This document shows positions 1 through 49,395 of a DNA stretch of 49,395 nt, piece by piece. Numbering within the stretch: the first letter of the stretch is position 1; every line of letters begins with the position of its first letter. The stretch covers positions 1-49,395 of the IMG/VR virus record IMGVR_UViG_3300037808_001135; one strand, 5' to 3'. Source of the stretch: a virus. Under the pieces are notes generated by a model. It did not search any database. It was given only the letters and a program-made list of their open reading frames with translations, and was not told the DNA's origin. The translations under genes were made by a program, and so were the position numbers.

Positions 1-134
1 CTGAGGTGACTAAAGACCTTGGCCAGTCTGGTGGGATTGCTGATCTTGGTTCCGTACATCTCGTACATCTCCTCGTCTTCAGCCACCACCTCTACGAGCT
101 TGGATTCGACTCGTCTTATCGTCATGGGATTCAT
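1..134 (-). CDS. RadC-like protein, duplicated 5' end (partial)
   Basis: This is the first 44 codons of the radC-like gene that is complete at 48942-49391, repeated because of the terminal redundancy. The ATG is at 134 on the minus strand, preceded by AAGGAG inside the end of the upstream gene. It is not a separate gene: in the circular molecule it and the right-end copy are the same locus. Confidence 0.9.
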   Translation of the reverse strand, partial: MNPMTIRRVESKLVEVVAEDEEMYEMYGTKISNPTRLAKVFSHL

Positions 135-138
135 GTCA
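1..138. repeat. Terminal redundancy, left copy
   Basis: These bases are repeated at the right end (49258-49395). The only difference I see is position 12, A here and G at 49269, which is silent (Phe codon TTT versus TTC) in the minus-strand radC-like gene. The repeat shows that the contig ends join. It may be an assembly overlap of a circularly permuted genome or a genuine short direct terminal repeat. Confidence 0.95.
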
Positions 139-139
139 T

Positions 140-322
140 TCACTCCTTGGGTTTCTGGTCTCTTTGCTGTTTGACTGCGTAGTCCAGCTTCTGAGCTGCA
201 TCCTCCAGCAGCGTCAGAGCCTCCTCTGGTCGGTCTTCTCGGTAGAGCTGGGGCACAAGCACGGTGAGCACGAAGGCCCACGTGGGAGGACACAGCTCTA
301 TGCTCTCTTGGTCGTGACTCAT
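140..322 (-). CDS. Hypothetical protein, 60 aa
   Basis: A small acidic protein that I do not recognise, with no membrane segment or cysteine pair. The C-terminal half is predicted helical (PEEALTLLEDAAQKLDYAV). Its ATG overlaps the stop of the upstream gene by four bases (ATGA), and its stop lies five bases before the radC-like start, whose AAGGAG site is inside this gene's last codons. Tight coupling on both sides supports a real gene in the minus-strand early operon. Confidence 0.7.
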   Translation of the reverse strand: MSHDQESIELCPPTWAFVLTVLVPQLYREDRPEEALTLLEDAAQKLDYAVKQQRDQKPKE

Positions 323-603
323 CGGGCAGGCCTCTCTCCCCAGTGGCTGAGGTCGAGCAGTTGGATGTCCTCGTAGAGCATCTCAGCCAGCATCAGGTCA
401 TCCCCCCGAACGTGGGTGGCAACGTCATAGCCCATCTGTCGGGCTACTCCGGTGAGAGGCGTTCGGTTCTCACTGATCACACCCAGGACGTCAGCACGTT
501 CACCCACCATGCAGTTGCAGAACTCACCGATCAGTGTCTTGTCTTCAGCTGTGAAGCGACCACGCTTCAGGGCCTGGTCCAGTCGTTCTCTCCAGGTACT
601 CAT
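319..603 (-). CDS. Hypothetical protein, 94 aa
   Basis: Unrecognised soluble protein of the minus-strand operon. The middle part (ENRTPLTGVARQMGYDV) could be a short helix-turn-helix-like stretch, but this is weak. The start overlaps the stop of the 600-1013 gene (ATGA) and the stop overlaps the start of the 140-322 gene, so it is translationally coupled on both sides. No catalytic motif is visible. Confidence 0.72.
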   Translation of the reverse strand: MSTWRERLDQALKRGRFTAEDKTLIGEFCNCMVGERADVLGVISENRTPLTGVARQMGYDVATHVRGDDLMLAEMLYEDIQLLDLSHWGERPAR

Positions 604-1013
604 GCTTCATCCTCCCCCTCGACGTACTCTTCAACCCAGGCCAGGCACTTGGCTCTGGGATTGCCCTCTATGCAGTCGTCATGCACCACCTGAAGCGCCT
701 GAAGCCCCCAGTAGTCGAGCGGCAACAGGGCCATCAGCTCAGGGGTGAAGTCGTCCGGGTTCTGGTTGTCCCAGACGGCTTCGTAGTCGTCTTCGGGCAA
801 CTCCTCCCTGGGAGGCAGGCATGCCCCCACAGCGCAGCGCTCATCACCATCGCCGTAGTAGGCACAGGTCATGCCATTGCTGATTGCGGGGCTTTCAGTC
901 CGGTGCCTCTTTCGCATGCAGCGATGGTCCTCGGGCACATGCCGAGTGATGGCATCCACCAGCCCTTGTTTGGTCCAGCCGTTCTGGAGCTCGTAGGTGT
1001 AGGTCATGCCCAC
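600..1013 (-). CDS. Hypothetical cysteine-containing protein, 137 aa
   Basis: Unrecognised acidic protein. It contains several cysteines (DHRCMRKR, MTCAYYGDGDERCAVGACLP, VHDDCIEG, AKCLAWVEEY), which could bind a metal although the spacing fits no zinc family I know. The ATG overlaps the end of the upstream zinc-type gene by ten bases, and the end overlaps the next gene by four bases. Coupling and frame conservation across the operon support it as real. Confidence 0.72.
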   Translation of the reverse strand: MGMTYTYELQNGWTKQGLVDAITRHVPEDHRCMRKRHRTESPAISNGMTCAYYGDGDERCAVGACLPPREELPEDDYEAVWDNQNPDDFTPELMALLPLDYWGLQALQVVHDDCIEGNPRAKCLAWVEEYVEGEDEA

Positions 1014-1219
1014 ACCTCCCCGAAGCAGGACTCTTCCGCCTCGATAGGCTCATCCACATCGCTCTGGTCGTACCCGGTCAGGATCTCAGGTCGGTACTGT
1101 GAGAGCTTGGCCTTCTCACACACCGCACACACCCTGCACAGGTAGATGCCTTGGGCGTCGTGCTCAGCCCAGGTTGTGGGCTCACACACATGCTCTTGCA
1201 GTTGGTCCTGGGTAAGCAT
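1004..1219 (-). CDS. Small zinc-ribbon-like protein, 71 aa
   Basis: Starting at the ATG at 1219, which shares its A with the TAA stop of the upstream gene (TAATG), gives a protein beginning MLTQDQLQEH. A longer upstream start is possible but would overlap the upstream gene by about 50 bases. HVC near the N terminus and YLCRVCAVC further on give a possible Cys/His metal site. Function unknown; it is one of many small Cys-pair proteins in this operon. Confidence 0.7.
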   Translation of the reverse strand: MLTQDQLQEHVCEPTTWAEHDAQGIYLCRVCAVCEKAKLSQYRPEILTGYDQSDVDEPIEAEESCFGEVWA

Positions 1220-1503
1220 TACTTGGCCTCCATGAGCATGCTCGCTTCGAGTTGGGTCAGGTCGCACATGGCGGTGATGAGGAAGCCATGGAGCTCCCTG
1301 GCCTGTGCCATGCGCTTCGTGGGGTCAGGCTGGGCCCGCAGCTCCTCCAGTTCGCTCAGTGCCCCCAGCAGCATGCCTCGGACAGGTGTGCACAGCCTGT
1401 CTGCGGCCTTGGACAGCTCTGTGCGGTTAGCCGGCTGACTCGTCGGCTGGTAGGGCTGGTCGTCTGACGTTCGGTGTCGGGCAGGTACGTTGGTCGCAGT
1501 CAT
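1219..1503 (-). CDS. Hypothetical protein, first gene of the minus-strand early operon, 94 aa
   Basis: I chose the ATG at 1503 because AAGGA lies eight bases upstream; the ATG at 1530 has no ribosome site. The N-terminal 30 residues are polar and low-complexity, and residues 30-94 are helical and acidic (LLGALSELEELRAQ). As the promoter-proximal gene of a roughly 9.5-kb operon that wraps through the circle junction, it would be the first early protein made. No homology is recognised. Confidence 0.72.
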   Translation of the reverse strand: MTATNVPARHRTSDDQPYQPTSQPANRTELSKAADRLCTPVRGMLLGALSELEELRAQPDPTKRMAQARELHGFLITAMCDLTQLEASMLMEAK

Positions 1504-1537
1504 GTCGTTGTCCTTGCGGTTGGTTGTCATGTCTAGG

Positions 1538-1555
1538 AGCGCAAAAATTCGCGCT
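1538..1555. promoter_or_regulatory. Operator-like inverted repeat, AGCGC-N8-GCGCT
   Basis: The arms AGCGC and GCGCT flank eight AT-rich bases. The palindrome sits 35 bases upstream of the first codon of the minus-strand operon, filling the spacer of the weak candidate promoter there. That position suits a repressor or activator site, but no cognate regulator is identified. Confidence 0.35.
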
Positions 1556-1721
1556 TCCAAGCACCCCGGAACCCCCACTCGCGCGCGCTGGAATACCCTG
1601 GAGTCATGGCCTGCGTACTGTCTTAGAGGGTCTGGTCACCCACGCTCTCACGCCTACACGCGCGCGCGTTTAAGGAAGCTGGCGCCGTGGGGGTTTTCGG
1701 GTGGGTGCCAGCGGCGCTTTG

Positions 1722-1751
1722 TTGCTGGCTTTGAAAACTCGGACCTATCCT
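1722..1751 (+). promoter_or_regulatory. Candidate sigma70-like promoter for the 1786 gene
   Basis: TTGCTG and TATCCT (four of six matches to TATAAT) are separated by 18 bases on the plus strand. A transcript would start near 1758 and carry the AGGAGG ribosome site of the following gene. Inference from motif and position only. Confidence 0.4.
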
Positions 1752-1785
1752 CCACGGGGGGGAACTAGCCTAGGAGGCTAAGACA

Positions 1786-2049
1786 ATGCTTAAAGCAACC
1801 ATGAAGGACTACAAGGACGGTGTTGGCATGCTCGTGATCGAGCTTCCCTACTCTAAAATCGGCCGTGAATCACGCCCTCAGAAGGGCAAGGACGGTCGCA
1901 AGGATGAGATCCAGGGGAAGAGCATCACACACGCTACAAGCGGCGGAAACCGCGACACAAGCGTCCAGTTGCCTGACGGGTCAGAGTTGAAGGTCACACT
2001 TGGCGTGAACTGTTTCTCGGAGAACCCTGACTTCGTGAGTGTCAACTAG
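1786..2049 (+). CDS. Hypothetical protein, 87 aa
   Basis: A basic, predicted beta-rich protein of unknown function, with a lysine-rich loop (RESRPQKGKDGRKDE) and a C-terminal segment resembling a beta-barrel edge (GSELKVTLGVNCFS). The start is fixed by a very strong AGGAGG site eight bases before the ATG. It stands alone: a candidate promoter lies upstream and a strong hairpin (2057-2090) directly downstream, so it is probably a separately and highly expressed transcript. The basic loop could bind nucleic acid, but this is only a guess. Confidence 0.82.
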   Translation: MLKATMKDYKDGVGMLVIELPYSKIGRESRPQKGKDGRKDEIQGKSITHATSGGNRDTSVQLPDGSELKVTLGVNCFSENPDFVSVN

Positions 2050-2056
2050 TGTGAAC

Positions 2057-2090
2057 GGGGCATCAGGAAGGCTACCCTTCCTGGTGCCCC
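2057..2090 (+). terminator. Terminator-like hairpin after the 1786 gene
   Basis: A 15-bp stem (GGGGCATCAGGAAGG pairing with CCTTCCTGGTGCCCC, one G-U pair) with a four-base loop begins seven bases after the stop codon. No U-tract follows, so it may work as an RNA 3'-end stabiliser or as a bidirectional terminator. Confidence 0.7.
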
Positions 2091-2112
2091 CGTCATCCTG
2101 GACCCGTTGTGC

Positions 2113-2131
2113 ATACATCCCCAGGATGTAT
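2113..2131. promoter_or_regulatory. Perfect 8-bp inverted repeat with CATCC/GGATG half-sites
   Basis: ATACATCC and GGATGTAT are separated by CCA. The same CATCC/GGATG half-sites occur in the 16-bp perfect palindrome at 6731-6746, in the spacer of another promoter-like element. This suggests that one DNA-binding protein recognises both. Confidence 0.4.
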
Positions 2132-2350
2132 CTAGTCTCCTACCGTCCCTGACGGCCTGGTTAGACCCCCACCCCGTGTGCCCCCGGGGGTCCACGAGCC
2201 TCGTTTGAGGCCTAAGGGAGTCCCACCCTATCCCTAGGAGCCCAAGAGGGACCCCTGGGACCCTGGGAAGACCTGAGGTCATGGCCGGACTGTCTACCGC
2301 GCGTGTTGGTGTCCAGCCCCCGTGTGGTACCGACATTCTTGGCACCGTGA

Positions 2351-2363
2351 GGGGTGATTTGCG
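2351..2363 (+). repeat. GGGGTGATTTGCG element, copy 1
   Basis: The 13-mer GGGGTGATTTGCG is repeated exactly at 2817-2829 and in a diverged form at 6722-6734. Here it is followed closely by TACC and ATCGGTGC, which also occur after copy 2. It lies 45 bases before the ATG of the 2408 gene. A -35-like TTGCG is present, but I see no good -10 at the right distance in this copy. Confidence 0.55.
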
Positions 2364-2407
2364 TACCATCGGTGCATCGCCTGGCAGCCCCTCTACCCTG
2401 GACCCTT

Positions 2408-2659
2408 ATGCCTGATCTGAACCAGCAAGCAGTAATCGACGCCGTGATCACCTTGGAGGGTCTGCGTGACCATGTGGCCCTGGGTGCTCCTGGGATCTAT
2501 GAGCATGACCTGAAGTGGTATGCCGCCTTGGTATCGACGTGTCAGACCTTGCTGACGGCGGCGTCTAAGATTGACGGTGAGCCTGGGCAGCACCGCGTTC
2601 CTACCAGTTCGATCGAGGCCCTGACGACCACCCTCGAGGGTCTGTTGAGGAGGGAGTGA
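2408..2659 (+). CDS. Hypothetical protein, 83 aa
   Basis: Predicted mostly helical and unrecognised. The reading frame is open from a GTG at 2354, but the first 18 codons run through the repeated GGGGTGATTTGCG element and look non-coding, so I take the ATG at 2408. No Shine-Dalgarno site is visible before either start, which is unusual in this genome and lowers confidence. The GCCCC-GTG-GGGGC hairpin at 2706-2718 follows the gene. Confidence 0.55.
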   Translation: MPDLNQQAVIDAVITLEGLRDHVALGAPGIYEHDLKWYAALVSTCQTLLTAASKIDGEPGQHRVPTSSIEALTTTLEGLLRRE

Positions 2660-2705
2660 GCACGGGCGGGGACTTCCCTCGCTCGGAGTCTTGAAGGTCT
2701 GGTAG

Positions 2706-2718
2706 GCCCCGTGGGGGC
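2706..2718 (+). terminator. Hairpin GCCCC-GTG-GGGGC
   Basis: A five-bp GC stem with a three-base loop lies 46 bases after the stop codon of the 2408 gene. It is a plausible transcription end, though no U-run follows. Confidence 0.4.
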
Positions 2719-2775
2719 AGAAAGCATCCTCTGACTTCAAACTGTCCGCTGCTCCCCTGCAGCTGGCCGGATCCC

Positions 2776-2801
2776 GCCCCACCTCTTGCCGGGGGTGGGG
2801 C
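2776..2801. terminator. Hairpin GCCCCACC / GGTGGGGC
   Basis: An eight-bp perfect stem with a ten-base loop lies just upstream of the second GGGGTGATTTGCG element. The terminator-then-promoter order is repeated at 6695-6758. Confidence 0.45.
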
Positions 2802-2816
2802 ACTGCCTGGACCTCA

Positions 2817-2853
2817 GGGGTGATTTGCGCTACCTACTAGATCCGAGTATCGG
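2817..2853 (+). promoter_or_regulatory. GGGGTGATTTGCG element, copy 2, with promoter-like spacing
   Basis: The element contains TTGCGC (2825-2830) and, after 17 bases, TATCGG (2848-2853). The repeated 13-mer is identical to copy 1 at 2351-2363. Transcription would start near 2860 into DNA without a convincing gene. Promoter activity is inferred from spacing and repetition only. Confidence 0.45.
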
Positions 2854-3069
2854 TGCCTCGGGGGTTGCGCCCAGGTCTTGTGGTCTATGGGAGCTGCGAG
2901 AATTCACCTGGTAGTGAGGGGGTTCCCGGGGCACTGTTTCCAAAGCCTCAAGCGTCTGGCTGCGTGGGCATTACACGCGGGGACGTTACAGGGAGAGTGA
3001 GGCCCTCCCCCCTAGGAGCTCCGTCCCCGATGGCGTTGGGGCACTTCGCCGGAGGGTCCGGGGCTCACC

Positions 3070-3543
3070 TCACATGTGCAGGAAGCGCCTGACCAGGCCA
3101 ATGAAAGGTCTGGTCCACTCAGGCTTCACTGCGTGCAGGAGCCCGAGGATGACTGCCATCAGTCCCGCTATCACTACCCCGGCAGGTCCCCAGTCATCAG
3201 CCCAGACACTGGAAGGATCCTCACCGTCGACTCCGTCCAGCGTGTCCTCCGAATGGTGGTGGTGGGGGATGTCTTCTTCATCACCCTGATCCTCTTCCAC
3301 CTCCTCCTCCACATGAGGGGGCGGCAGCGTGACGTAGACCGGGATCGGCCGTGAATCAGACTTGGGCCCAAACCCACCGTGCAGCCCGAAGAACAGACCC
3401 ACCTGACGCGAATCGTAGTCGCTCCCACGGTCACCCTCGATGACCCCTCCTCCACCACTCACCCCACCGAACCAGCCGAGCCCTGCGCAGCCGAGGATCC
3501 CGGCGAGGGTGAGAATGAACACGGCGCGTGTGACCTGTTGCAT
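3070..3543 (-). CDS. Membrane-anchored lipoprotein-like protein, possible spanin/holin
   Basis: The 157-aa protein starts at an ATG with GGAGG seven bases upstream. The N terminus is a lipoprotein-type signal (hydrophobic stretch then LAGILGC, residues 13-19). A glycine-rich segment and a proline/acid-rich stretch follow (VEEEVEEDQGDEED), then a histidine cluster (IPHHHHSED) that could bind metal. A second hydrophobic segment (GPAGVVIAGLMAVILGLLHA) lies near residues 119-138, with a basic tail after it. Lipobox plus inner-membrane helix would suit a unimolecular spanin or another lysis accessory protein. It is one of only two minus-strand genes between the early and virion operons. The role is inferred. 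Confidence 0.72.
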   Translation of the reverse strand: MQQVTRAVFILTLAGILGCAGLGWFGGVSGGGGVIEGDRGSDYDSRQVGLFFGLHGGFGPKSDSRPIPVYVTLPPPHVEEEVEEDQGDEEDIPHHHHSEDTLDGVDGEDPSSVWADDWGPAGVVIAGLMAVILGLLHAVKPEWTRPFIGLVRRFLHM

Positions 3544-3590
3544 GGCGGACCTCCAGTTGAAGACGAGGTCTGGAGCCTACGACTCTGAAT

Positions 3591-3649
3591 GCTCGGGATC
3601 ATCGCTTCGCCCGATCCCTCGCGTGCGGTTTAGGTCCGCAAGCCCGAGC
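3591..3649. other. Structured RNA element with a tRNA-Leu-like anticodon arm
   Basis: On the plus strand, GCTCGGG (3591-3597) pairs with CCCGAGC (3643-3649), enclosing TGCGG-TTTAGGT-CCGCA (3624-3640). The loop TTTAGGT is the same as the anticodon loop of bacterial tRNA-Leu(UAG). No T-arm, CCA end or conserved D-loop is present, so it is not a functional tRNA. It lies in the minus-strand leader of the lipoprotein gene, so the complement may serve as an attenuator or terminator. Confidence 0.4.
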
Positions 3650-3664
3650 CTACACGCATTTCGT

Positions 3665-3690
3665 GGCAGTCAGCCCTGCCGTGATGGCAG
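3665..3690. promoter_or_regulatory. Mutually exclusive hairpins GGCAG / CTGCC / GGCAG
   Basis: CTGCC at 3676-3680 can pair either with GGCAG at 3665-3669 or with GGCAG at 3686-3690. Such alternative pairing, next to the stem at 3591-3649 and upstream of the minus-strand lipoprotein gene, could form a regulatory switch. Structure only; no function is shown. Confidence 0.3.
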
Positions 3691-3712
3691 CCGGGCATGA
3701 CGATTAGGCATG

Positions 3713-4012
3713 CTACGAGGCCTTGTGGGCCGACCCGCCCAGCTCCACAGCCCGTTGTGTTTCGCGCAGACGAGATATTTGAGAATTCCGCTCGCAGCGC
3801 CCGCAATCGCAACTCAGCGTGTGCAGTTCGACGCCGTTATCGTCCGTCACGTACCCCGTTTTTCGACCCATGTAGGCCTGCAGCTGCTGCGCTTGCCGAA
3901 TGACGACTTCGCGAAGTTCGTTATTGTCCGCGCGCAGGCGTACACACTCCGCCAGACCAGCCTCCAACTGAAGGGCTGTCTCTCCGAAGGACTTTCCTTG
4001 TGTGATCTCCAT
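3713..4012 (-). CDS. Hypothetical coiled-coil/zinc-type protein, 99 aa
   Basis: The N-terminal 50 residues are predicted coiled coil (LRADNNELREVVIRQAQQLQ), followed by a CDCGRC cysteine cluster that could bind zinc. The ATG at 4012 is preferred; an upstream in-frame ATG at 4039 is possible. Neither has a well-placed ribosome site. A minus-strand TTGCCA-19-TACACT sequence ends ten bases before the ATG, so the message may be nearly leaderless. The gene lies between the virion promoter and the lipoprotein gene and is probably cotranscribed with the latter. Confidence 0.6.
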   Translation of the reverse strand: MEITQGKSFGETALQLEAGLAECVRLRADNNELREVVIRQAQQLQAYMGRKTGYVTDDNGVELHTLSCDCGRCERNSQISRLRETQRAVELGGSAHKAS

Positions 4013-4021
4013 GATTGCCGA

Positions 4022-4052
4022 AGTGTACCACCTCTGCATCCTTTGTTGGCAA
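4022..4052 (-). promoter_or_regulatory. Candidate minus-strand promoter for the 3713 gene
   Basis: TTGCCA (4052 to 4047) and TACACT (4027 to 4022) are spaced by 19 bases. Initiation would fall within a few bases of the ATG at 4012. It overlaps the plus-strand promoter at 4043-4071, so the two may compete. Confidence 0.35.
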
Positions 4053-4071
4053 CCCTCTCCTCGGCTACAGT
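4043..4071 (+). promoter_or_regulatory. Candidate sigma70-like promoter of the virion operon
   Basis: TTGTTG (4043-4048) and TACAGT (4066-4071) are separated by exactly 17 bases and are followed about 30 bases later by the AGGAGG site and ATG of the first virion-operon gene (4101). Among plus-strand intergenic sequences this is the best match to a bacterial housekeeping promoter. Confidence 0.55.
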
Positions 4072-4100
4072 GCTGGAGGCATCAACCTTAGGAGGGCCAC

Positions 4101-4457
4101 ATGGTCGCTGAATACAACCACTTCAACGTCACCGTCTCCGCCAAGGAGGACTTTGACTACACGATGCAGACTGACCCGGTGGTCAACTTCTCTACCTGGA
4201 CGTCCTTCTACGGCGCCATGGGAGGGGACCGGGTCACCGACGCGCCACTGGTCAAACTGACCGTCACCGTCATAGGCGTTGGAACCACTGGGCAGTTGCG
4301 CCTGCAGGCCTCGGAGACCGCCACGGCCGGCCTGAACACCGTCAAGCAGATCCGCCGGCGCATGGACATCTTCGGACTGGACGGGTCCGGGGACCGCAAA
4401 CTGGTCGCCCAGGGTTGGTACGAGGTCCGCCGCACATCCACGGTCGACTTCACCTGA
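4101..4457 (+). CDS. Small beta-rich protein coupled to the sulfatase, 118 aa
   Basis: The protein starts at an ATG with AGGAGG five bases upstream. It appears all-beta (alternating hydrophobic and polar residues, for example LVKLTVTVIGVGTTGQLRLQA) and ends in a short beta stretch. The size and pattern resemble small immunoglobulin-like or baseplate-adaptor-like domains of phage adsorption proteins, but I recognise no family with certainty. Its TGA overlaps the ATG of the sulfatase gene (TGATG), so the two are translationally coupled. It may anchor or partner the sulfatase on the particle; this is inference. Confidence 0.78.
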   Translation: MVAEYNHFNVTVSAKEDFDYTMQTDPVVNFSTWTSFYGAMGGDRVTDAPLVKLTVTVIGVGTTGQLRLQASETATAGLNTVKQIRRRMDIFGLDGSGDRKLVAQGWYEVRRTSTVDFT

Positions 4458-5929
4458 TGGCTGTCACACTGACGCCGACAGACGGAACCACCATCCAGCC
4501 GAACATCGTCCACATCTTCCTGGACGACCCCATGCTCGAGCTCATGGGATTCATGGCCCCGAGACAGGACTGGGGCGGGGCCCATGCCCTGCGGCCACAG
4601 ACGCCCTTCCTCGACTCGATGTGCGAAGCGGGCGTGCTCTGCCTCGACCATTACGCCAACCCGGTCTGCTCCACCTCGAGAGCGACCATGCTCACCGGGC
4701 TCTACCCCCACACCCACGGCGTGGGCACTGTCGTCGACGTCTCTCGCAAAAGCCCCGTCTTCGCGGAGTTCAATGTCCAGGCGGGATACAACGGCCTCAG
4801 CACCACCGCCATGCTGCTCAAGGCCGCCGGCTACAACACCGGCATTGTCGGCAAGTGGCACCTGGCCAACCACACCACCGACGTCCCCGCCGGTACTGGC
4901 TTCCCCCACATCAAACTGGCCTCGAACGGGGGCGGCTTCGACGATGCCAGGTGCGTCTTCTCCAACCTGGTGGTTCCCCCCGACGTCGGCTACTACAACT
5001 ACAACTGGTGGGATGGAACCACCGTCACCGCCGAGACAGAGTACCTCACCTCCAAGCAGGCCACCGAGGCGATCGACTTCACCACCACCAGCTCGGAGCC
5101 GTTCTATCTCTACATGCCAACCAACGACACCCACGACCCACTGGATGCCGTTCCTGCCGGCCTGCCCTACTCTGACGACTTCGATCCCCCTGCGGTTGCC
5201 GCTGTCTACACTCGCTACACCGCACACATCGAAGGCCTCGACCGTGAGCTCCAGCGCTTCTACGACAACATCCCCATTCAGAAGCGGGACCGGACCATCT
5301 TCTTCATCTCCGCCGACAACGGCTCCTCCGACGATGTCCTCGAGAACGCTCGCGACCAGTTCGGACTGAACATCGGGGACACTCACGACTTCCTGACCGA
5401 TCGCCCCGAACGGCGCTGGAAGCAGTCGGTCTACGAGGGAGGGGCCCGCTCCTGGTGCATCATCGCCGGCAAGCCCGTGCACACGCCCGGGCGCACCTCC
5501 GGGGTCCTGACTCACATCACCGACTTCATGCCCACCTTCCTCGACCTGGCACACGCAGCCCATCCGGCCGGGCTGGTGGGCTACTCGATGGAGCCGATCA
5601 TCAAGAACGACACCCTCGGCCGGGATACCTGGGCCAGGCAGCAGGTGCTCACCGACCACTGGTCCCCCAACGGCGACTGGACCGCCATCACAGGGGCCGA
5701 GACCAACACCAACTTCTTCCGACGCGCCTTCTCCAGCCAGGTCAACGTCAGCGGAAGGTGGAAGCTGATCCAGGACTACACCCTGCCCGACCTCCTCTAC
5801 CAACTCGAGGGGCCCGGGGGGGTGCGTATCGACCCACACGAGCGCAACCCGATCGACTGGACGTCTGGTACCGGCGCCACAGTCAAGTCTGAGCTCGAGA
5901 CCCAGTTGACCGCGGAACTGGCCCGATGA
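4457..5929 (+). CDS. Sulfatase (arylsulfatase / alkaline-phosphatase superfamily)
   Basis: The 490-aa protein has the sulfatase landmarks in order: metal-binding Asp23-Asp24 after NIVHIFL; the nucleophile motif C71-S-T-S-R75 followed by ATMLTGLYPHTHGV; GKWHL (132-136) with Lys133 and His135; THDP with His226; DNG (287-289); and Lys322 with YEGG (326-329). In the family the cysteine is oxidised to formylglycine and sulfate esters are hydrolysed with a bound divalent metal. The usual Pro/Ala at the third position of CxPxR is Thr73 here. No signal peptide is visible. The ATG at 4457 overlaps the upstream stop (TGATG), and the stop overlaps the next gene (ATGA). Its place at the head of the virion operon suggests a role in host-surface glycan modification or a virion enzyme. 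A phosphonate monoester hydrolase is an alternative within the superfamily. Confidence 0.93.
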   Translation: MAVTLTPTDGTTIQPNIVHIFLDDPMLELMGFMAPRQDWGGAHALRPQTPFLDSMCEAGVLCLDHYANPVCSTSRATMLTGLYPHTHGVGTVVDVSRKSPVFAEFNVQAGYNGLSTTAMLLKAAGYNTGIVGKWHLANHTTDVPAGTGFPHIKLASNGGGFDDARCVFSNLVVPPDVGYYNYNWWDGTTVTAETEYLTSKQATEAIDFTTTSSEPFYLYMPTNDTHDPLDAVPAGLPYSDDFDPPAVAAVYTRYTAHIEGLDRELQRFYDNIPIQKRDRTIFFISADNGSSDDVLENARDQFGLNIGDTHDFLTDRPERRWKQSVYEGGARSWCIIAGKPVHTPGRTSGVLTHITDFMPTFLDLAHAAHPAGLVGYSMEPIIKNDTLGRDTWARQQVLTDHWSPNGDWTAITGAETNTNFFRRAFSSQVNVSGRWKLIQDYTLPDLLYQLEGPGGVRIDPHERNPIDWTSGTGATVKSELETQLTAELAR

Positions 5930-6318
5930 AGGACAACGACGCCCGCATGCCAAAGGAGAACATCCAGGCCACCAAGGACGCCAACCGCATCCTCACCAAG
6001 GCCAGTGACCCGCACTGGAAGGAGAAGGCTAAGTGGTACCAGGAGAAGCAGGCGCCGCACGTGGGCGTCCGCGACCAGGTCCAAGCGTATGAGGACCGGA
6101 TCGTCGACGGCGAGGCCATGAGCCCCGACGAGATGCTGCGCCTCTCTCAGTTGGTCATGCTCGACCTCCTCAAGACACACCGGCCCGGCACCAGATTCCA
6201 AGCGGCCAAGAAGTTGATGGAGATGGCTCAAGACATGGGAGGGCGCCGTGAGGAGCGCCAGGACGAGGCTGACAAGGCCCCCGAGAAGAGCGCGGCAGAC
6301 CTAGCGCGCGGGCGCTGA
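5926..6318 (+). CDS. Hypothetical helical protein, 130 aa
   Basis: Charged, predicted all-helical protein (GEAMSPDEMLRLSQLVMLDL around residues 62-81) with a lysine/arginine/glutamate-rich C terminus. It overlaps the sulfatase stop by four bases (ATGA). The family is unknown. Its position before the terminase, with a helical core and charged tail, would allow it to be a small terminase subunit, though the 7074 gene is the better candidate. About 50 non-coding bases follow before the next strong ribosome site. Confidence 0.75.
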   Translation: MKDNDARMPKENIQATKDANRILTKASDPHWKEKAKWYQEKQAPHVGVRDQVQAYEDRIVDGEAMSPDEMLRLSQLVMLDLLKTHRPGTRFQAAKKLMEMAQDMGGRREERQDEADKAPEKSAADLARGR

Positions 6319-6368
6319 GCCCTGTACCGTCTCCGCATCTTTTACCCCTAGCACCTCCAGGAGGAACC

Positions 6369-6629
6369 ATGCAGCCCGCCACCCGCACCAGCGGCAAGAA
6401 GAAGGCGTCCAAGAAGAAGACGTCCAAGAAGACCACCCAGACCGTCACCGCCCAGGGCCTTCTATCATCCCTGCGCACCATGAAGCTCAAGGAGATCCGC
6501 CTCGCGGCCAAGCACTCCGAGGCCAAGGCGGCCACCAAGCTCGTCAAGGACGAGTACCGCGCCATCCGGGATGAGCTGACCCAGCTCGAGGTCGACATCG
6601 CAAAGCAGCAGGGCCGACTGTTCGCCTGA
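6369..6629 (+). CDS. Small lysine-rich protein, 86 aa
   Basis: The N terminus is a lysine/serine/threonine tail (GKKKASKKKTSKKTT near residues 9-23), like histone H1-type tails. The rest is a charged helix, probably coiled coil (YRAIRDELTQLEVDIAKQQG). The start follows an excellent AGGAGG site. The KKKASKK segment recurs at the C terminus of the 6765 gene. It may bind DNA or act as an assembly factor. Function unknown. Confidence 0.82.
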   Translation: MQPATRTSGKKKASKKKTSKKTTQTVTAQGLLSSLRTMKLKEIRLAAKHSEAKAATKLVKDEYRAIRDELTQLEVDIAKQQGRLFA

Positions 6630-6694
6630 GGGCCCGGGGGTGCTACAAGTGGACCTCCCTCCTAGGCAACGCTAGTGGTTCCTCCATCAGCGTC

Positions 6695-6727
6695 GACCCC
6701 CTGTCAGCCTTGTGCGGGCAGGGGGTC
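6695..6727 (+). terminator. Terminator-like hairpin GACCCCCTG / CAGGGGGTC
   Basis: A nine-bp perfect stem with a 15-base loop, followed by ATTT, lies 66 bases after the 6369 gene. Its 3' arm overlaps the GGGGGTCATTTGC element, so termination and re-initiation sit side by side. Confidence 0.6.
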
Positions 6728-6758
6728 ATTTGCATCCCGGGATGCACAGTGGTACATC
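6721..6758 (+). promoter_or_regulatory. Promoter-like element with internal palindrome
   Basis: GGGGGTCATTTGC is a diverged third copy of the GGGGTGATTTGCG element. TTGCAT (6730-6735) and TACATC (6753-6758) are 17 bases apart. A perfect 16-bp palindrome (TGCATCCCGGGATGCA, 6731-6746) lies between them and would make a good operator. Initiation about seven bases after the -10 would fall on the ATG at 6765, suggesting a leaderless message. Confidence 0.5.
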
Positions 6759-6764
6759 GGCAGG

Positions 6765-7073
6765 ATGATGAACAACAAACAGAGAGCTCGCTGCGAGGCG
6801 CTCATTTACCACGCCGCCCCCGAGGTCTTCACGGAGCCCTCTCTGGTCAAGCAGGTCCGCTACCTGGGGCAAGACGACCCCTGCTTCGTGGGCCTTCAGG
6901 AGAAGCTCAAGCTCTCCATCGTAAAGCAGCAAGCCGCGGTCGCCCTGCTTGAGGACACCCTCACCTTCCTCGAGACCGAGGTCGAGGCGGCTACACCGAT
7001 AGAGCTGCCGGGCGAGGAGAAGGTCATCAAGAGGAAGCTCGGCAAGAAGAAGGCCAGCAAGAAGCTCGCCTGA
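6765..7073 (+). CDS. Hypothetical protein with basic C-terminal tail, 102 aa
   Basis: Helical protein whose C terminus is basic (KRKLGKKKASKKLA); the KKKASKK motif is shared with the 6369 protein. Two consecutive ATGs (6765 and 6768) are preceded by CAGG only, too close for a normal ribosome site. Upstream codons from 6675 read through a terminator and promoter and are not coding. Residues 45-70 form a predicted helix (LKLSIVKQQAAVALLEDTLTF). A GTG start for the next gene follows the stop directly. Possibly a DNA-binding or packaging accessory protein; not recognised. Confidence 0.75.
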   Translation: MMNNKQRARCEALIYHAAPEVFTEPSLVKQVRYLGQDDPCFVGLQEKLKLSIVKQQAAVALLEDTLTFLETEVEAATPIELPGEEKVIKRKLGKKKASKKLA

Positions 7074-7334
7074 GTGGTCAGTTGTTCGATCGAGGGGTGC
7101 GAGCTGGGCGCAAGGGTCCGGGGCTACTGCCGTAACTGTGTGCGCAAGCTCCGGCGGCGGGGGATCGGGGTAAGCGGGGAGACACGCATCCCCGACATCC
7201 CCACCCGGGCCGCCAAGGTCACTCCCGAGGAGAAGGTGGAGATGGTTCGCCTGCGCTCCCTCGGCTGGACCACCTACCAGATTGCCAAGCACGTGCATGT
7301 CAACCAATCGACTGTCAGCAGGCACTTGCCGTGA
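7074..7334 (+). CDS. Zinc-finger plus helix-turn-helix protein, candidate small terminase
   Basis: The 86-aa protein begins at a GTG directly after the previous stop. Residues 4-22 contain four cysteines in the pattern C-x4-C-x9-C-x2-C (SIEGC, RGYCRNC), then a basic stretch. Residues 51-86 form a resolvase-type helix-turn-helix (GWTTYQIAKHVHVNQSTVSR). A small DNA-binding protein immediately upstream of, and overlapping (GTGA), the large terminase gene is the usual place of the small terminase subunit that recognises the packaging site. It could equally be a transcription regulator. The domain calls are firm and the role is inferred. Confidence 0.82.
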   Translation: MVSCSIEGCELGARVRGYCRNCVRKLRRRGIGVSGETRIPDIPTRAAKVTPEEKVEMVRLRSLGWTTYQIAKHVHVNQSTVSRHLP

Positions 7335-9451
7335 AGGCCCCTGAGCTGCGCAGGCTCCGGGGGTGGAGGGAGCCGACCGAGAAGCAGAAGGACGAGATAT
7401 ACGACGCCTGCCGGCTGGAGTTCCCCGACGATGAGGACCAACGCGAGGCTCTCGAGTTCAAGGTGCGCTACTCTCGCCACCGTATGCCGCAGATCCGGCA
7501 GTTCATCGAGGCCCACCTCAAGATCAAGGACGTCGCTGGCCGCATCATCCCCTTCATCCTCAACCAGACTCAGCGCTATGCCCTGGCGCAGATCCTGAGA
7601 GAAGGGCGTAAGCGAGAGGCCTGGGTCGACCCCTCGAACGGCAAGGTCATCTACCGGCGCGAGCGAGACGTTGGGGTGGCCGGCAAGACACGCATCTTCT
7701 GGCGCGAGCTCGCGAGCGGTGCCGAGTTTGACCAGGTGCCCCGCAGTGTCTGGGATGGCATGCACCTCGAGCGCGCACCCGGCCCGGTGCTCTTCATTGT
7801 CCTCAAGGCCCGCCAGCACGGCATCTCCACCCTCGTCCAGGCGCTCTTCTTCGAGTCGATCATGCGCGGCGACAACGTGGCCGTGAAGTTGATGAGCCAC
7901 GCCGGAGAGTCCGCCGCGGAGATCCTTGAGATGCCTGGTCGCTTTATCGACTACCTCGAGATTGACGGCCGCCCGATCAAGCTGCCGATGACCTCGCGCA
8001 ACGACTCTGAAGGCCTGATCCACTTCGACAAGCCCATCGGGGGCAAGATCACGATCGGCACCGCCCAGGCCAAGAAGGACCCCGGCCGGGGGTCGACCTA
8101 CCAGAAGGGCCACTTCACCGAGATTGGCGACTGGGAGCCCAAGGCCTACGAGTTGATGACCGCCCTGATGCAGGTCGTGCACCACGTGCCCGGCACCGTC
8201 GTCGCGGCGGAGTCAACGGCCAAGGGAGCCCAGGGGTGGTTCTACGACCAGTGGCATCTGGCCGAGCGCGGCGAGTCTGACTTCGTGCCGATCTTCCTGC
8301 CCTGGTTTTGGAGCGAGGAGTACCGCCGCGACACCGCCACCGCCTCTGAGTTGCAGGAGATCGAGAACACTCTCGACGACCCCAAGTTCTGCTCTGCCAG
8401 CGAGGAGACGTACCTGCTCGAGCAGGTCTACTACCGACCGGGCCACGGCCATGTGAAGGTTGACTACTACCAACTGGCCTGGCGTCGGTGGGCGATCTTC
8501 AACAAGTGCGGGGGCATCCTCGAGAAGTTCCACCAGGAGTACCCGGCCTTTCCGGCCGAAGCCTTCCTCGCGTCGGGGCGCCCGGTCTTCGACCAGATCC
8601 TGATGCACAAGCGCCTTCAGGCTGGGCAGCCCGAGCCCTTCTTTGTGGGCGAGCTCGCACCTATGGACTGGAAGACCTTCCTGTCTGAGGAGGACCCGAT
8701 CGACTGGTTTGAGAAGTGGCCCGAGCCCGAGCGCGTCAAGAACCGATTCGGTCACCTGCGTCTATGGGAGGAGCCCGACCGTGAGCTCTCCTATGGCATT
8801 TCGATCGACACCTCCGAAGGGGTTGAGGGTGGCGACTACACCTGCATCGTCGTCGGGGAGTTCTACACCGGACGACAGGTCGCGGAGTGGCACGGCCTCT
8901 GCAACCCAATCGACGCCGCGCGCATCGCCTGCCGGCTGGGCTACTGGTATGGCACCGCCCTGATTGGGCCCGAGAAGAACAACCACGGGTACACCTGCAT
9001 CACCGAGCTCGCGGACAACTGCCTCTACCCGAACCTGTACCAGCGCAAGGCGCGGGCCAAGGTGGCGTCGGCGGCAACCGACCAGTTCGGCTGGGTCACC
9101 AACCCCACCACCCGCAAGCAGCTCTTCAACACCATGCGGCGGTTCTTCCTGGACTACCCCGAGCTGTTCGTCTCGAGACCCTTGCTGCTTGAGATGCAGG
9201 GCATGACCTACAATGAACGCGACATCGAAGTCTGCCCCCGCCGAGACCAGCACGGCAACGCCGGGCACGACGACCGCGTCCTGGCATTCGGGATCTTCCT
9301 GCAGATGCGTGACGAGGCCTTCCGCCTGCGCATCGTGAAGACCCCGGAGAAGAAGAAGCGCAACGAATTCGACGCCCACTGGGAGGGCGTTGACGACCTG
9401 TATGAGGCGCACAGCGCCATACCGCACCCCTACGGAGATACCGATGAGTGA
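7331..9451 (+). CDS. terL: Large terminase subunit (DNA packaging ATPase/nuclease)
   Basis: The 706-aa protein has an adenine-binding-type segment (FILNQTQ, 75-81), a deviant Walker A with KARQHGIST (159-167), a Walker B-like HFTEIGDW with catalytic Glu264, and a coupling motif VAAESTAKG (291-299). The C-terminal RNase H-like nuclease shows SIDTSEGVEGGDYTC near residue 491 and HDDRV near 646. It powers DNA translocation through the portal and cuts concatemers. It is longer than many terminases (about 500-600 aa) because of an N-terminal extension and an insertion around 92-150. The GTG start at 7331 overlaps the upstream stop. Confidence 0.95.
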   Translation: MKAPELRRLRGWREPTEKQKDEIYDACRLEFPDDEDQREALEFKVRYSRHRMPQIRQFIEAHLKIKDVAGRIIPFILNQTQRYALAQILREGRKREAWVDPSNGKVIYRRERDVGVAGKTRIFWRELASGAEFDQVPRSVWDGMHLERAPGPVLFIVLKARQHGISTLVQALFFESIMRGDNVAVKLMSHAGESAAEILEMPGRFIDYLEIDGRPIKLPMTSRNDSEGLIHFDKPIGGKITIGTAQAKKDPGRGSTYQKGHFTEIGDWEPKAYELMTALMQVVHHVPGTVVAAESTAKGAQGWFYDQWHLAERGESDFVPIFLPWFWSEEYRRDTATASELQEIENTLDDPKFCSASEETYLLEQVYYRPGHGHVKVDYYQLAWRRWAIFNKCGGILEKFHQEYPAFPAEAFLASGRPVFDQILMHKRLQAGQPEPFFVGELAPMDWKTFLSEEDPIDWFEKWPEPERVKNRFGHLRLWEEPDRELSYGISIDTSEGVEGGDYTCIVVGEFYTGRQVAEWHGLCNPIDAARIACRLGYWYGTALIGPEKNNHGYTCITELADNCLYPNLYQRKARAKVASAATDQFGWVTNPTTRKQLFNTMRRFFLDYPELFVSRPLLLEMQGMTYNERDIEVCPRRDQHGNAGHDDRVLAFGIFLQMRDEAFRLRIVKTPEKKKRNEFDAHWEGVDDLYEAHSAIPHPYGDTDE

Positions 9452-9824
9452 AGTAATCAACCCTACCGCGCCCCTCAGCGTCGGGGCCGGCGAGTCCGCC
9501 GCGCCCCAAGCCATAGACCTCTCAGGTAAGCGCCTGGAGGACCTGCCCCGGTACTTTGAGCCATACGGGGACTACCTCCTTGTCCAGCCGCTCCCGCCGG
9601 AGGAGATCACCAAGGGGGGGATCATCCTGGTCGAGAAGAATGTGGAGCCTCCCGCCATCTCTGTTCTGGTGGCCAAGGGGCCCGATGCGGGGCGCTACGA
9701 GGAGGGCGACTGGCTCAGCCACGCGCCCTTCGTGGGGCAGCACCTGCAGTTGGGGGCGACAAAATTCCTGGTTTTCCGAGAAGAGGAAGTCCTGGGGCGC
9801 CTGGTGGAACGGGAGAGGCCGTAA
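9444..9824 (+). CDS. GroES-like co-chaperonin
   Basis: Residues 41-120 of this 126-aa protein align with GroES/Cpn10: YGDYLLVQPL, then the mobile-loop region with the GroEL-binding signature GGIIL (58-62), then AISVLVAKGPDAGRYEEGDW, and an ending of the KFLVFREEEVLGRL type. GroES caps GroEL and helps fold proteins; phage versions such as T4 gp31 help fold capsid protein. The first 40 residues are an extension not found in bacterial GroES. The ATG at 9444 has GGAGA upstream and overlaps the terminase stop. It sits between terminase and portal, which suggests a role in virion assembly. Confidence 0.88.
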   Translation: MSEVINPTAPLSVGAGESAAPQAIDLSGKRLEDLPRYFEPYGDYLLVQPLPPEEITKGGIILVEKNVEPPAISVLVAKGPDAGRYEEGDWLSHAPFVGQHLQLGATKFLVFREEEVLGRLVERERP

Positions 9825-10084
9825 TGGAGCCCCTGTGGGCGATCTTCGGCGTTCTGGTGCTGTTTCTGTGCCTGGGCGTATGGCTCTCCATGCTGCTCTG
9901 GCTGCAGCTCACCCGCATGCAAAAGCGACAGCTCGACTTGACGGAGCTGTTCGCATCGCAGATTGTGGCCTTCAAGTTCGGAGACGCCGGAGCACTACCG
10001 AGCCCCACGGTGCCTGACCAGTACCCGCGGGGCATGGACTTTGAAGATCCCGAGAGACATGTAGGAAGCGGCAGCATCACCTGA
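9824..10084 (+). CDS. Small single-pass membrane protein, 86 aa
   Basis: One strong membrane helix spans about residues 5-28 (WAIFGVLVLFLCLGVWLSML), followed by a short charged helix and a polar tail. There is no lipobox. The ATG overlaps the GroES stop (TAATG) and its own stop overlaps the portal ATG (TGATG). Membrane proteins encoded beside portal genes are uncommon. It might be a holin or a small inner-membrane assembly factor, but neither is established. Confidence 0.8.
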   Translation: MEPLWAIFGVLVLFLCLGVWLSMLLWLQLTRMQKRQLDLTELFASQIVAFKFGDAGALPSPTVPDQYPRGMDFEDPERHVGSGSIT

Positions 10085-12168
10085 TGGGCAACCTCAACGA
10101 CGACCAGGCACTTGAGTTTCTGCGCACCCGCGTCGACCCGAGCGGCGTCACCGCCGACCGCCATCGTCTCGAGAAGGCCTGGACGGACCACGTGGCCTGG
10201 TACTGTGGCTTGCAGCATTACGCCAGGGCCCAGGATGGGCACCTTCGGCTGCCCCGCGAGCACACCCGGTCGCGGGGCCGCCTGCGGCACGTCGTCAACC
10301 TGATCAAGCCCAACATTCTGCGCAACGTCTCCAGGATGCTCGAGCTCGACGTCACCTTCGACGTTCTTCCGCGCAACGGGGACATCAAGAACCTCCTGGC
10401 GGCTGAGGTGGGGCGCAAGTATTTCCAGTGGCGCCGGCAGTCGCCCGAGTACCAAGCGGCCATGCTCGAGGTGATCCTCTGGACAGCCATCTGCGGCACT
10501 GGCTTTACCAAACTGCACTGGGACCCGCTCGCGGGGGACAAGAGCCGCATCTACCTCGACAAGAAGTTCGAGCTTCTGCCCGGTGGTCATAGATCCAGAG
10601 GCGGGGCCTCCGCCCCAACCCTGACTCAGGCCGAGCGGCAGGCCAAGGAGGAGGCTGGCCTCTTCGTCGACCACGCCCCCGGGGCTCCTAAGATCGACGC
10701 CCTCTCCCCCTTCGAGTTGATCGTCGACCCCCGTGCTCGGATGCGGGGGCTTGCGGATGCCCAGTGGGCGGTGCATCGCAAGTTGATGATGCGAGACCAG
10801 GCCATGGAGTTGTTCCCGGACTCCCGGGCGGCCATCGAAGAGGCTGACGCCTACACCTTCGACTCAGGCAGCGTCTGGTTCCTTGAGCTCATCTCGCAGT
10901 TCGCGGCTGGCCAGGAAGGGCTCTATGCCCCCAACGTCGCGGAGTACGAGCGCAACGACCTGGTGCTCATTGACGAGCTCTGGGGCCGAGCCGGCCCAAC
11001 CTTCGGGCCCCAGGGCACTCGAATCATCCGAGTGGGCAAGCATCACCTCGTGGCCAACGAGGCGAACCCCTACGCCGAGGCCGGGGTTGAGCTGCCCTTC
11101 GTCGCTTGGCGCTGGTCCCCCAACCCCGGGCAGATGTACGGGGGCGGACTGGTGCAGGAGATGATGAGCGCCCAGGACGCCTACAACCACGACCGCTCAC
11201 GTATCCGTGAACAGGCCAGGCGCCACGGTAACCCACGCATGTTGGTGCCGCGCAACGCCGGTGTGCGAGAGACAGACTTCTCCGAGTCCCCCAACAACCT
11301 CATCTACTACAACGCCGCCGGCGGACCCCCCATCCCGGTTGCGGCCCCCGACGTGCCTCAGTACGCCAGGGAGGAGATCACCCGGGCGGAGATGGAGATC
11401 GACAAGGTCGGAGCCACCAGTCAAGCCGACCAGGGCCAGGCCCCCGGTAGCGTGCGTGGCTCAATCGGCATCCGCATGCTGCTCGACCGCAGCGATCAGG
11501 TGCGTGACCCCATCATCTTCCAGCACTTCATGGCCACCCAGGAGCTGGGTACCCAGGAGCTCAGGCTCGCCCAAGCCTTCCTGAAGGATAACCGCATGCT
11601 GACCATCCTCGGTCAGGGGGGCGAGCGCGAGATGCTGGCCTTTAGCGGCGCTGACCTCAGACAAAACACCACGCTCTTCGTCACCTCCCAGCCCGGGCAG
11701 CGCGACAACCAGATTGCGCGGGTTGCCGATGTGGACTTCCTGCTCGAGCGCGGCGTGCTCAACCCGCAGAACCCCGCCCATCAGGCGGAGATCCTTAGGG
11801 TCATGCGGTTCCGCGTCCCCAACGAGGAATACTCGATCGAACTGCAAGAGGAGATCGACGAGAAGTCGGTCATCCAGCAGATGACGGAGAATGCGCAGTA
11901 CATTCCCGAGCCCAACCCGTGGGAGCTCGAGGAGCCGCGGCTACGCGCCATCAACGCCTACCGCCGCAAGCGCGACCTGTGGTCCAGTCTGCCGCAGAAC
12001 ATCCAGGCCAACATCTCGGCCCGCGCCGACATGTTCCAGGCCACTCTCCAAGAGAAAATCCTCCAGCAGCAGATGCTGGCGGCGTCCCTCCAAGCCGGAG
12101 CGCCTGCCCCTAAGGGTGAGGCCAGCCAACCCAAGTCCTCAGGGGCTCAGGAAGCGAAGTCAGCATGA
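10084..12168 (+). CDS. Portal protein (podovirus-type)
   Basis: The 694-aa protein lies after the terminase and before the capsid genes. It carries the helical and mixed segments seen in large podovirus portals, for example HVVNLIKPNILRNVSRMLE near residue 77, a wing-type core through 150-450, and a Gln/Ala-rich coiled C-terminal part (FQATLQEKILQQQMLAASL) like a barrel or crown. It would form the dodecameric DNA channel at one capsid vertex. The ATG overlaps the preceding stop, and its stop overlaps the next ATG (ATGA). The family is assigned from order, length and pattern. Confidence 0.88.
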   Translation: MGNLNDDQALEFLRTRVDPSGVTADRHRLEKAWTDHVAWYCGLQHYARAQDGHLRLPREHTRSRGRLRHVVNLIKPNILRNVSRMLELDVTFDVLPRNGDIKNLLAAEVGRKYFQWRRQSPEYQAAMLEVILWTAICGTGFTKLHWDPLAGDKSRIYLDKKFELLPGGHRSRGGASAPTLTQAERQAKEEAGLFVDHAPGAPKIDALSPFELIVDPRARMRGLADAQWAVHRKLMMRDQAMELFPDSRAAIEEADAYTFDSGSVWFLELISQFAAGQEGLYAPNVAEYERNDLVLIDELWGRAGPTFGPQGTRIIRVGKHHLVANEANPYAEAGVELPFVAWRWSPNPGQMYGGGLVQEMMSAQDAYNHDRSRIREQARRHGNPRMLVPRNAGVRETDFSESPNNLIYYNAAGGPPIPVAAPDVPQYAREEITRAEMEIDKVGATSQADQGQAPGSVRGSIGIRMLLDRSDQVRDPIIFQHFMATQELGTQELRLAQAFLKDNRMLTILGQGGEREMLAFSGADLRQNTTLFVTSQPGQRDNQIARVADVDFLLERGVLNPQNPAHQAEILRVMRFRVPNEEYSIELQEEIDEKSVIQQMTENAQYIPEPNPWELEEPRLRAINAYRRKRDLWSSLPQNIQANISARADMFQATLQEKILQQQMLAASLQAGAPAPKGEASQPKSSGAQEAKSA

Positions 12169-12779
12169 GCAGAACGCAGTTACAGAAAGACGCCGCCGCC
12201 AAGGCGCGGTTCGCTAAGGCCGAGAAGGCCGCCGAGAGGGAGGCCGGGACCGACAGTGCCGTCGACAGCCCCCCCGCTCCCGTCAAGGCCGCCCCGGCCG
12301 CCCGGGCGCGCGTTGCCGACCCCGTCTACGACGAGGAGACCGGACTTCCGTTCAGCAAGGAGGAGCTCGAGGACATGTCGGTCTCCAACCTGGCTCCCGA
12401 ACAGACAGTTGCCGCATTGCTCATGGAGAGCATCATTCAACGAGGCAAGAAGGAGCAGGATGACCTGGTCAGAGAGCGCGAGAAGGGCAAGGTCTACTAT
12501 GTGAAGTGCCGCTTCTGCCCTGCGCCAGGCTTGTTCTTCAGCTCGAACCCTGGGCTGGGGCCGTTTACGGCCGACCAGTGGTTCGCCAGTTACAAGCCCC
12601 TCAACCTGGGTTGGCAGCACGGCCAGATGCCGCACTGTCAGAACTGCAACCGTGAATTGCCCCTCAAGAGATGCCAAGACGGGCAGTCTTACAAGGTCAT
12701 CAAGAGATTCCTGGCGAACGAGGACTCCAGACAGCATCGTAAGACCGTGATGCCTAACGAGCAGGAGACCACCGCGTGA
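12165..12779 (+). CDS. Zinc-ribbon-like virion-region protein, 204 aa
   Basis: The N-terminal 60 residues are Ala/Pro/Lys-rich and disordered. A helical segment (70-105) and two cysteine pairs follow: CRFC and, about 50 residues later, CQNC with an additional C (LPLKRC). The four or five cysteines suggest one structural zinc site. Unrecognised, but placed between portal and scaffold and overlapping both neighbours. It may be a head-assembly accessory protein. A GTG start for the next gene overlaps its stop. Confidence 0.82.
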   Translation: MSRTQLQKDAAAKARFAKAEKAAEREAGTDSAVDSPPAPVKAAPAARARVADPVYDEETGLPFSKEELEDMSVSNLAPEQTVAALLMESIIQRGKKEQDDLVREREKGKVYYVKCRFCPAPGLFFSSNPGLGPFTADQWFASYKPLNLGWQHGQMPHCQNCNRELPLKRCQDGQSYKVIKRFLANEDSRQHRKTVMPNEQETTA

Positions 12780-13981
12780 GCGATCAAGTCATTCAGAGCC
12801 AGGGAGCTCGCTCCCAGGGCAACATTGAGCCCGGACAGACATCGTCGGCCCCCAACGGCCGCAGCGAGGGGGCGCCCTCGGTGCACGCTCCGCGCGGCAA
12901 CTCGGGATCCCCCCAGCAGCAACTCGAGCAATCGACGGTTGGGGCCCAGGAGTCTGCACGCCAACTCTTCCAGCCCAGAGTTGGAAGCCCGGCAGGCCCA
13001 GCAGGGGGTGCGGTTGCCCCGCCGCCCCCTGCCGTCCAGCAGGCAAGGCAGCCTCAGCATCAGAGGGAGGCCAGCCACTTGGTCCAGCAGCGCTCAGCGC
13101 AGGCCCCTGCGGGCATGCCTCCGGCGCAGGACCCCAACCAGCTCGGCTCACTGCCTGACGGGAGCTTCGCCTTCATGGAGGGCCTCGACCGGCGCGTCGT
13201 TCCAATGCAGGCCGCGCTCCAGCTCATCGAGGCAGGTCGAGCCACGGAGGCGCAGGCCTCGTCGCCGCAGTACATCGAGATGAAGCAGAACGCTCAGGCC
13301 ATGTCGGACCTGCGACAGATGATGGCGGTCAGCCCCGAGAGATCCCAGCAACTCTCCTCGCTCGTCCAGGCCTGGCAGACCGGCGGAGTGCCTAACTATG
13401 CGCAGCCTCCCGTGGCAGCGCCTGCGGCCGCAGCGAGCCTGAGCGACCCCGCGGACCCCTACGCCGCGCCCGCCGCGCCCCAGCCGGCCCAGGCAAATCA
13501 ACCCGACCAAGCGGTCGCCGCGCAACTGGCCATGCTTCAGCAGCAGATGGCTACCCTTTCACAAAGTGAGCAGCACCGCCTCGAGGTGCAGGCTGCGGCC
13601 AGCGAAGAAAACCAAATGCGCGCTGACCTCGCGCAGTACCAGCACCTGGCTGGCGATAATTCCGCGCTTCTTGAGCATGCAGTTGCGACGGCGAAAGCCG
13701 CTCGGGCTGCAAGCCCTATGGAAGCTCTCGGATCCATTGTGCGCCGCGTGGCCGCTGAAGAGGCGGACCATCAACGCGCAGTACAAGACCAGCTACTCGG
13801 TCAGTACCAGCCACTCGCAGGCATGGCGCCTGTGCTCCCCGCGAGCGCAGGAGCACCCGTCACTAGCGCAACCGGACCTCAGTCGACACGCTTCGACCTG
13901 CAGGACGGAAGCATCAGTGCGCGGGCAGCATCTCGATATGAAGCGATGATGAGTCGACTTCGTGCGAGCCCGCTGGGCTGA
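12776..13981 (+). CDS. Scaffold-like head assembly protein
   Basis: The 401-aa protein begins at a GTG overlapping the previous stop. The first 130 residues are Gln/Pro/Gly/Ser-rich and disordered. A globular helical part with a motif like GSFAFMEGLDRRVVPMQAAL follows, then an Ala/Gln-rich region and a coiled coil (about 235-330). Low-complexity, helical, Gln/Ala-rich proteins directly before the major capsid gene are typically scaffolding proteins that template procapsid assembly and exit later. No sequence family is recognised, so the role is from context and composition. No protease is apparent nearby. Confidence 0.78.
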   Translation: MSDQVIQSQGARSQGNIEPGQTSSAPNGRSEGAPSVHAPRGNSGSPQQQLEQSTVGAQESARQLFQPRVGSPAGPAGGAVAPPPPAVQQARQPQHQREASHLVQQRSAQAPAGMPPAQDPNQLGSLPDGSFAFMEGLDRRVVPMQAALQLIEAGRATEAQASSPQYIEMKQNAQAMSDLRQMMAVSPERSQQLSSLVQAWQTGGVPNYAQPPVAAPAAAASLSDPADPYAAPAAPQPAQANQPDQAVAAQLAMLQQQMATLSQSEQHRLEVQAAASEENQMRADLAQYQHLAGDNSALLEHAVATAKAARAASPMEALGSIVRRVAAEEADHQRAVQDQLLGQYQPLAGMAPVLPASAGAPVTSATGPQSTRFDLQDGSISARAASRYEAMMSRLRASPLG

Positions 13982-13999
13982 CCCAACTAGGAGAAAACC

Positions 14000-15364
14000 A
14001 TGGCAGTCGGCCCCACAATGGGTGTTCGATTTGATGACGGCAGCGCGGATAGTTTCTTCACGAACATGCTTCGTGAGGACTACCGCCCGGGAGTCATCGA
14101 CACCCTCAACAACACAAACTGGCTCTGGGGTTACCTGGGCCGACCCGATTTTCACGTCGAAGGAAAGCACTGGGTGCACGGTATCCACACCGGGCGCTCG
14201 GCTGGCCACGGCGCGATCGGCCCCACGGGAGCCCTTCCCGACCCGGACAGCCAGAAGTACGGTCGCTGGCGCGGCCCGATGCGTCACCACTACGGGCGCA
14301 TCCAGTTTGGCACCGTCGTCCAGGAGGCTTCCGCCTCCGCAGTGGCGTCGTTCATGCAGGCCCTCGACGGGGAGATCCGCGGCCTGACCGAGGACATGAC
14401 ACGGGAGCAGAACCGCTTCCTCCAGAACGACGGCTCTGGCCGTCTCGGTGAGTGCAACAATGCCGGCGAGGAGCTGCTTGAGCTCACCGTCAGGCTGCCG
14501 CAGATCAACGAGTCTCCGGGCACGATGACGGGCATGGACGCGACCAACTGGTTCCGTGTGGGCCAGCGCCTCCTGATCCTTGCCTCTGGTACGGGCAACC
14601 CGACTTCGGCCTCCACCATCCGTGGGGCTACCACCGTCACGGGCATCACCAGTGCCACCACGCTGGCGGTCACAACTCTGGGGGCTATCGGCATTGTGGT
14701 GGGCGACTGGATCGTCATCAACTCCTCCGCAAGCAACACCACCGACGACATCAGCTCCGGCTACCGCCGCGAGCCGATGGGGCTGTCTGGCATCCTCTCC
14801 GATGCCAACCCGGCCGCTTACGACACCGAGGACGCCTACGAGACGGCGTTCAACACCGACTCCTTCCAGAACATCGACCGCGGCCCGGCCGGCAACGACT
14901 TTGCCGACGCCAACGTGCTCGACGGTGGCGGTGTGTCCCGTCCTCCGCATGAGATGCTGATCCAAACCGCGCTCACCCGAGCTCGCAAGACCAACAACTC
15001 CAACGTGGACGTCATGTACTCGAGCCTCGAGCAGATCGACGCCTTTGGCGCTCTCCTGCTGGCGGATCGCCGGTACATGAACACCATGCGTCTCTCAGGC
15101 GGTTGGAACGCCGTCGACTTCGCCGGCATTCCGTGGATGGGCGACCGTGACGCATACCCCAACCGCATCTCTTTCTTGGACACCCAGCACCTGCCCATCT
15201 ACGAGCTGCAAGGCTACGACTGGGAAGAGCGAGACGGCCTGTTCAAGCGACTGCCTGACCACGACATGTTCCAAAGCATGTTCCGTGGCCGTTGGAACCT
15301 GGTCTGCACCATCCCCAACAAGCAGACGATCCTGACGGAGCTGACCGAAGAGATCACCACCTGA
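14000..15364 (+). CDS. Major capsid protein (HK97-fold inferred)
   Basis: The 454-aa protein starts at an ATG with AGGAGA upstream. It has an N-terminal arm, a helix with DMTREQNRFLQNDGSG near 132-147, and a beta-rich insertion at about 175-250 (TTVTGITSATTLAVTTLGAI), followed by capsid-type segments including YDWEERDGLFKRLPDHDMFQ near 410-429. A strong ribosome site, a scaffold-like upstream gene and a strong hairpin just downstream suit the most abundant virion protein. The fold is inferred from context; similarity to N4 gp56- or P22-type coat proteins is possible but unproven. Confidence 0.87.
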   Translation: MAVGPTMGVRFDDGSADSFFTNMLREDYRPGVIDTLNNTNWLWGYLGRPDFHVEGKHWVHGIHTGRSAGHGAIGPTGALPDPDSQKYGRWRGPMRHHYGRIQFGTVVQEASASAVASFMQALDGEIRGLTEDMTREQNRFLQNDGSGRLGECNNAGEELLELTVRLPQINESPGTMTGMDATNWFRVGQRLLILASGTGNPTSASTIRGATTVTGITSATTLAVTTLGAIGIVVGDWIVINSSASNTTDDISSGYRREPMGLSGILSDANPAAYDTEDAYETAFNTDSFQNIDRGPAGNDFADANVLDGGGVSRPPHEMLIQTALTRARKTNNSNVDVMYSSLEQIDAFGALLLADRRYMNTMRLSGGWNAVDFAGIPWMGDRDAYPNRISFLDTQHLPIYELQGYDWEERDGLFKRLPDHDMFQSMFRGRWNLVCTIPNKQTILTELTEEITT

Positions 15365-15371
15365 TCGACGT

Positions 15372-15399
15372 AGGGGGCCGCCAATTCGGGCGGCCCCCT
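15372..15399 (+). terminator. Strong hairpin after the major capsid gene
   Basis: AGGGGGCCGCC (15372-15382) pairs perfectly with GGCGGCCCCCT (15389-15399), an 11-bp stem with a six-base loop. No U-tract follows. It lies seven bases past the capsid stop and may lower downstream expression or stabilise capsid mRNA. Confidence 0.72.
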
Positions 15400-15422
15400 C
15401 CTCAGCCCCGAAAGGAACTACC

Positions 15423-16064
15423 ATGGCTTCGAGAGCACGGAACTGTCACCAAGGCAGTTCACTCCGCCGGATGGCGCTCAACCCGCTGCCCGTACTCAAG
15501 GCTGACGACGACAACGTCGGCATCACCGCCGCACAAGATCCTGGCGGCTGGACTGTTGGCACCGCCATCTCGCTTAACGGCACCCTGAGCCAGATGCCCC
15601 ACGTGGGGACGATCGCGATCCGGGTCAACGACAACGACGGGGGCCAAGAGTTGGAGTTTTCCGTCGACATCGTTGGCTACAACGCAGACGGCATCAGGGT
15701 CACCGAGAGAGTCGACATCGGGCCGATCACCGAAGCGAACATCCAGGTCTTTCAGACCGCTGGGTGCTTCTCGTGGATCGAGTCAATCACACCAACCCGC
15801 GTCGTCAGCGCGGAGGCTTCCGACACGGTCTCCTTCGGGTGGAACTTCGCAACCGGGGAGGGCAACACCGGGGGCGGGCTGTCGTTACCGATGGCAGTCA
15901 CCGGGGACTCGCAGTGGAAGGCCTACTCGGTCGCGCCGAGCGGCACTGTGCTGGCCCTCGTCACGCCCCTCAAGGCGACGGACTACGACCGCCGGGTCTG
16001 GTATCCATCTGTCCTTGCGACGGCGCTGTACTATCACGTCCGTTTCATGCCTTCGGTGGAGTGA
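15423..16064 (+). CDS. Virion protein, first of a tandem paralogous pair
   Basis: The 213-aa protein has a strong AAAGGAA ribosome site. It is beta-rich and begins with a CH-x3-SSLRR motif (residues 8-16). It shares with the next gene the patterns VDIVGYNADG, then the WIESITPTR segment, and GNTGGGLSLP. The two proteins are clearly duplicates. Immediately after the capsid gene they are likely head-decoration, fibre or adaptor proteins, but I cannot place them in a named family. It may be highly expressed given its leader. Confidence 0.82.
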   Translation: MASRARNCHQGSSLRRMALNPLPVLKADDDNVGITAAQDPGGWTVGTAISLNGTLSQMPHVGTIAIRVNDNDGGQELEFSVDIVGYNADGIRVTERVDIGPITEANIQVFQTAGCFSWIESITPTRVVSAEASDTVSFGWNFATGEGNTGGGLSLPMAVTGDSQWKAYSVAPSGTVLALVTPLKATDYDRRVWYPSVLATALYYHVRFMPSVE

Positions 16065-16067
16065 CCC

Positions 16068-16724
16068 ATGGGACTCAAAAGCTCTAGCTGCCACCCGGAG
16101 TCGTCTCTCCGGCGCTCAGCCATCAGCCGCACCTGGCTCTACAAGTCCGCCGAGGACAATGATGGCATTATGCTCACCAAGCAGTTGGGCACCATGACTG
16201 TGGGGGTGCCCCTCACGTTGGATGGGGTCTATGGTGGCCAGTTACCGCACCCTGGCACGATCTGTTTCTTCCTGACCGACGCTGCTCTCCTCGACGCTAT
16301 CGTCCATGTGGAGATCCGCGGCTATGACGCGGACGGGCAGAGGCAAAGGGAGGTCCTGAAGATGGGGCCAAACATCGCTGTGAACCATGCCTGGCAGTCG
16401 AATACGGCATGGGCGTGGATTGAGTCGATCACGCCGGTGCTCCTCAGCAACATCGTTGCCGTGGTCGACCTTCTGACGATAGGGACGCGCTTCAACAACG
16501 GATCTGGAGACACCGGGGGGTGCCTGGCGCTTCCAGGCCACATCGCCTCCCTTGACGAAGTGTCGGTCATGCAGATGGTTCCCGGCGCAGGTGCTGTGAC
16601 GCAACTCACCGTCAGCGATTCGGGGGCAAGGCCCTACATTGACTTCACCCGACAGGTCTTTTCGCCGCCGGGCGGCCCCGCTGGTCGCTGGTTCTTGTTC
16701 GTCTGGAACCCAGGACGGGAATGA
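16068..16724 (+). CDS. Virion protein, second of the tandem paralogous pair
   Basis: The 218-aa protein starts at an ATG three bases after the previous stop, with GGAG seven bases upstream. It repeats the CH-x3-SSLRR start (8-16), VEIRGYDADG, WIESITPVL and GDTGGCLALP of its neighbour, so duplication and divergence are evident. Extra cysteines are present in this copy. It probably occupies a related position in the particle; whether the two form heteromers or separate structures is unknown. Confidence 0.82.
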   Translation: MGLKSSSCHPESSLRRSAISRTWLYKSAEDNDGIMLTKQLGTMTVGVPLTLDGVYGGQLPHPGTICFFLTDAALLDAIVHVEIRGYDADGQRQREVLKMGPNIAVNHAWQSNTAWAWIESITPVLLSNIVAVVDLLTIGTRFNNGSGDTGGCLALPGHIASLDEVSVMQMVPGAGAVTQLTVSDSGARPYIDFTRQVFSPPGGPAGRWFLFVWNPGRE

Positions 16725-17398
16725 CGGCTGCGGCTGGATGGCACCGCTCTGAGCCTCGAGATCAGGCGGGGGTGGTCGCGCGCTTTCGCGACCGCCTCCG
16801 GCGATTCTTCGGCGCCGGGTATCGAGTCCACTGGGATCCGAGCGCAGGAGACATCGCCCCGCCGGGCCGTTGGGTCATTCAGGAGCGCGGGCACCGCACC
16901 GGGCGCTGGCAACACGTCTGGAACGTGCAGTCCGAGGAGGGCTGCTGGCGTGAGCTCGGGGACTGGGCCTTCCACCGGCTGCACTCGATGGACATGGCCA
17001 TGGTCAACACGGCCGCGACCGGGCACGGGCCTTCAATGGGCAAGCTCAAGAGCTGGCTCGATGGGCCGCGTAAGCGACGGGCAGTCGCCAAGCTAGTCGA
17101 CTGGAACCGGCGGTACCGCGAGGAGATCCTTCCCCGGGCGATGCGGCGGTTCACTGCCATGGGCCATTGCGTGCGCCCTGGCGGCCAAGACCCGGAGGAA
17201 GCCATTCGCATGGCGGCCATCGGGCATCCCGGGTCGGAGCGCGAGATACAGCGCCTCGAGGTTGAGAACCTGGCCATTCAAGGGCAGGGGATCATCCCTG
17301 TATCTGGACGGCATGTATTTCCGTCTCTCTCCACACCCGACCTTCCCGTTCATGCTGGGAATGCTCGAAAAGGACGCCGGCGGAAGGGGAGGATTTGA
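16721..17398 (+). CDS. Hypothetical virion-region protein, 225 aa
   Basis: Tryptophan- and arginine-rich N-terminal domain (HWDPSAGDIAPPGRWVIQER near residues 37-56), a helical middle and a very basic C terminus (GNARKGRRRKGRI). The ATG overlaps the previous stop (ATGA). No family is recognised. The position between capsid/decoration genes and connector genes suits a head-completion or connector-associated role, and the basic tail could contact DNA. This is inferred. Confidence 0.75.
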   Translation: MTAAAGWHRSEPRDQAGVVARFRDRLRRFFGAGYRVHWDPSAGDIAPPGRWVIQERGHRTGRWQHVWNVQSEEGCWRELGDWAFHRLHSMDMAMVNTAATGHGPSMGKLKSWLDGPRKRRAVAKLVDWNRRYREEILPRAMRRFTAMGHCVRPGGQDPEEAIRMAAIGHPGSEREIQRLEVENLAIQGQGIIPVSGRHVFPSLSTPDLPVHAGNARKGRRRKGRI

Positions 17399-17400
17399 AG

Positions 17401-17625
17401 ATGGGCGAAGATTCGATGACTAGGACCCAACTAATTCTGGCCTGCCTTACCACGTTCCTTCTCTGTACGGGGTCGGTGTGGGGGATGATAACTGTCCATG
17501 CTGAGAACCCCCACCGGACGGCGGTGAGCGAGGCCCGCTTCAGCGACTACAAGGAGTACCTCGAAGAGCACTTCGACGCTATCGAGCGGGACCTGGCCGA
17601 CATCAAGAGGGCCGTGCAGAAGTGA
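17401..17625 (+). CDS. Small signal-anchored membrane protein, 74 aa
   Basis: I prefer the ATG at 17401 with GGAGG eight bases upstream; a TTG at 17395 is also in frame. A membrane segment (LILACLTTFLLCTGSVWGMI, about residues 11-30) is followed by a charged, helical C-terminal part (EYLEEHFDAIERDLADIKRA) with coiled-coil character. The topology resembles small i-spanin-like or holin-accessory proteins, yet the gene lies among connector genes. Function unknown. Confidence 0.75.
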   Translation: MGEDSMTRTQLILACLTTFLLCTGSVWGMITVHAENPHRTAVSEARFSDYKEYLEEHFDAIERDLADIKRAVQK

Positions 17626-18572
17626 ACCACACCCAGGCTATCAGCACGCTGCGCGACAAGTTGCGCGACCGATCCTCGGACGTTGCTAGTCGCCAGTGGT
17701 CAGATTCTGTCCTGGCGAGCTACATCGACGGTCAGCAGAAGTCGATCTTCCGTGACCTCGCCAAGGCAGCCGAGGGCTACTACAACGAGCGGGTCAAACT
17801 GTTTGGCTCCGAGGCCTGCCAGGTGCACACGGGCGTCTGGGAGTACGAGCTACCTGTGTGGGTGTTCAACATCATTGAGCAGGGCGTGCGTATCTCCGCA
17901 GACATTGACGCCGCCGAAGGCACCCGCGTTCGGCCATCACCCGATGTGCAGTTTCCGTCCGGGGTCTCCTGGCGCTATGACGGCACGCACACCCTGAGGC
18001 TCTGGCATGCCTCTGCGCAAGACCTGACCGTCCAGGTGGCCAAGATCCCCGGACCCCCACTGCAGGGGACTACGGACAACGCCACGGACCACGGCCCTGA
18101 TGTGATGCAGTGTGAGGCGGATGCTTCCGCAGCCTTCCCTCACGACCTGGTCCCCGACACTTACGTCGGTTCAATCATCGAGATCACGGCCTGCACTAAC
18201 AGCGAGAATGTCGGCCTGCAGCGGCGCGTCGTCAGCTCGGGGGTGGAGGAGCTCACAACGGGTGTGCGGCGCCTGACGCTGCGATTCGCGAAGCCGTTCC
18301 CTCGAGGCATCCCCACCGGCACTGGGTATGTCTCGCTGATCGACACAGGCAGCATGGCTCACCAGGAGTACCTGCTCCTGATGACCAAGGTGACAGCGCT
18401 GAGCGACAACGACAGCCCGGTCCCTGAATCACTCCAGGCCGCCTTGCGCGTGGAGACAGCCCGCTTCCTGGATACACTCAAGCGTCGCGAGAACGTCGGG
18501 GCTCGCGAGCACGGTGTCGAGCAGGAATACTTCCGCTCCGACCAGCCAGATCGAGACCCCGCGACATACTGA
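17622..18572 (+). CDS. Head-to-tail connector / adaptor-like protein
   Basis: The 316-aa protein begins at a GTG overlapping the previous stop. The N-terminal 60 residues (LRDKLRDRSSDVASRQWSDS, then LASYIDGQQKSIFRDLA) match the helical start typical of phage connector proteins that stack below the portal in podoviruses. The middle is beta-rich (120-260) and the end helical. Gene order (after decoration, before hub) supports an adaptor or tail-tubular role. Similarity to T7 gp11 or P22 gp4 is by analogy only. Confidence 0.75.
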   Translation: MNHTQAISTLRDKLRDRSSDVASRQWSDSVLASYIDGQQKSIFRDLAKAAEGYYNERVKLFGSEACQVHTGVWEYELPVWVFNIIEQGVRISADIDAAEGTRVRPSPDVQFPSGVSWRYDGTHTLRLWHASAQDLTVQVAKIPGPPLQGTTDNATDHGPDVMQCEADASAAFPHDLVPDTYVGSIIEITACTNSENVGLQRRVVSSGVEELTTGVRRLTLRFAKPFPRGIPTGTGYVSLIDTGSMAHQEYLLLMTKVTALSDNDSPVPESLQAALRVETARFLDTLKRRENVGAREHGVEQEYFRSDQPDRDPATY

Positions 18573-18573
18573 C

Positions 18574-18924
18574 ATGAGCACACACGGAGCACAGGTCCAC
18601 GTACACGATGGTGGCATCGGGACATCCATTGTCACCCCGGACACGGCGGCTGCCCCGGCCGATCAGTTCGATGAGCGCAACGTGTTCATCGTCTACGCCA
18701 TTATCAAGCTGGACAATACCGCAACCACGATTCAGCTTCGTAGCCACGGAGGCTTGGGGGGTGCCCCCGACCTCACGCTGGTCTTCGGGGCAGTGGGGCC
18801 AGAGGCCTCGGTAAACCTCGGGGCACAGGGGATCCTCTTCACGCAGGGTCTGGATGTGATCACTAGCGTTGGCGCGGGAGACTTCGCAATCGTGTTTGAG
18901 AGGATCAACCGCCGAGTTGCCTGA
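18574..18924 (+). CDS. Small beta-rich tail-region protein, first of paralogous pair
   Basis: The 116-aa protein starts at the ATG one base after the connector stop. It shares with the following gene a THG-x-QV start, VYAIIKLDN, QGILF and a C-terminal GDFAIVFERINRR. It is all-beta in appearance with a disordered first 30 residues. The pair may form part of the tail or a capsid/tail decoration. Function unknown. Confidence 0.78.
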   Translation: MSTHGAQVHVHDGGIGTSIVTPDTAAAPADQFDERNVFIVYAIIKLDNTATTIQLRSHGGLGGAPDLTLVFGAVGPEASVNLGAQGILFTQGLDVITSVGAGDFAIVFERINRRVA

Positions 18925-19235
18925 TGAGAACGCATGGCGTACAGGTGAAGGGGCACACCCCGGGTAGGGGCTCGGTGACAATAGTCGGGAAGGCCTCTGA
19001 TCGGATCATCGTCTACTCCATCATCAGGCTCGATAACGGCCTTGGCACGCTGACAGTGGAAGGTAAGGGGGCCGTGCCTACCCCCAGCTTCGTCCTCGAC
19101 TTCGCTGTCACGGACCCTCCCGGGGAGATCGAGTTTGGACAGCAGGGCATTCTCTTCCCGGAGGGTTGTCAGATCACCACGGGCGGCTCTGGGTCTGACT
19201 TCTCTGTCGTCTACGAGAAAGTCGATCGGATCTGA
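18924..19235 (+). CDS. Small beta-rich tail-region protein, second of paralogous pair
   Basis: The 103-aa protein overlaps the previous stop (TGATG). It repeats THG-x-QV, VYSIIRLDN, QGILF and a C-terminal SDFSVVYEKVDRI. It is shorter than its paralogue because the early loop is reduced. It lies directly before the giant hub gene and overlaps its start, so it is coexpressed with tail genes. Confidence 0.78.
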   Translation: MRTHGVQVKGHTPGRGSVTIVGKASDRIIVYSIIRLDNGLGTLTVEGKGAVPTPSFVLDFAVTDPPGEIEFGQQGILFPEGCQITTGGSGSDFSVVYEKVDRI

Positions 19236-22200
19236 TGCCGATCCCCCCGCAATACACGGGGTTCCAGCTGAAGCCGCTGGGGTCTGACGGGCTCGAGACA
19301 TCGACCCCCGCCGACCTCCTACAGGACGGGCAGAGCCCCGCCGCTGAAAATGTCGACTTCGACCGGATGGGGGTCTCGGAGGTGCGCGGCGCAGTCAAGA
19401 TCGGCAACAGGCCGATGCCGAAGTCGGCCATCAAGACCACGGTTTCGCGCTCGCCGCTAAAGGTGACCGCTGGCGTCTCGGTGCCAGTGCGCGGGTACGC
19501 CGTCTTTCCCTACGCCGAGGACATCGACCTGGGCGGAGACTTCAACACGGACGGCGTTGCCGCCCCCAGCGAAGCCTTCCACCTGCGCCGCGGCAAGAAG
19601 GCCGCTTGGTCGCTGAAGGTCAGTTTCCAGGTCCCCGAGGAGGAGAAGCTCTACGCCCAGGACACTCGAGGCAGCGGGGCCCCGGCTGTGGGCGCAGAGG
19701 CCGCGGGCTTCGACTTCGGCAGTTGGGCCTACGACGAGGGCTTCGAGGACACGACGATCATCTGGCAGAAGGGCGGCGACCGCGTCACCCCCATGTCCAT
19801 GTTCATCGGCATCGTCAACGTCGGGACCAAGCTCTACCGCGAGCTCACGGACCCGGCGGTGCCTGGCCTCAACATCGAGGAGCGCTCGAACTACGTGGTG
19901 GTCTTCGGCTGGCTGGACTCCCCGCAGTGGGGCGCGAGCGCCTCGGAGTTCATGCGGTACAAGGTCGGTACGGGCGGTACCCTCGTCGGCTCGACCGGCT
20001 CAGTCTGCACCAAGGCCTACCGCATCATCGCCACTCGGCACTTCGTCGAGCCGGGCCACGACTACCACCTACAGGTCAGCCTCAAGCTCGACACGGGCAC
20101 GCCTGGTGCGCAGGTCGATGCGGACGACCCGACCGCGGCCTGGGAAGAGGACGGGGAGTTCCGTGTGGCCATGTCGGAGACGGTCTTCGACAACGAACTC
20201 AACCCGATCGGTGACCACGAGCAGAGCGCGACGGACCTGGCGACGGACTTCTTCGTGCTCAAGGGGCCGCTCGATTCCATCGCCTACCTCCTCCGCTACG
20301 GCGTGCGCTTCAGTGGCAGAGACGCCACCTTCCTGGGCTTGGGCATGCGCAACATCCCGCGCCAGGCCAACGGCTTCATTCCTACAGGCAACGACGCTGC
20401 GGCCCTCGAGAAGGGGGGGCACCGCATGATCGACTGCTCGAGCGTTGACCCCCTCGCTGACCTGGGGGTGAACCTGGGATGCTCCCACACCCTAACAGCC
20501 GACACTTTCGTCTCTGTCAGCCACGAAGCTATGACAGGGGCAGGTGGACCGGCGATGACCTTCGCGGGGGCCTACAGCGGCCCTAGCGCGGCGATCTGGC
20601 CCGGGCTGGGCGGCGCGGCCCATAACCCCGATGCCCTGCGCGGATACTACCTGGTGCTTGGGAGTGCAGCACCGGCGAACCTGCGCGGAGCCAGAGTGCG
20701 CCTTGGGGCCTACGCTGCGGGCCCCCCTTTCCAATTTGCCTGGCTCGACCACGCAGGAACCCCGGCCACCTGGACCGACGAGCCCTGCTTCCTCCAGTGC
20801 CTGCGCTGGAATCAGCGCCCGCTGGTCCTCGACGAGCTGCGCATATACGCCACCGACCGCCCCACGGATGCCACCGCGCTAGGCTTGGGCGTCCAGAGAC
20901 GATTCGACCTGGCCGGGGAGGCTGAGCTCGACGACTCAGGGCACTCTGAGATCGCCCAGCTCGTCGCTCACTGGCCACTGGACGATGGCGAGGGTGGAAC
21001 GCTCCGGGAGACCGTCGCGGCGAGACAGGGGGCGCTGGCGCCTTTCAGCGGCGCGGTCAGCGACACGGGCCAGCGGGGGAAGAACATGCTCTTCCTCTCA
21101 GGCGAGGGCGAGGCGCTCACGATCGACCTCTCAGAGAACCCAGTCTTCCTGAGGGAGTTCCAGTCCATGCTCCAGAGTGGGCGTGGAGGCTTCGCCGTCC
21201 AGACCTCGATGATCCTGACGGAGTCGGTCTATGACGACTACGCGATAGTGGGCGCGGACGCTGTCGGGCAGTATGGCCCGCACCTGATCAGTTGGGAGAC
21301 CCGGGGTGAGAATGCCGAGGGCCTTACCGTGGCGGCCAAGCCTCTCCTGCGCTTCACCCAGAAGGTGTACGGCCCCACGGGCAACTACATCACCGCCTTC
21401 AACCGACCCATTGGCTTCGCGCTCGAGGTGGCCGGGGGGGACGACCAGGTCGGCGCGGTAGTCGACCTGCCCGTGCCCGCGCTCGACGGAGGCACCCCCA
21501 ACTGGGACGTCACAGCCCCCTGGGTCGGGCGCCACATCACCATCCAGGTGGGGGTCTACGCTGACCCGGATAACGCTGGGCAGTTCATTCGCTATGTCTC
21601 GGTCTACCCCAAGAGCGCCTTCTTGCCTGAGGATGAAGACCCGGACCAGATCGAGATGGCCTACTTCGACTCAGCCGCCATCCAGGCCAAGGACATCGTG
21701 CGGTCGGTGATTACGATTGGAGGCTCTTTCGAGACTGAAGGAGCTCCCTACTCCACCCTCAGCGCTCGTATGTGGGTTGACGAGGCTCATGTCTTCGCGG
21801 CCCCTGCGCCCGGCAATCTATCAGCCGCGTCAGGATCTGGCATCGTTCTGCGCGATGGGAAGATTGTAGGGGCCAACTCGTTCCCCCTGCGGGCCCTGAG
21901 TGGACCCGACCTCGAGCTCGATGTGGGGCCTGGCGTGCGCTCGGGAAACGTGGTCCAGGGCAGCCAGGTGATCACGGCCGCCAGCGCCCTTCGCTTCTTC
22001 GATGGGGACGCCGGCGAGAGCATGGACGCCCTGGTTGACACCTATCTTGTGGTGAAAGGGGATACCCATGAGAAGCGTGCGGTGGAGGCTATCCCTGAGA
22101 CCCTGAAGGAGCTCTACCGCGTTGACGCCCAGGCCGTTGACCGCTCCACGCTCACTCTGGCCACGCCCTACAACGGCGAGACGCGCGACAACGCCGGTAT

Positions 22201-25200
22201 GCGCTCCACTCGCCACTGCGCCTACACCGCATTCGACGACCTGAAGGTCGACCAGTTCCTGACGCTGGGCCGCGGGAAGGCCTATGTTCCTGGCACCACC
22301 ACATCCGGCGACGTCACACTCACTGGGCGCCTGGTCGCTAACCTGGCAGCCTTCGGCGGTGACTGGGTCCTACGCATCTACTCCCCGCTCGCCTCGAGCT
22401 CGGCCTTCGACGTCGTGCCCAGCTGGGTGCGCGGCCTGAAGATCCCCCGCCACAACCGCATCTCCTGTATGCGGGGCTTGGAGAGCCGTCGTTTTGCCGG
22501 CGCGAGTTCGAGTTTCTGCGAGGTCGATGGCCGCTGGCGTGACGACACCCCGCGCCCCGAGGGACGCCATTCTCTGCGCTTCCGCGGGGGGCGCTCTAGC
22601 GAGATCGCCGTGCAGGACCGCCTGGAGGGAGACTCGCTGATCTTCCCCACCCAGGGCGACATGCTCATGCTCCAGAACCCGCCGGCCGCTGCGTACATGC
22701 GCACGTCGACCGATGTCCTGGGCTTCGGCAACGTGGGCGCGGGCGAGGTGGGTCGCGCCAGGTACACCGAGTTCTGGGTCAAGCTCGACGAGATCGGCAA
22801 GTTCCAGACGGTGCTGTGGTGCGGCTCGATGGTCGACAACCCGGAGAACCTGCCCGGGGAGACGTTCTACGAGCACAAGGTCAACCGCATCATCCGCTTC
22901 GCAGACGGACGGCCCGAGTACGTGCTGCCCTCCGCCGCATCGGCAGCCGGTGGACGTCCCGACAAGGGGCTCTTCGTCGGCACAGCAGACGCCACGCTGC
23001 GCTCCGGCGAGTGGACCCACATTCGCTGGCAGATAGGGGAACTGACAGACGCTGACCCCCCTGGCAACTGGCATATCCTACGCCCGCGCTGCTGGGTCAA
23101 TGGCAAGGAGGTCACCGTCCGGGTCAACGTGGCCCAGACCGGCAATATCGACCCGCGCTGGTTCCAGACCGCCAACCTGATCGAGAGCGAGCTGGCCACG
23201 GCCGCCCTGGTCTTCGGCGCCTCCCGAGACAGTTACCTCGAGGAGCAGGAGAACGGCGCCTTCGTTGTCGACGTCGTCGCTGGCCTGAGTGTCTTGCCTG
23301 GGCGCCGCGTGGGGTGGATGCACGCCCTGGCTGGACAGTTGGTCGGCTTCGCAGAGGGCACCTCGACGCTGACGGACGTCAACAGCTTCGCTAACTTCGA
23401 GCCCAAGTTGTTCGCCACGGCAGCGGAGATGGACACGGCCTATACCGCCGTCGCCTCGCACACGACCATCCTCTTCATGGCCCTCAATGAGGGCGCTGGT
23501 CATCGCCCCAAGATCGAAACTCACAACCTCACCACCCTGGTCTCCTCTTGGGCGGTCCTTCGCAGCCACCCCTTCCTTTCCCTGGCCCATGACTTGGGCG
23601 ATCACGGCAAGCCCTTCACCATGGCGACCTGGGCGAACCAGGTGTACGCAGCCAACGGTGGGCGCCCGGCTTACTACGACACCGTGCGTCGGATCACGCG
23701 CCATGTAGGCCTGTTGCCGCCGACGAACAAGCCCAAGTTCGATGTCATCCGCAAGCCGCTGTGGAAGCAGAACTACCAGTCACTGGGGGACATCCTCAAC
23801 GACCCATTCCCGGTCGGGGGTTCTGATGATGACACGGACCTGGCGCCGAACCACTACTCCAACAACGGCAACAACTACCTGCAGCAACCCTTCGACGAGG
23901 AGATGCGCTGGGAGCGGGATGACAGCGAGGTGGCCGGAGTAAAGAACGACATCTTCGCCTTCAAGTGCATGTTCATGCTGCGCGACGTCGCCGGCAGGAT
24001 CGTCATTTACGAGCAGCGCGAATCGCTGGCTAGTGGCTCCATCTTCATCGAGGTCAGAGACGGCAAGTTGGTCATTGGTTGGTACGACACCTACGACAAG
24101 GCCGAAGCTACGCTGTCCACCTCGACCGCGGTCGTGAAGGCTGGACGCTGGTACTACCTCTATTTCCGCAAGCGTTGGCCTGAGCCGTCGAGCAATAACT
24201 GGTCGAACCCGCTCTACGCAGACCCGGATGGTCTTCCCTCCCGGTTGATCAAGGACAGCCTGGTGCTGCGCCAGTTCCCGACCGGGGACGCGAATGGTGA
24301 CGGCACAGGGGTCGTGCTGAACGAGACCACATACGACGTCAAGGCGGATGCGACGGGCACCCCGGGGTACCCCGCCTTCACGCGCCACTGCATCAGTTTC
24401 ACAACGCTGGATTCGAGCACCACCGACCCCCTGCTGACGGTCTCGGGCCGAGTCACCGACCACACCTTCGAGGCTACGGTGGCGGCAAGCGGATCGACTG
24501 CGACCTTCACGGTCACCGGCGGCGCACTCCACGCGGACATGTGGGGTATGCTCCTCACATACGTCTCGGACACTACGGTTCAGGTCGTCGGCAGGATCAC
24601 CGTGGTCGCCCCTGGTCTTGGCGGTTCGATCACCTCGCTCGATGGCAGCACCCTGCTCGACGCCACGGCCCAACCGGCGGCAATCTGCTTCGGCTTCAAG
24701 TTGGTCCCCAACGCCACCTTCGAGAACAGCCATCAACCGGACGAGGGCACGTTTCCGATCCGCCTCTTTGGGTCACCTCTCGCGCTCCAGGCGAGCAATG
24801 GCATCGCTCCCTTCAACGGCGAGTTCGGTTCCTTCGGGTACTGTTCCATCCGAGAGGACCAAACCACCCCAGGCCACCCCGGCGACAACCCGGAGATATT
24901 TCACAACGCATCGTCCCTGGTCGACGTCCTCGAGATCGGCACGGACAAGTTCGACAACCACATCTTCCGGGCGACAGCACCGGACGACCTCGTCTTCACG
25001 GTCACCGGGCAGAACTTCACGGTTATCCAGTCGACGCAGCCCAACGAGGACAGGGAGGTGGAGCAGGAGGGTGCCAGCAACTCGGTCAATGCCGAGTCGC
25101 TCTTCTGGAAGTACAACCAGGAGGTCCAGTTGCTCGACGGGTCACGTCGAATCTTCGTGACCTTCTATGACCCGAAGACGGGAGACGAGTCAGGACCCAG

Positions 25201-26779
25201 CCCGCTGCTGGACATCCACCCGAGCTCAGAAGACTTTTCCAACCCATCGGGGGATGCGCGCTTCCTCCTGACCGAGCTGCCAGTCTCGCGCGACGGGTCC
25301 GGGCTCTGGCGCCGGATCTACATGACGTTGATCGACGGCCAGGTCCCGCAGTTGGTGCAGACCATCGAGGACAACAGCTCAAGCTCCACCTCGCTGGTCA
25401 AGAGTGAGGGGCAGATCAGCCGGGGCCGCGTACTCGAGTTGTTCAACCGGCCGCCGGTGCGCGCCGGCATCGTAACTGTCTCGCAGCGCCGCATGTTCTA
25501 CGCGCAGTTGCCCGGGGAGCCCGGGACCCTGGTGTGGTCGGAGGCCTACCGACCGAGGGTTGTCCCGCTCAACAACCTGGGCTTGTTCGCCACGGGCGAC
25601 GGTGCGGACATTAGCGGCTTGGCAGACCTCAATGGGCGCATGATGATCTTCAAGGAGCACGGTTTCGTAGCAGAGACCTTGGTCAGCGAAGGGTCCTCCT
25701 CTGACCGCGTCTACCCCACGGACGCGGGCTGCTCGGCACACAACACCATCCAGCCCTTCCGCGACAGGATCGTCTGGAGGGACAGCGCAGGCCTCTGGAG
25801 CATGAACGCCGGGGGTAGGCCTGAGGCAATGAGTGACGGCATCCGCGACTTCATGCTCGATGACGAGGACTCACGCTTCCTGGGCTTCTCCACTGCAGCG
25901 GTGAACTCTCACCGCCGACAGTACGTCGTCACCGCGCAGCGCAAGGGGGTGTTCGATCCGCAGGTCCGTATCGCCTCCGGCATCGGGCGCAATGGGCCGG
26001 TTATGGCCCTCTACCGCTCACCGGCCCTGGTATCGCTCGCTGCCGTCAAAGGTCCTGCCGGTGGGCCGCGTGTCCTGGTCGGGGGGGACGTCTTCGGGTT
26101 TGCCTACGAGCTCGACCGCCCGGGATCTAACTCAATCGGCATCGGGCCCCAGGATGGCTATGCCGCAGGCGGGCAAGTCGTAAGTGTTGCCTCCGGGTTC
26201 TCCGCCACGCAGAACGCTCCAATCAAGGTGGAGGTCAAGGCCACCTTCGGTCACGACGAGGAACTGTGCGGGCCCCGAGGGGTCGAGATGCGCTGGCTCG
26301 TCGGGTCGGTGGAGAAGCGAGCGATCGCCCTGTTCATGGCGGACTCAGGCGCCGGCGACCTGTGGCTGATGCCCGACCGCACGATTCCAGCAGCTGACCT
26401 TCCCGCAGCCGAGGCGCTGATCCATCTAGGGACCCCTTCGTTCTTCTGGGAATCCAAGTGGCTCGACTTCGGCTCTCCCACGCAGTCGAAGAAGCTCCAC
26501 TTCATCGACGTCTACTGGGAGCCGGGGGCGACCGGGTCGGTGACACTGAGCCTGTACAGAGACTTCAGCTCCACTGCCTTCCTGACCAAGGTGCTGGATG
26601 TGTCGGCCAGTGACGGCATGACCAGGGTCCCCATGGAGCGTGGAGACGTGAAGCTCCTCAAGGCCCGCATCGAGCGGGTGGCCGTCGCGGCCCTTGGCAC
26701 CAGTGACCCTGGCGACTACGACACGGGGGCGGTTTTTACCTCGATCGTCTTTAGGTCACAGACACAGGACCTGCACTGA
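19235..26779 (+). CDS. Giant tail hub protein with concanavalin/LamG-like insertions
   Basis: The 2514-aa protein starts like phage tail-hub proteins (residues 26-60: DLLQDGQSPAAENVDFDR then RGAVKIG). Its C-terminal part (about 1990-2300: RPPVRAGIVTVSQRRMFYAQ, SGLADLNGRMMIFKEHGF, IVWRDSAGLWSMNAGG) looks like the beta-propeller of P22 gp10/T7 gp12-type hubs. Between them are about 1800 residues with at least three concanavalin-fold modules: LVAHWPLDDGEGG near 577, ending with ARMWVDEAHVFAAP near 845; one around 1155-1400; and one from about 1572. Such modules commonly bind glycans. Usual hubs are 600-1000 aa. The ATG overlaps the preceding stop. Split-hub architecture is inferred from motifs. 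Confidence 0.82.
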   Translation: MPIPPQYTGFQLKPLGSDGLETSTPADLLQDGQSPAAENVDFDRMGVSEVRGAVKIGNRPMPKSAIKTTVSRSPLKVTAGVSVPVRGYAVFPYAEDIDLGGDFNTDGVAAPSEAFHLRRGKKAAWSLKVSFQVPEEEKLYAQDTRGSGAPAVGAEAAGFDFGSWAYDEGFEDTTIIWQKGGDRVTPMSMFIGIVNVGTKLYRELTDPAVPGLNIEERSNYVVVFGWLDSPQWGASASEFMRYKVGTGGTLVGSTGSVCTKAYRIIATRHFVEPGHDYHLQVSLKLDTGTPGAQVDADDPTAAWEEDGEFRVAMSETVFDNELNPIGDHEQSATDLATDFFVLKGPLDSIAYLLRYGVRFSGRDATFLGLGMRNIPRQANGFIPTGNDAAALEKGGHRMIDCSSVDPLADLGVNLGCSHTLTADTFVSVSHEAMTGAGGPAMTFAGAYSGPSAAIWPGLGGAAHNPDALRGYYLVLGSAAPANLRGARVRLGAYAAGPPFQFAWLDHAGTPATWTDEPCFLQCLRWNQRPLVLDELRIYATDRPTDATALGLGVQRRFDLAGEAELDDSGHSEIAQLVAHWPLDDGEGGTLRETVAARQGALAPFSGAVSDTGQRGKNMLFLSGEGEALTIDLSENPVFLREFQSMLQSGRGGFAVQTSMILTESVYDDYAIVGADAVGQYGPHLISWETRGENAEGLTVAAKPLLRFTQKVYGPTGNYITAFNRPIGFALEVAGGDDQVGAVVDLPVPALDGGTPNWDVTAPWVGRHITIQVGVYADPDNAGQFIRYVSVYPKSAFLPEDEDPDQIEMAYFDSAAIQAKDIVRSVITIGGSFETEGAPYSTLSARMWVDEAHVFAAPAPGNLSAASGSGIVLRDGKIVGANSFPLRALSGPDLELDVGPGVRSGNVVQGSQVITAASALRFFDGDAGESMDALVDTYLVVKGDTHEKRAVEAIPETLKELYRVDAQAVDRSTLTLATPYNGETRDNAGMRSTRHCAYTAFDDLKVDQFLTLGRGKAYVPGTTTSGDVTLTGRLVANLAAFGGDWVLRIYSPLASSSAFDVVPSWVRGLKIPRHNRISCMRGLESRRFAGASSSFCEVDGRWRDDTPRPEGRHSLRFRGGRSSEIAVQDRLEGDSLIFPTQGDMLMLQNPPAAAYMRTSTDVLGFGNVGAGEVGRARYTEFWVKLDEIGKFQTVLWCGSMVDNPENLPGETFYEHKVNRIIRFADGRPEYVLPSAASAAGGRPDKGLFVGTADATLRSGEWTHIRWQIGELTDADPPGNWHILRPRCWVNGKEVTVRVNVAQTGNIDPRWFQTANLIESELATAALVFGASRDSYLEEQENGAFVVDVVAGLSVLPGRRVGWMHALAGQLVGFAEGTSTLTDVNSFANFEPKLFATAAEMDTAYTAVASHTTILFMALNEGAGHRPKIETHNLTTLVSSWAVLRSHPFLSLAHDLGDHGKPFTMATWANQVYAANGGRPAYYDTVRRITRHVGLLPPTNKPKFDVIRKPLWKQNYQSLGDILNDPFPVGGSDDDTDLAPNHYSNNGNNYLQQPFDEEMRWERDDSEVAGVKNDIFAFKCMFMLRDVAGRIVIYEQRESLASGSIFIEVRDGKLVIGWYDTYDKAEATLSTSTAVVKAGRWYYLYFRKRWPEPSSNNWSNPLYADPDGLPSRLIKDSLVLRQFPTGDANGDGTGVVLNETTYDVKADATGTPGYPAFTRHCISFTTLDSSTTDPLLTVSGRVTDHTFEATVAASGSTATFTVTGGALHADMWGMLLTYVSDTTVQVVGRITVVAPGLGGSITSLDGSTLLDATAQPAAICFGFKLVPNATFENSHQPDEGTFPIRLFGSPLALQASNGIAPFNGEFGSFGYCSIREDQTTPGHPGDNPEIFHNASSLVDVLEIGTDKFDNHIFRATAPDDLVFTVTGQNFTVIQSTQPNEDREVEQEGASNSVNAESLFWKYNQEVQLLDGSRRIFVTFYDPKTGDESGPSPLLDIHPSSEDFSNPSGDARFLLTELPVSRDGSGLWRRIYMTLIDGQVPQLVQTIEDNSSSSTSLVKSEGQISRGRVLELFNRPPVRAGIVTVSQRRMFYAQLPGEPGTLVWSEAYRPRVVPLNNLGLFATGDGADISGLADLNGRMMIFKEHGFVAETLVSEGSSSDRVYPTDAGCSAHNTIQPFRDRIVWRDSAGLWSMNAGGRPEAMSDGIRDFMLDDEDSRFLGFSTAAVNSHRRQYVVTAQRKGVFDPQVRIASGIGRNGPVMALYRSPALVSLAAVKGPAGGPRVLVGGDVFGFAYELDRPGSNSIGIGPQDGYAAGGQVVSVASGFSATQNAPIKVEVKATFGHDEELCGPRGVEMRWLVGSVEKRAIALFMADSGAGDLWLMPDRTIPAADLPAAEALIHLGTPSFFWESKWLDFGSPTQSKKLHFIDVYWEPGATGSVTLSLYRDFSSTAFLTKVLDVSASDGMTRVPMERGDVKLLKARIERVAVAALGTSDPGDYDTGAVFTSIVFRSQTQDLH

Positions 26780-28641
26780 TGCCCATCCTGCAGGACGAAC
26801 GCCTCCAGGAGATTGCCCAATTGGTGTCGGTCACGAAGACCTACAAGCTGTATGTGAGGCCGAGGTCGTACAACACATTTGGCCAGGAGATTGGGCACCG
26901 CAATGGGCTGTGGCGGGCGGGTGGTTCCATCAGGTGGTGGAAGAAAGCCTTCGCTGACACAGGACTGGACCTCAAGGATTTCCTCACTGCCGATGGCGCT
27001 CTCTTTGGAAAGGACCTCTTTGGGCTAAAGCGGCTGATCCTGAGTGGAGACGTCAACGCGGCCGAGGCGCAGGCCTTCCTGCGCAACAAGTTTGGGGGCC
27101 AGCTCGAGTTTGGGGACGGACTCTTCGCCCACGTATCTGCGCCCCAGGCAGAGGCGCTGGCTATCGACGCTGAGCAGCCGACCGAGGCGGAGGAGGGCCA
27201 CCAGACCCTCTCGGAGCGAGCGCTCGAGGCAAAGCGCATCCTGGCCGGCGAGGGCGGGAGTGACGCCTTCCAGGGCGAGGCCATTCTGATTGATGAATTG
27301 CCGGTCGAGTACGACCAGCGTCAGGTGCAGCAGACACTGGAGACCCTGGCGAACCGGCTCAATCTCGAGCTCTCGGAGCTGCGCTCCGGCAGGATCAACT
27401 ACCCGACCAACGGCATCGACGGCGCGGCAATCAAGCCAGGCACCCTGAATTTTGAGAAGACCAACTTCTCGAGCTTCTACCGCAAGATGGCCACCTGGCC
27501 GGGCCCCGAGGACGCCATCCGCCTCTCTGTTGCGCCGGATACCTCCGTTGATCGCTGGCATGACGCCGGAGAGCTCACGTTCCTGACAGGTAGCGGCGGC
27601 GCTGGATCGACAATGAAGGTCAAGGGACCTGGGCGGGTGCAGAAGGTTGTGAGCTCACGCTTCACCTCCGCGAAGCGCCCGACCCCTGGCCCGACCCGCT
27701 ATCGGATTATCGAGCCAGGTATGCGCTTCGGCCTGGTCTCGATCTGCCGTGTCCTCGACGACAGTGGAGCGCTCCGGGACCACAGAAGTAAGGATGCGCT
27801 CTATGAGCTGACCTACGGATGCGTCCTGCGAGGCCTGCCGAACTTCATGCCGCACGCCCCTCAGCATATCGAGGTTCTCTACGACGGGGATGTCCCTGCG
27901 GGGCTCCTGGGCGCAGTCCATGACGCCGCCTTCAACACACCCGAGCTTTACCACTCCAAGGCTAACCGGGACTTCGCTACAACGCCCCCGAGGATGCTGG
28001 CGCCCTACTCGCTACTCCAGAGCGTTGATAACTACACACCACCGCAGGCTACGCTCGATGACTTTGCCGGCTTCAATGTCATGCTGGTGACTGGGAGCAC
28101 GCCGATTCAGTCATACGCCCAACTGAACGGGCGGCCAAACAACTACATCCTGCTTACGGGCAACCCCCACGGGCCCATGGCGACAACGCACGACACCACC
28201 ATGCAGGGGCGGTTCGTTGACCCCACTTCGGTTACGCCTATTTTAGGGGAGGGGGCAGACATGCCGTGGAGGGCGCCTGCGCCGCCCTGCGTGGTCGTCT
28301 CGAATGACGATTTCTTCACGAAGGACCAGTACGTGCTCGAACGGAACAACACACTCCCCACGGGGGATTTTTCGCGGCGGGTCGTGAATGGCGTTCCGTT
28401 CACCCTCGAGGATGCGGAGCGTCTCAGCCCCACGGTGGGGCCTGATGGCAGTTTCGCGGTATACATCGAGGTGAAGATGCGTCACCGCGTACCGGGAGGC
28501 CCGCACACCCTCGATCCCTCAATCGCCTATTGGCAGTCCAACCACGACGTCGGGATGCGGGTTGGGGCCTGGTGGACTCAGGGTGCTAGGGTAGTCAAGC
28601 AAGGACACAGGCAGACGGTGGTGGACATAACAGTCTGGTAA
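26779..28641 (+). CDS. Tail-associated structural protein, 620 aa
   Basis: The ATG overlaps the hub stop (TGATG). The N-terminal 130 residues are mixed alpha/beta (TKTYKLYVRPRSYNTFGQEI near 21-40). A helical linker with Ala/Glu follows, then a beta-rich C-terminal half of about 400 residues. No family is recognised. Place and size suit a second tail, nozzle or fibre-attachment protein. No glycosidase or peptidase motif is seen. Confidence 0.75.
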   Translation: MPILQDERLQEIAQLVSVTKTYKLYVRPRSYNTFGQEIGHRNGLWRAGGSIRWWKKAFADTGLDLKDFLTADGALFGKDLFGLKRLILSGDVNAAEAQAFLRNKFGGQLEFGDGLFAHVSAPQAEALAIDAEQPTEAEEGHQTLSERALEAKRILAGEGGSDAFQGEAILIDELPVEYDQRQVQQTLETLANRLNLELSELRSGRINYPTNGIDGAAIKPGTLNFEKTNFSSFYRKMATWPGPEDAIRLSVAPDTSVDRWHDAGELTFLTGSGGAGSTMKVKGPGRVQKVVSSRFTSAKRPTPGPTRYRIIEPGMRFGLVSICRVLDDSGALRDHRSKDALYELTYGCVLRGLPNFMPHAPQHIEVLYDGDVPAGLLGAVHDAAFNTPELYHSKANRDFATTPPRMLAPYSLLQSVDNYTPPQATLDDFAGFNVMLVTGSTPIQSYAQLNGRPNNYILLTGNPHGPMATTHDTTMQGRFVDPTSVTPILGEGADMPWRAPAPPCVVVSNDDFFTKDQYVLERNNTLPTGDFSRRVVNGVPFTLEDAERLSPTVGPDGSFAVYIEVKMRHRVPGGPHTLDPSIAYWQSNHDVGMRVGAWWTQGARVVKQGHRQTVVDITVW

Positions 28642-28651
28642 GGAGGATGGC

Positions 28652-29569
28652 ATGGTTAGCGTTCAGCAATTCCTGAGAGGGTTCGAGTACAACGGGCAGG
28701 GCTTCGGGGACCAAGGTCCGGTCGACCCCAGCCAGGGTGGGTTCACCACATCCAACGCCCCCTTCCTGTTCGCGCAGCTCCTACAGCAACTGTCCGATCC
28801 AGGTGGGCCCCTCTCCTCCCTGTCACTCAACCAGGTGCTGGCGGGGCAGACGTCTGGGTTGGTGGCGGCAAACGCGGGAGCCAAGGACCAGGCGCTCAAC
28901 CAACTGGCGGACTCCGGTGCAAATGCAGCGACTGCAGCTATGGCCACGGGGGGGTTCGAGCAACAACTCCTTGAGCAGATCGGAGCGACCCGCGCTGCGG
29001 CTCAGGAGAATCTCCAAGAGCGCCAAGCCAAGGCGGCCACGGACTTCACCAACGTCCTGGCACAGTCCGAGGCGACACAGAAGGAACGCACCGAGCAACT
29101 GCGCCAGTACGAGTCATTGCGCAAGGACATCAAGAAGCAGAACAAGTTCAACCGAGCTCTGGGCATCGCAAGCCTGGCGCTCAGTTTCCTCCCGACCGGG
29201 CAGATAGCCGGCGCGATCGGCAACAAGCTCTTCAGTAAAGACGTCGACGTCCCCACTGGCGGCGGCCTCGTCCTGCCCGGTGGGGGCGCCCCCAAGTTTG
29301 GCGCCCAGGCCGGAGCAGCCGCTGCGTCCTCAGCGGGAAGCGGGCTCGCCGGCGGTGGTGGGGCTGCCTTTGACCACAACCAAGCCTTCAAGGACGTGCT
29401 CGGCCTCTTCCAGGGATCAGACCAAGGATCCGCGGGGCCCGCACCCCCGGCAGCCGGTAGCAGCGCTCCCCAGTTCCAGACGAGCGCGGTTGGAGGTGGA
29501 GGGGCAGACAACATCGACGAGCTGCTCGGGTTCCTCCAGCAGGGACAGGGTGGGCAGATAGCGGTATGA
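28652..29569 (+). CDS. Internal virion protein-like, 305 aa
   Basis: An AAGGAGG site five bases before the ATG defines the start. Residues 60-180 are Ala/Gln-rich and helical (QERQAKAATDFTNVLAQSEA), followed by a hydrophobic segment (ALGIASLALSFLPTGQIAGA) and Gly/Ala-rich low complexity. Composition and order, directly before two further internal-protein-like genes, resemble the T7 gp14-type ejection protein. The hydrophobic stretch may insert in the host envelope during ejection. Analogy rather than homology. Confidence 0.72.
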   Translation: MVSVQQFLRGFEYNGQGFGDQGPVDPSQGGFTTSNAPFLFAQLLQQLSDPGGPLSSLSLNQVLAGQTSGLVAANAGAKDQALNQLADSGANAATAAMATGGFEQQLLEQIGATRAAAQENLQERQAKAATDFTNVLAQSEATQKERTEQLRQYESLRKDIKKQNKFNRALGIASLALSFLPTGQIAGAIGNKLFSKDVDVPTGGGLVLPGGGAPKFGAQAGAAAASSAGSGLAGGGGAAFDHNQAFKDVLGLFQGSDQGSAGPAPPAAGSSAPQFQTSAVGGGGADNIDELLGFLQQGQGGQIAV

Positions 29570-30942
29570 CGGACACTACATCAGGATTTCAGTCGCCTCA
29601 GTCATCGGGCAGCGTCTTCAACAACGACGCCCTCCTCTCCATCCTCAGCCAGGCGGGCGCCGAGTCCGCTCGGTCTCTCGGGGCAATCAGCCGCCAGGTC
29701 CAGGCCGGCAAGGCAGACGATGACGAGCGGAGGCAGAACCAGGCCCATTCCGCCATGGCTCCCGCGATTTCCGCAGCCATCACCACCCAGACCCGGATGG
29801 CTATACAGGACTCACCGATGTATCGGGGCATCTTCACCCAGCCGGGTGCGCTCAACCCGGACGGCAGCGCAACACCCGAGGCCCGGGCGAGGCTGCGCGC
29901 CATGATGATCTCTGACGGTCACCGGGATGACGACTCCCTGACCCTGCGCGTGGACAGCGCCTTGACGCCGGTCCCTTACAGCAGGATAGAGAAGGACTCT
30001 ATAACCAGTCTGATGGGCCAGCATGCGGCGGGTGGTGGCACGGCTGGTGAGTTTTCTGCGCTGATGGAGGTGATCTCTCCGGGTACTGTTGTTGGAGAAG
30101 ATGGAGTGCTGGCAGCGAGCGCGAAGCGGGGGGGGAGGATCTTCGGGAACTTTGATGCACCGTCTGACGACCTGCAGTCCCAGATCAACAACCTGGGGTT
30201 TAGCCACCTTTGGCGCCAAAACCAAGGCAACCTCAACCTCCCGGGGGGCGCAGCTCCCACACGCTCAGCAGTGGCGGGCACCGGGGCTACACCTAAGACC
30301 CCCGGGGCGCCGGCGGCGGCAGGCTCGCCTGACTCCGAATTCGTGTACCCGCTGCCCGTAGGCAAGCGCAACATCGGGCCCCAGTGGTTCAAGGAGGCCG
30401 ACATCAAGGCGGCCAGCCTCCCCCAGAATGTTAGAGATGTCATCAAGGAACAATTCCCAGGCACCACCCCCGAGGACTTCATTGACGGAAAGAACCTCTC
30501 CGACCAAATGTGGAGAGGCGTAGACGGCCTGGTTTCATGGGACACCCAGGAGGGCCGTTTCATTTGGGACGACAAGAACGCCACCAGTTGGCAGCGCGGC
30601 CAGATGAATAGGCTGAAGACCGTGCTCACACAGCTCACCCCCTACATGGGCATCGAGTTGACTCTGGCCGAGCGGGGCCGGGGCGCTGCTGGGTTAGTCA
30701 GCCTGACCCAGAAGAGGGCCACTGAGCTTGGTCTCTTCGTAGGCGGCTCGCCATTGCCGAGGCGAGGGGTGATGACTAGCGAACTGATGAAGGACAACCC
30801 TGGGCTCAGCGAGGGAGATGCCGTGCAGTCTATGCGTGACAGCGCCCTCTTTAGCATGCCGCAGTTCAAAAGGGCGACGGGTCTGGACCAGCTCGGAGAG
30901 CCCCAGGCTATCAACGAGCCGCTCCCAGAGGACGAGGATTAG
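29566..30942 (+). CDS. Internal virion protein-like, 458 aa
   Basis: The ATG overlaps the previous stop (ATGA). The N-terminal half is helical and polar, with disordered Ala/Pro/Gly-rich parts around residues 215-260, and the C-terminal half is mixed (MNRLKTVLTQLTPYMGIELT near 347-366). No lysozyme or transglycosylase motif is visible. Coupling to the preceding gene and to the giant protein suggests a gp15-like internal or ejection role. Confidence 0.7.
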   Translation: MTDTTSGFQSPQSSGSVFNNDALLSILSQAGAESARSLGAISRQVQAGKADDDERRQNQAHSAMAPAISAAITTQTRMAIQDSPMYRGIFTQPGALNPDGSATPEARARLRAMMISDGHRDDDSLTLRVDSALTPVPYSRIEKDSITSLMGQHAAGGGTAGEFSALMEVISPGTVVGEDGVLAASAKRGGRIFGNFDAPSDDLQSQINNLGFSHLWRQNQGNLNLPGGAAPTRSAVAGTGATPKTPGAPAAAGSPDSEFVYPLPVGKRNIGPQWFKEADIKAASLPQNVRDVIKEQFPGTTPEDFIDGKNLSDQMWRGVDGLVSWDTQEGRFIWDDKNATSWQRGQMNRLKTVLTQLTPYMGIELTLAERGRGAAGLVSLTQKRATELGLFVGGSPLPRRGVMTSELMKDNPGLSEGDAVQSMRDSALFSMPQFKRATGLDQLGEPQAINEPLPEDED

Positions 30943-30945
30943 GTC

Positions 30946-33900
30946 ATGGTCGTCGAAGACCCGGTAGCGCAGGACCCCACACAGAAGCCCGTTGCTGGGC
31001 GCCCCGAGGCCCCCTTCAAGCGAGGCGGCGAGCTGGTGGACAGCATGCTCCAGTTGCACGCCTGGAGAAAGGACTCGCGATTGTCCGCAGAGCAACTCAC
31101 CTCGGTCGAGACTGAGTACCAGAGGGGGCTGACCGTTCTCGGCGCTATGTCTGCGGGGGCTGACGCGGACGCGCGTGATGGGGCCAGGGCGCTCATCGAG
31201 GCCTTCGGCGCGGATGATGCGGCCATGAAGCTCAAGCCTAGCCTTCTGGGTTACGGGACGCACATGGATGAGGCGCGCAGGGAGCTCTTCGACCAGAGCA
31301 TGCCTCCAGCGTCACCCGATGAGCTCAAGAGAGCCCAGCAGATGACGATAGCCGACGCCACGTCGGGCGGATTCAGGAAGCAGTCAGCCTCGCGCTCCGA
31401 AGAGGAGGAGGAGCCCAAGAAGTCCCTCCTTGATTTCACAGGCTTCAGGAGATTGGGTGGGAGCGACCCCGCGCAGGGCGAGGCATTGCGACGGGGATCA
31501 CCGGAGGAGGCGGCCGCCATGGGCGCCGCCGGCAGCACTACGGGTCACGGCCGTGCGGGCATGGCTCTACCCGCAGATCCACTGCTTGGCCAGGATCGCA
31601 ACATAGGCGGATGGCCTCAACTGGACAGCGTGCGGCGCGACTCTCTCACGGGGCGGCTAAAGGCAGACCTCGAGGCCAACAATGTGGTCACGCGCCGCAA
31701 GGGCGACGGCCTGTTGGATTTTTTTGGTGCTGAGAGGCAGGCCGTGCCCATCCTCTTCTCCACCACGAAGCCGGCGGAGTGGGCTGGCTGGCCGGGGGCA
31801 GAGGAGCAGCCGGAGGACCGCTACCTGATCAGCGAGGCCTTTAAGAACTACCCCGTCTTCAGCCACTACGGGGAGGGGTACAAGGCGATGCAGGTGCTGA
31901 ACCCTGAGAACCCTGTACTAGAGGATGAGGAGGGCAGGTACCTCGAGTACAAGGACCCGCAGGGCAGGGTCCACCGGGAGCGTCCAACCATCGACCTCGA
32001 GGACTGGGGGTCGGAGGTGCGCAAGTCGATTACCGACGCAGAGATGGGGGTCAACCCGGACGGCTTGCCCTACGCACGCCACCTAATCGGCCGGCACACG
32101 CTCTTCGGCTCTCTCTGGCACTACGTCGGGGCGGGTGGAGAGAAGGGCATCGACTACGACGTCGACAGCCTGATGGGTACCATGCCCTTCGTCCCCAATA
32201 TCACCGGCAACAAGTTGAGGGACCGCCAGTTGCTTCTGGACCCGATGGCCGTCCGCATGATGAAGGAGGCCGACTCCGAGGGCGTCTTCGGGAACGTGGT
32301 GGGCCAGACCATCGTGGGCATGGTCGACTTTGCCATTGTCTCCGCCGCTACTCGAGGGGTCGGTGGGGGTATCAGGGGCGTGGGGGCCGCCGCTCTGAGG
32401 CGCAGCGCGGTCTTGCGCGGGCTCAGCGGTGGACGTCTGGGGGCGTTCTACGCCAAGCGGTTCGGCAAGGTGGCAGCCGCGGTCGAGTCCCAGGAGAAGA
32501 AGCAGAAGGCGGGCAAGATTGTGCGCGGCCTCCGCGGGTCAGGCCTGAACTTCGGCACGCTCCAGCAGGCCCGTCAAGAGGTTTGGTTTGGCACAGTCAT
32601 GGGTTTTATCCGTGAGGACCAGACCGGCTGGGAGGGCGCCAAGGGAGGGGGGGACGAGGCTGTCGTTGAGTTTGGCTTTGGCCGCGTCGGTTCCTTCTTT
32701 GGGAGCGGCATGCTGGGGGCGATGACGAAGAGTGTCCGCAGGAGGCTGCCCGAGGTGATCTCTCGGATAAGGACAGGGAAGGGGCTAAGCGCAGAGGCGG
32801 CGCCCAAATTCAGATTTGACGCGGAGGACCCCCGGGGGGTGGTCGACGCCTTCGAGAAGTCCATCCGCTCCAGCGTGGGGTATATGCCCTCAAGCGACGA
32901 GGCTATCCACCAGCTCCTCAGGCGTCGTGTTCGCAGCCAGGCCATCCGCGACAACATCTTCGAGATCCTCGATATGGGCTACGTCGGCCTCTCGATCGGG
33001 GGCTACATGTCCGCCCGCCAGGAGGCCCTGTCCAACGGGGAGGAGTGGAACGGTTTCAACCCGCTCAACTTCCCTGAGAACTACAGGCGGACCTGGGAGA
33101 AGATCGTCAGCGGGGATCCAAATGCCTGGGGCACGGCCGCGGGCTTCACCGGGATGGGCACCGCCTATGGGGCCCTGGGTGCGGTTAGGGGCGGCCCCCT
33201 GGCCACAAAGATCCAGCTGGCCGAGGGCGAGTCAGCCTCGCTCGACGAGGTATTGCGTGACATCTCCGAGTACATGGGCTCGAAGATGCAGGACATGACA
33301 GAGGACGACGTGGGTTTTCTGGCAGAGCAATTCGAGTTTGAGGAACTGGCCACGGAGCTGTTTTCCAGAGGGCAGAACCTGGACCAGGCCGACCCCTTTG
33401 CCGACCGCCCCGCCCCCAACAGCCTGGTGGATTTCCTCGGTCTGGACATGGGCGCGCGACCCATTCAGCCCAGCGAGCTCGAGGCGTACTCCAAGGCCAC
33501 CGGCAAGACGAGCTTCTCAGGCCCAGAGGTGCGAGCCTGGCTGAAGGAGAACCCCGATGCCCAGTCCCTCGACCCCAACAACACCACCACCTTCGGTTCT
33601 AACGCCGAGCGCAACCAGAACCGAGGTCTGACCCGTCTCGATCCCGAGTACCAGATCACCGCCGGCGAGCAACTCGCCATCATGTGGACTGAGGAGGCAG
33701 AGGGCCCCGAACTGGTCGTGGAGGCGCTGGGCATGCTCGATACGTTCGAGCTCCTACAGATCGACCGCCAGCTCCGCGGTACGCCCGACACCCTGCTCCC
33801 AGGTGAGGTCGGAGCCTCCAAGGTAGTCTCTGCTCGCTTGCGGGAGGTCGTCCGCGCCATCCTGGTCAGTCGTCGCCGGGGCGAGGGCCCGGACCCGGTC

Positions 33901-36900
33901 GACTCCGCCGCGGATGGCCCTGACGCTCCGATCAACTACGACCTCGCGGGGAACCGCATTCTGGGGCGGGCCGATGATCCTGCCGTGCAGGCGATGGTCG
34001 ACGATGCCAAGGACTCACTGAAGAGCACCGGGGCCACCTGGTCACCCGAGGCGAATAGCGCTCTCGAGATACACGTAACCGAGGCAGGCATGCTCGAGGT
34101 GCGCAACCGGGAGAGCGGGAAGGTTTTTGGAACTCACGGCAATAGCGAAGTCACCAAGGCCGTCAAGCAGATCCACCACATCCGCAAAGATCGCACCGGG
34201 GCCCGGAGGACAGGTACGCAGGGCAGCCTGAGGGCCAAAGTACAGACCGAGATGGACCCGGACGAGGGCTTCGGCGGGACCACCGCCGAGGTCGACCGCC
34301 TCATGCCTGAGCGGATGCAGACAGCGGCTGTCCAGGACCCCGTCGAGGAGGCCGTCTCAAGGGCCCTGGATGTGGATACCACGGAGACGGACGAGGCTGA
34401 AGGCGACGTGACCCGTCTCGACGAGGACGGGGATGCCGAGGTCACAGCCAGAGTTCGCAGTAGCCGGGGAACAGTGCTGGCGGATGACATCCGCCGGGAC
34501 TTGATCGAAGACCGAAACGCTCAGCGAGAGTTCCACGTGGAACAGATGCTGCTGCCTGACCTGGTCGGCGCAGGCTTCAACACCCTGGCAGAGGCCCGCA
34601 GGGCCGCCCAAGAAGGCACGCTGCCCGATACGCTGGACCCGGACGTCCGCGAGGTGCTCGAGGGAAAGGCTGGCGTGCCAACCCAGCGCCAGGTGCAGCA
34701 AGCCATCCAGACCATCGCAGACCAGCACGCCGGGCAGCCCGGCACGGCGGGGGATGCTGATGGCGGCGCGAACCGTGTGGCGGCTCGCTACCTGGGAGGG
34801 GCGGAGGCTCGCAACACCAACCGCCTCACGGAGGCCGTGCGCAAGGCCTCACAGGACGGCGCCGAGCGTGACCCGGGCTCGAACCCGCTCATGCCTCCGC
34901 AGACGGCACAGGAGACCGCACAGGCCCTGGCGAGCGCCCAGGAGGAGGCGGTCTTGGAGGGCAACATGGATAGCGGGCTCTCAGCAGCCTCCATGGCAGC
35001 CTCTATGGCGGAGGAGGCGGCGGCCCGGGCTGAGGTGCGGGGTGAGGCACACGAGGCTAACGACGCAGAGAGGGCTGGACGCGAAGTTCCAGGACCGGAC
35101 GTGGCGGGGCATGTCACCGAGGAGGGCGGCCCCCAGACTGACGGAGTAGGCCCTGGTTTCGACGGTACGCTCTATGACCCAGATGCCGGCGAGCAGGTGC
35201 TCTACGACATCGGAGCCAGGGCGTTCATGCGGGGCGACGACCCCGGCGGGGACAAGTCGGGGTTTCATACGCTGCTTGAGTACGCCATGACCTCGGCGGG
35301 CAACGACGCCGTCGCAAGGGTGCACCGCCGCGCCCTGCGCAACGGAGCCATCATGGGTACGCATGGCAACGTCAAGTTGCTGGGCCTGCTTGACATGGTC
35401 TTCGGTCAAAGAAGTGGGTCGGCCGAGAAGAGCTGGAAGAAGCTCGTCAAGGACTCGTTCATCAAGAACGGCGACCGCATCCGCGATCGACTGCGCCAGG
35501 TTACCGCGGACGGCAAACCCATCTTCACCGAGGCTCAGATGAAGCGCCTCAGCTCCATGGGCCCCTTTGCTGTAGCGGCCATGGGCGCCAGCCCGCACCT
35601 GCGGAACGGTGTCGAGACCGACATCACCCGCGGCAAGTTCATACACCTCATCGAGGACATGATCGGCAAGGAGGGGGCCAACCCCACCGAGCAACTGACC
35701 AGCGCCAGGGCGTATCTCAAGGGCGTCGATGAATCAGGCAGGCCTATACGAAAGGAGTTCGCCTTCCCGACCGAAGACGAGCTGACCCAGGCTGCCGGGT
35801 TCATTCACGGCCTGGGCAAGCGGATGCGCAAGTACATCACCGAGGAGATGGCCTGGAAGGCAAAGAAGATCCACAACGAGGCCACCGGGCAGACAGTGGC
35901 AGAGGGGGTTGTGGCGCTCAGGGACATCCGGGGCAAGATCGCTGAGATCATCGTGCGGGCGGCCACCGGCAGGAAGGGCCGGGTGTCAACTACGGATACC
36001 GTGTGGCTGGAGAACCTCGACGTGGACGAGAAGCAGCCGCGAGCTCTGGCCACCCAGATCATCGAGGACCTCGCCGGCGTCCGCATCACCGGGGTCAACC
36101 AGAGCGTGACCACGGACCTGCGCGCAGTCGAGTCTTCTACCAGACTGGCTCCGGGGGGTGACGCCAGCCTGACCGAACTGTCTGAGGATGTGCGTCGGGC
36201 CAGGGAGGAAGACGGTCTGGACCCCGAAGACGTCCCCCCCGATAGACTCCACCTCGAGGCCATGAAGTCGGCCAACTTCTACGGGCGCAAGTGGTGGGAG
36301 AGGCTCAGCAGGATGATGAACCCCATGACGCTGAAGCCGCTGGTCTCGGCGGAGGATTCTCCTGACTCTGAGTGGGGGGCCATCCTGCTGAACGCGATGG
36401 CTACGGAGACGACACAACTCCACGGAGAGCCACACCCTCTGCACAACAGGCTTCGCGAGATGTTCATCGCGGAGAACCCCGAGACGGGGGCGCAGGAGTT
36501 CGAGCGGGCCTCCCGGGACGCGGCGAAGGCCATGTACCATGCCCGGCAGTTGGGCCATTCGCTGTGGCTGAAAGACGATGGCACCAAGGAGCGGCCCAAC
36601 GAGATGGGCCACACCGAGTTCGAGGCTCTTGCCTACGCGCTCGACAAGAGGGCGTTCAATGGGGGCTATGCCGCTGAATGGTCTGCTCAGGAGATTCGCG
36701 CCCTTGGCGAGTTTGGCTTGCTCGAGGAGCGCCACGACTACGACGGGACCCCGTTCTACATCCTCAGCCAGGGCAGGGTGACGGCCATAGGCCAGGAGCT
36801 CGGCAAGCGCCTGGCGGCCACTACCACCACACCCGAGGCGCGTGAAGAGTTGGAGGTCAACGGCGACAACGTCCTGCTCTACAGTTTCGACCCGAGCATC

Positions 36901-39900
36901 ATGCTCTACGGAGGGCACTATGGGCGGACTGAATTCGACCCAGACAAGTGGTTCAACTCAGCTCACGACATCGCCCAGAGGACACTGCACCGCATGAGCC
37001 AAGGTGAGGGTCGTCTCGCTACGGCGGCTGAGCGGGCGCAGGTAGGCGGGGCCGTGCGCGCCACGGCCAACCTGATACTCGAGACCAAGGGGTTCCTCGC
37101 CACTCACGCTGGTCGGACCTCCAAGTCCAAGCTCAAGGTGAGCATCGAGAGAGAGCAGGACTACGCTTCCAAGAACTCAATGGCCCGGGGTACGGCTGCG
37201 CGCAAGTTGCTGAAAGAGCAGGCCTCGCTGGTTATCGCGAACCACCTCTCAAAACTGAACTCGACCGAGCGCCCGCTCTTCACGGAGCTTATCGACGGGG
37301 GGCACTGGCAAAGCATCACGGGACCCTCCGACCTGGCCAACCGGCTGGGTGTGCAGAATGCTGAGAACATGTACCGGGCGCTCGAGTCCTACAACATGGC
37401 CGTGCTTGAGCTCGGCCGGATGATGGTCGACGCAGGTGCGCTGCCCGTCGAGGTCTTCAACTCGTTCACCAAGAATGGCAAGACCAGGTACATGATGCGG
37501 GCCAACTGGCCTACCAGCCTGGAGGCCAGGGACCGGGCTCAGTCCAAGAAGGAGCAGTTCGCCAACGCATCCCGCGAGATGTTCCGGGAGAAGGGGGAGC
37601 TCGACGAGAATGCCGCGCGCATCACTGACCCCACGTTGCTGACCTCGAGACAGTTTGCCCAGGAGTCTGCCCGTGTCGGTCTCTACTCCGTTCTGCGTGA
37701 CGCCGCTTACGAGTGGGGCATCCCGACCGAGCACGCTCGTGAATTGATTCCCGCCCACAACAAGCGCCACTTCCGGCTGGCTGCGGTCCCTCCGGGGGTC
37801 ACGCATGACCCCTTCAACGGCAAGCGGGTCAAGCCCTGGCAGCATGCCATGTGGGTCACGCTGTCGATGCTCGACAACCAGATGAACGGGAAGGACAAGT
37901 CGGTCCACAGAACCAAGATCAAGCAGGACATCCTCAACCGAATCTTGACCGAGGTGAACCCCGAGGAGACCAAGCTGGGCCGCATGGACTCCTGGGCTAA
38001 GGGGATCCTGGTCAGCGACACAACGGGCAAGCAGCTTGAGATTCTGCTCGACGACTTCAACTCCGCGTCGACTGGCGAGGGAGTGCTTGACTACGCCACC
38101 GAGACTCTCGATGTGGCGGCCAAGTGGTGGCGCCGGGGCCGCACGGTGATGCGCTTCAAGCATGTTTCGCTTTCGATCATGTCCTCCTTCCTGACCAACC
38201 ACTTCGCGGGGACAGCCAACCTGTCCGATGTGGTAAAGGGGTTCCTCCTCAACCGCGGCCCTTACGCCGATGCCGCCCGTGGCCTGGAGCTCTTTGAGGA
38301 GTACGTGCGAGCGGGTAGGAGTTGGGATCTAGCGCAGATGGGTGACGACGGCGCACTTATCCAGGACGTCGATTTCCTGCTGCACCGCATGGGCGGCTCG
38401 ACGATGGTCTCCGCGATGCTCGACACGGTGGACATGCGAGACACCTTCCACCACCTGGTGGAGATGGACCCGAACTTCCAGTTCCAGTTGGAGAGGAGCG
38501 GGTCCTCGGCGGATGTTGTCTCCGCCATGATGCGCGATGCTATTGGCCGCCGACCCACGCTCGAGGGGGTCGACAGGCGTATGGCCGCAGCCTTCGGCAA
38601 CCAGGGGGCTGGCCCCGAGTCCGTAATCGAGGGCATCCAGCACGCCACGGCTCTGTATGAGTCGTCGGAGGCTCTGATGAAGATCGCTGCGTACCTTGCC
38701 AAGAAGCGGGACAACCCAGAGCACGCTGGGACCCTCCAGGGGCGACAGTTGCTCGCGGACGCAGGCATCGCCGGCACGGGCGACTACTCCGAGGCCAACC
38801 CCTGGCTGTACGAGATGACCGCTCGTTTCCGTCGCTCCGAGGTACAGAAGGCCTTCAGCACCACGCCCAAGACGGACGCTGCCTGGTACGCCATGCGGAT
38901 GATGCTGGGAACGCCCTTCATGGCCTACAACTTCGTCATGTTCCCCACGCTTGCCCGCTCGATGGCGAGCCCGGGCGGAGCTCTGCGCACGGCCGTGGGG
39001 GCCAGCCTATGGTCGGGCCTGTTGACCGCGATGGCCCGCTCAGCCTTCGATGACGAAGAGTATCAGCTCACCGCCAACAGTGGTGGCCCGGCCATGCCTA
39101 CCCTGCAGTGGCCGCCTGAGTCACTCACCAAGTGGGACGAGATGAACCCCGGAGGTCGATGGCCTGGCATCTGGCAAGCCGGCGATGGCATCTACTGGAG
39201 AAGAGAAGGGGTCAAGTTCGCCGCCAAGGTAGGAGAGGGGGTGGCCTATGTCGTTCCTGGCCCCAACGGGGATGGCCGCAAGAGCATGATCGACGCTACG
39301 CAGCAACTGGGCGGTCACCCGATCGAGCATGCCATGCGTGCCCTGCAGGGTGGCTCGATAGCCTCGCGCGTCTTTGACAACGACCCGGGCCGGGCTCGCG
39401 CCGAGGGGGTGATGGGCTGGCTCTTCCAGCAGTCTTACGCCGCGCGTGTGCTGAACCCCTTTGGCCCGCGAGAGAAGAACCGCACCCGGGGCGAGGCAGC
39501 CGTGGTTGAGCTGACCTCCTGGCTCCAGCGCAACATCGGGTCGGACATGAACCCCGCGACGGCGATCATGTCTGACACCAGCGTCCGCTTCTTCGAGGCT
39601 ACGGTCACGGGTGGCACACCACTGCGAGAGGCCATTGCCGGCATGCGGAGGCCGGAGGCCGAGGCTGAGCACCCACTCTCACGTATAGGCACGGCGGCCC
39701 TGGCGAGTGTCTTCCACCTGAAGCGTGCTCCCGATGACTCGGTCTTCGAGTCCCGCCACTACGACAACATCGACGAATTCACGACAGCGATATTGGGTGA
39801 CATCGGGATGAAGTCGACCGACCCCGTTTCTTCTGAGCTTGAGCACCGGGCCGGGATTGCGCACCGGCGCTCGGTGGATGCGGTCAAGGGCATCTTCCGG

Positions 39901-40527
39901 GGTTCCTTCGAGCTGGTCAGTCGGGAGGGCGCCTTTGGGGGCGGCATGCAAGCGGACCTCTTCCCACGTATCGCCATATGGGACGACATCGAGCTCTTCA
40001 ACGACCCGGACACCGGGGACAGTCGTTACCAGCTGAGAGCCGGGAAGCGAGAGTCGGACATGAGCGACCTGGGTCGCTTCATTGCGCGTCAGCCCAAGTC
40101 AGAGCAGTCCCTGGTCATTAGCGCCATGCGCCGCAATATCCAGCGAGCTTTCGACACTGGCGGCTTTGAGGCCCTGGTCCGCATGTCCGATCGGCGTGCG
40201 GTCGACGGGGCCGTAGCCATCCGGGTCTTCGATGCACTCCTGAACCCCCGCTCGGACGCACTCCTGCTGGCCATCAAGGATGGTATCGAGGACGACAGCC
40301 CGGGCTCTAAGCGCACATGGTTCAATGTCTGGAATGCCATGGCTAGTGAGATTGACAGGACAGACTTGAAGGAGGAGCTGTGGAGCGTGTACGACAGTGT
40401 CGGGCGGAGGATGCAGACCTATGCCTACTCGCATGTTGACGTCCCCTCGCCCCTTCCCAGGGAGGTGCTCAAAGCCAGCCGCTTCGACCTCCTCCCGAGA
40501 ACCACCGTTGTTACCGAGGATTTCTGA
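30946..40527 (+). CDS. Giant internal virion / ejection protein, 3193 aa
   Basis: The largest gene in the window (19% of its length). The N terminus is polar. A first globular region spans about 230-780, with glycine-rich hydrophobic stretches (FAIVSAATRGVGGGIRGVGA near 464-483) that may cross membranes. Residues 980-1400 are acidic, Ala/Glu-rich and probably disordered. A helical C-terminal region follows, with VMRFKHVSLSIMSSFLTNHF near 2400 and PFMAYNFVMFPTLARSM near 2657. These last patterns resemble the C-terminal parts of large phage internal and polyvalent proteins. I looked for RNA-polymerase motifs (T/DxxGR, RxxxK..YG, HD) and found no consistent set. It is likely ejected with DNA. 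The ATG follows GAGGATTAGGTC. Confidence 0.78.
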   Translation: MVVEDPVAQDPTQKPVAGRPEAPFKRGGELVDSMLQLHAWRKDSRLSAEQLTSVETEYQRGLTVLGAMSAGADADARDGARALIEAFGADDAAMKLKPSLLGYGTHMDEARRELFDQSMPPASPDELKRAQQMTIADATSGGFRKQSASRSEEEEEPKKSLLDFTGFRRLGGSDPAQGEALRRGSPEEAAAMGAAGSTTGHGRAGMALPADPLLGQDRNIGGWPQLDSVRRDSLTGRLKADLEANNVVTRRKGDGLLDFFGAERQAVPILFSTTKPAEWAGWPGAEEQPEDRYLISEAFKNYPVFSHYGEGYKAMQVLNPENPVLEDEEGRYLEYKDPQGRVHRERPTIDLEDWGSEVRKSITDAEMGVNPDGLPYARHLIGRHTLFGSLWHYVGAGGEKGIDYDVDSLMGTMPFVPNITGNKLRDRQLLLDPMAVRMMKEADSEGVFGNVVGQTIVGMVDFAIVSAATRGVGGGIRGVGAAALRRSAVLRGLSGGRLGAFYAKRFGKVAAAVESQEKKQKAGKIVRGLRGSGLNFGTLQQARQEVWFGTVMGFIREDQTGWEGAKGGGDEAVVEFGFGRVGSFFGSGMLGAMTKSVRRRLPEVISRIRTGKGLSAEAAPKFRFDAEDPRGVVDAFEKSIRSSVGYMPSSDEAIHQLLRRRVRSQAIRDNIFEILDMGYVGLSIGGYMSARQEALSNGEEWNGFNPLNFPENYRRTWEKIVSGDPNAWGTAAGFTGMGTAYGALGAVRGGPLATKIQLAEGESASLDEVLRDISEYMGSKMQDMTEDDVGFLAEQFEFEELATELFSRGQNLDQADPFADRPAPNSLVDFLGLDMGARPIQPSELEAYSKATGKTSFSGPEVRAWLKENPDAQSLDPNNTTTFGSNAERNQNRGLTRLDPEYQITAGEQLAIMWTEEAEGPELVVEALGMLDTFELLQIDRQLRGTPDTLLPGEVGASKVVSARLREVVRAILVSRRRGEGPDPVDSAADGPDAPINYDLAGNRILGRADDPAVQAMVDDAKDSLKSTGATWSPEANSALEIHVTEAGMLEVRNRESGKVFGTHGNSEVTKAVKQIHHIRKDRTGARRTGTQGSLRAKVQTEMDPDEGFGGTTAEVDRLMPERMQTAAVQDPVEEAVSRALDVDTTETDEAEGDVTRLDEDGDAEVTARVRSSRGTVLADDIRRDLIEDRNAQREFHVEQMLLPDLVGAGFNTLAEARRAAQEGTLPDTLDPDVREVLEGKAGVPTQRQVQQAIQTIADQHAGQPGTAGDADGGANRVAARYLGGAEARNTNRLTEAVRKASQDGAERDPGSNPLMPPQTAQETAQALASAQEEAVLEGNMDSGLSAASMAASMAEEAAARAEVRGEAHEANDAERAGREVPGPDVAGHVTEEGGPQTDGVGPGFDGTLYDPDAGEQVLYDIGARAFMRGDDPGGDKSGFHTLLEYAMTSAGNDAVARVHRRALRNGAIMGTHGNVKLLGLLDMVFGQRSGSAEKSWKKLVKDSFIKNGDRIRDRLRQVTADGKPIFTEAQMKRLSSMGPFAVAAMGASPHLRNGVETDITRGKFIHLIEDMIGKEGANPTEQLTSARAYLKGVDESGRPIRKEFAFPTEDELTQAAGFIHGLGKRMRKYITEEMAWKAKKIHNEATGQTVAEGVVALRDIRGKIAEIIVRAATGRKGRVSTTDTVWLENLDVDEKQPRALATQIIEDLAGVRITGVNQSVTTDLRAVESSTRLAPGGDASLTELSEDVRRAREEDGLDPEDVPPDRLHLEAMKSANFYGRKWWERLSRMMNPMTLKPLVSAEDSPDSEWGAILLNAMATETTQLHGEPHPLHNRLREMFIAENPETGAQEFERASRDAAKAMYHARQLGHSLWLKDDGTKERPNEMGHTEFEALAYALDKRAFNGGYAAEWSAQEIRALGEFGLLEERHDYDGTPFYILSQGRVTAIGQELGKRLAATTTTPEAREELEVNGDNVLLYSFDPSIMLYGGHYGRTEFDPDKWFNSAHDIAQRTLHRMSQGEGRLATAAERAQVGGAVRATANLILETKGFLATHAGRTSKSKLKVSIEREQDYASKNSMARGTAARKLLKEQASLVIANHLSKLNSTERPLFTELIDGGHWQSITGPSDLANRLGVQNAENMYRALESYNMAVLELGRMMVDAGALPVEVFNSFTKNGKTRYMMRANWPTSLEARDRAQSKKEQFANASREMFREKGELDENAARITDPTLLTSRQFAQESARVGLYSVLRDAAYEWGIPTEHARELIPAHNKRHFRLAAVPPGVTHDPFNGKRVKPWQHAMWVTLSMLDNQMNGKDKSVHRTKIKQDILNRILTEVNPEETKLGRMDSWAKGILVSDTTGKQLEILLDDFNSASTGEGVLDYATETLDVAAKWWRRGRTVMRFKHVSLSIMSSFLTNHFAGTANLSDVVKGFLLNRGPYADAARGLELFEEYVRAGRSWDLAQMGDDGALIQDVDFLLHRMGGSTMVSAMLDTVDMRDTFHHLVEMDPNFQFQLERSGSSADVVSAMMRDAIGRRPTLEGVDRRMAAAFGNQGAGPESVIEGIQHATALYESSEALMKIAAYLAKKRDNPEHAGTLQGRQLLADAGIAGTGDYSEANPWLYEMTARFRRSEVQKAFSTTPKTDAAWYAMRMMLGTPFMAYNFVMFPTLARSMASPGGALRTAVGASLWSGLLTAMARSAFDDEEYQLTANSGGPAMPTLQWPPESLTKWDEMNPGGRWPGIWQAGDGIYWRREGVKFAAKVGEGVAYVVPGPNGDGRKSMIDATQQLGGHPIEHAMRALQGGSIASRVFDNDPGRARAEGVMGWLFQQSYAARVLNPFGPREKNRTRGEAAVVELTSWLQRNIGSDMNPATAIMSDTSVRFFEATVTGGTPLREAIAGMRRPEAEAEHPLSRIGTAALASVFHLKRAPDDSVFESRHYDNIDEFTTAILGDIGMKSTDPVSSELEHRAGIAHRRSVDAVKGIFRGSFELVSREGAFGGGMQADLFPRIAIWDDIELFNDPDTGDSRYQLRAGKRESDMSDLGRFIARQPKSEQSLVISAMRRNIQRAFDTGGFEALVRMSDRRAVDGAVAIRVFDALLNPRSDALLLAIKDGIEDDSPGSKRTWFNVWNAMASEIDRTDLKEELWSVYDSVGRRMQTYAYSHVDVPSPLPREVLKASRFDLLPRTTVVTEDF

Positions 40528-41102
40528 TGAACAAGACAGCCATGACAGTGTTTGGGTCGGTGCTGATTGCCCTGCTGGGCGCGTGCGGAGCGCTGGGTAG
40601 CGTTGCGCAGGAGAAGGTTGACAGCGAGAACGCCTTCCAGCGGACGACCTCGGCACAGATCGAGCACCAGCGCCAGCAACTATCAGACCTGCGCCGCAGT
40701 GCTGCCCCGAGGCACGAGCTTGACGCAGCCCAGGAGCGCCTCGACAACTTCCAGCGCATTATGGAGGCGAGTCAGAAGCGCGAGGCCACAGTGATTGCCG
40801 ACGACAAGGGCAAGACGGTCGGCCAGGGCCTGGGCCTGATCAACAGCCTGCTGGTCCTGCTCGGTGGCGGCGGGGCCGCTGGCGCCACGCTCTCCGGGCT
40901 GCTGCAGAAGTTCACCCCGAGCCGCGGTGCGGCTGAGCTCGAGAAGGTCAAGGAGCGAGGCCGGCAGGTGGAGTCCAAGCTAGACCTGGCACTTGCCACC
41001 ATCACGGCCTTCCAGGAGGGCCTGACGCAGCCGGCCCCCCCGGGCTACACTGGGCCGGGCGACACGGTGCCTCCGTCTTCACCGCCGGCGCCGACAGCCT
41101 GA
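40527..41102 (+). CDS. Lipoprotein-like membrane protein, last gene of virion operon, 191 aa
   Basis: An N-terminal lipoprotein-type signal (VFGSVLIALLGAC, lipobox LGAC, Cys20) is followed by a long coiled coil (30-92). A second hydrophobic stretch (LGLINSLLVLLGGGGAAGAT, about 102-121), a helix and a Pro-rich tail complete it. Outer-membrane lipid anchor plus helical rod plus hydrophobic segment suits a spanin-like or ejection-channel protein. It shares this plan, but not sequence, with the 3070-3543 protein. The ATG overlaps the giant gene stop (TGATG). Confidence 0.75.
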   Translation: MNKTAMTVFGSVLIALLGACGALGSVAQEKVDSENAFQRTTSAQIEHQRQQLSDLRRSAAPRHELDAAQERLDNFQRIMEASQKREATVIADDKGKTVGQGLGLINSLLVLLGGGGAAGATLSGLLQKFTPSRGAAELEKVKERGRQVESKLDLALATITAFQEGLTQPAPPGYTGPGDTVPPSSPPAPTA

Positions 41103-41129
41103 AAGGGTCTAGCGAAACAGCCCTTTCAG
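41099..41129. terminator. Hairpin CTGAAAGGG / CCCTTTCAG
   Basis: A nine-bp perfect stem with a 13-base loop overlaps the stop codon of the last plus-strand gene. With the adjacent hairpin at 41130-41164 it forms a bidirectional barrier between the converging operons. Confidence 0.75.
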
Positions 41130-41164
41130 TGGCCCCTCCGGCGTATAAGCCACCGGGGGGGCCA
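41130..41164. terminator. Hairpin TGGCCCCTCCGG / CCGGGGGGGCCA
   Basis: A 12-base stem (one G-U pair) with an 11-base loop lies 35 bases before the stop of the minus-strand endonuclease gene. It can act on both strands. Confidence 0.75.
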
Positions 41165-41198
41165 CTATCTAGTAAAGGGACCCTCTACGGGCAGGGAC

Positions 41199-41630
41199 TC
41201 ACTTGTGGAAGTTCCTCATGCTGGAGCGCAGGTAGACGCGACCGTTTGACCCGGGCTGCACACGCAGTGTGGGCGTCCCGTTACCGTTCAGAAGGTCCAT
41301 GATGTACTCCAGCGCGTAGCCCTTGCGGATCAGCGACGAGTCCACACGCAGTACCGTCCAGCCCATGATGGCCGCTGTGTTGTACTTGTGCAGGTCTCCG
41401 ATGAAGCCCCAAGGGGACATGTGTCGGGAGGGGCCTTGGTGCACCCCCCCTTCCACCTCGAGAGCGATCTTCTTTTCAGGCCAGGCGAAGTCGAAGCGCC
41501 ACTGGCGCTTGAGCTCGTCCCTGGCAAAGTAGAACTCCTTCTCGAACGGGTCGATCTTGCCCACGTCGAGCATGCTGCAGAGGCTGAGCTCCATCAGTTG
41601 AGAGATCGAGAGCCCCCTGGGTTCGCTCAT
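41199..41630 (-). CDS. DUF559/VSR-like endonuclease
   Basis: The 143-aa protein has the PD-(D/E)XK-type core seen in DUF559/VSR-related nucleases: RFDFAW with Asp47, IALEVEGGVH with Glu58, Glu60 and His64, then a GPSRH segment and Lys82 with GWTVLRV (90-96). In phages such enzymes nick or resolve branched DNA, or attack host DNA. It is the last gene of the minus-strand operon and overlaps its neighbour by four bases (ATGA). It ends next to the shared terminator. The substrate is unknown. Confidence 0.82.
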   Translation of the reverse strand: MSEPRGLSISQLMELSLCSMLDVGKIDPFEKEFYFARDELKRQWRFDFAWPEKKIALEVEGGVHQGPSRHMSPWGFIGDLHKYNTAAIMGWTVLRVDSSLIRKGYALEYIMDLLNGNGTPTLRVQPGSNGRVYLRSSMRNFHK

Positions 41631-41884
41631 TCCTCCTCCTCATCGAATCCGTAGTCGAGGATGCGGGTGCCCTCACCCTCGTAGGCCTTGAGGTACGCAC
41701 GGACGAGGTTCATCATCTCCGACTCGGTCGATGGCTGCCCGGTGGTGCCCCCGCAGAGGTTGACGCCACTGTCTGTCTCCACGGCCAGGATCACGATCAG
41801 GCGGACAGATGCCCCGTCAGGGATCTCACTGCCCGCCCCTTTGATGCAGCGCTCCAAGAGGGCCATGGCCTCGATGGGGTCCAT
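41627..41884 (-). CDS. Hypothetical protein, 85 aa
   Basis: I use the ATG at 41884, which overlaps the Rad52-like stop (TGATG); a longer frame would run into that gene. The protein is small and mixed alpha/beta (VRLIVILAVETDSGVNLCGG near 27-46) with an acidic end. Family unknown. Placement between an annealing protein and an endonuclease suggests a recombination accessory role, but no motif shows it. Confidence 0.72.
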   Translation of the reverse strand: MDPIEAMALLERCIKGAGSEIPDGASVRLIVILAVETDSGVNLCGGTTGQPSTESEMMNLVRAYLKAYEGEGTRILDYGFDEEEE

Positions 41885-42891
41885 CACGCATCGCCCTCCA
41901 CTTGCAGCGACAGGCCTTTCTCGAGGTTCCCGAAGCTCATAATCTCCTCCTCCACGGGCCACTTATCCATTACCCGCTTGGTAAGGATCATCCGACACTT
42001 GCTCCTGGTGTTGGGGCTATTCTTGGAGGTCTTGAAGGCCTGGTACCAGAGCCACTCCCATCGACCACCACTGCCCAGCTCACACCTGAGCATCTCGCCC
42101 CAGACGTAGCCCTTCTCCTTCCACTTCTCCCCTGGGACGTTCCTGCCCAGCCAGTGGGGTTCTCCTAACTGGTATCTCATCTTTCCACCGCCTTCCGGCT
42201 CTGAGGCCGCCGGAGCCTGGGTTGCAGCAGGCGGGCTCTCAGAGCCTTGGGGCACCTGGCCCTGCTGGCGGACCAGCCCAGGCAGGAATCGGTCGATCGA
42301 GGAGGGCGGACTCCACTTCTCCTTCCAGTCCCTCTTCATCCTCCACTTCCCGTTCTGCCCCTTCTCAGACCAGCCCTCGTTGGCCCAGATCACGATGTCG
42401 GGGAAGTCGTACAGGTAGCGCCCGATACCCCACTTCACGGCTGCCCGCTTCAGTGCTGACGACACCCCACCCTTGGTGGCCTCGATGTCGGTCTCATCGG
42501 CTACGTCCTCCTTGGCGACCCAGTCCCCGCCCTGAGCGTCGGTGCTGGTGACCCCGAACTTGCTGGCCGAGTAGACACGGATGCTCAGAGAGCACTTGAC
42601 CCCGTCGCTGCCCCACCGCTCGTAACTGTCCTTCCAGTTGCCTGGCCCAACCACATCGTCCAGCCGGCGCATGATGGCCCTCGCCGTCACATACGTCAGC
42701 ACTGCCGTTGCCCCCTCCGCAAAGAAGCGACTCGGCTTGAACTCCAGTTGGTCCAGGGGGAAGTAGGCCTCGAGCTCCTGCTGAACCTCCTGCAGGCTCT
42801 TGCCCCCGGCCCGCAGGATGGGGCTGCCCGATCGCAGCGTCTCCATCTGCTCTTGCATGAACGGGTCGTCGTCGATGTTGGGCTCATCCAC
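41884..42891 (-). CDS. Rad52-type single-strand annealing protein
   Basis: The 335-aa protein has a Rad52/Sak-family core: YVTARAIMRRLDDVVGPGNW (67-86) and GGVSSALKRAAVKWGIGRYL (141-160). These belong to the Rad52 fold that forms rings and anneals complementary single strands. The C-terminal part, after a Pro/Gln-rich linker near 215-240, is variable and may bind partners. The GTG start at 42891 follows AAGGCGG, and the gene overlaps both neighbours. With the Cas4-like nuclease three genes upstream it would form a recombination pair comparable to phage exonuclease/annealase systems. Confidence 0.9.
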   Translation of the reverse strand: MDEPNIDDDPFMQEQMETLRSGSPILRAGGKSLQEVQQELEAYFPLDQLEFKPSRFFAEGATAVLTYVTARAIMRRLDDVVGPGNWKDSYERWGSDGVKCSLSIRVYSASKFGVTSTDAQGGDWVAKEDVADETDIEATKGGVSSALKRAAVKWGIGRYLYDFPDIVIWANEGWSEKGQNGKWRMKRDWKEKWSPPSSIDRFLPGLVRQQGQVPQGSESPPAATQAPAASEPEGGGKMRYQLGEPHWLGRNVPGEKWKEKGYVWGEMLRCELGSGGRWEWLWYQAFKTSKNSPNTRSKCRMILTKRVMDKWPVEEEIMSFGNLEKGLSLQVEGDA

Positions 42892-43111
42892 GATGCACCG
42901 CCTTCGTTATCAGATCGAGCTGAGCGGTAAGGCACTTCCGGCAGAGGTCGTCAAGATGGAACTCGTGGATCCACTTTCTCTCTTGTTCATACGCTCTACC
43001 TCGTCGGGTCACCCGCATCCGGACGTCCTCGTCCACCTTCGCGTCATTGACGGAGAACGGCTCCTCGGGCGAGTCCTCCGCCCCACAGTTGTCGCATTTC
43101 AGAATCTTCAT
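42884..43111 (-). CDS. Small zinc-ribbon protein, 75 aa
   Basis: CDNC near the N terminus (6-9) and CRKC near the C terminus (57-60) form a likely four-cysteine zinc site with basic residues between (RMRVTRRGRAYEQERK). The start follows a GGAGGAACC ribosome site, as in several neighbours. It ends overlapping the Rad52-like start. Possibly DNA- or protein-binding; not assigned. Confidence 0.78.
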   Translation of the reverse strand: MKILKCDNCGAEDSPEEPFSVNDAKVDEDVRMRVTRRGRAYEQERKWIHEFHLDDLCRKCLTAQLDLITKAVHRG

Positions 43112-43126
43112 GGTTCCTCCGGTGCC

Positions 43127-44155
43127 CTAGTAGGTGGGCTTGATGTCTTCGGTCGGGATCTTGCCAATGTTGGACTTCTCATAGCGGGGGCCACCCCCTG
43201 CGGAGCTGGAGCCCTCCCCGTCCCTCCACGTGCCAGGGCTTGACACGCTTAGCTTGGGGATGCGCTTACCAGGTGCTCCATCGTGCACCCCTGCGTTCTT
43301 CCAGCAGCTCATGCCCACAGGGCAGTAGTTGCACTGCCAGGGGAGGGCATTGCCCTTCACCGGCCCGTAGTCCGGGGAGACGTCTCGCTGCTTGCCCTTG
43401 ACGATCGCCTTGAACAGCAAGGCGTACTGAGGCCGCACCTGGCTCTCGACCAGGAGCCGCATCTCATCCACCGGCACGTGGTGCTGGAAGAGTTCGTGGG
43501 TGCCCTTGTTCTCGAACAGGAAGACTGGGTCGAGCATCTCGATGCCCTGGTTGGCCTCCTCGAACGCGACCACGTAACTGGCCAGCTGGGCTTTGTAGCC
43601 GGCGTCGATCTTCTTGCCTGGGTCCTCCTTGGTCAGTTTGAACGAGAAGGGGTTGGCCGTCTTGCATTCGACCACCGTGACCTTGCCCTCGGTGTCGATC
43701 AGAATGGCGTCCGAGCGACCGCGGACATAGATCAGACGACCTTCATTCCCATCCGGCTCGATCTTCACCGGCAGGTCCTTGCCGCCGAACATGACGGACA
43801 AGACATCCTCGAGCTTGTTAGCGAAGTCCTGGTCCCATCCATCGTCGCTGTCTGGGTTGGGGATCTCGAGCCAGTGCTCGGTCTCCAGCATGACGGCCAT
43901 GCCTGCCTCTGTGGCGGAGGTCACGAAGCCCGCGGCCATCTGCTCACCCCGCATGGTGCCGTGAGAGAACATGGCTGCAGCCTCGTAGTCGAGCGGACGC
44001 TCTTCTGCGGGAGAGGCCTTCAGCGCCACCTGGCGCTTGCACTTGCCCGCATTGGACAGGCGCAGCGAGCAGTTGTTGCGCCCTCTGTTGGCGTCGAGAT
44101 AGTTGGTGAGGATGCCCGACTGGACAAGCCCCTGAATGTCTGCATTGGTCTGCAC
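43127..44155 (-). CDS. Cas4/RecB-like PD-(D/E)XK exonuclease
   Basis: I start the 342-aa protein at the GTG at 44155, which shares its G with the TAG of the upstream small gene. The nuclease core shows His65 and Glu71 (FSHGTMRGE), Asp149 (RSDAILID), Glu163 and Lys165 (VVECKT) and YKAQLASY (187-194). Cysteines at 39 (NAGKC) and 275, 278 and 284 (CNYCPVGMSC) match the iron-sulfur cluster arrangement of Cas4/AddB enzymes. Such phage nucleases resect ends for annealing; it pairs with the Rad52-like protein. No CRISPR locus accompanies it. Confidence 0.9.
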   Translation of the reverse strand: MQTNADIQGLVQSGILTNYLDANRGRNNCSLRLSNAGKCKRQVALKASPAEERPLDYEAAAMFSHGTMRGEQMAAGFVTSATEAGMAVMLETEHWLEIPNPDSDDGWDQDFANKLEDVLSVMFGGKDLPVKIEPDGNEGRLIYVRGRSDAILIDTEGKVTVVECKTANPFSFKLTKEDPGKKIDAGYKAQLASYVVAFEEANQGIEMLDPVFLFENKGTHELFQHHVPVDEMRLLVESQVRPQYALLFKAIVKGKQRDVSPDYGPVKGNALPWQCNYCPVGMSCWKNAGVHDGAPGKRIPKLSVSSPGTWRDGEGSSSAGGGPRYEKSNIGKIPTEDIKPTY

Positions 44156-44247
44156 TAGAAGTCTCCTGCCACCCAGAGGGTGGCGATGATGAGTAGAAAG
44201 AAGGTGACCCACTCCCAGGGCTGAAGGGTGTGGCGGGGGAGGCTCAC
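44155..44247 (-). CDS. 30-aa membrane micropeptide
   Basis: A GTG at 44247, overlapping the upstream TGA, opens a 30-codon frame ending at TAG, whose G is shared with the nuclease GTG. The sequence has a short polar start (MSLPRHTLQP) and one membrane helix (WEWVTFFLLIIATLWVAGDF, 11-30). The exact fit between two genes, with coupling at both ends, is the main evidence that it is translated. It could be a small regulator or holin-like peptide. Confidence 0.6.
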   Translation of the reverse strand: MSLPRHTLQPWEWVTFFLLIIATLWVAGDF

Positions 44248-44474
44248 TCGAGCCCCTCTCGGTAGTTGTCCTCAAGCTCCTGCGGCAGGCACTTGTTGCT
44301 CCGTAGTTGGATGACGCAGAGCTGGCGAAAGCATGTCGCCATCATGTGCGCGTCTTCCTGGTCGCACCCGGCTCGCCGGAACTCGTTGTAGGCGATCTGG
44401 GGCAGATCATGTGCCCCGCGGCCAGCCCGGTGAGCTTCAGCCGCGAGGCGCAGTTGCGTCTTCTGATCGGCCAC
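44244..44474 (-). CDS. Hypothetical protein, 76 aa
   Basis: The frame opens at a GTG at 44474 that shares a base with the upstream TAG. The protein is helical, with an N-terminal LRLAAEAHRAGRGAHDLPQI stretch and three cysteines in the second half. No family is recognised. It is coupled at both ends within the minus-strand operon. Confidence 0.68.
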   Translation of the reverse strand: MADQKTQLRLAAEAHRAGRGAHDLPQIAYNEFRRAGCDQEDAHMMATCFRQLCVIQLRSNKCLPQELEDNYREGLE

Positions 44475-44725
44475 TACAAGGCGCAGAGGTAGCCGTCGAG
44501 GAAGGCCTGAACCTCCTTGGAGCTCAGCCCTTGTTCGAGCACAAGCATGGACATCTCCGACTTCTGGATAATCGAGTAGCCGTCCGGTACGTCTGAGCGC
44601 ATCACGCTTAGCTCGCAGTCGTCCTCCTTGCCGATCAACTTACTGTTGATTGAGGTCAGGGTGCGTACACGCAGGTCTCGGGCGTTCATCGTCTTCGCTG
44701 CTTCGGTCAGTTTTTGTTGCTTCAT
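44474..44725 (-). CDS. Hypothetical protein, 83 aa
   Basis: Preceded by a perfect GGAGGAACC ribosome site. Mixed alpha/beta, with a basic first half (ARDLRVRTLTSINSKLIG) and an acidic hydrophobic end (KEVQAFLDGYLCAL). No motif is recognised. The gene has its own strong initiation signal after a 15-base gap, so it may be made at a higher level than neighbours. Confidence 0.72.
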   Translation of the reverse strand: MKQQKLTEAAKTMNARDLRVRTLTSINSKLIGKEDDCELSVMRSDVPDGYSIIQKSEMSMLVLEQGLSSKEVQAFLDGYLCAL

Positions 44726-44740
44726 GGTTCCTCCAGGGGG

Positions 44741-44947
44741 TTAGTTGTCGCGCTCCATGCGCTCCTCGATGCCACAGTCATTGCAGCACCGACGTTCAAA
44801 GTCGTAGATGGCGATGTTCACGTGCTTGCCGCAGTGAGCGCACCGCTCAGGGATAGTTCGCTTGGCCTCATTCACTAGGCGCTGGATCTCCATTCTATCC
44901 ATGTCCTCCATCATCTCATTCTTCTCTTCCTCGGTAGGGTAGTTCAC
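44741..44947 (-). CDS. Small zinc-ribbon protein, 68 aa
   Basis: An acidic helix (TEEEKNEMMEDMDRMEIQRL) is followed by a clear zinc ribbon: CAHC (36-39) and CNDC (55-58). Its ATG overlaps the stop of the upstream gene (ATGA). The pattern is like DksA/TraR-type C4 fingers in layout (acidic coiled helix plus C4 finger), which bind RNA polymerase. That comparison is an idea from architecture only. Confidence 0.76.
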   Translation of the reverse strand: MNYPTEEEKNEMMEDMDRMEIQRLVNEAKRTIPERCAHCGKHVNIAIYDFERRCCNDCGIEERMERDN

Positions 44948-45411
44948 CCCTCCAACTCCTCAACGACCTGTTGGCATCGTGGGTGCAGTTCCGGGGCCTG
45001 AGCAGACGCGAACACCATTTCCCGCCCAGGCTTCTGCGGGTGAACATCGCACTGGGGGGACCGGGCCACAACTCGGATGGTGAACCCACCTACCTGCCAC
45101 TCTGCATCGAGTTCGAGATTCGTCCCGTTGTCGGTCTTGATCTCGCTTGGCTTTCGACCAATCCAGGCAGTCACGGCTTGGACTCGACCGGACCACTCGT
45201 GAATATCCTCCGAGTAAGCCGGGAAGATCATCAGTGGCTGGAACCAGGCAGGGTAATACTCCCCCAGCCCAGCCCCCTCAGGAGGCGGCCCCTTGCGCTT
45301 GAAGAGCTGTCTCATCTCCATCTCGGCAACCTCAGCCTTCTGCCAGGACTCTCTCTTCTCCTCCCGCCACCTCTGCAGTTTAGGCAGCCATTCAGGGTAG
45401 ACGTCAGTCAT
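44944..45411 (-). CDS. Hypothetical protein, 155 aa
   Basis: The ATG at 45411 follows AAAGAGGTG; the frame upstream lies inside the previous gene. The first 50 residues form a charged helix (LPKLQRWREEKRESWQKAEV). The middle is aromatic-rich (GLGEYYPAWFQPLMIFPAYS) and the end has a beta pattern with two cysteines. No family is recognised; it overlaps both neighbours. Confidence 0.72.
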   Translation of the reverse strand: MTDVYPEWLPKLQRWREEKRESWQKAEVAEMEMRQLFKRKGPPPEGAGLGEYYPAWFQPLMIFPAYSEDIHEWSGRVQAVTAWIGRKPSEIKTDNGTNLELDAEWQVGGFTIRVVARSPQCDVHPQKPGREMVFASAQAPELHPRCQQVVEELEG

Positions 45412-45772
45412 TGCATTCACCTCTTTCGCTCTTCTTGGGTTCGTCGGTCTCACTGAGGAGGTACTCAACATCGAGCACATCCCCGCTCTCGAAACTGTCC
45501 CAGTTCCGCTGCATGTGGTCGTGAATGGCTCGGTAGGTGCGCTGCTCGGTGACACTACCTGTCCATCCGTACCCATCGTTGCAGACCGTGGCGCGGACTA
45601 GGTCGAGGCGCATCAGGTACACCCCGAGATTTTCCCCCCACCCTGCACGGCGAAGGAGCCAGTTGTCCTTGGAGAGCTTCTCCTCCGACCTGAACCCCGA
45701 CCACACTCGGATGGCCAGCATCGGGATCATCGTGGCTCTGTCTCTCATCTCGATCGTCTTGGTCTCAATCAT
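45404..45772 (-). CDS. Hypothetical protein, 122 aa
   Basis: The ATG at 45772 overlaps the upstream TGA. Mixed alpha/beta, with a segment like MLAIRVWSGFRSEEKLSKDN and another near DVLDVEYLLSETDEP. No motif is assigned. GGAAGGATCGAGG before the start gives a good ribosome site. Confidence 0.72.
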   Translation of the reverse strand: MIETKTIEMRDRATMIPMLAIRVWSGFRSEEKLSKDNWLLRRAGWGENLGVYLMRLDLVRATVCNDGYGWTGSVTEQRTYRAIHDHMQRNWDSFESGDVLDVEYLLSETDEPKKSERGECND

Positions 45773-46023
45773 CCTCGATCCTTCCTGTGGCCATCGGCCA
45801 CCCACTTGGTTCCGTCGTAGACGTCGAGGAGCATGGCGCCGACTCGAAGCTGTCGGATGCCCACCTCGGCCTCCTCGTTCTCGATGTGCTCAGCAATCTC
45901 GCAGCACAGCTCCAGCAGCTCGAGCTTGCCCAGCGTGAGCGTAAGCTCGGCTGCTTGGTAGTTCTTGCCGCCCACCAGCCAGAGCTGAGCACACCTCTTC
46001 ACAGTTCCTTCGTCGCTACTCAT
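45769..46023 (-). CDS. Hypothetical protein, 84 aa
   Basis: The ATG at 46023 follows GGAAGGAAGGACACG. Helical first half (LTLTLGKLELLELCCEIAEH), then beta-like segments. No family is recognised. The leader GGAAGGAAGGAC is nearly identical to those of the 46016-46369 and 48335-48646 genes, suggesting duplicated initiation regions or shared control. Confidence 0.72.
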   Translation of the reverse strand: MSSDEGTVKRCAQLWLVGGKNYQAAELTLTLGKLELLELCCEIAEHIENEEAEVGIRQLRVGAMLLDVYDGTKWVADGHRKDRG

Positions 46024-46369
46024 CGTGTCCTTCCTTCCACATAGCCACGTACATGTACCCACAACTGCCGTTGGGGGAGAAGTAGAGTGAGTAGCCACCC
46101 TCACTCATCTGATAGCTCTCCTCGCTGTCAGCGTCGACCTCCTCCTCGAGGCACCTCTGCCGCATGAGCTCGAGGCCCTTTTTGTTGACCCATTCCAGCA
46201 ATAGAGCCTTCTCTGGGTCTTCACCTGCGAATGACTGTCGGTCCCACAGGAAGTCGAACGTCGGGAGCTTGCCGGCGCTGCAGTGGTAGATCGCACGTGC
46301 TGCCCACGAGGCAGGCGCATCGTCAGGGATGACGCCACGGGGTCCCCACTCAAGGTTGATGGTACTCAT
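46016..46369 (-). CDS. Hypothetical protein, 117 aa
   Basis: Start at the ATG at 46369 (MSTINLEWGPRG), preceded by GGAAGGAAGGACGCG and overlapping the upstream stop (ATGA). The protein has a mixed core and a C-terminal beta hairpin (GGYSLYFSPNGSCGYMYVAM). No family is recognised. Confidence 0.72.
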   Translation of the reverse strand: MSTINLEWGPRGVIPDDAPASWAARAIYHCSAGKLPTFDFLWDRQSFAGEDPEKALLLEWVNKKGLELMRQRCLEEEVDADSEESYQMSEGGYSLYFSPNGSCGYMYVAMWKEGHDE

Positions 46370-46638
46370 CGCGTCCTTCCTTCCCACCACTCGGTGTAGG
46401 CCCGAGCCATGGTGCCGGCCAGCTCTGTGCGGCAGGCGAGGCAGACCTCGGGGAAGTGGAAGGGCGGTGTTTTGAACCTGTGCCCATTCTGATCGACACC
46501 CACAGTTACTCGTCCGCCAGGCTCAACCTGCCCTTCCGGGCTTGGCCAGTCCGTGACGAAGACTGTTGAGGGCCTCTTCAGGAGGCACTTCTCACGGGAG
46601 ATGTCCCCGCATCGGTCACAGTTGTGGACACTACTCAT
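46366..46638 (-). CDS. Zinc-ribbon-like protein, 90 aa
   Basis: The ATG at 46638 has GGAGG seven bases upstream. Two cysteine pairs, CDRC (7-10) and CLAC (66-69), enclose a beta-rich middle and predict a four-cysteine zinc site. The end is helical and tryptophan-rich (YTEWWEGRTR). Function unknown; it may bind nucleic acid. Confidence 0.75.
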   Translation of the reverse strand: MSSVHNCDRCGDISREKCLLKRPSTVFVTDWPSPEGQVEPGGRVTVGVDQNGHRFKTPPFHFPEVCLACRTELAGTMARAYTEWWEGRTR

Positions 46639-46883
46639 GCCACCACCTCCACACACTTCCGGCAGAGCCGTATCCGGGTGCACTTGACGGCATACATGGC
46701 CTTCATGCCCCCACGTGAGCAGTCAGCGCGGCTAGTGCCACACTCAGTGCCAGGTCGAACCGTGCCTTCGGTCATCACGTGGTAGACGGGACTACCGGGC
46801 AGGCAGAACACCTGCCGGCTCCTGAACTTGGGGGGGATGTCAGTGACTCTCTCGCAGAGAATCGTCTTGGATTTAGTCTTCAC
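46635..46883 (-). CDS. Cysteine-rich small protein, 82 aa
   Basis: I prefer the GTG at 46883, six bases after GGAGGACATGC; an ATG at 46901 is possible. Cysteines in CGTSRADC, KCTRIRLC and RKC near the C terminus suggest metal binding. It overlaps both neighbours. Family unknown. Confidence 0.68.
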   Translation of the reverse strand: MKTKSKTILCERVTDIPPKFRSRQVFCLPGSPVYHVMTEGTVRPGTECGTSRADCSRGGMKAMYAVKCTRIRLCRKCVEVVA

Positions 46884-47151
46884 GCATGTCCTCCATGCCA
46901 CTGGTTGCGAGGTCGGCTAGACGTTCGATGGCTTTCCCAAAGTTCTCGTGGAAAGAGACAGCCAGGATGTAGGTGTCGAGCAGGTGTCGCCGTGAGGGAC
47001 TGCCCGACCTGTTCGGGTCTAGGGTGGCGGTGCGTCTGGATATGATCCAACCGTTCCCGGTGATGGTGGGTATGTGTGCGTCCAGGAGCTCAACCCGGTC
47101 GTCTCCGTGCTGGATCAGCCTTCTGATCTCGTCTCTGCATTTGCTGTTCAT
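46873..47151 (-). CDS. Hypothetical protein, 92 aa
   Basis: The ATG at 47151 overlaps the GP88-like stop (ATGA). The frame is open further upstream, but that is in the GP88-like gene. Basic N-terminal half, a middle with THPTITGNGWIISRRT-like beta character (IPTITGNGWIISRR), and a helical end. No family is recognised. Confidence 0.7.
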   Translation of the reverse strand: MNSKCRDEIRRLIQHGDDRVELLDAHIPTITGNGWIISRRTATLDPNRSGSPSRRHLLDTYILAVSFHENFGKAIERLADLATSGMEDMRED

Positions 47152-47825
47152 GCGTCGGTCCTTGCTGGGATGAATGCTGTCGGGTTCTTGATCGCCTTGC
47201 CCTTGGGCTTGAGCCACAGAAGAGAGCCAGGCGGGTGCAGGAAGGTCAGGTCGTGCTCGTCGCCGTTGACGACATGACGGTGATCGGGCTTGGTGTGTGA
47301 CGCGACCGCCACGTTCCAGCCACGGTTGGTGAGGTCTACAGCCTCGCCAGGGCTCTTCTCGCTCCAGCTGTAGGTCAGGTGGTAGTTGGCGGGCATCTCG
47401 CCAGCCGCCCACTCCTCCATGCGGTCGAAGCCCTTGGTGTAGTCGTAGAACTGGACCTCGGGGAAGTCCTTGAAGATCCAGGGCATGACCACCTCCCACG
47501 ACACATCGCTGAATGCGTTGGGTCGACAGGCAGGCTTCACATCCCTGCGTCTAGCAATGCCTCGCAGTTGGACCAGGTCCGACCTGAGCTCCTCCTCAAA
47601 CCGGGTCGTCTCCTCGAAGAGCAGCTTGGTGCGTCTGATACGAGCGCCCTTGACGCGCTTGTGCTGCCCATGGCCGGATCCGTAGACGCACGTGAAGAAG
47701 CACGAGCCTCGCCAGGGGCAGACCTCGTGGCCACTGATCTTGCCAGGGGCTAGTTGGAGTGCGTAGGTGAGCCAGCCCAGAGCCTTGGACAGCTCGGTCT
47801 TGTAGTTGGTCGAGAGGAGCAGCAT
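47148..47825 (-). CDS. GP88-family protein (mycobacteriophage gene product 88-like)
   Basis: The 225-aa protein starts LSTNYKTELSKALGWLTYAL with an LAPGK segment and a cysteine cluster (CPWRGSCFFTC, 36-46) followed by VYGSGHG, the layout of the phage GP88 family. Its molecular role is not known to me. The ATG overlaps the upstream TAA (TAATG). The family was first noted in mycobacteriophages, but its presence alone does not prove an actinobacterial host. Confidence 0.82.
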   Translation of the reverse strand: MLLLSTNYKTELSKALGWLTYALQLAPGKISGHEVCPWRGSCFFTCVYGSGHGQHKRVKGARIRRTKLLFEETTRFEEELRSDLVQLRGIARRRDVKPACRPNAFSDVSWEVVMPWIFKDFPEVQFYDYTKGFDRMEEWAAGEMPANYHLTYSWSEKSPGEAVDLTNRGWNVAVASHTKPDHRHVVNGDEHDLTFLHPPGSLLWLKPKGKAIKNPTAFIPARTDA

Positions 47826-48025
47826 TACTCATCCTCCTCGACGTTTGAGAGCAGTTTGTCCTGCTTCCAGCACCACGTGAACAGGTGCTTGGCCCTCTCG
47901 AGACTGTCTTCTAGTCTTCGAGCTGGACCGTCATGGCCGTGGTGTCTGAAGAGAGCGGCAAGTGAGCGTGTGGCGCAGGAGAGGTCCGCTAATGCCCTCT
48001 TCTGACTCTTGGTGATGTCATTCAT
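47825..48025 (-). CDS. Hypothetical helical protein, 66 aa
   Basis: Preceded by GGAGGAACC. All-helical, basic in the first half (SQKRALADLSCATRSLAALF) with an acidic end. No family is recognised. A 61-base gap with a small hairpin GTGAC-GATGT-GTCAC (48051-48065) separates it from the upstream gene, so a separate promoter or processing site is possible. Confidence 0.68.
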   Translation of the reverse strand: MNDITKSQKRALADLSCATRSLAALFRHHGHDGPARRLEDSLERAKHLFTWCWKQDKLLSNVEEDE

Positions 48026-48086
48026 GTGGTTCCTCCGGGTTGTTGAACGAGTGACGATGTGTCACCCGCTGGTCAGTTGGGGTGGG

Positions 48087-48338
48087 TCATCCCTTGTCGA
48101 GCCGCAAGTCCAGTGGGTACAACCCGGTCTTCTGGGCTTTAGCCATCTCCCACACATCGCAGAAGTATTGCGAGTCTCGAAGGGGAAGCTCCGTCTCGGG
48201 CCCATAGCCCCACCGGCCTTCAGACCGCCCTCCGCGAAGTGACCAGTAGGTCTCCGGGTCGTGTTTCTTCACCCAGGCCATTGCGGCCATCCCCCTCACT
48301 ACGAGGTCGGGGCTGTAGTTCCTCTGTGCATACGTCAT
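48087..48338 (-). CDS. Hypothetical protein, 83 aa
   Basis: The ATG overlaps the upstream stop (ATGA). Aromatic-rich (YWSLRGGRSEGRWGYGPE) with helical ends. No motif is recognised. It is followed by the largest gap in this part of the operon (61 bases). Confidence 0.7.
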   Translation of the reverse strand: MTYAQRNYSPDLVVRGMAAMAWVKKHDPETYWSLRGGRSEGRWGYGPETELPLRDSQYFCDVWEMAKAQKTGLYPLDLRLDKG

Positions 48339-48646
48339 CGTGAGTCCTCCCAGGCCGTGATGTAGTCGTCGGCTACGTCTGCTGCCCAGTCATCGAATGC
48401 CTGGTCCTCTGCCATGCTGGGTGGGCGCCCACCACTGGCTATGATGTCTCTGCCCGAGGCAATGCACCTGAGCCCATCCAGGAGCACGTGGTAGTCCCCA
48501 CAGCTGTGGATTCGGAGCAGTTCATCTCTGGCTCGAGCATGGGTGTGGAACCAGCTCAGTTGGTGGCGCTTGATGACATCCACCCCTTCCCTGGAGATAG
48601 CCACCTCCACACACAGGCAGCCGCTAGGTCCTCTCTCTTCGCTCAT
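48335..48646 (-). CDS. Hypothetical protein, 103 aa
   Basis: The ATG at 48646 overlaps the upstream stop (ATGA) and has GGAAGGACGAT upstream, resembling two other operon leaders. The protein has an early beta strand (GCLCVEVAISREGVDVI), a helical middle and an acidic end. Function unknown. Confidence 0.7.
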   Translation of the reverse strand: MSEERGPSGCLCVEVAISREGVDVIKRHQLSWFHTHARARDELLRIHSCGDYHVLLDGLRCIASGRDIIASGGRPPSMAEDQAFDDWAADVADDYITAWEDSR

Positions 48647-48939
48647 ATCGTCCTTCCTTGGTCCAGGACCTTCAGGCAGCCCGTGAGACAGGCCTCAAGG
48701 TCGTTGATGTTGAGAGTCTCGAACTCCCGGATGGCCATGCGGAGCATGGTGCCGAGGCGATCACATCGCTCCATGCGAGTCAGGATGTACTCCCCCTCGT
48801 CTAACAGCTCCGTGACTCGTGCTCTGGCCTCCTCCTCGGTGTGGAACTCGCCCATGTGCTCGGGGATGCCCAGGTCCTCGTAGTGGTCCGTGAGTTCGTC
48901 GATCTCCTCGATGTGGACCCAGACCTTGTAGGTGCTCAT
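48643..48939 (-). CDS. Hypothetical acidic protein, 98 aa
   Basis: Preceded by AGGAGTAGAT. It begins with a beta strand (TYKVWVHIEEID) and is then helical and acidic (EEEARARVTELLDEGEYI). The last 40 residues include two cysteines. The first strand and following helices resemble small ligand-binding or anti-host inhibitor folds, but nothing specific is recognised. Confidence 0.7.
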   Translation of the reverse strand: MSTYKVWVHIEEIDELTDHYEDLGIPEHMGEFHTEEEARARVTELLDEGEYILTRMERCDRLGTMLRMAIREFETLNINDLEACLTGCLKVLDQGRTI

Positions 48940-48941
48940 AT

Positions 48942-49391
48942 CTACTCCTGACCTTCCATGCTTGTGGTGCTTCCGTTGCCAATGATCACCGAGTCGAGAC
49001 AGGGGACACCCAGGAGCGTCCCCACCTCCTGGAGGCGCTTGTAGACAGCCTTGTCTTCAGGGCTAGGCGTAGAGTCGCCGCTTGGGTGGTTGTGAGCCAC
49101 CAGGATCGCCGCAGCACCTAGTCTCAGTGCTGGCCCATACACCTCTCGAGGGTGAACCAGCGCCGCTGTGAGCGTGCCCTCTGAGACACGGTACGTAGCC
49201 TGCAGGTGGTGCTTGGCGTCGAGTATGGCCACCCAGAACTGCTCCACGTGGAGGTGCCTGAGGTGACTGAAGACCTTGGCCAGTCTGGTGGGATTGCTGA
49301 TCTTGGTTCCGTACATCTCGTACATCTCCTCGTCTTCAGCCACCACCTCTACGAGCTTGGATTCGACTCGTCTTATCGTCATGGGATTCAT
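48942..49391 (-). CDS. RadC-like JAB-domain protein
   Basis: The 149-aa protein consists of the RadC C-terminal JAB/MPN domain: Glu50 in VEQFWVAILDAK, the segment EGTLTAALVHPREVYGPALR (71-90), the metal motif HNHPSGDSTPSPED with His100, His102 and Asp113, and a C-terminal LDSVIIGNG. RadC proteins are linked to recombination or repair, though the activity is disputed. The N-terminal helix-hairpin part of bacterial RadC is absent. The ATG has AAGGAG upstream in the circularised sequence. It is coupled to the gene at 140-322 across the junction. Confidence 0.92.
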   Translation of the reverse strand: MNPMTIRRVESKLVEVVAEDEEMYEMYGTKISNPTRLAKVFSHLRHLHVEQFWVAILDAKHHLQATYRVSEGTLTAALVHPREVYGPALRLGAAAILVAHNHPSGDSTPSPEDKAVYKRLQEVGTLLGVPCLDSVIIGNGSTTSMEGQE

Positions 49392-49395
49392 GTCA
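49258..49395. repeat. Terminal redundancy, right copy
   Basis: Identical to bases 1-138 except G at 49269 (A at 12). It contains the 5' end of the radC-like gene. Removing one copy gives a circle of about 49,257 bp in which the minus-strand operon is continuous from 1503 to 41199. Confidence 0.95.

Follow-up and report, generated by a model that had tools for sequence, protein, structure and literature searches.

An apparently intact sulfatase is encoded at the head of the structural operon of an uncultured phage, IMG/VR record IMGVR_UViG_3300037808_001135. We consider it somewhat probable that this protein is a standalone virion enzyme that edits host surface polysaccharide during adsorption. 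The record is linear, 49,395 bases long and 63% GC, and the whole stretch is referred to here as the window. The gene lies at 4457..5929 on the + strand, and its 490-aa product, an S1-type (formylglycine-type) sulfatase without a signal peptide, is predicted from its residues and its modeled fold to hydrolyze sulfate esters.

The sulfatase and its catalytic residues

The 490-aa protein matches PF00884 with E=1.6e-35 (123.3 bits against a cut-off of 25), with residues 15-366 corresponding to model positions 1-300/301. A phmmer search against the PDB returned 57 distinct sequences at E<=0.001, nearly all of which are named sulfatase. The NCBIfam equivalogs for choline-sulfatase (38 vs 433 bits), PehA phosphoric-sulfuric ester hydrolase (36 vs 900 bits), and Mn-arylsulfatase (20 vs 850 bits) all scored below their cut-offs and were rejected. 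AlphaFold2, given 17 homologues from phage contigs, produced a model with pTM 0.77 and a mean pLDDT of 63.8, reaching 85-95 in the best core blocks but weak in loops. It contains an alkaline-phosphatase-like fold with a C-terminal subdomain across residues 12-490, and Foldseek matched it with an E of 3.8e-19. More specifically, the model aligns with human N-acetylgalactosamine-4-sulfatase (1fsu) at Z 32.6 and 3.9 A over 366 residues (span 12-490) and with the carrageenan S1_19 sulfatases 6psm / 9hh2 at Z 31.7. The protein thus shares the fold over residues 12-490, the metal site, and the catalytic residues of S1 formylglycine sulfatases, but differs from them in its low identity (~20-31%), its CSTSR motif, its location in a phage late operon, and its lack of a secretion signal.

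The original prediction had described a full-length, non-decayed sulfatase on the strength of ten landmark residues and had proposed structure prediction as a check, and both the family match and the model bear this out. All ten residues (D23, D24, C71, R75, K133, H135, H226, D287, N288, and K322) were found at their predicted positions on the + strand, and nearly all are invariant among 18 phage-contig sulfatases. Metal ligands D23 and D24 (4523..4528) are invariant in this set, as are H226 (5132..5134) and K322 (5420..5422), while metal ligands D287 and N288 (5315..5320) are invariant or nearly so. The catalytic pair K133-x-H135 lies within GKWHL (4853..4861) in the alignment of the same 18 sequences, and the nucleophile motif C71-S-T-S-R75 occupies 4667..4681.

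In this last motif an earlier reader missed a departure: it carries T at the third position instead of the P or A of the usual CxPxR or CxAxR form, with the C and R kept. Across the 18 rows the third position is P except in the window protein, L018 (V, CTVSR), and L023 (A, CTAGR), and the window protein is the sole member with T. In human sulfatases the motif proline matters for maturation, and a proline-to-leucine change at this position of IDS is pathogenic (PMC10185571). The threonine may therefore lower formylglycine formation, and the predicted activity of the window sulfatase is likely rather than certain. By escaping formylglycine maturation, a protein that departs from CxPxR in this way could also persist as a catalytically dead fold serving as a binding or structural module. 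We regard this as very improbable, since all other catalytic and metal residues are kept, which is unusual for a dead scaffold, and since other third-position variants exist in L018 and L023. A gene for the formylglycine-generating enzyme (FGE) was found neither in the window nor in 12 other phage records (13 in total, several of which are fragments), so maturation would rely on the host.

Position at the head of the structural operon

The reading frame is real at 4457-5929, and GC by codon position (0.59/0.47/0.87) favours the + strand over an overlapping 581-aa minus-strand ORF. The sulfatase gene resembles the genes for the terminase large subunit (TerL) and portal in codon use and GC3 (0.87), which fits long-term residence in the phage genome. 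The surrounding genome is podovirus-like, with a structural operon on the + strand encoding TerL, portal, major capsid protein, and two giant proteins. This operon opens with the gene for a 118-aa protein (4101..4457), followed by the sulfatase gene and the gene for a 130-aa protein without a family match (5926..6318). The first junction is TGATG, with one base shared, and the second is ATGA, with four bases shared. An AGGAGG ribosome site precedes the 118-aa gene, while the sulfatase itself has no obvious Shine-Dalgarno sequence; a promoter scan around 4101 found none. The sulfatase is therefore the second coupled gene of a run leading toward TerL, portal, and capsid, as judged from gene layout rather than transcription, and its predicted position at the operon head was confirmed.

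Translational coupling to both neighbours had also been predicted and is supported by the two overlaps, but the accompanying description of the upstream product as beta-rich gains no support here, as the model of the 118-aa protein has a mean pLDDT of 40 and is not usable evidence. This model gave no fold match, and family and homologue searches with the protein returned no family and no phage homologue. By eye it was suspected to be a small beta-sandwich adaptor, but BLASTP against the small proteins of the L024 contig gave nothing, and we do not put this identity forward. A small terminase would be a guess for the 130-aa protein, made from position alone.

Further downstream, an 86-aa helix-turn-helix protein (7074..7334; HTH_23 E=7.3e-07) lies directly 5' of TerL (7331..9451; phrog_2 E=4e-11; 31% to MW202692 TerL). 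These are followed by a P22/SU10-type portal protein (10084..12168; PF16510 E=3e-18; phrog_156 E=3.1e-31) and the major capsid protein (14000..15364; phrog_14242 E=5.6e-41; NF033394 E=1.6e-37, exceeding the cut-off), all on the + strand. The TerL, portal, and capsid identities agree across PHROGs, Pfam, and NCBIfam. A GroES-like co-chaperonin is encoded at 9390-9824 (PF00166 E=1.2e-07), between TerL and portal. The giant proteins, of 2,514 aa (19235-26779) and 3,193 aa (30946-40527), have no Pfam match. The products of two neighbouring gene pairs (15423-16064/16068-16724 and 18514-18924/18924-19235) look like paralogues by eye, and the minus strand at 41884-49391 carries early-type genes, including those for a Rad52 family protein, a PD-(D/E)XK nuclease, GP88, and RadC.

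Judged by portal and capsid, Arthrobacter phage Casserole and Cellulosimicrobium phage DS1 are among the nearest annotated phages, with identities of 20-25%. In these phages the position 5' of TerL is taken by an annotated minor tail protein (Casserole gp5) and, by eye, a tail-fibre-like protein (DS1); the structural genes of Casserole also include those for an esterase and a hydrolase. The resemblance is positional rather than orthologous, because the TerL proteins of Casserole and DS1 are not close to that of the window (18-19%). Among 80 TerL relatives, no sulfatase is encoded within the stretch covered for each, and the gene can thus be considered accessory. Receptor-binding genes are often accessory as well.

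Sulfatases on related phage contigs

Three productive motif-limited scans of IMG/VR yielded ~20 further sulfatase loci, which is a lower bound; no relatives emerged when the sulfatase, TerL, or the 118-aa protein was scanned singly. The window protein and its phage relatives match PHROG 19870, which is annotated as "unknown function". These sulfatases fall into two classes, with and without an N-terminal signal or lipoprotein-like sequence. Members of the first class, such as L011, L012, L014, L015, L021, and L023, lie near structural genes and are possibly exported surface-modifying enzymes, with a best 15-residue hydrophobic mean of ~1.5-2.8 among the signal-bearing proteins. The window protein belongs to the second class together with L016, L024, L025, and L026-L030, and it has no N-terminal hydrophobic stretch: its best 15-residue mean is 1.10, at residue 20, inside the first core strand.

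Within the signal-less class, five contigs from contractile-tailed phages (L026-L030) encode ~1,050-aa proteins that combine a structural-operon domain (phrog_5417) with a full sulfatase domain. These fusion proteins are located at 9344-12496 in L026, 9338-12208 in L027 (cut by the contig end), 9194-12358 in L028, and 9185-12322 in both L029 and L030, the last two being near-copies of one lineage. In the L026 fusion, the first 220 residues and the protein encoded by the gene that follows are paralogues (31%, E=8e-22; phrog_5417), and a baseplate wedge subunit is encoded upstream of the fusion gene (phrog_219; E=6e-20 in L026 and 1e-22 in L029). The sulfatase domains of these proteins share their catalytic residues and tree group with the window protein. 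Unlike the fusions, however, the window protein is standalone and lies in a podovirus-like genome, without the 220-aa N-terminal domain.

Other signal-less sulfatases occur as separate genes among tail and packaging genes. A search of phage genomes for sulfatases adjacent to terminase genes had been proposed, and in L024 the gene lies between TerS and TerL. There, TerS is followed by a major-tail-like protein (phrog_9522, E=3e-05), a small protein, and the sulfatase, and two unassigned genes then separate the sulfatase from TerL and a probable portal, the latter without a PHROG match. Residues 1-90 of this sulfatase (8711-10876) contain TVTVR-type repeats, which are possibly a fibre-like attachment segment. 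In L025 the sulfatase gene is ATGA-coupled within a run of giant genes, downstream of a virion structural protein (phrog_21059), and in L016 a ~770-aa sulfatase is encoded upstream of the portal gene.

The phylogeny was built from the phage rows and 34 cellular or plasmid sulfatases picked for similarity to the window protein. In the careful tree the window protein falls inside a 12-row all-viral set with support of 97/82, and when the longest rows are omitted it joins six phage rows at 100/99. End branches are long in this tree, and placement of the window protein together with the cellular rows and some of the other viral ones was not rejected by an AU test (p=0.356). The analysis therefore favours, but does not prove, a phage sulfatase lineage.

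That sulfatases are rare in phages, as originally claimed, agrees with a tblastn search of 50,697 GenBank phage records, which gave 15 matches; those opened look like bacterial DNA. The MT83xxxx records that were opened are UNVERIFIED fecal entries with bacterial chromosomal genes, of Bacteroides type or other, and the matches from Salmonella and Acinetobacter carry bacterial-type sulfatases and were judged bacterial from annotation; none of these matches served as evidence for phage sulfatases. Records MT836438, MT836299, MT835586, MT835799, MT835490, and MT836891 are labelled Bacteriophage sp. while holding bacterial, mostly Bacteroides-type, genes, and they may mislead phage gene surveys. 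No genuine phage sulfatase was found in these 50,697 records, including when two phage relatives were used as queries. No phage sulfatase turned up in BFVD either, where the convincing matches came from giant eukaryotic viruses and were sulfatases or related hydrolases. Those of Yasminevirus and Tetraselmis virus 1 share the sulfatase fold in a virus with the window protein, but these viruses have eukaryotic hosts, the proteins show 13-16% identity, and their genome context is unrelated to that of the window. Literature searches for phage sulfatases turned up nothing beyond FGE, SoxB, targets of diversity-generating retroelements that have an FGE domain, and unrelated mentions.

A possible role in adsorption

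Virion enzymes known to open carbohydrate barriers include glycosidases, lyases, lipases, and deacetylases. We propose that the window sulfatase would be made in the cytoplasm of the infected cell, without an export signal and in series with the 118-aa protein, that C71 would be matured by the formylglycine-generating enzyme of the host, and that the protein would then be incorporated into the particle. Its action during adsorption may be to strip sulfate esters from a sulfated host polysaccharide, either on the surface or extracellular, and this desulfation could give access to the receptor, as with the deacetylase tailspike of coliphage G7C. That tailspike, gp63.1, has been shown experimentally to edit O-antigen without cutting the backbone (PMC10743462). 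The proposed role is alike in that a decoration is removed, the backbone stays uncut, and adsorption is aided, but the ester would be sulfate rather than acetyl, and for the window enzyme the role is one that we infer. The virion depolymerases and esterases reviewed in PMC5380687 are also particle enzymes that overcome carbohydrate barriers, and that review contains no word beginning with sulfat- or sulphat-.

Virion-linked desulfation, as the original prediction had suggested, is the best-supported reading because related phages either have the sulfatase domain joined to a domain from the structural operon or encode signal-less sulfatases among tail and packaging genes; presence in the window phage's own particle is the part that we would extrapolate from them. 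The L026-L030 fusion proteins appear to be its strongest support. Against this reading, no recognisable anchor domain was seen in the window protein, the 118-aa neighbour is poorly modeled, and the tree-group sisters L011 and L021 do bear export signals.

The absence of a signal peptide and of an anchor domain would also suit a cytoplasmic auxiliary metabolic or host-takeover enzyme, expressed from the late-operon head and left unpackaged, whose role would be to release sulfate or to act on a metabolite carrying sulfate or phosphate. This is the main rival. It gains from the close cellular homologues L031 (Paenibacillus), L032 (Halomontanus), and L037 (Puniceicoccaceae), which also lack an obvious signal peptide, from the alpha-L-fucosidase that adjoins L032, and from the cellular placement left standing by the AU test. 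However, the gene is coupled to the structural operon instead of lying in a metabolic or replication region, and in other phage lineages the domain stays within structural operons, even fused to a structural-operon domain. Late phage expression, moreover, leaves little time for a metabolic benefit. On balance, we consider an auxiliary enzyme unlikely, although it deserves to be weighed more seriously than the other alternatives.

The signal or lipoprotein-like N-termini of several phage sulfatases, including L011 and L021 from the same tree group, fit export and raise the idea of a receptor-destroying enzyme. Such an enzyme, in the particle or not, would be freed at lysis and would desulfate host debris or nearby cells and thereby keep progeny from sticking, for which influenza neuraminidase is a precedent. 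The window protein carries no export signal and its release would need lysis, while the fusion of L026-L030 to a structural-operon domain favours action at adsorption, and this explanation is accordingly improbable for the window phage.

Returning to a virion enzyme, it is possible that virion-borne sulfatases form an overlooked class of adsorption enzymes in both podovirus-like and contractile-tailed phages, with a phage-specific lineage to which the baseplate-operon fusions belong, and that they desulfate sulfated-polysaccharide host coats. We hold this broader proposal with less confidence than the role of the window protein itself, and regard it as evenly poised. The window sulfatase offers an annotation lead for PHROG 19870. 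If the proposal is true, sulfate removal would be a new chemistry among virion enzymes that modify carbohydrates, and the hosts of these phages would be implied to have sulfated surface polysaccharides that act as a barrier or as a receptor. With this, an enzyme of the particle would depend on a maturation enzyme of the host, and the FGE status of the host could limit phage activity.
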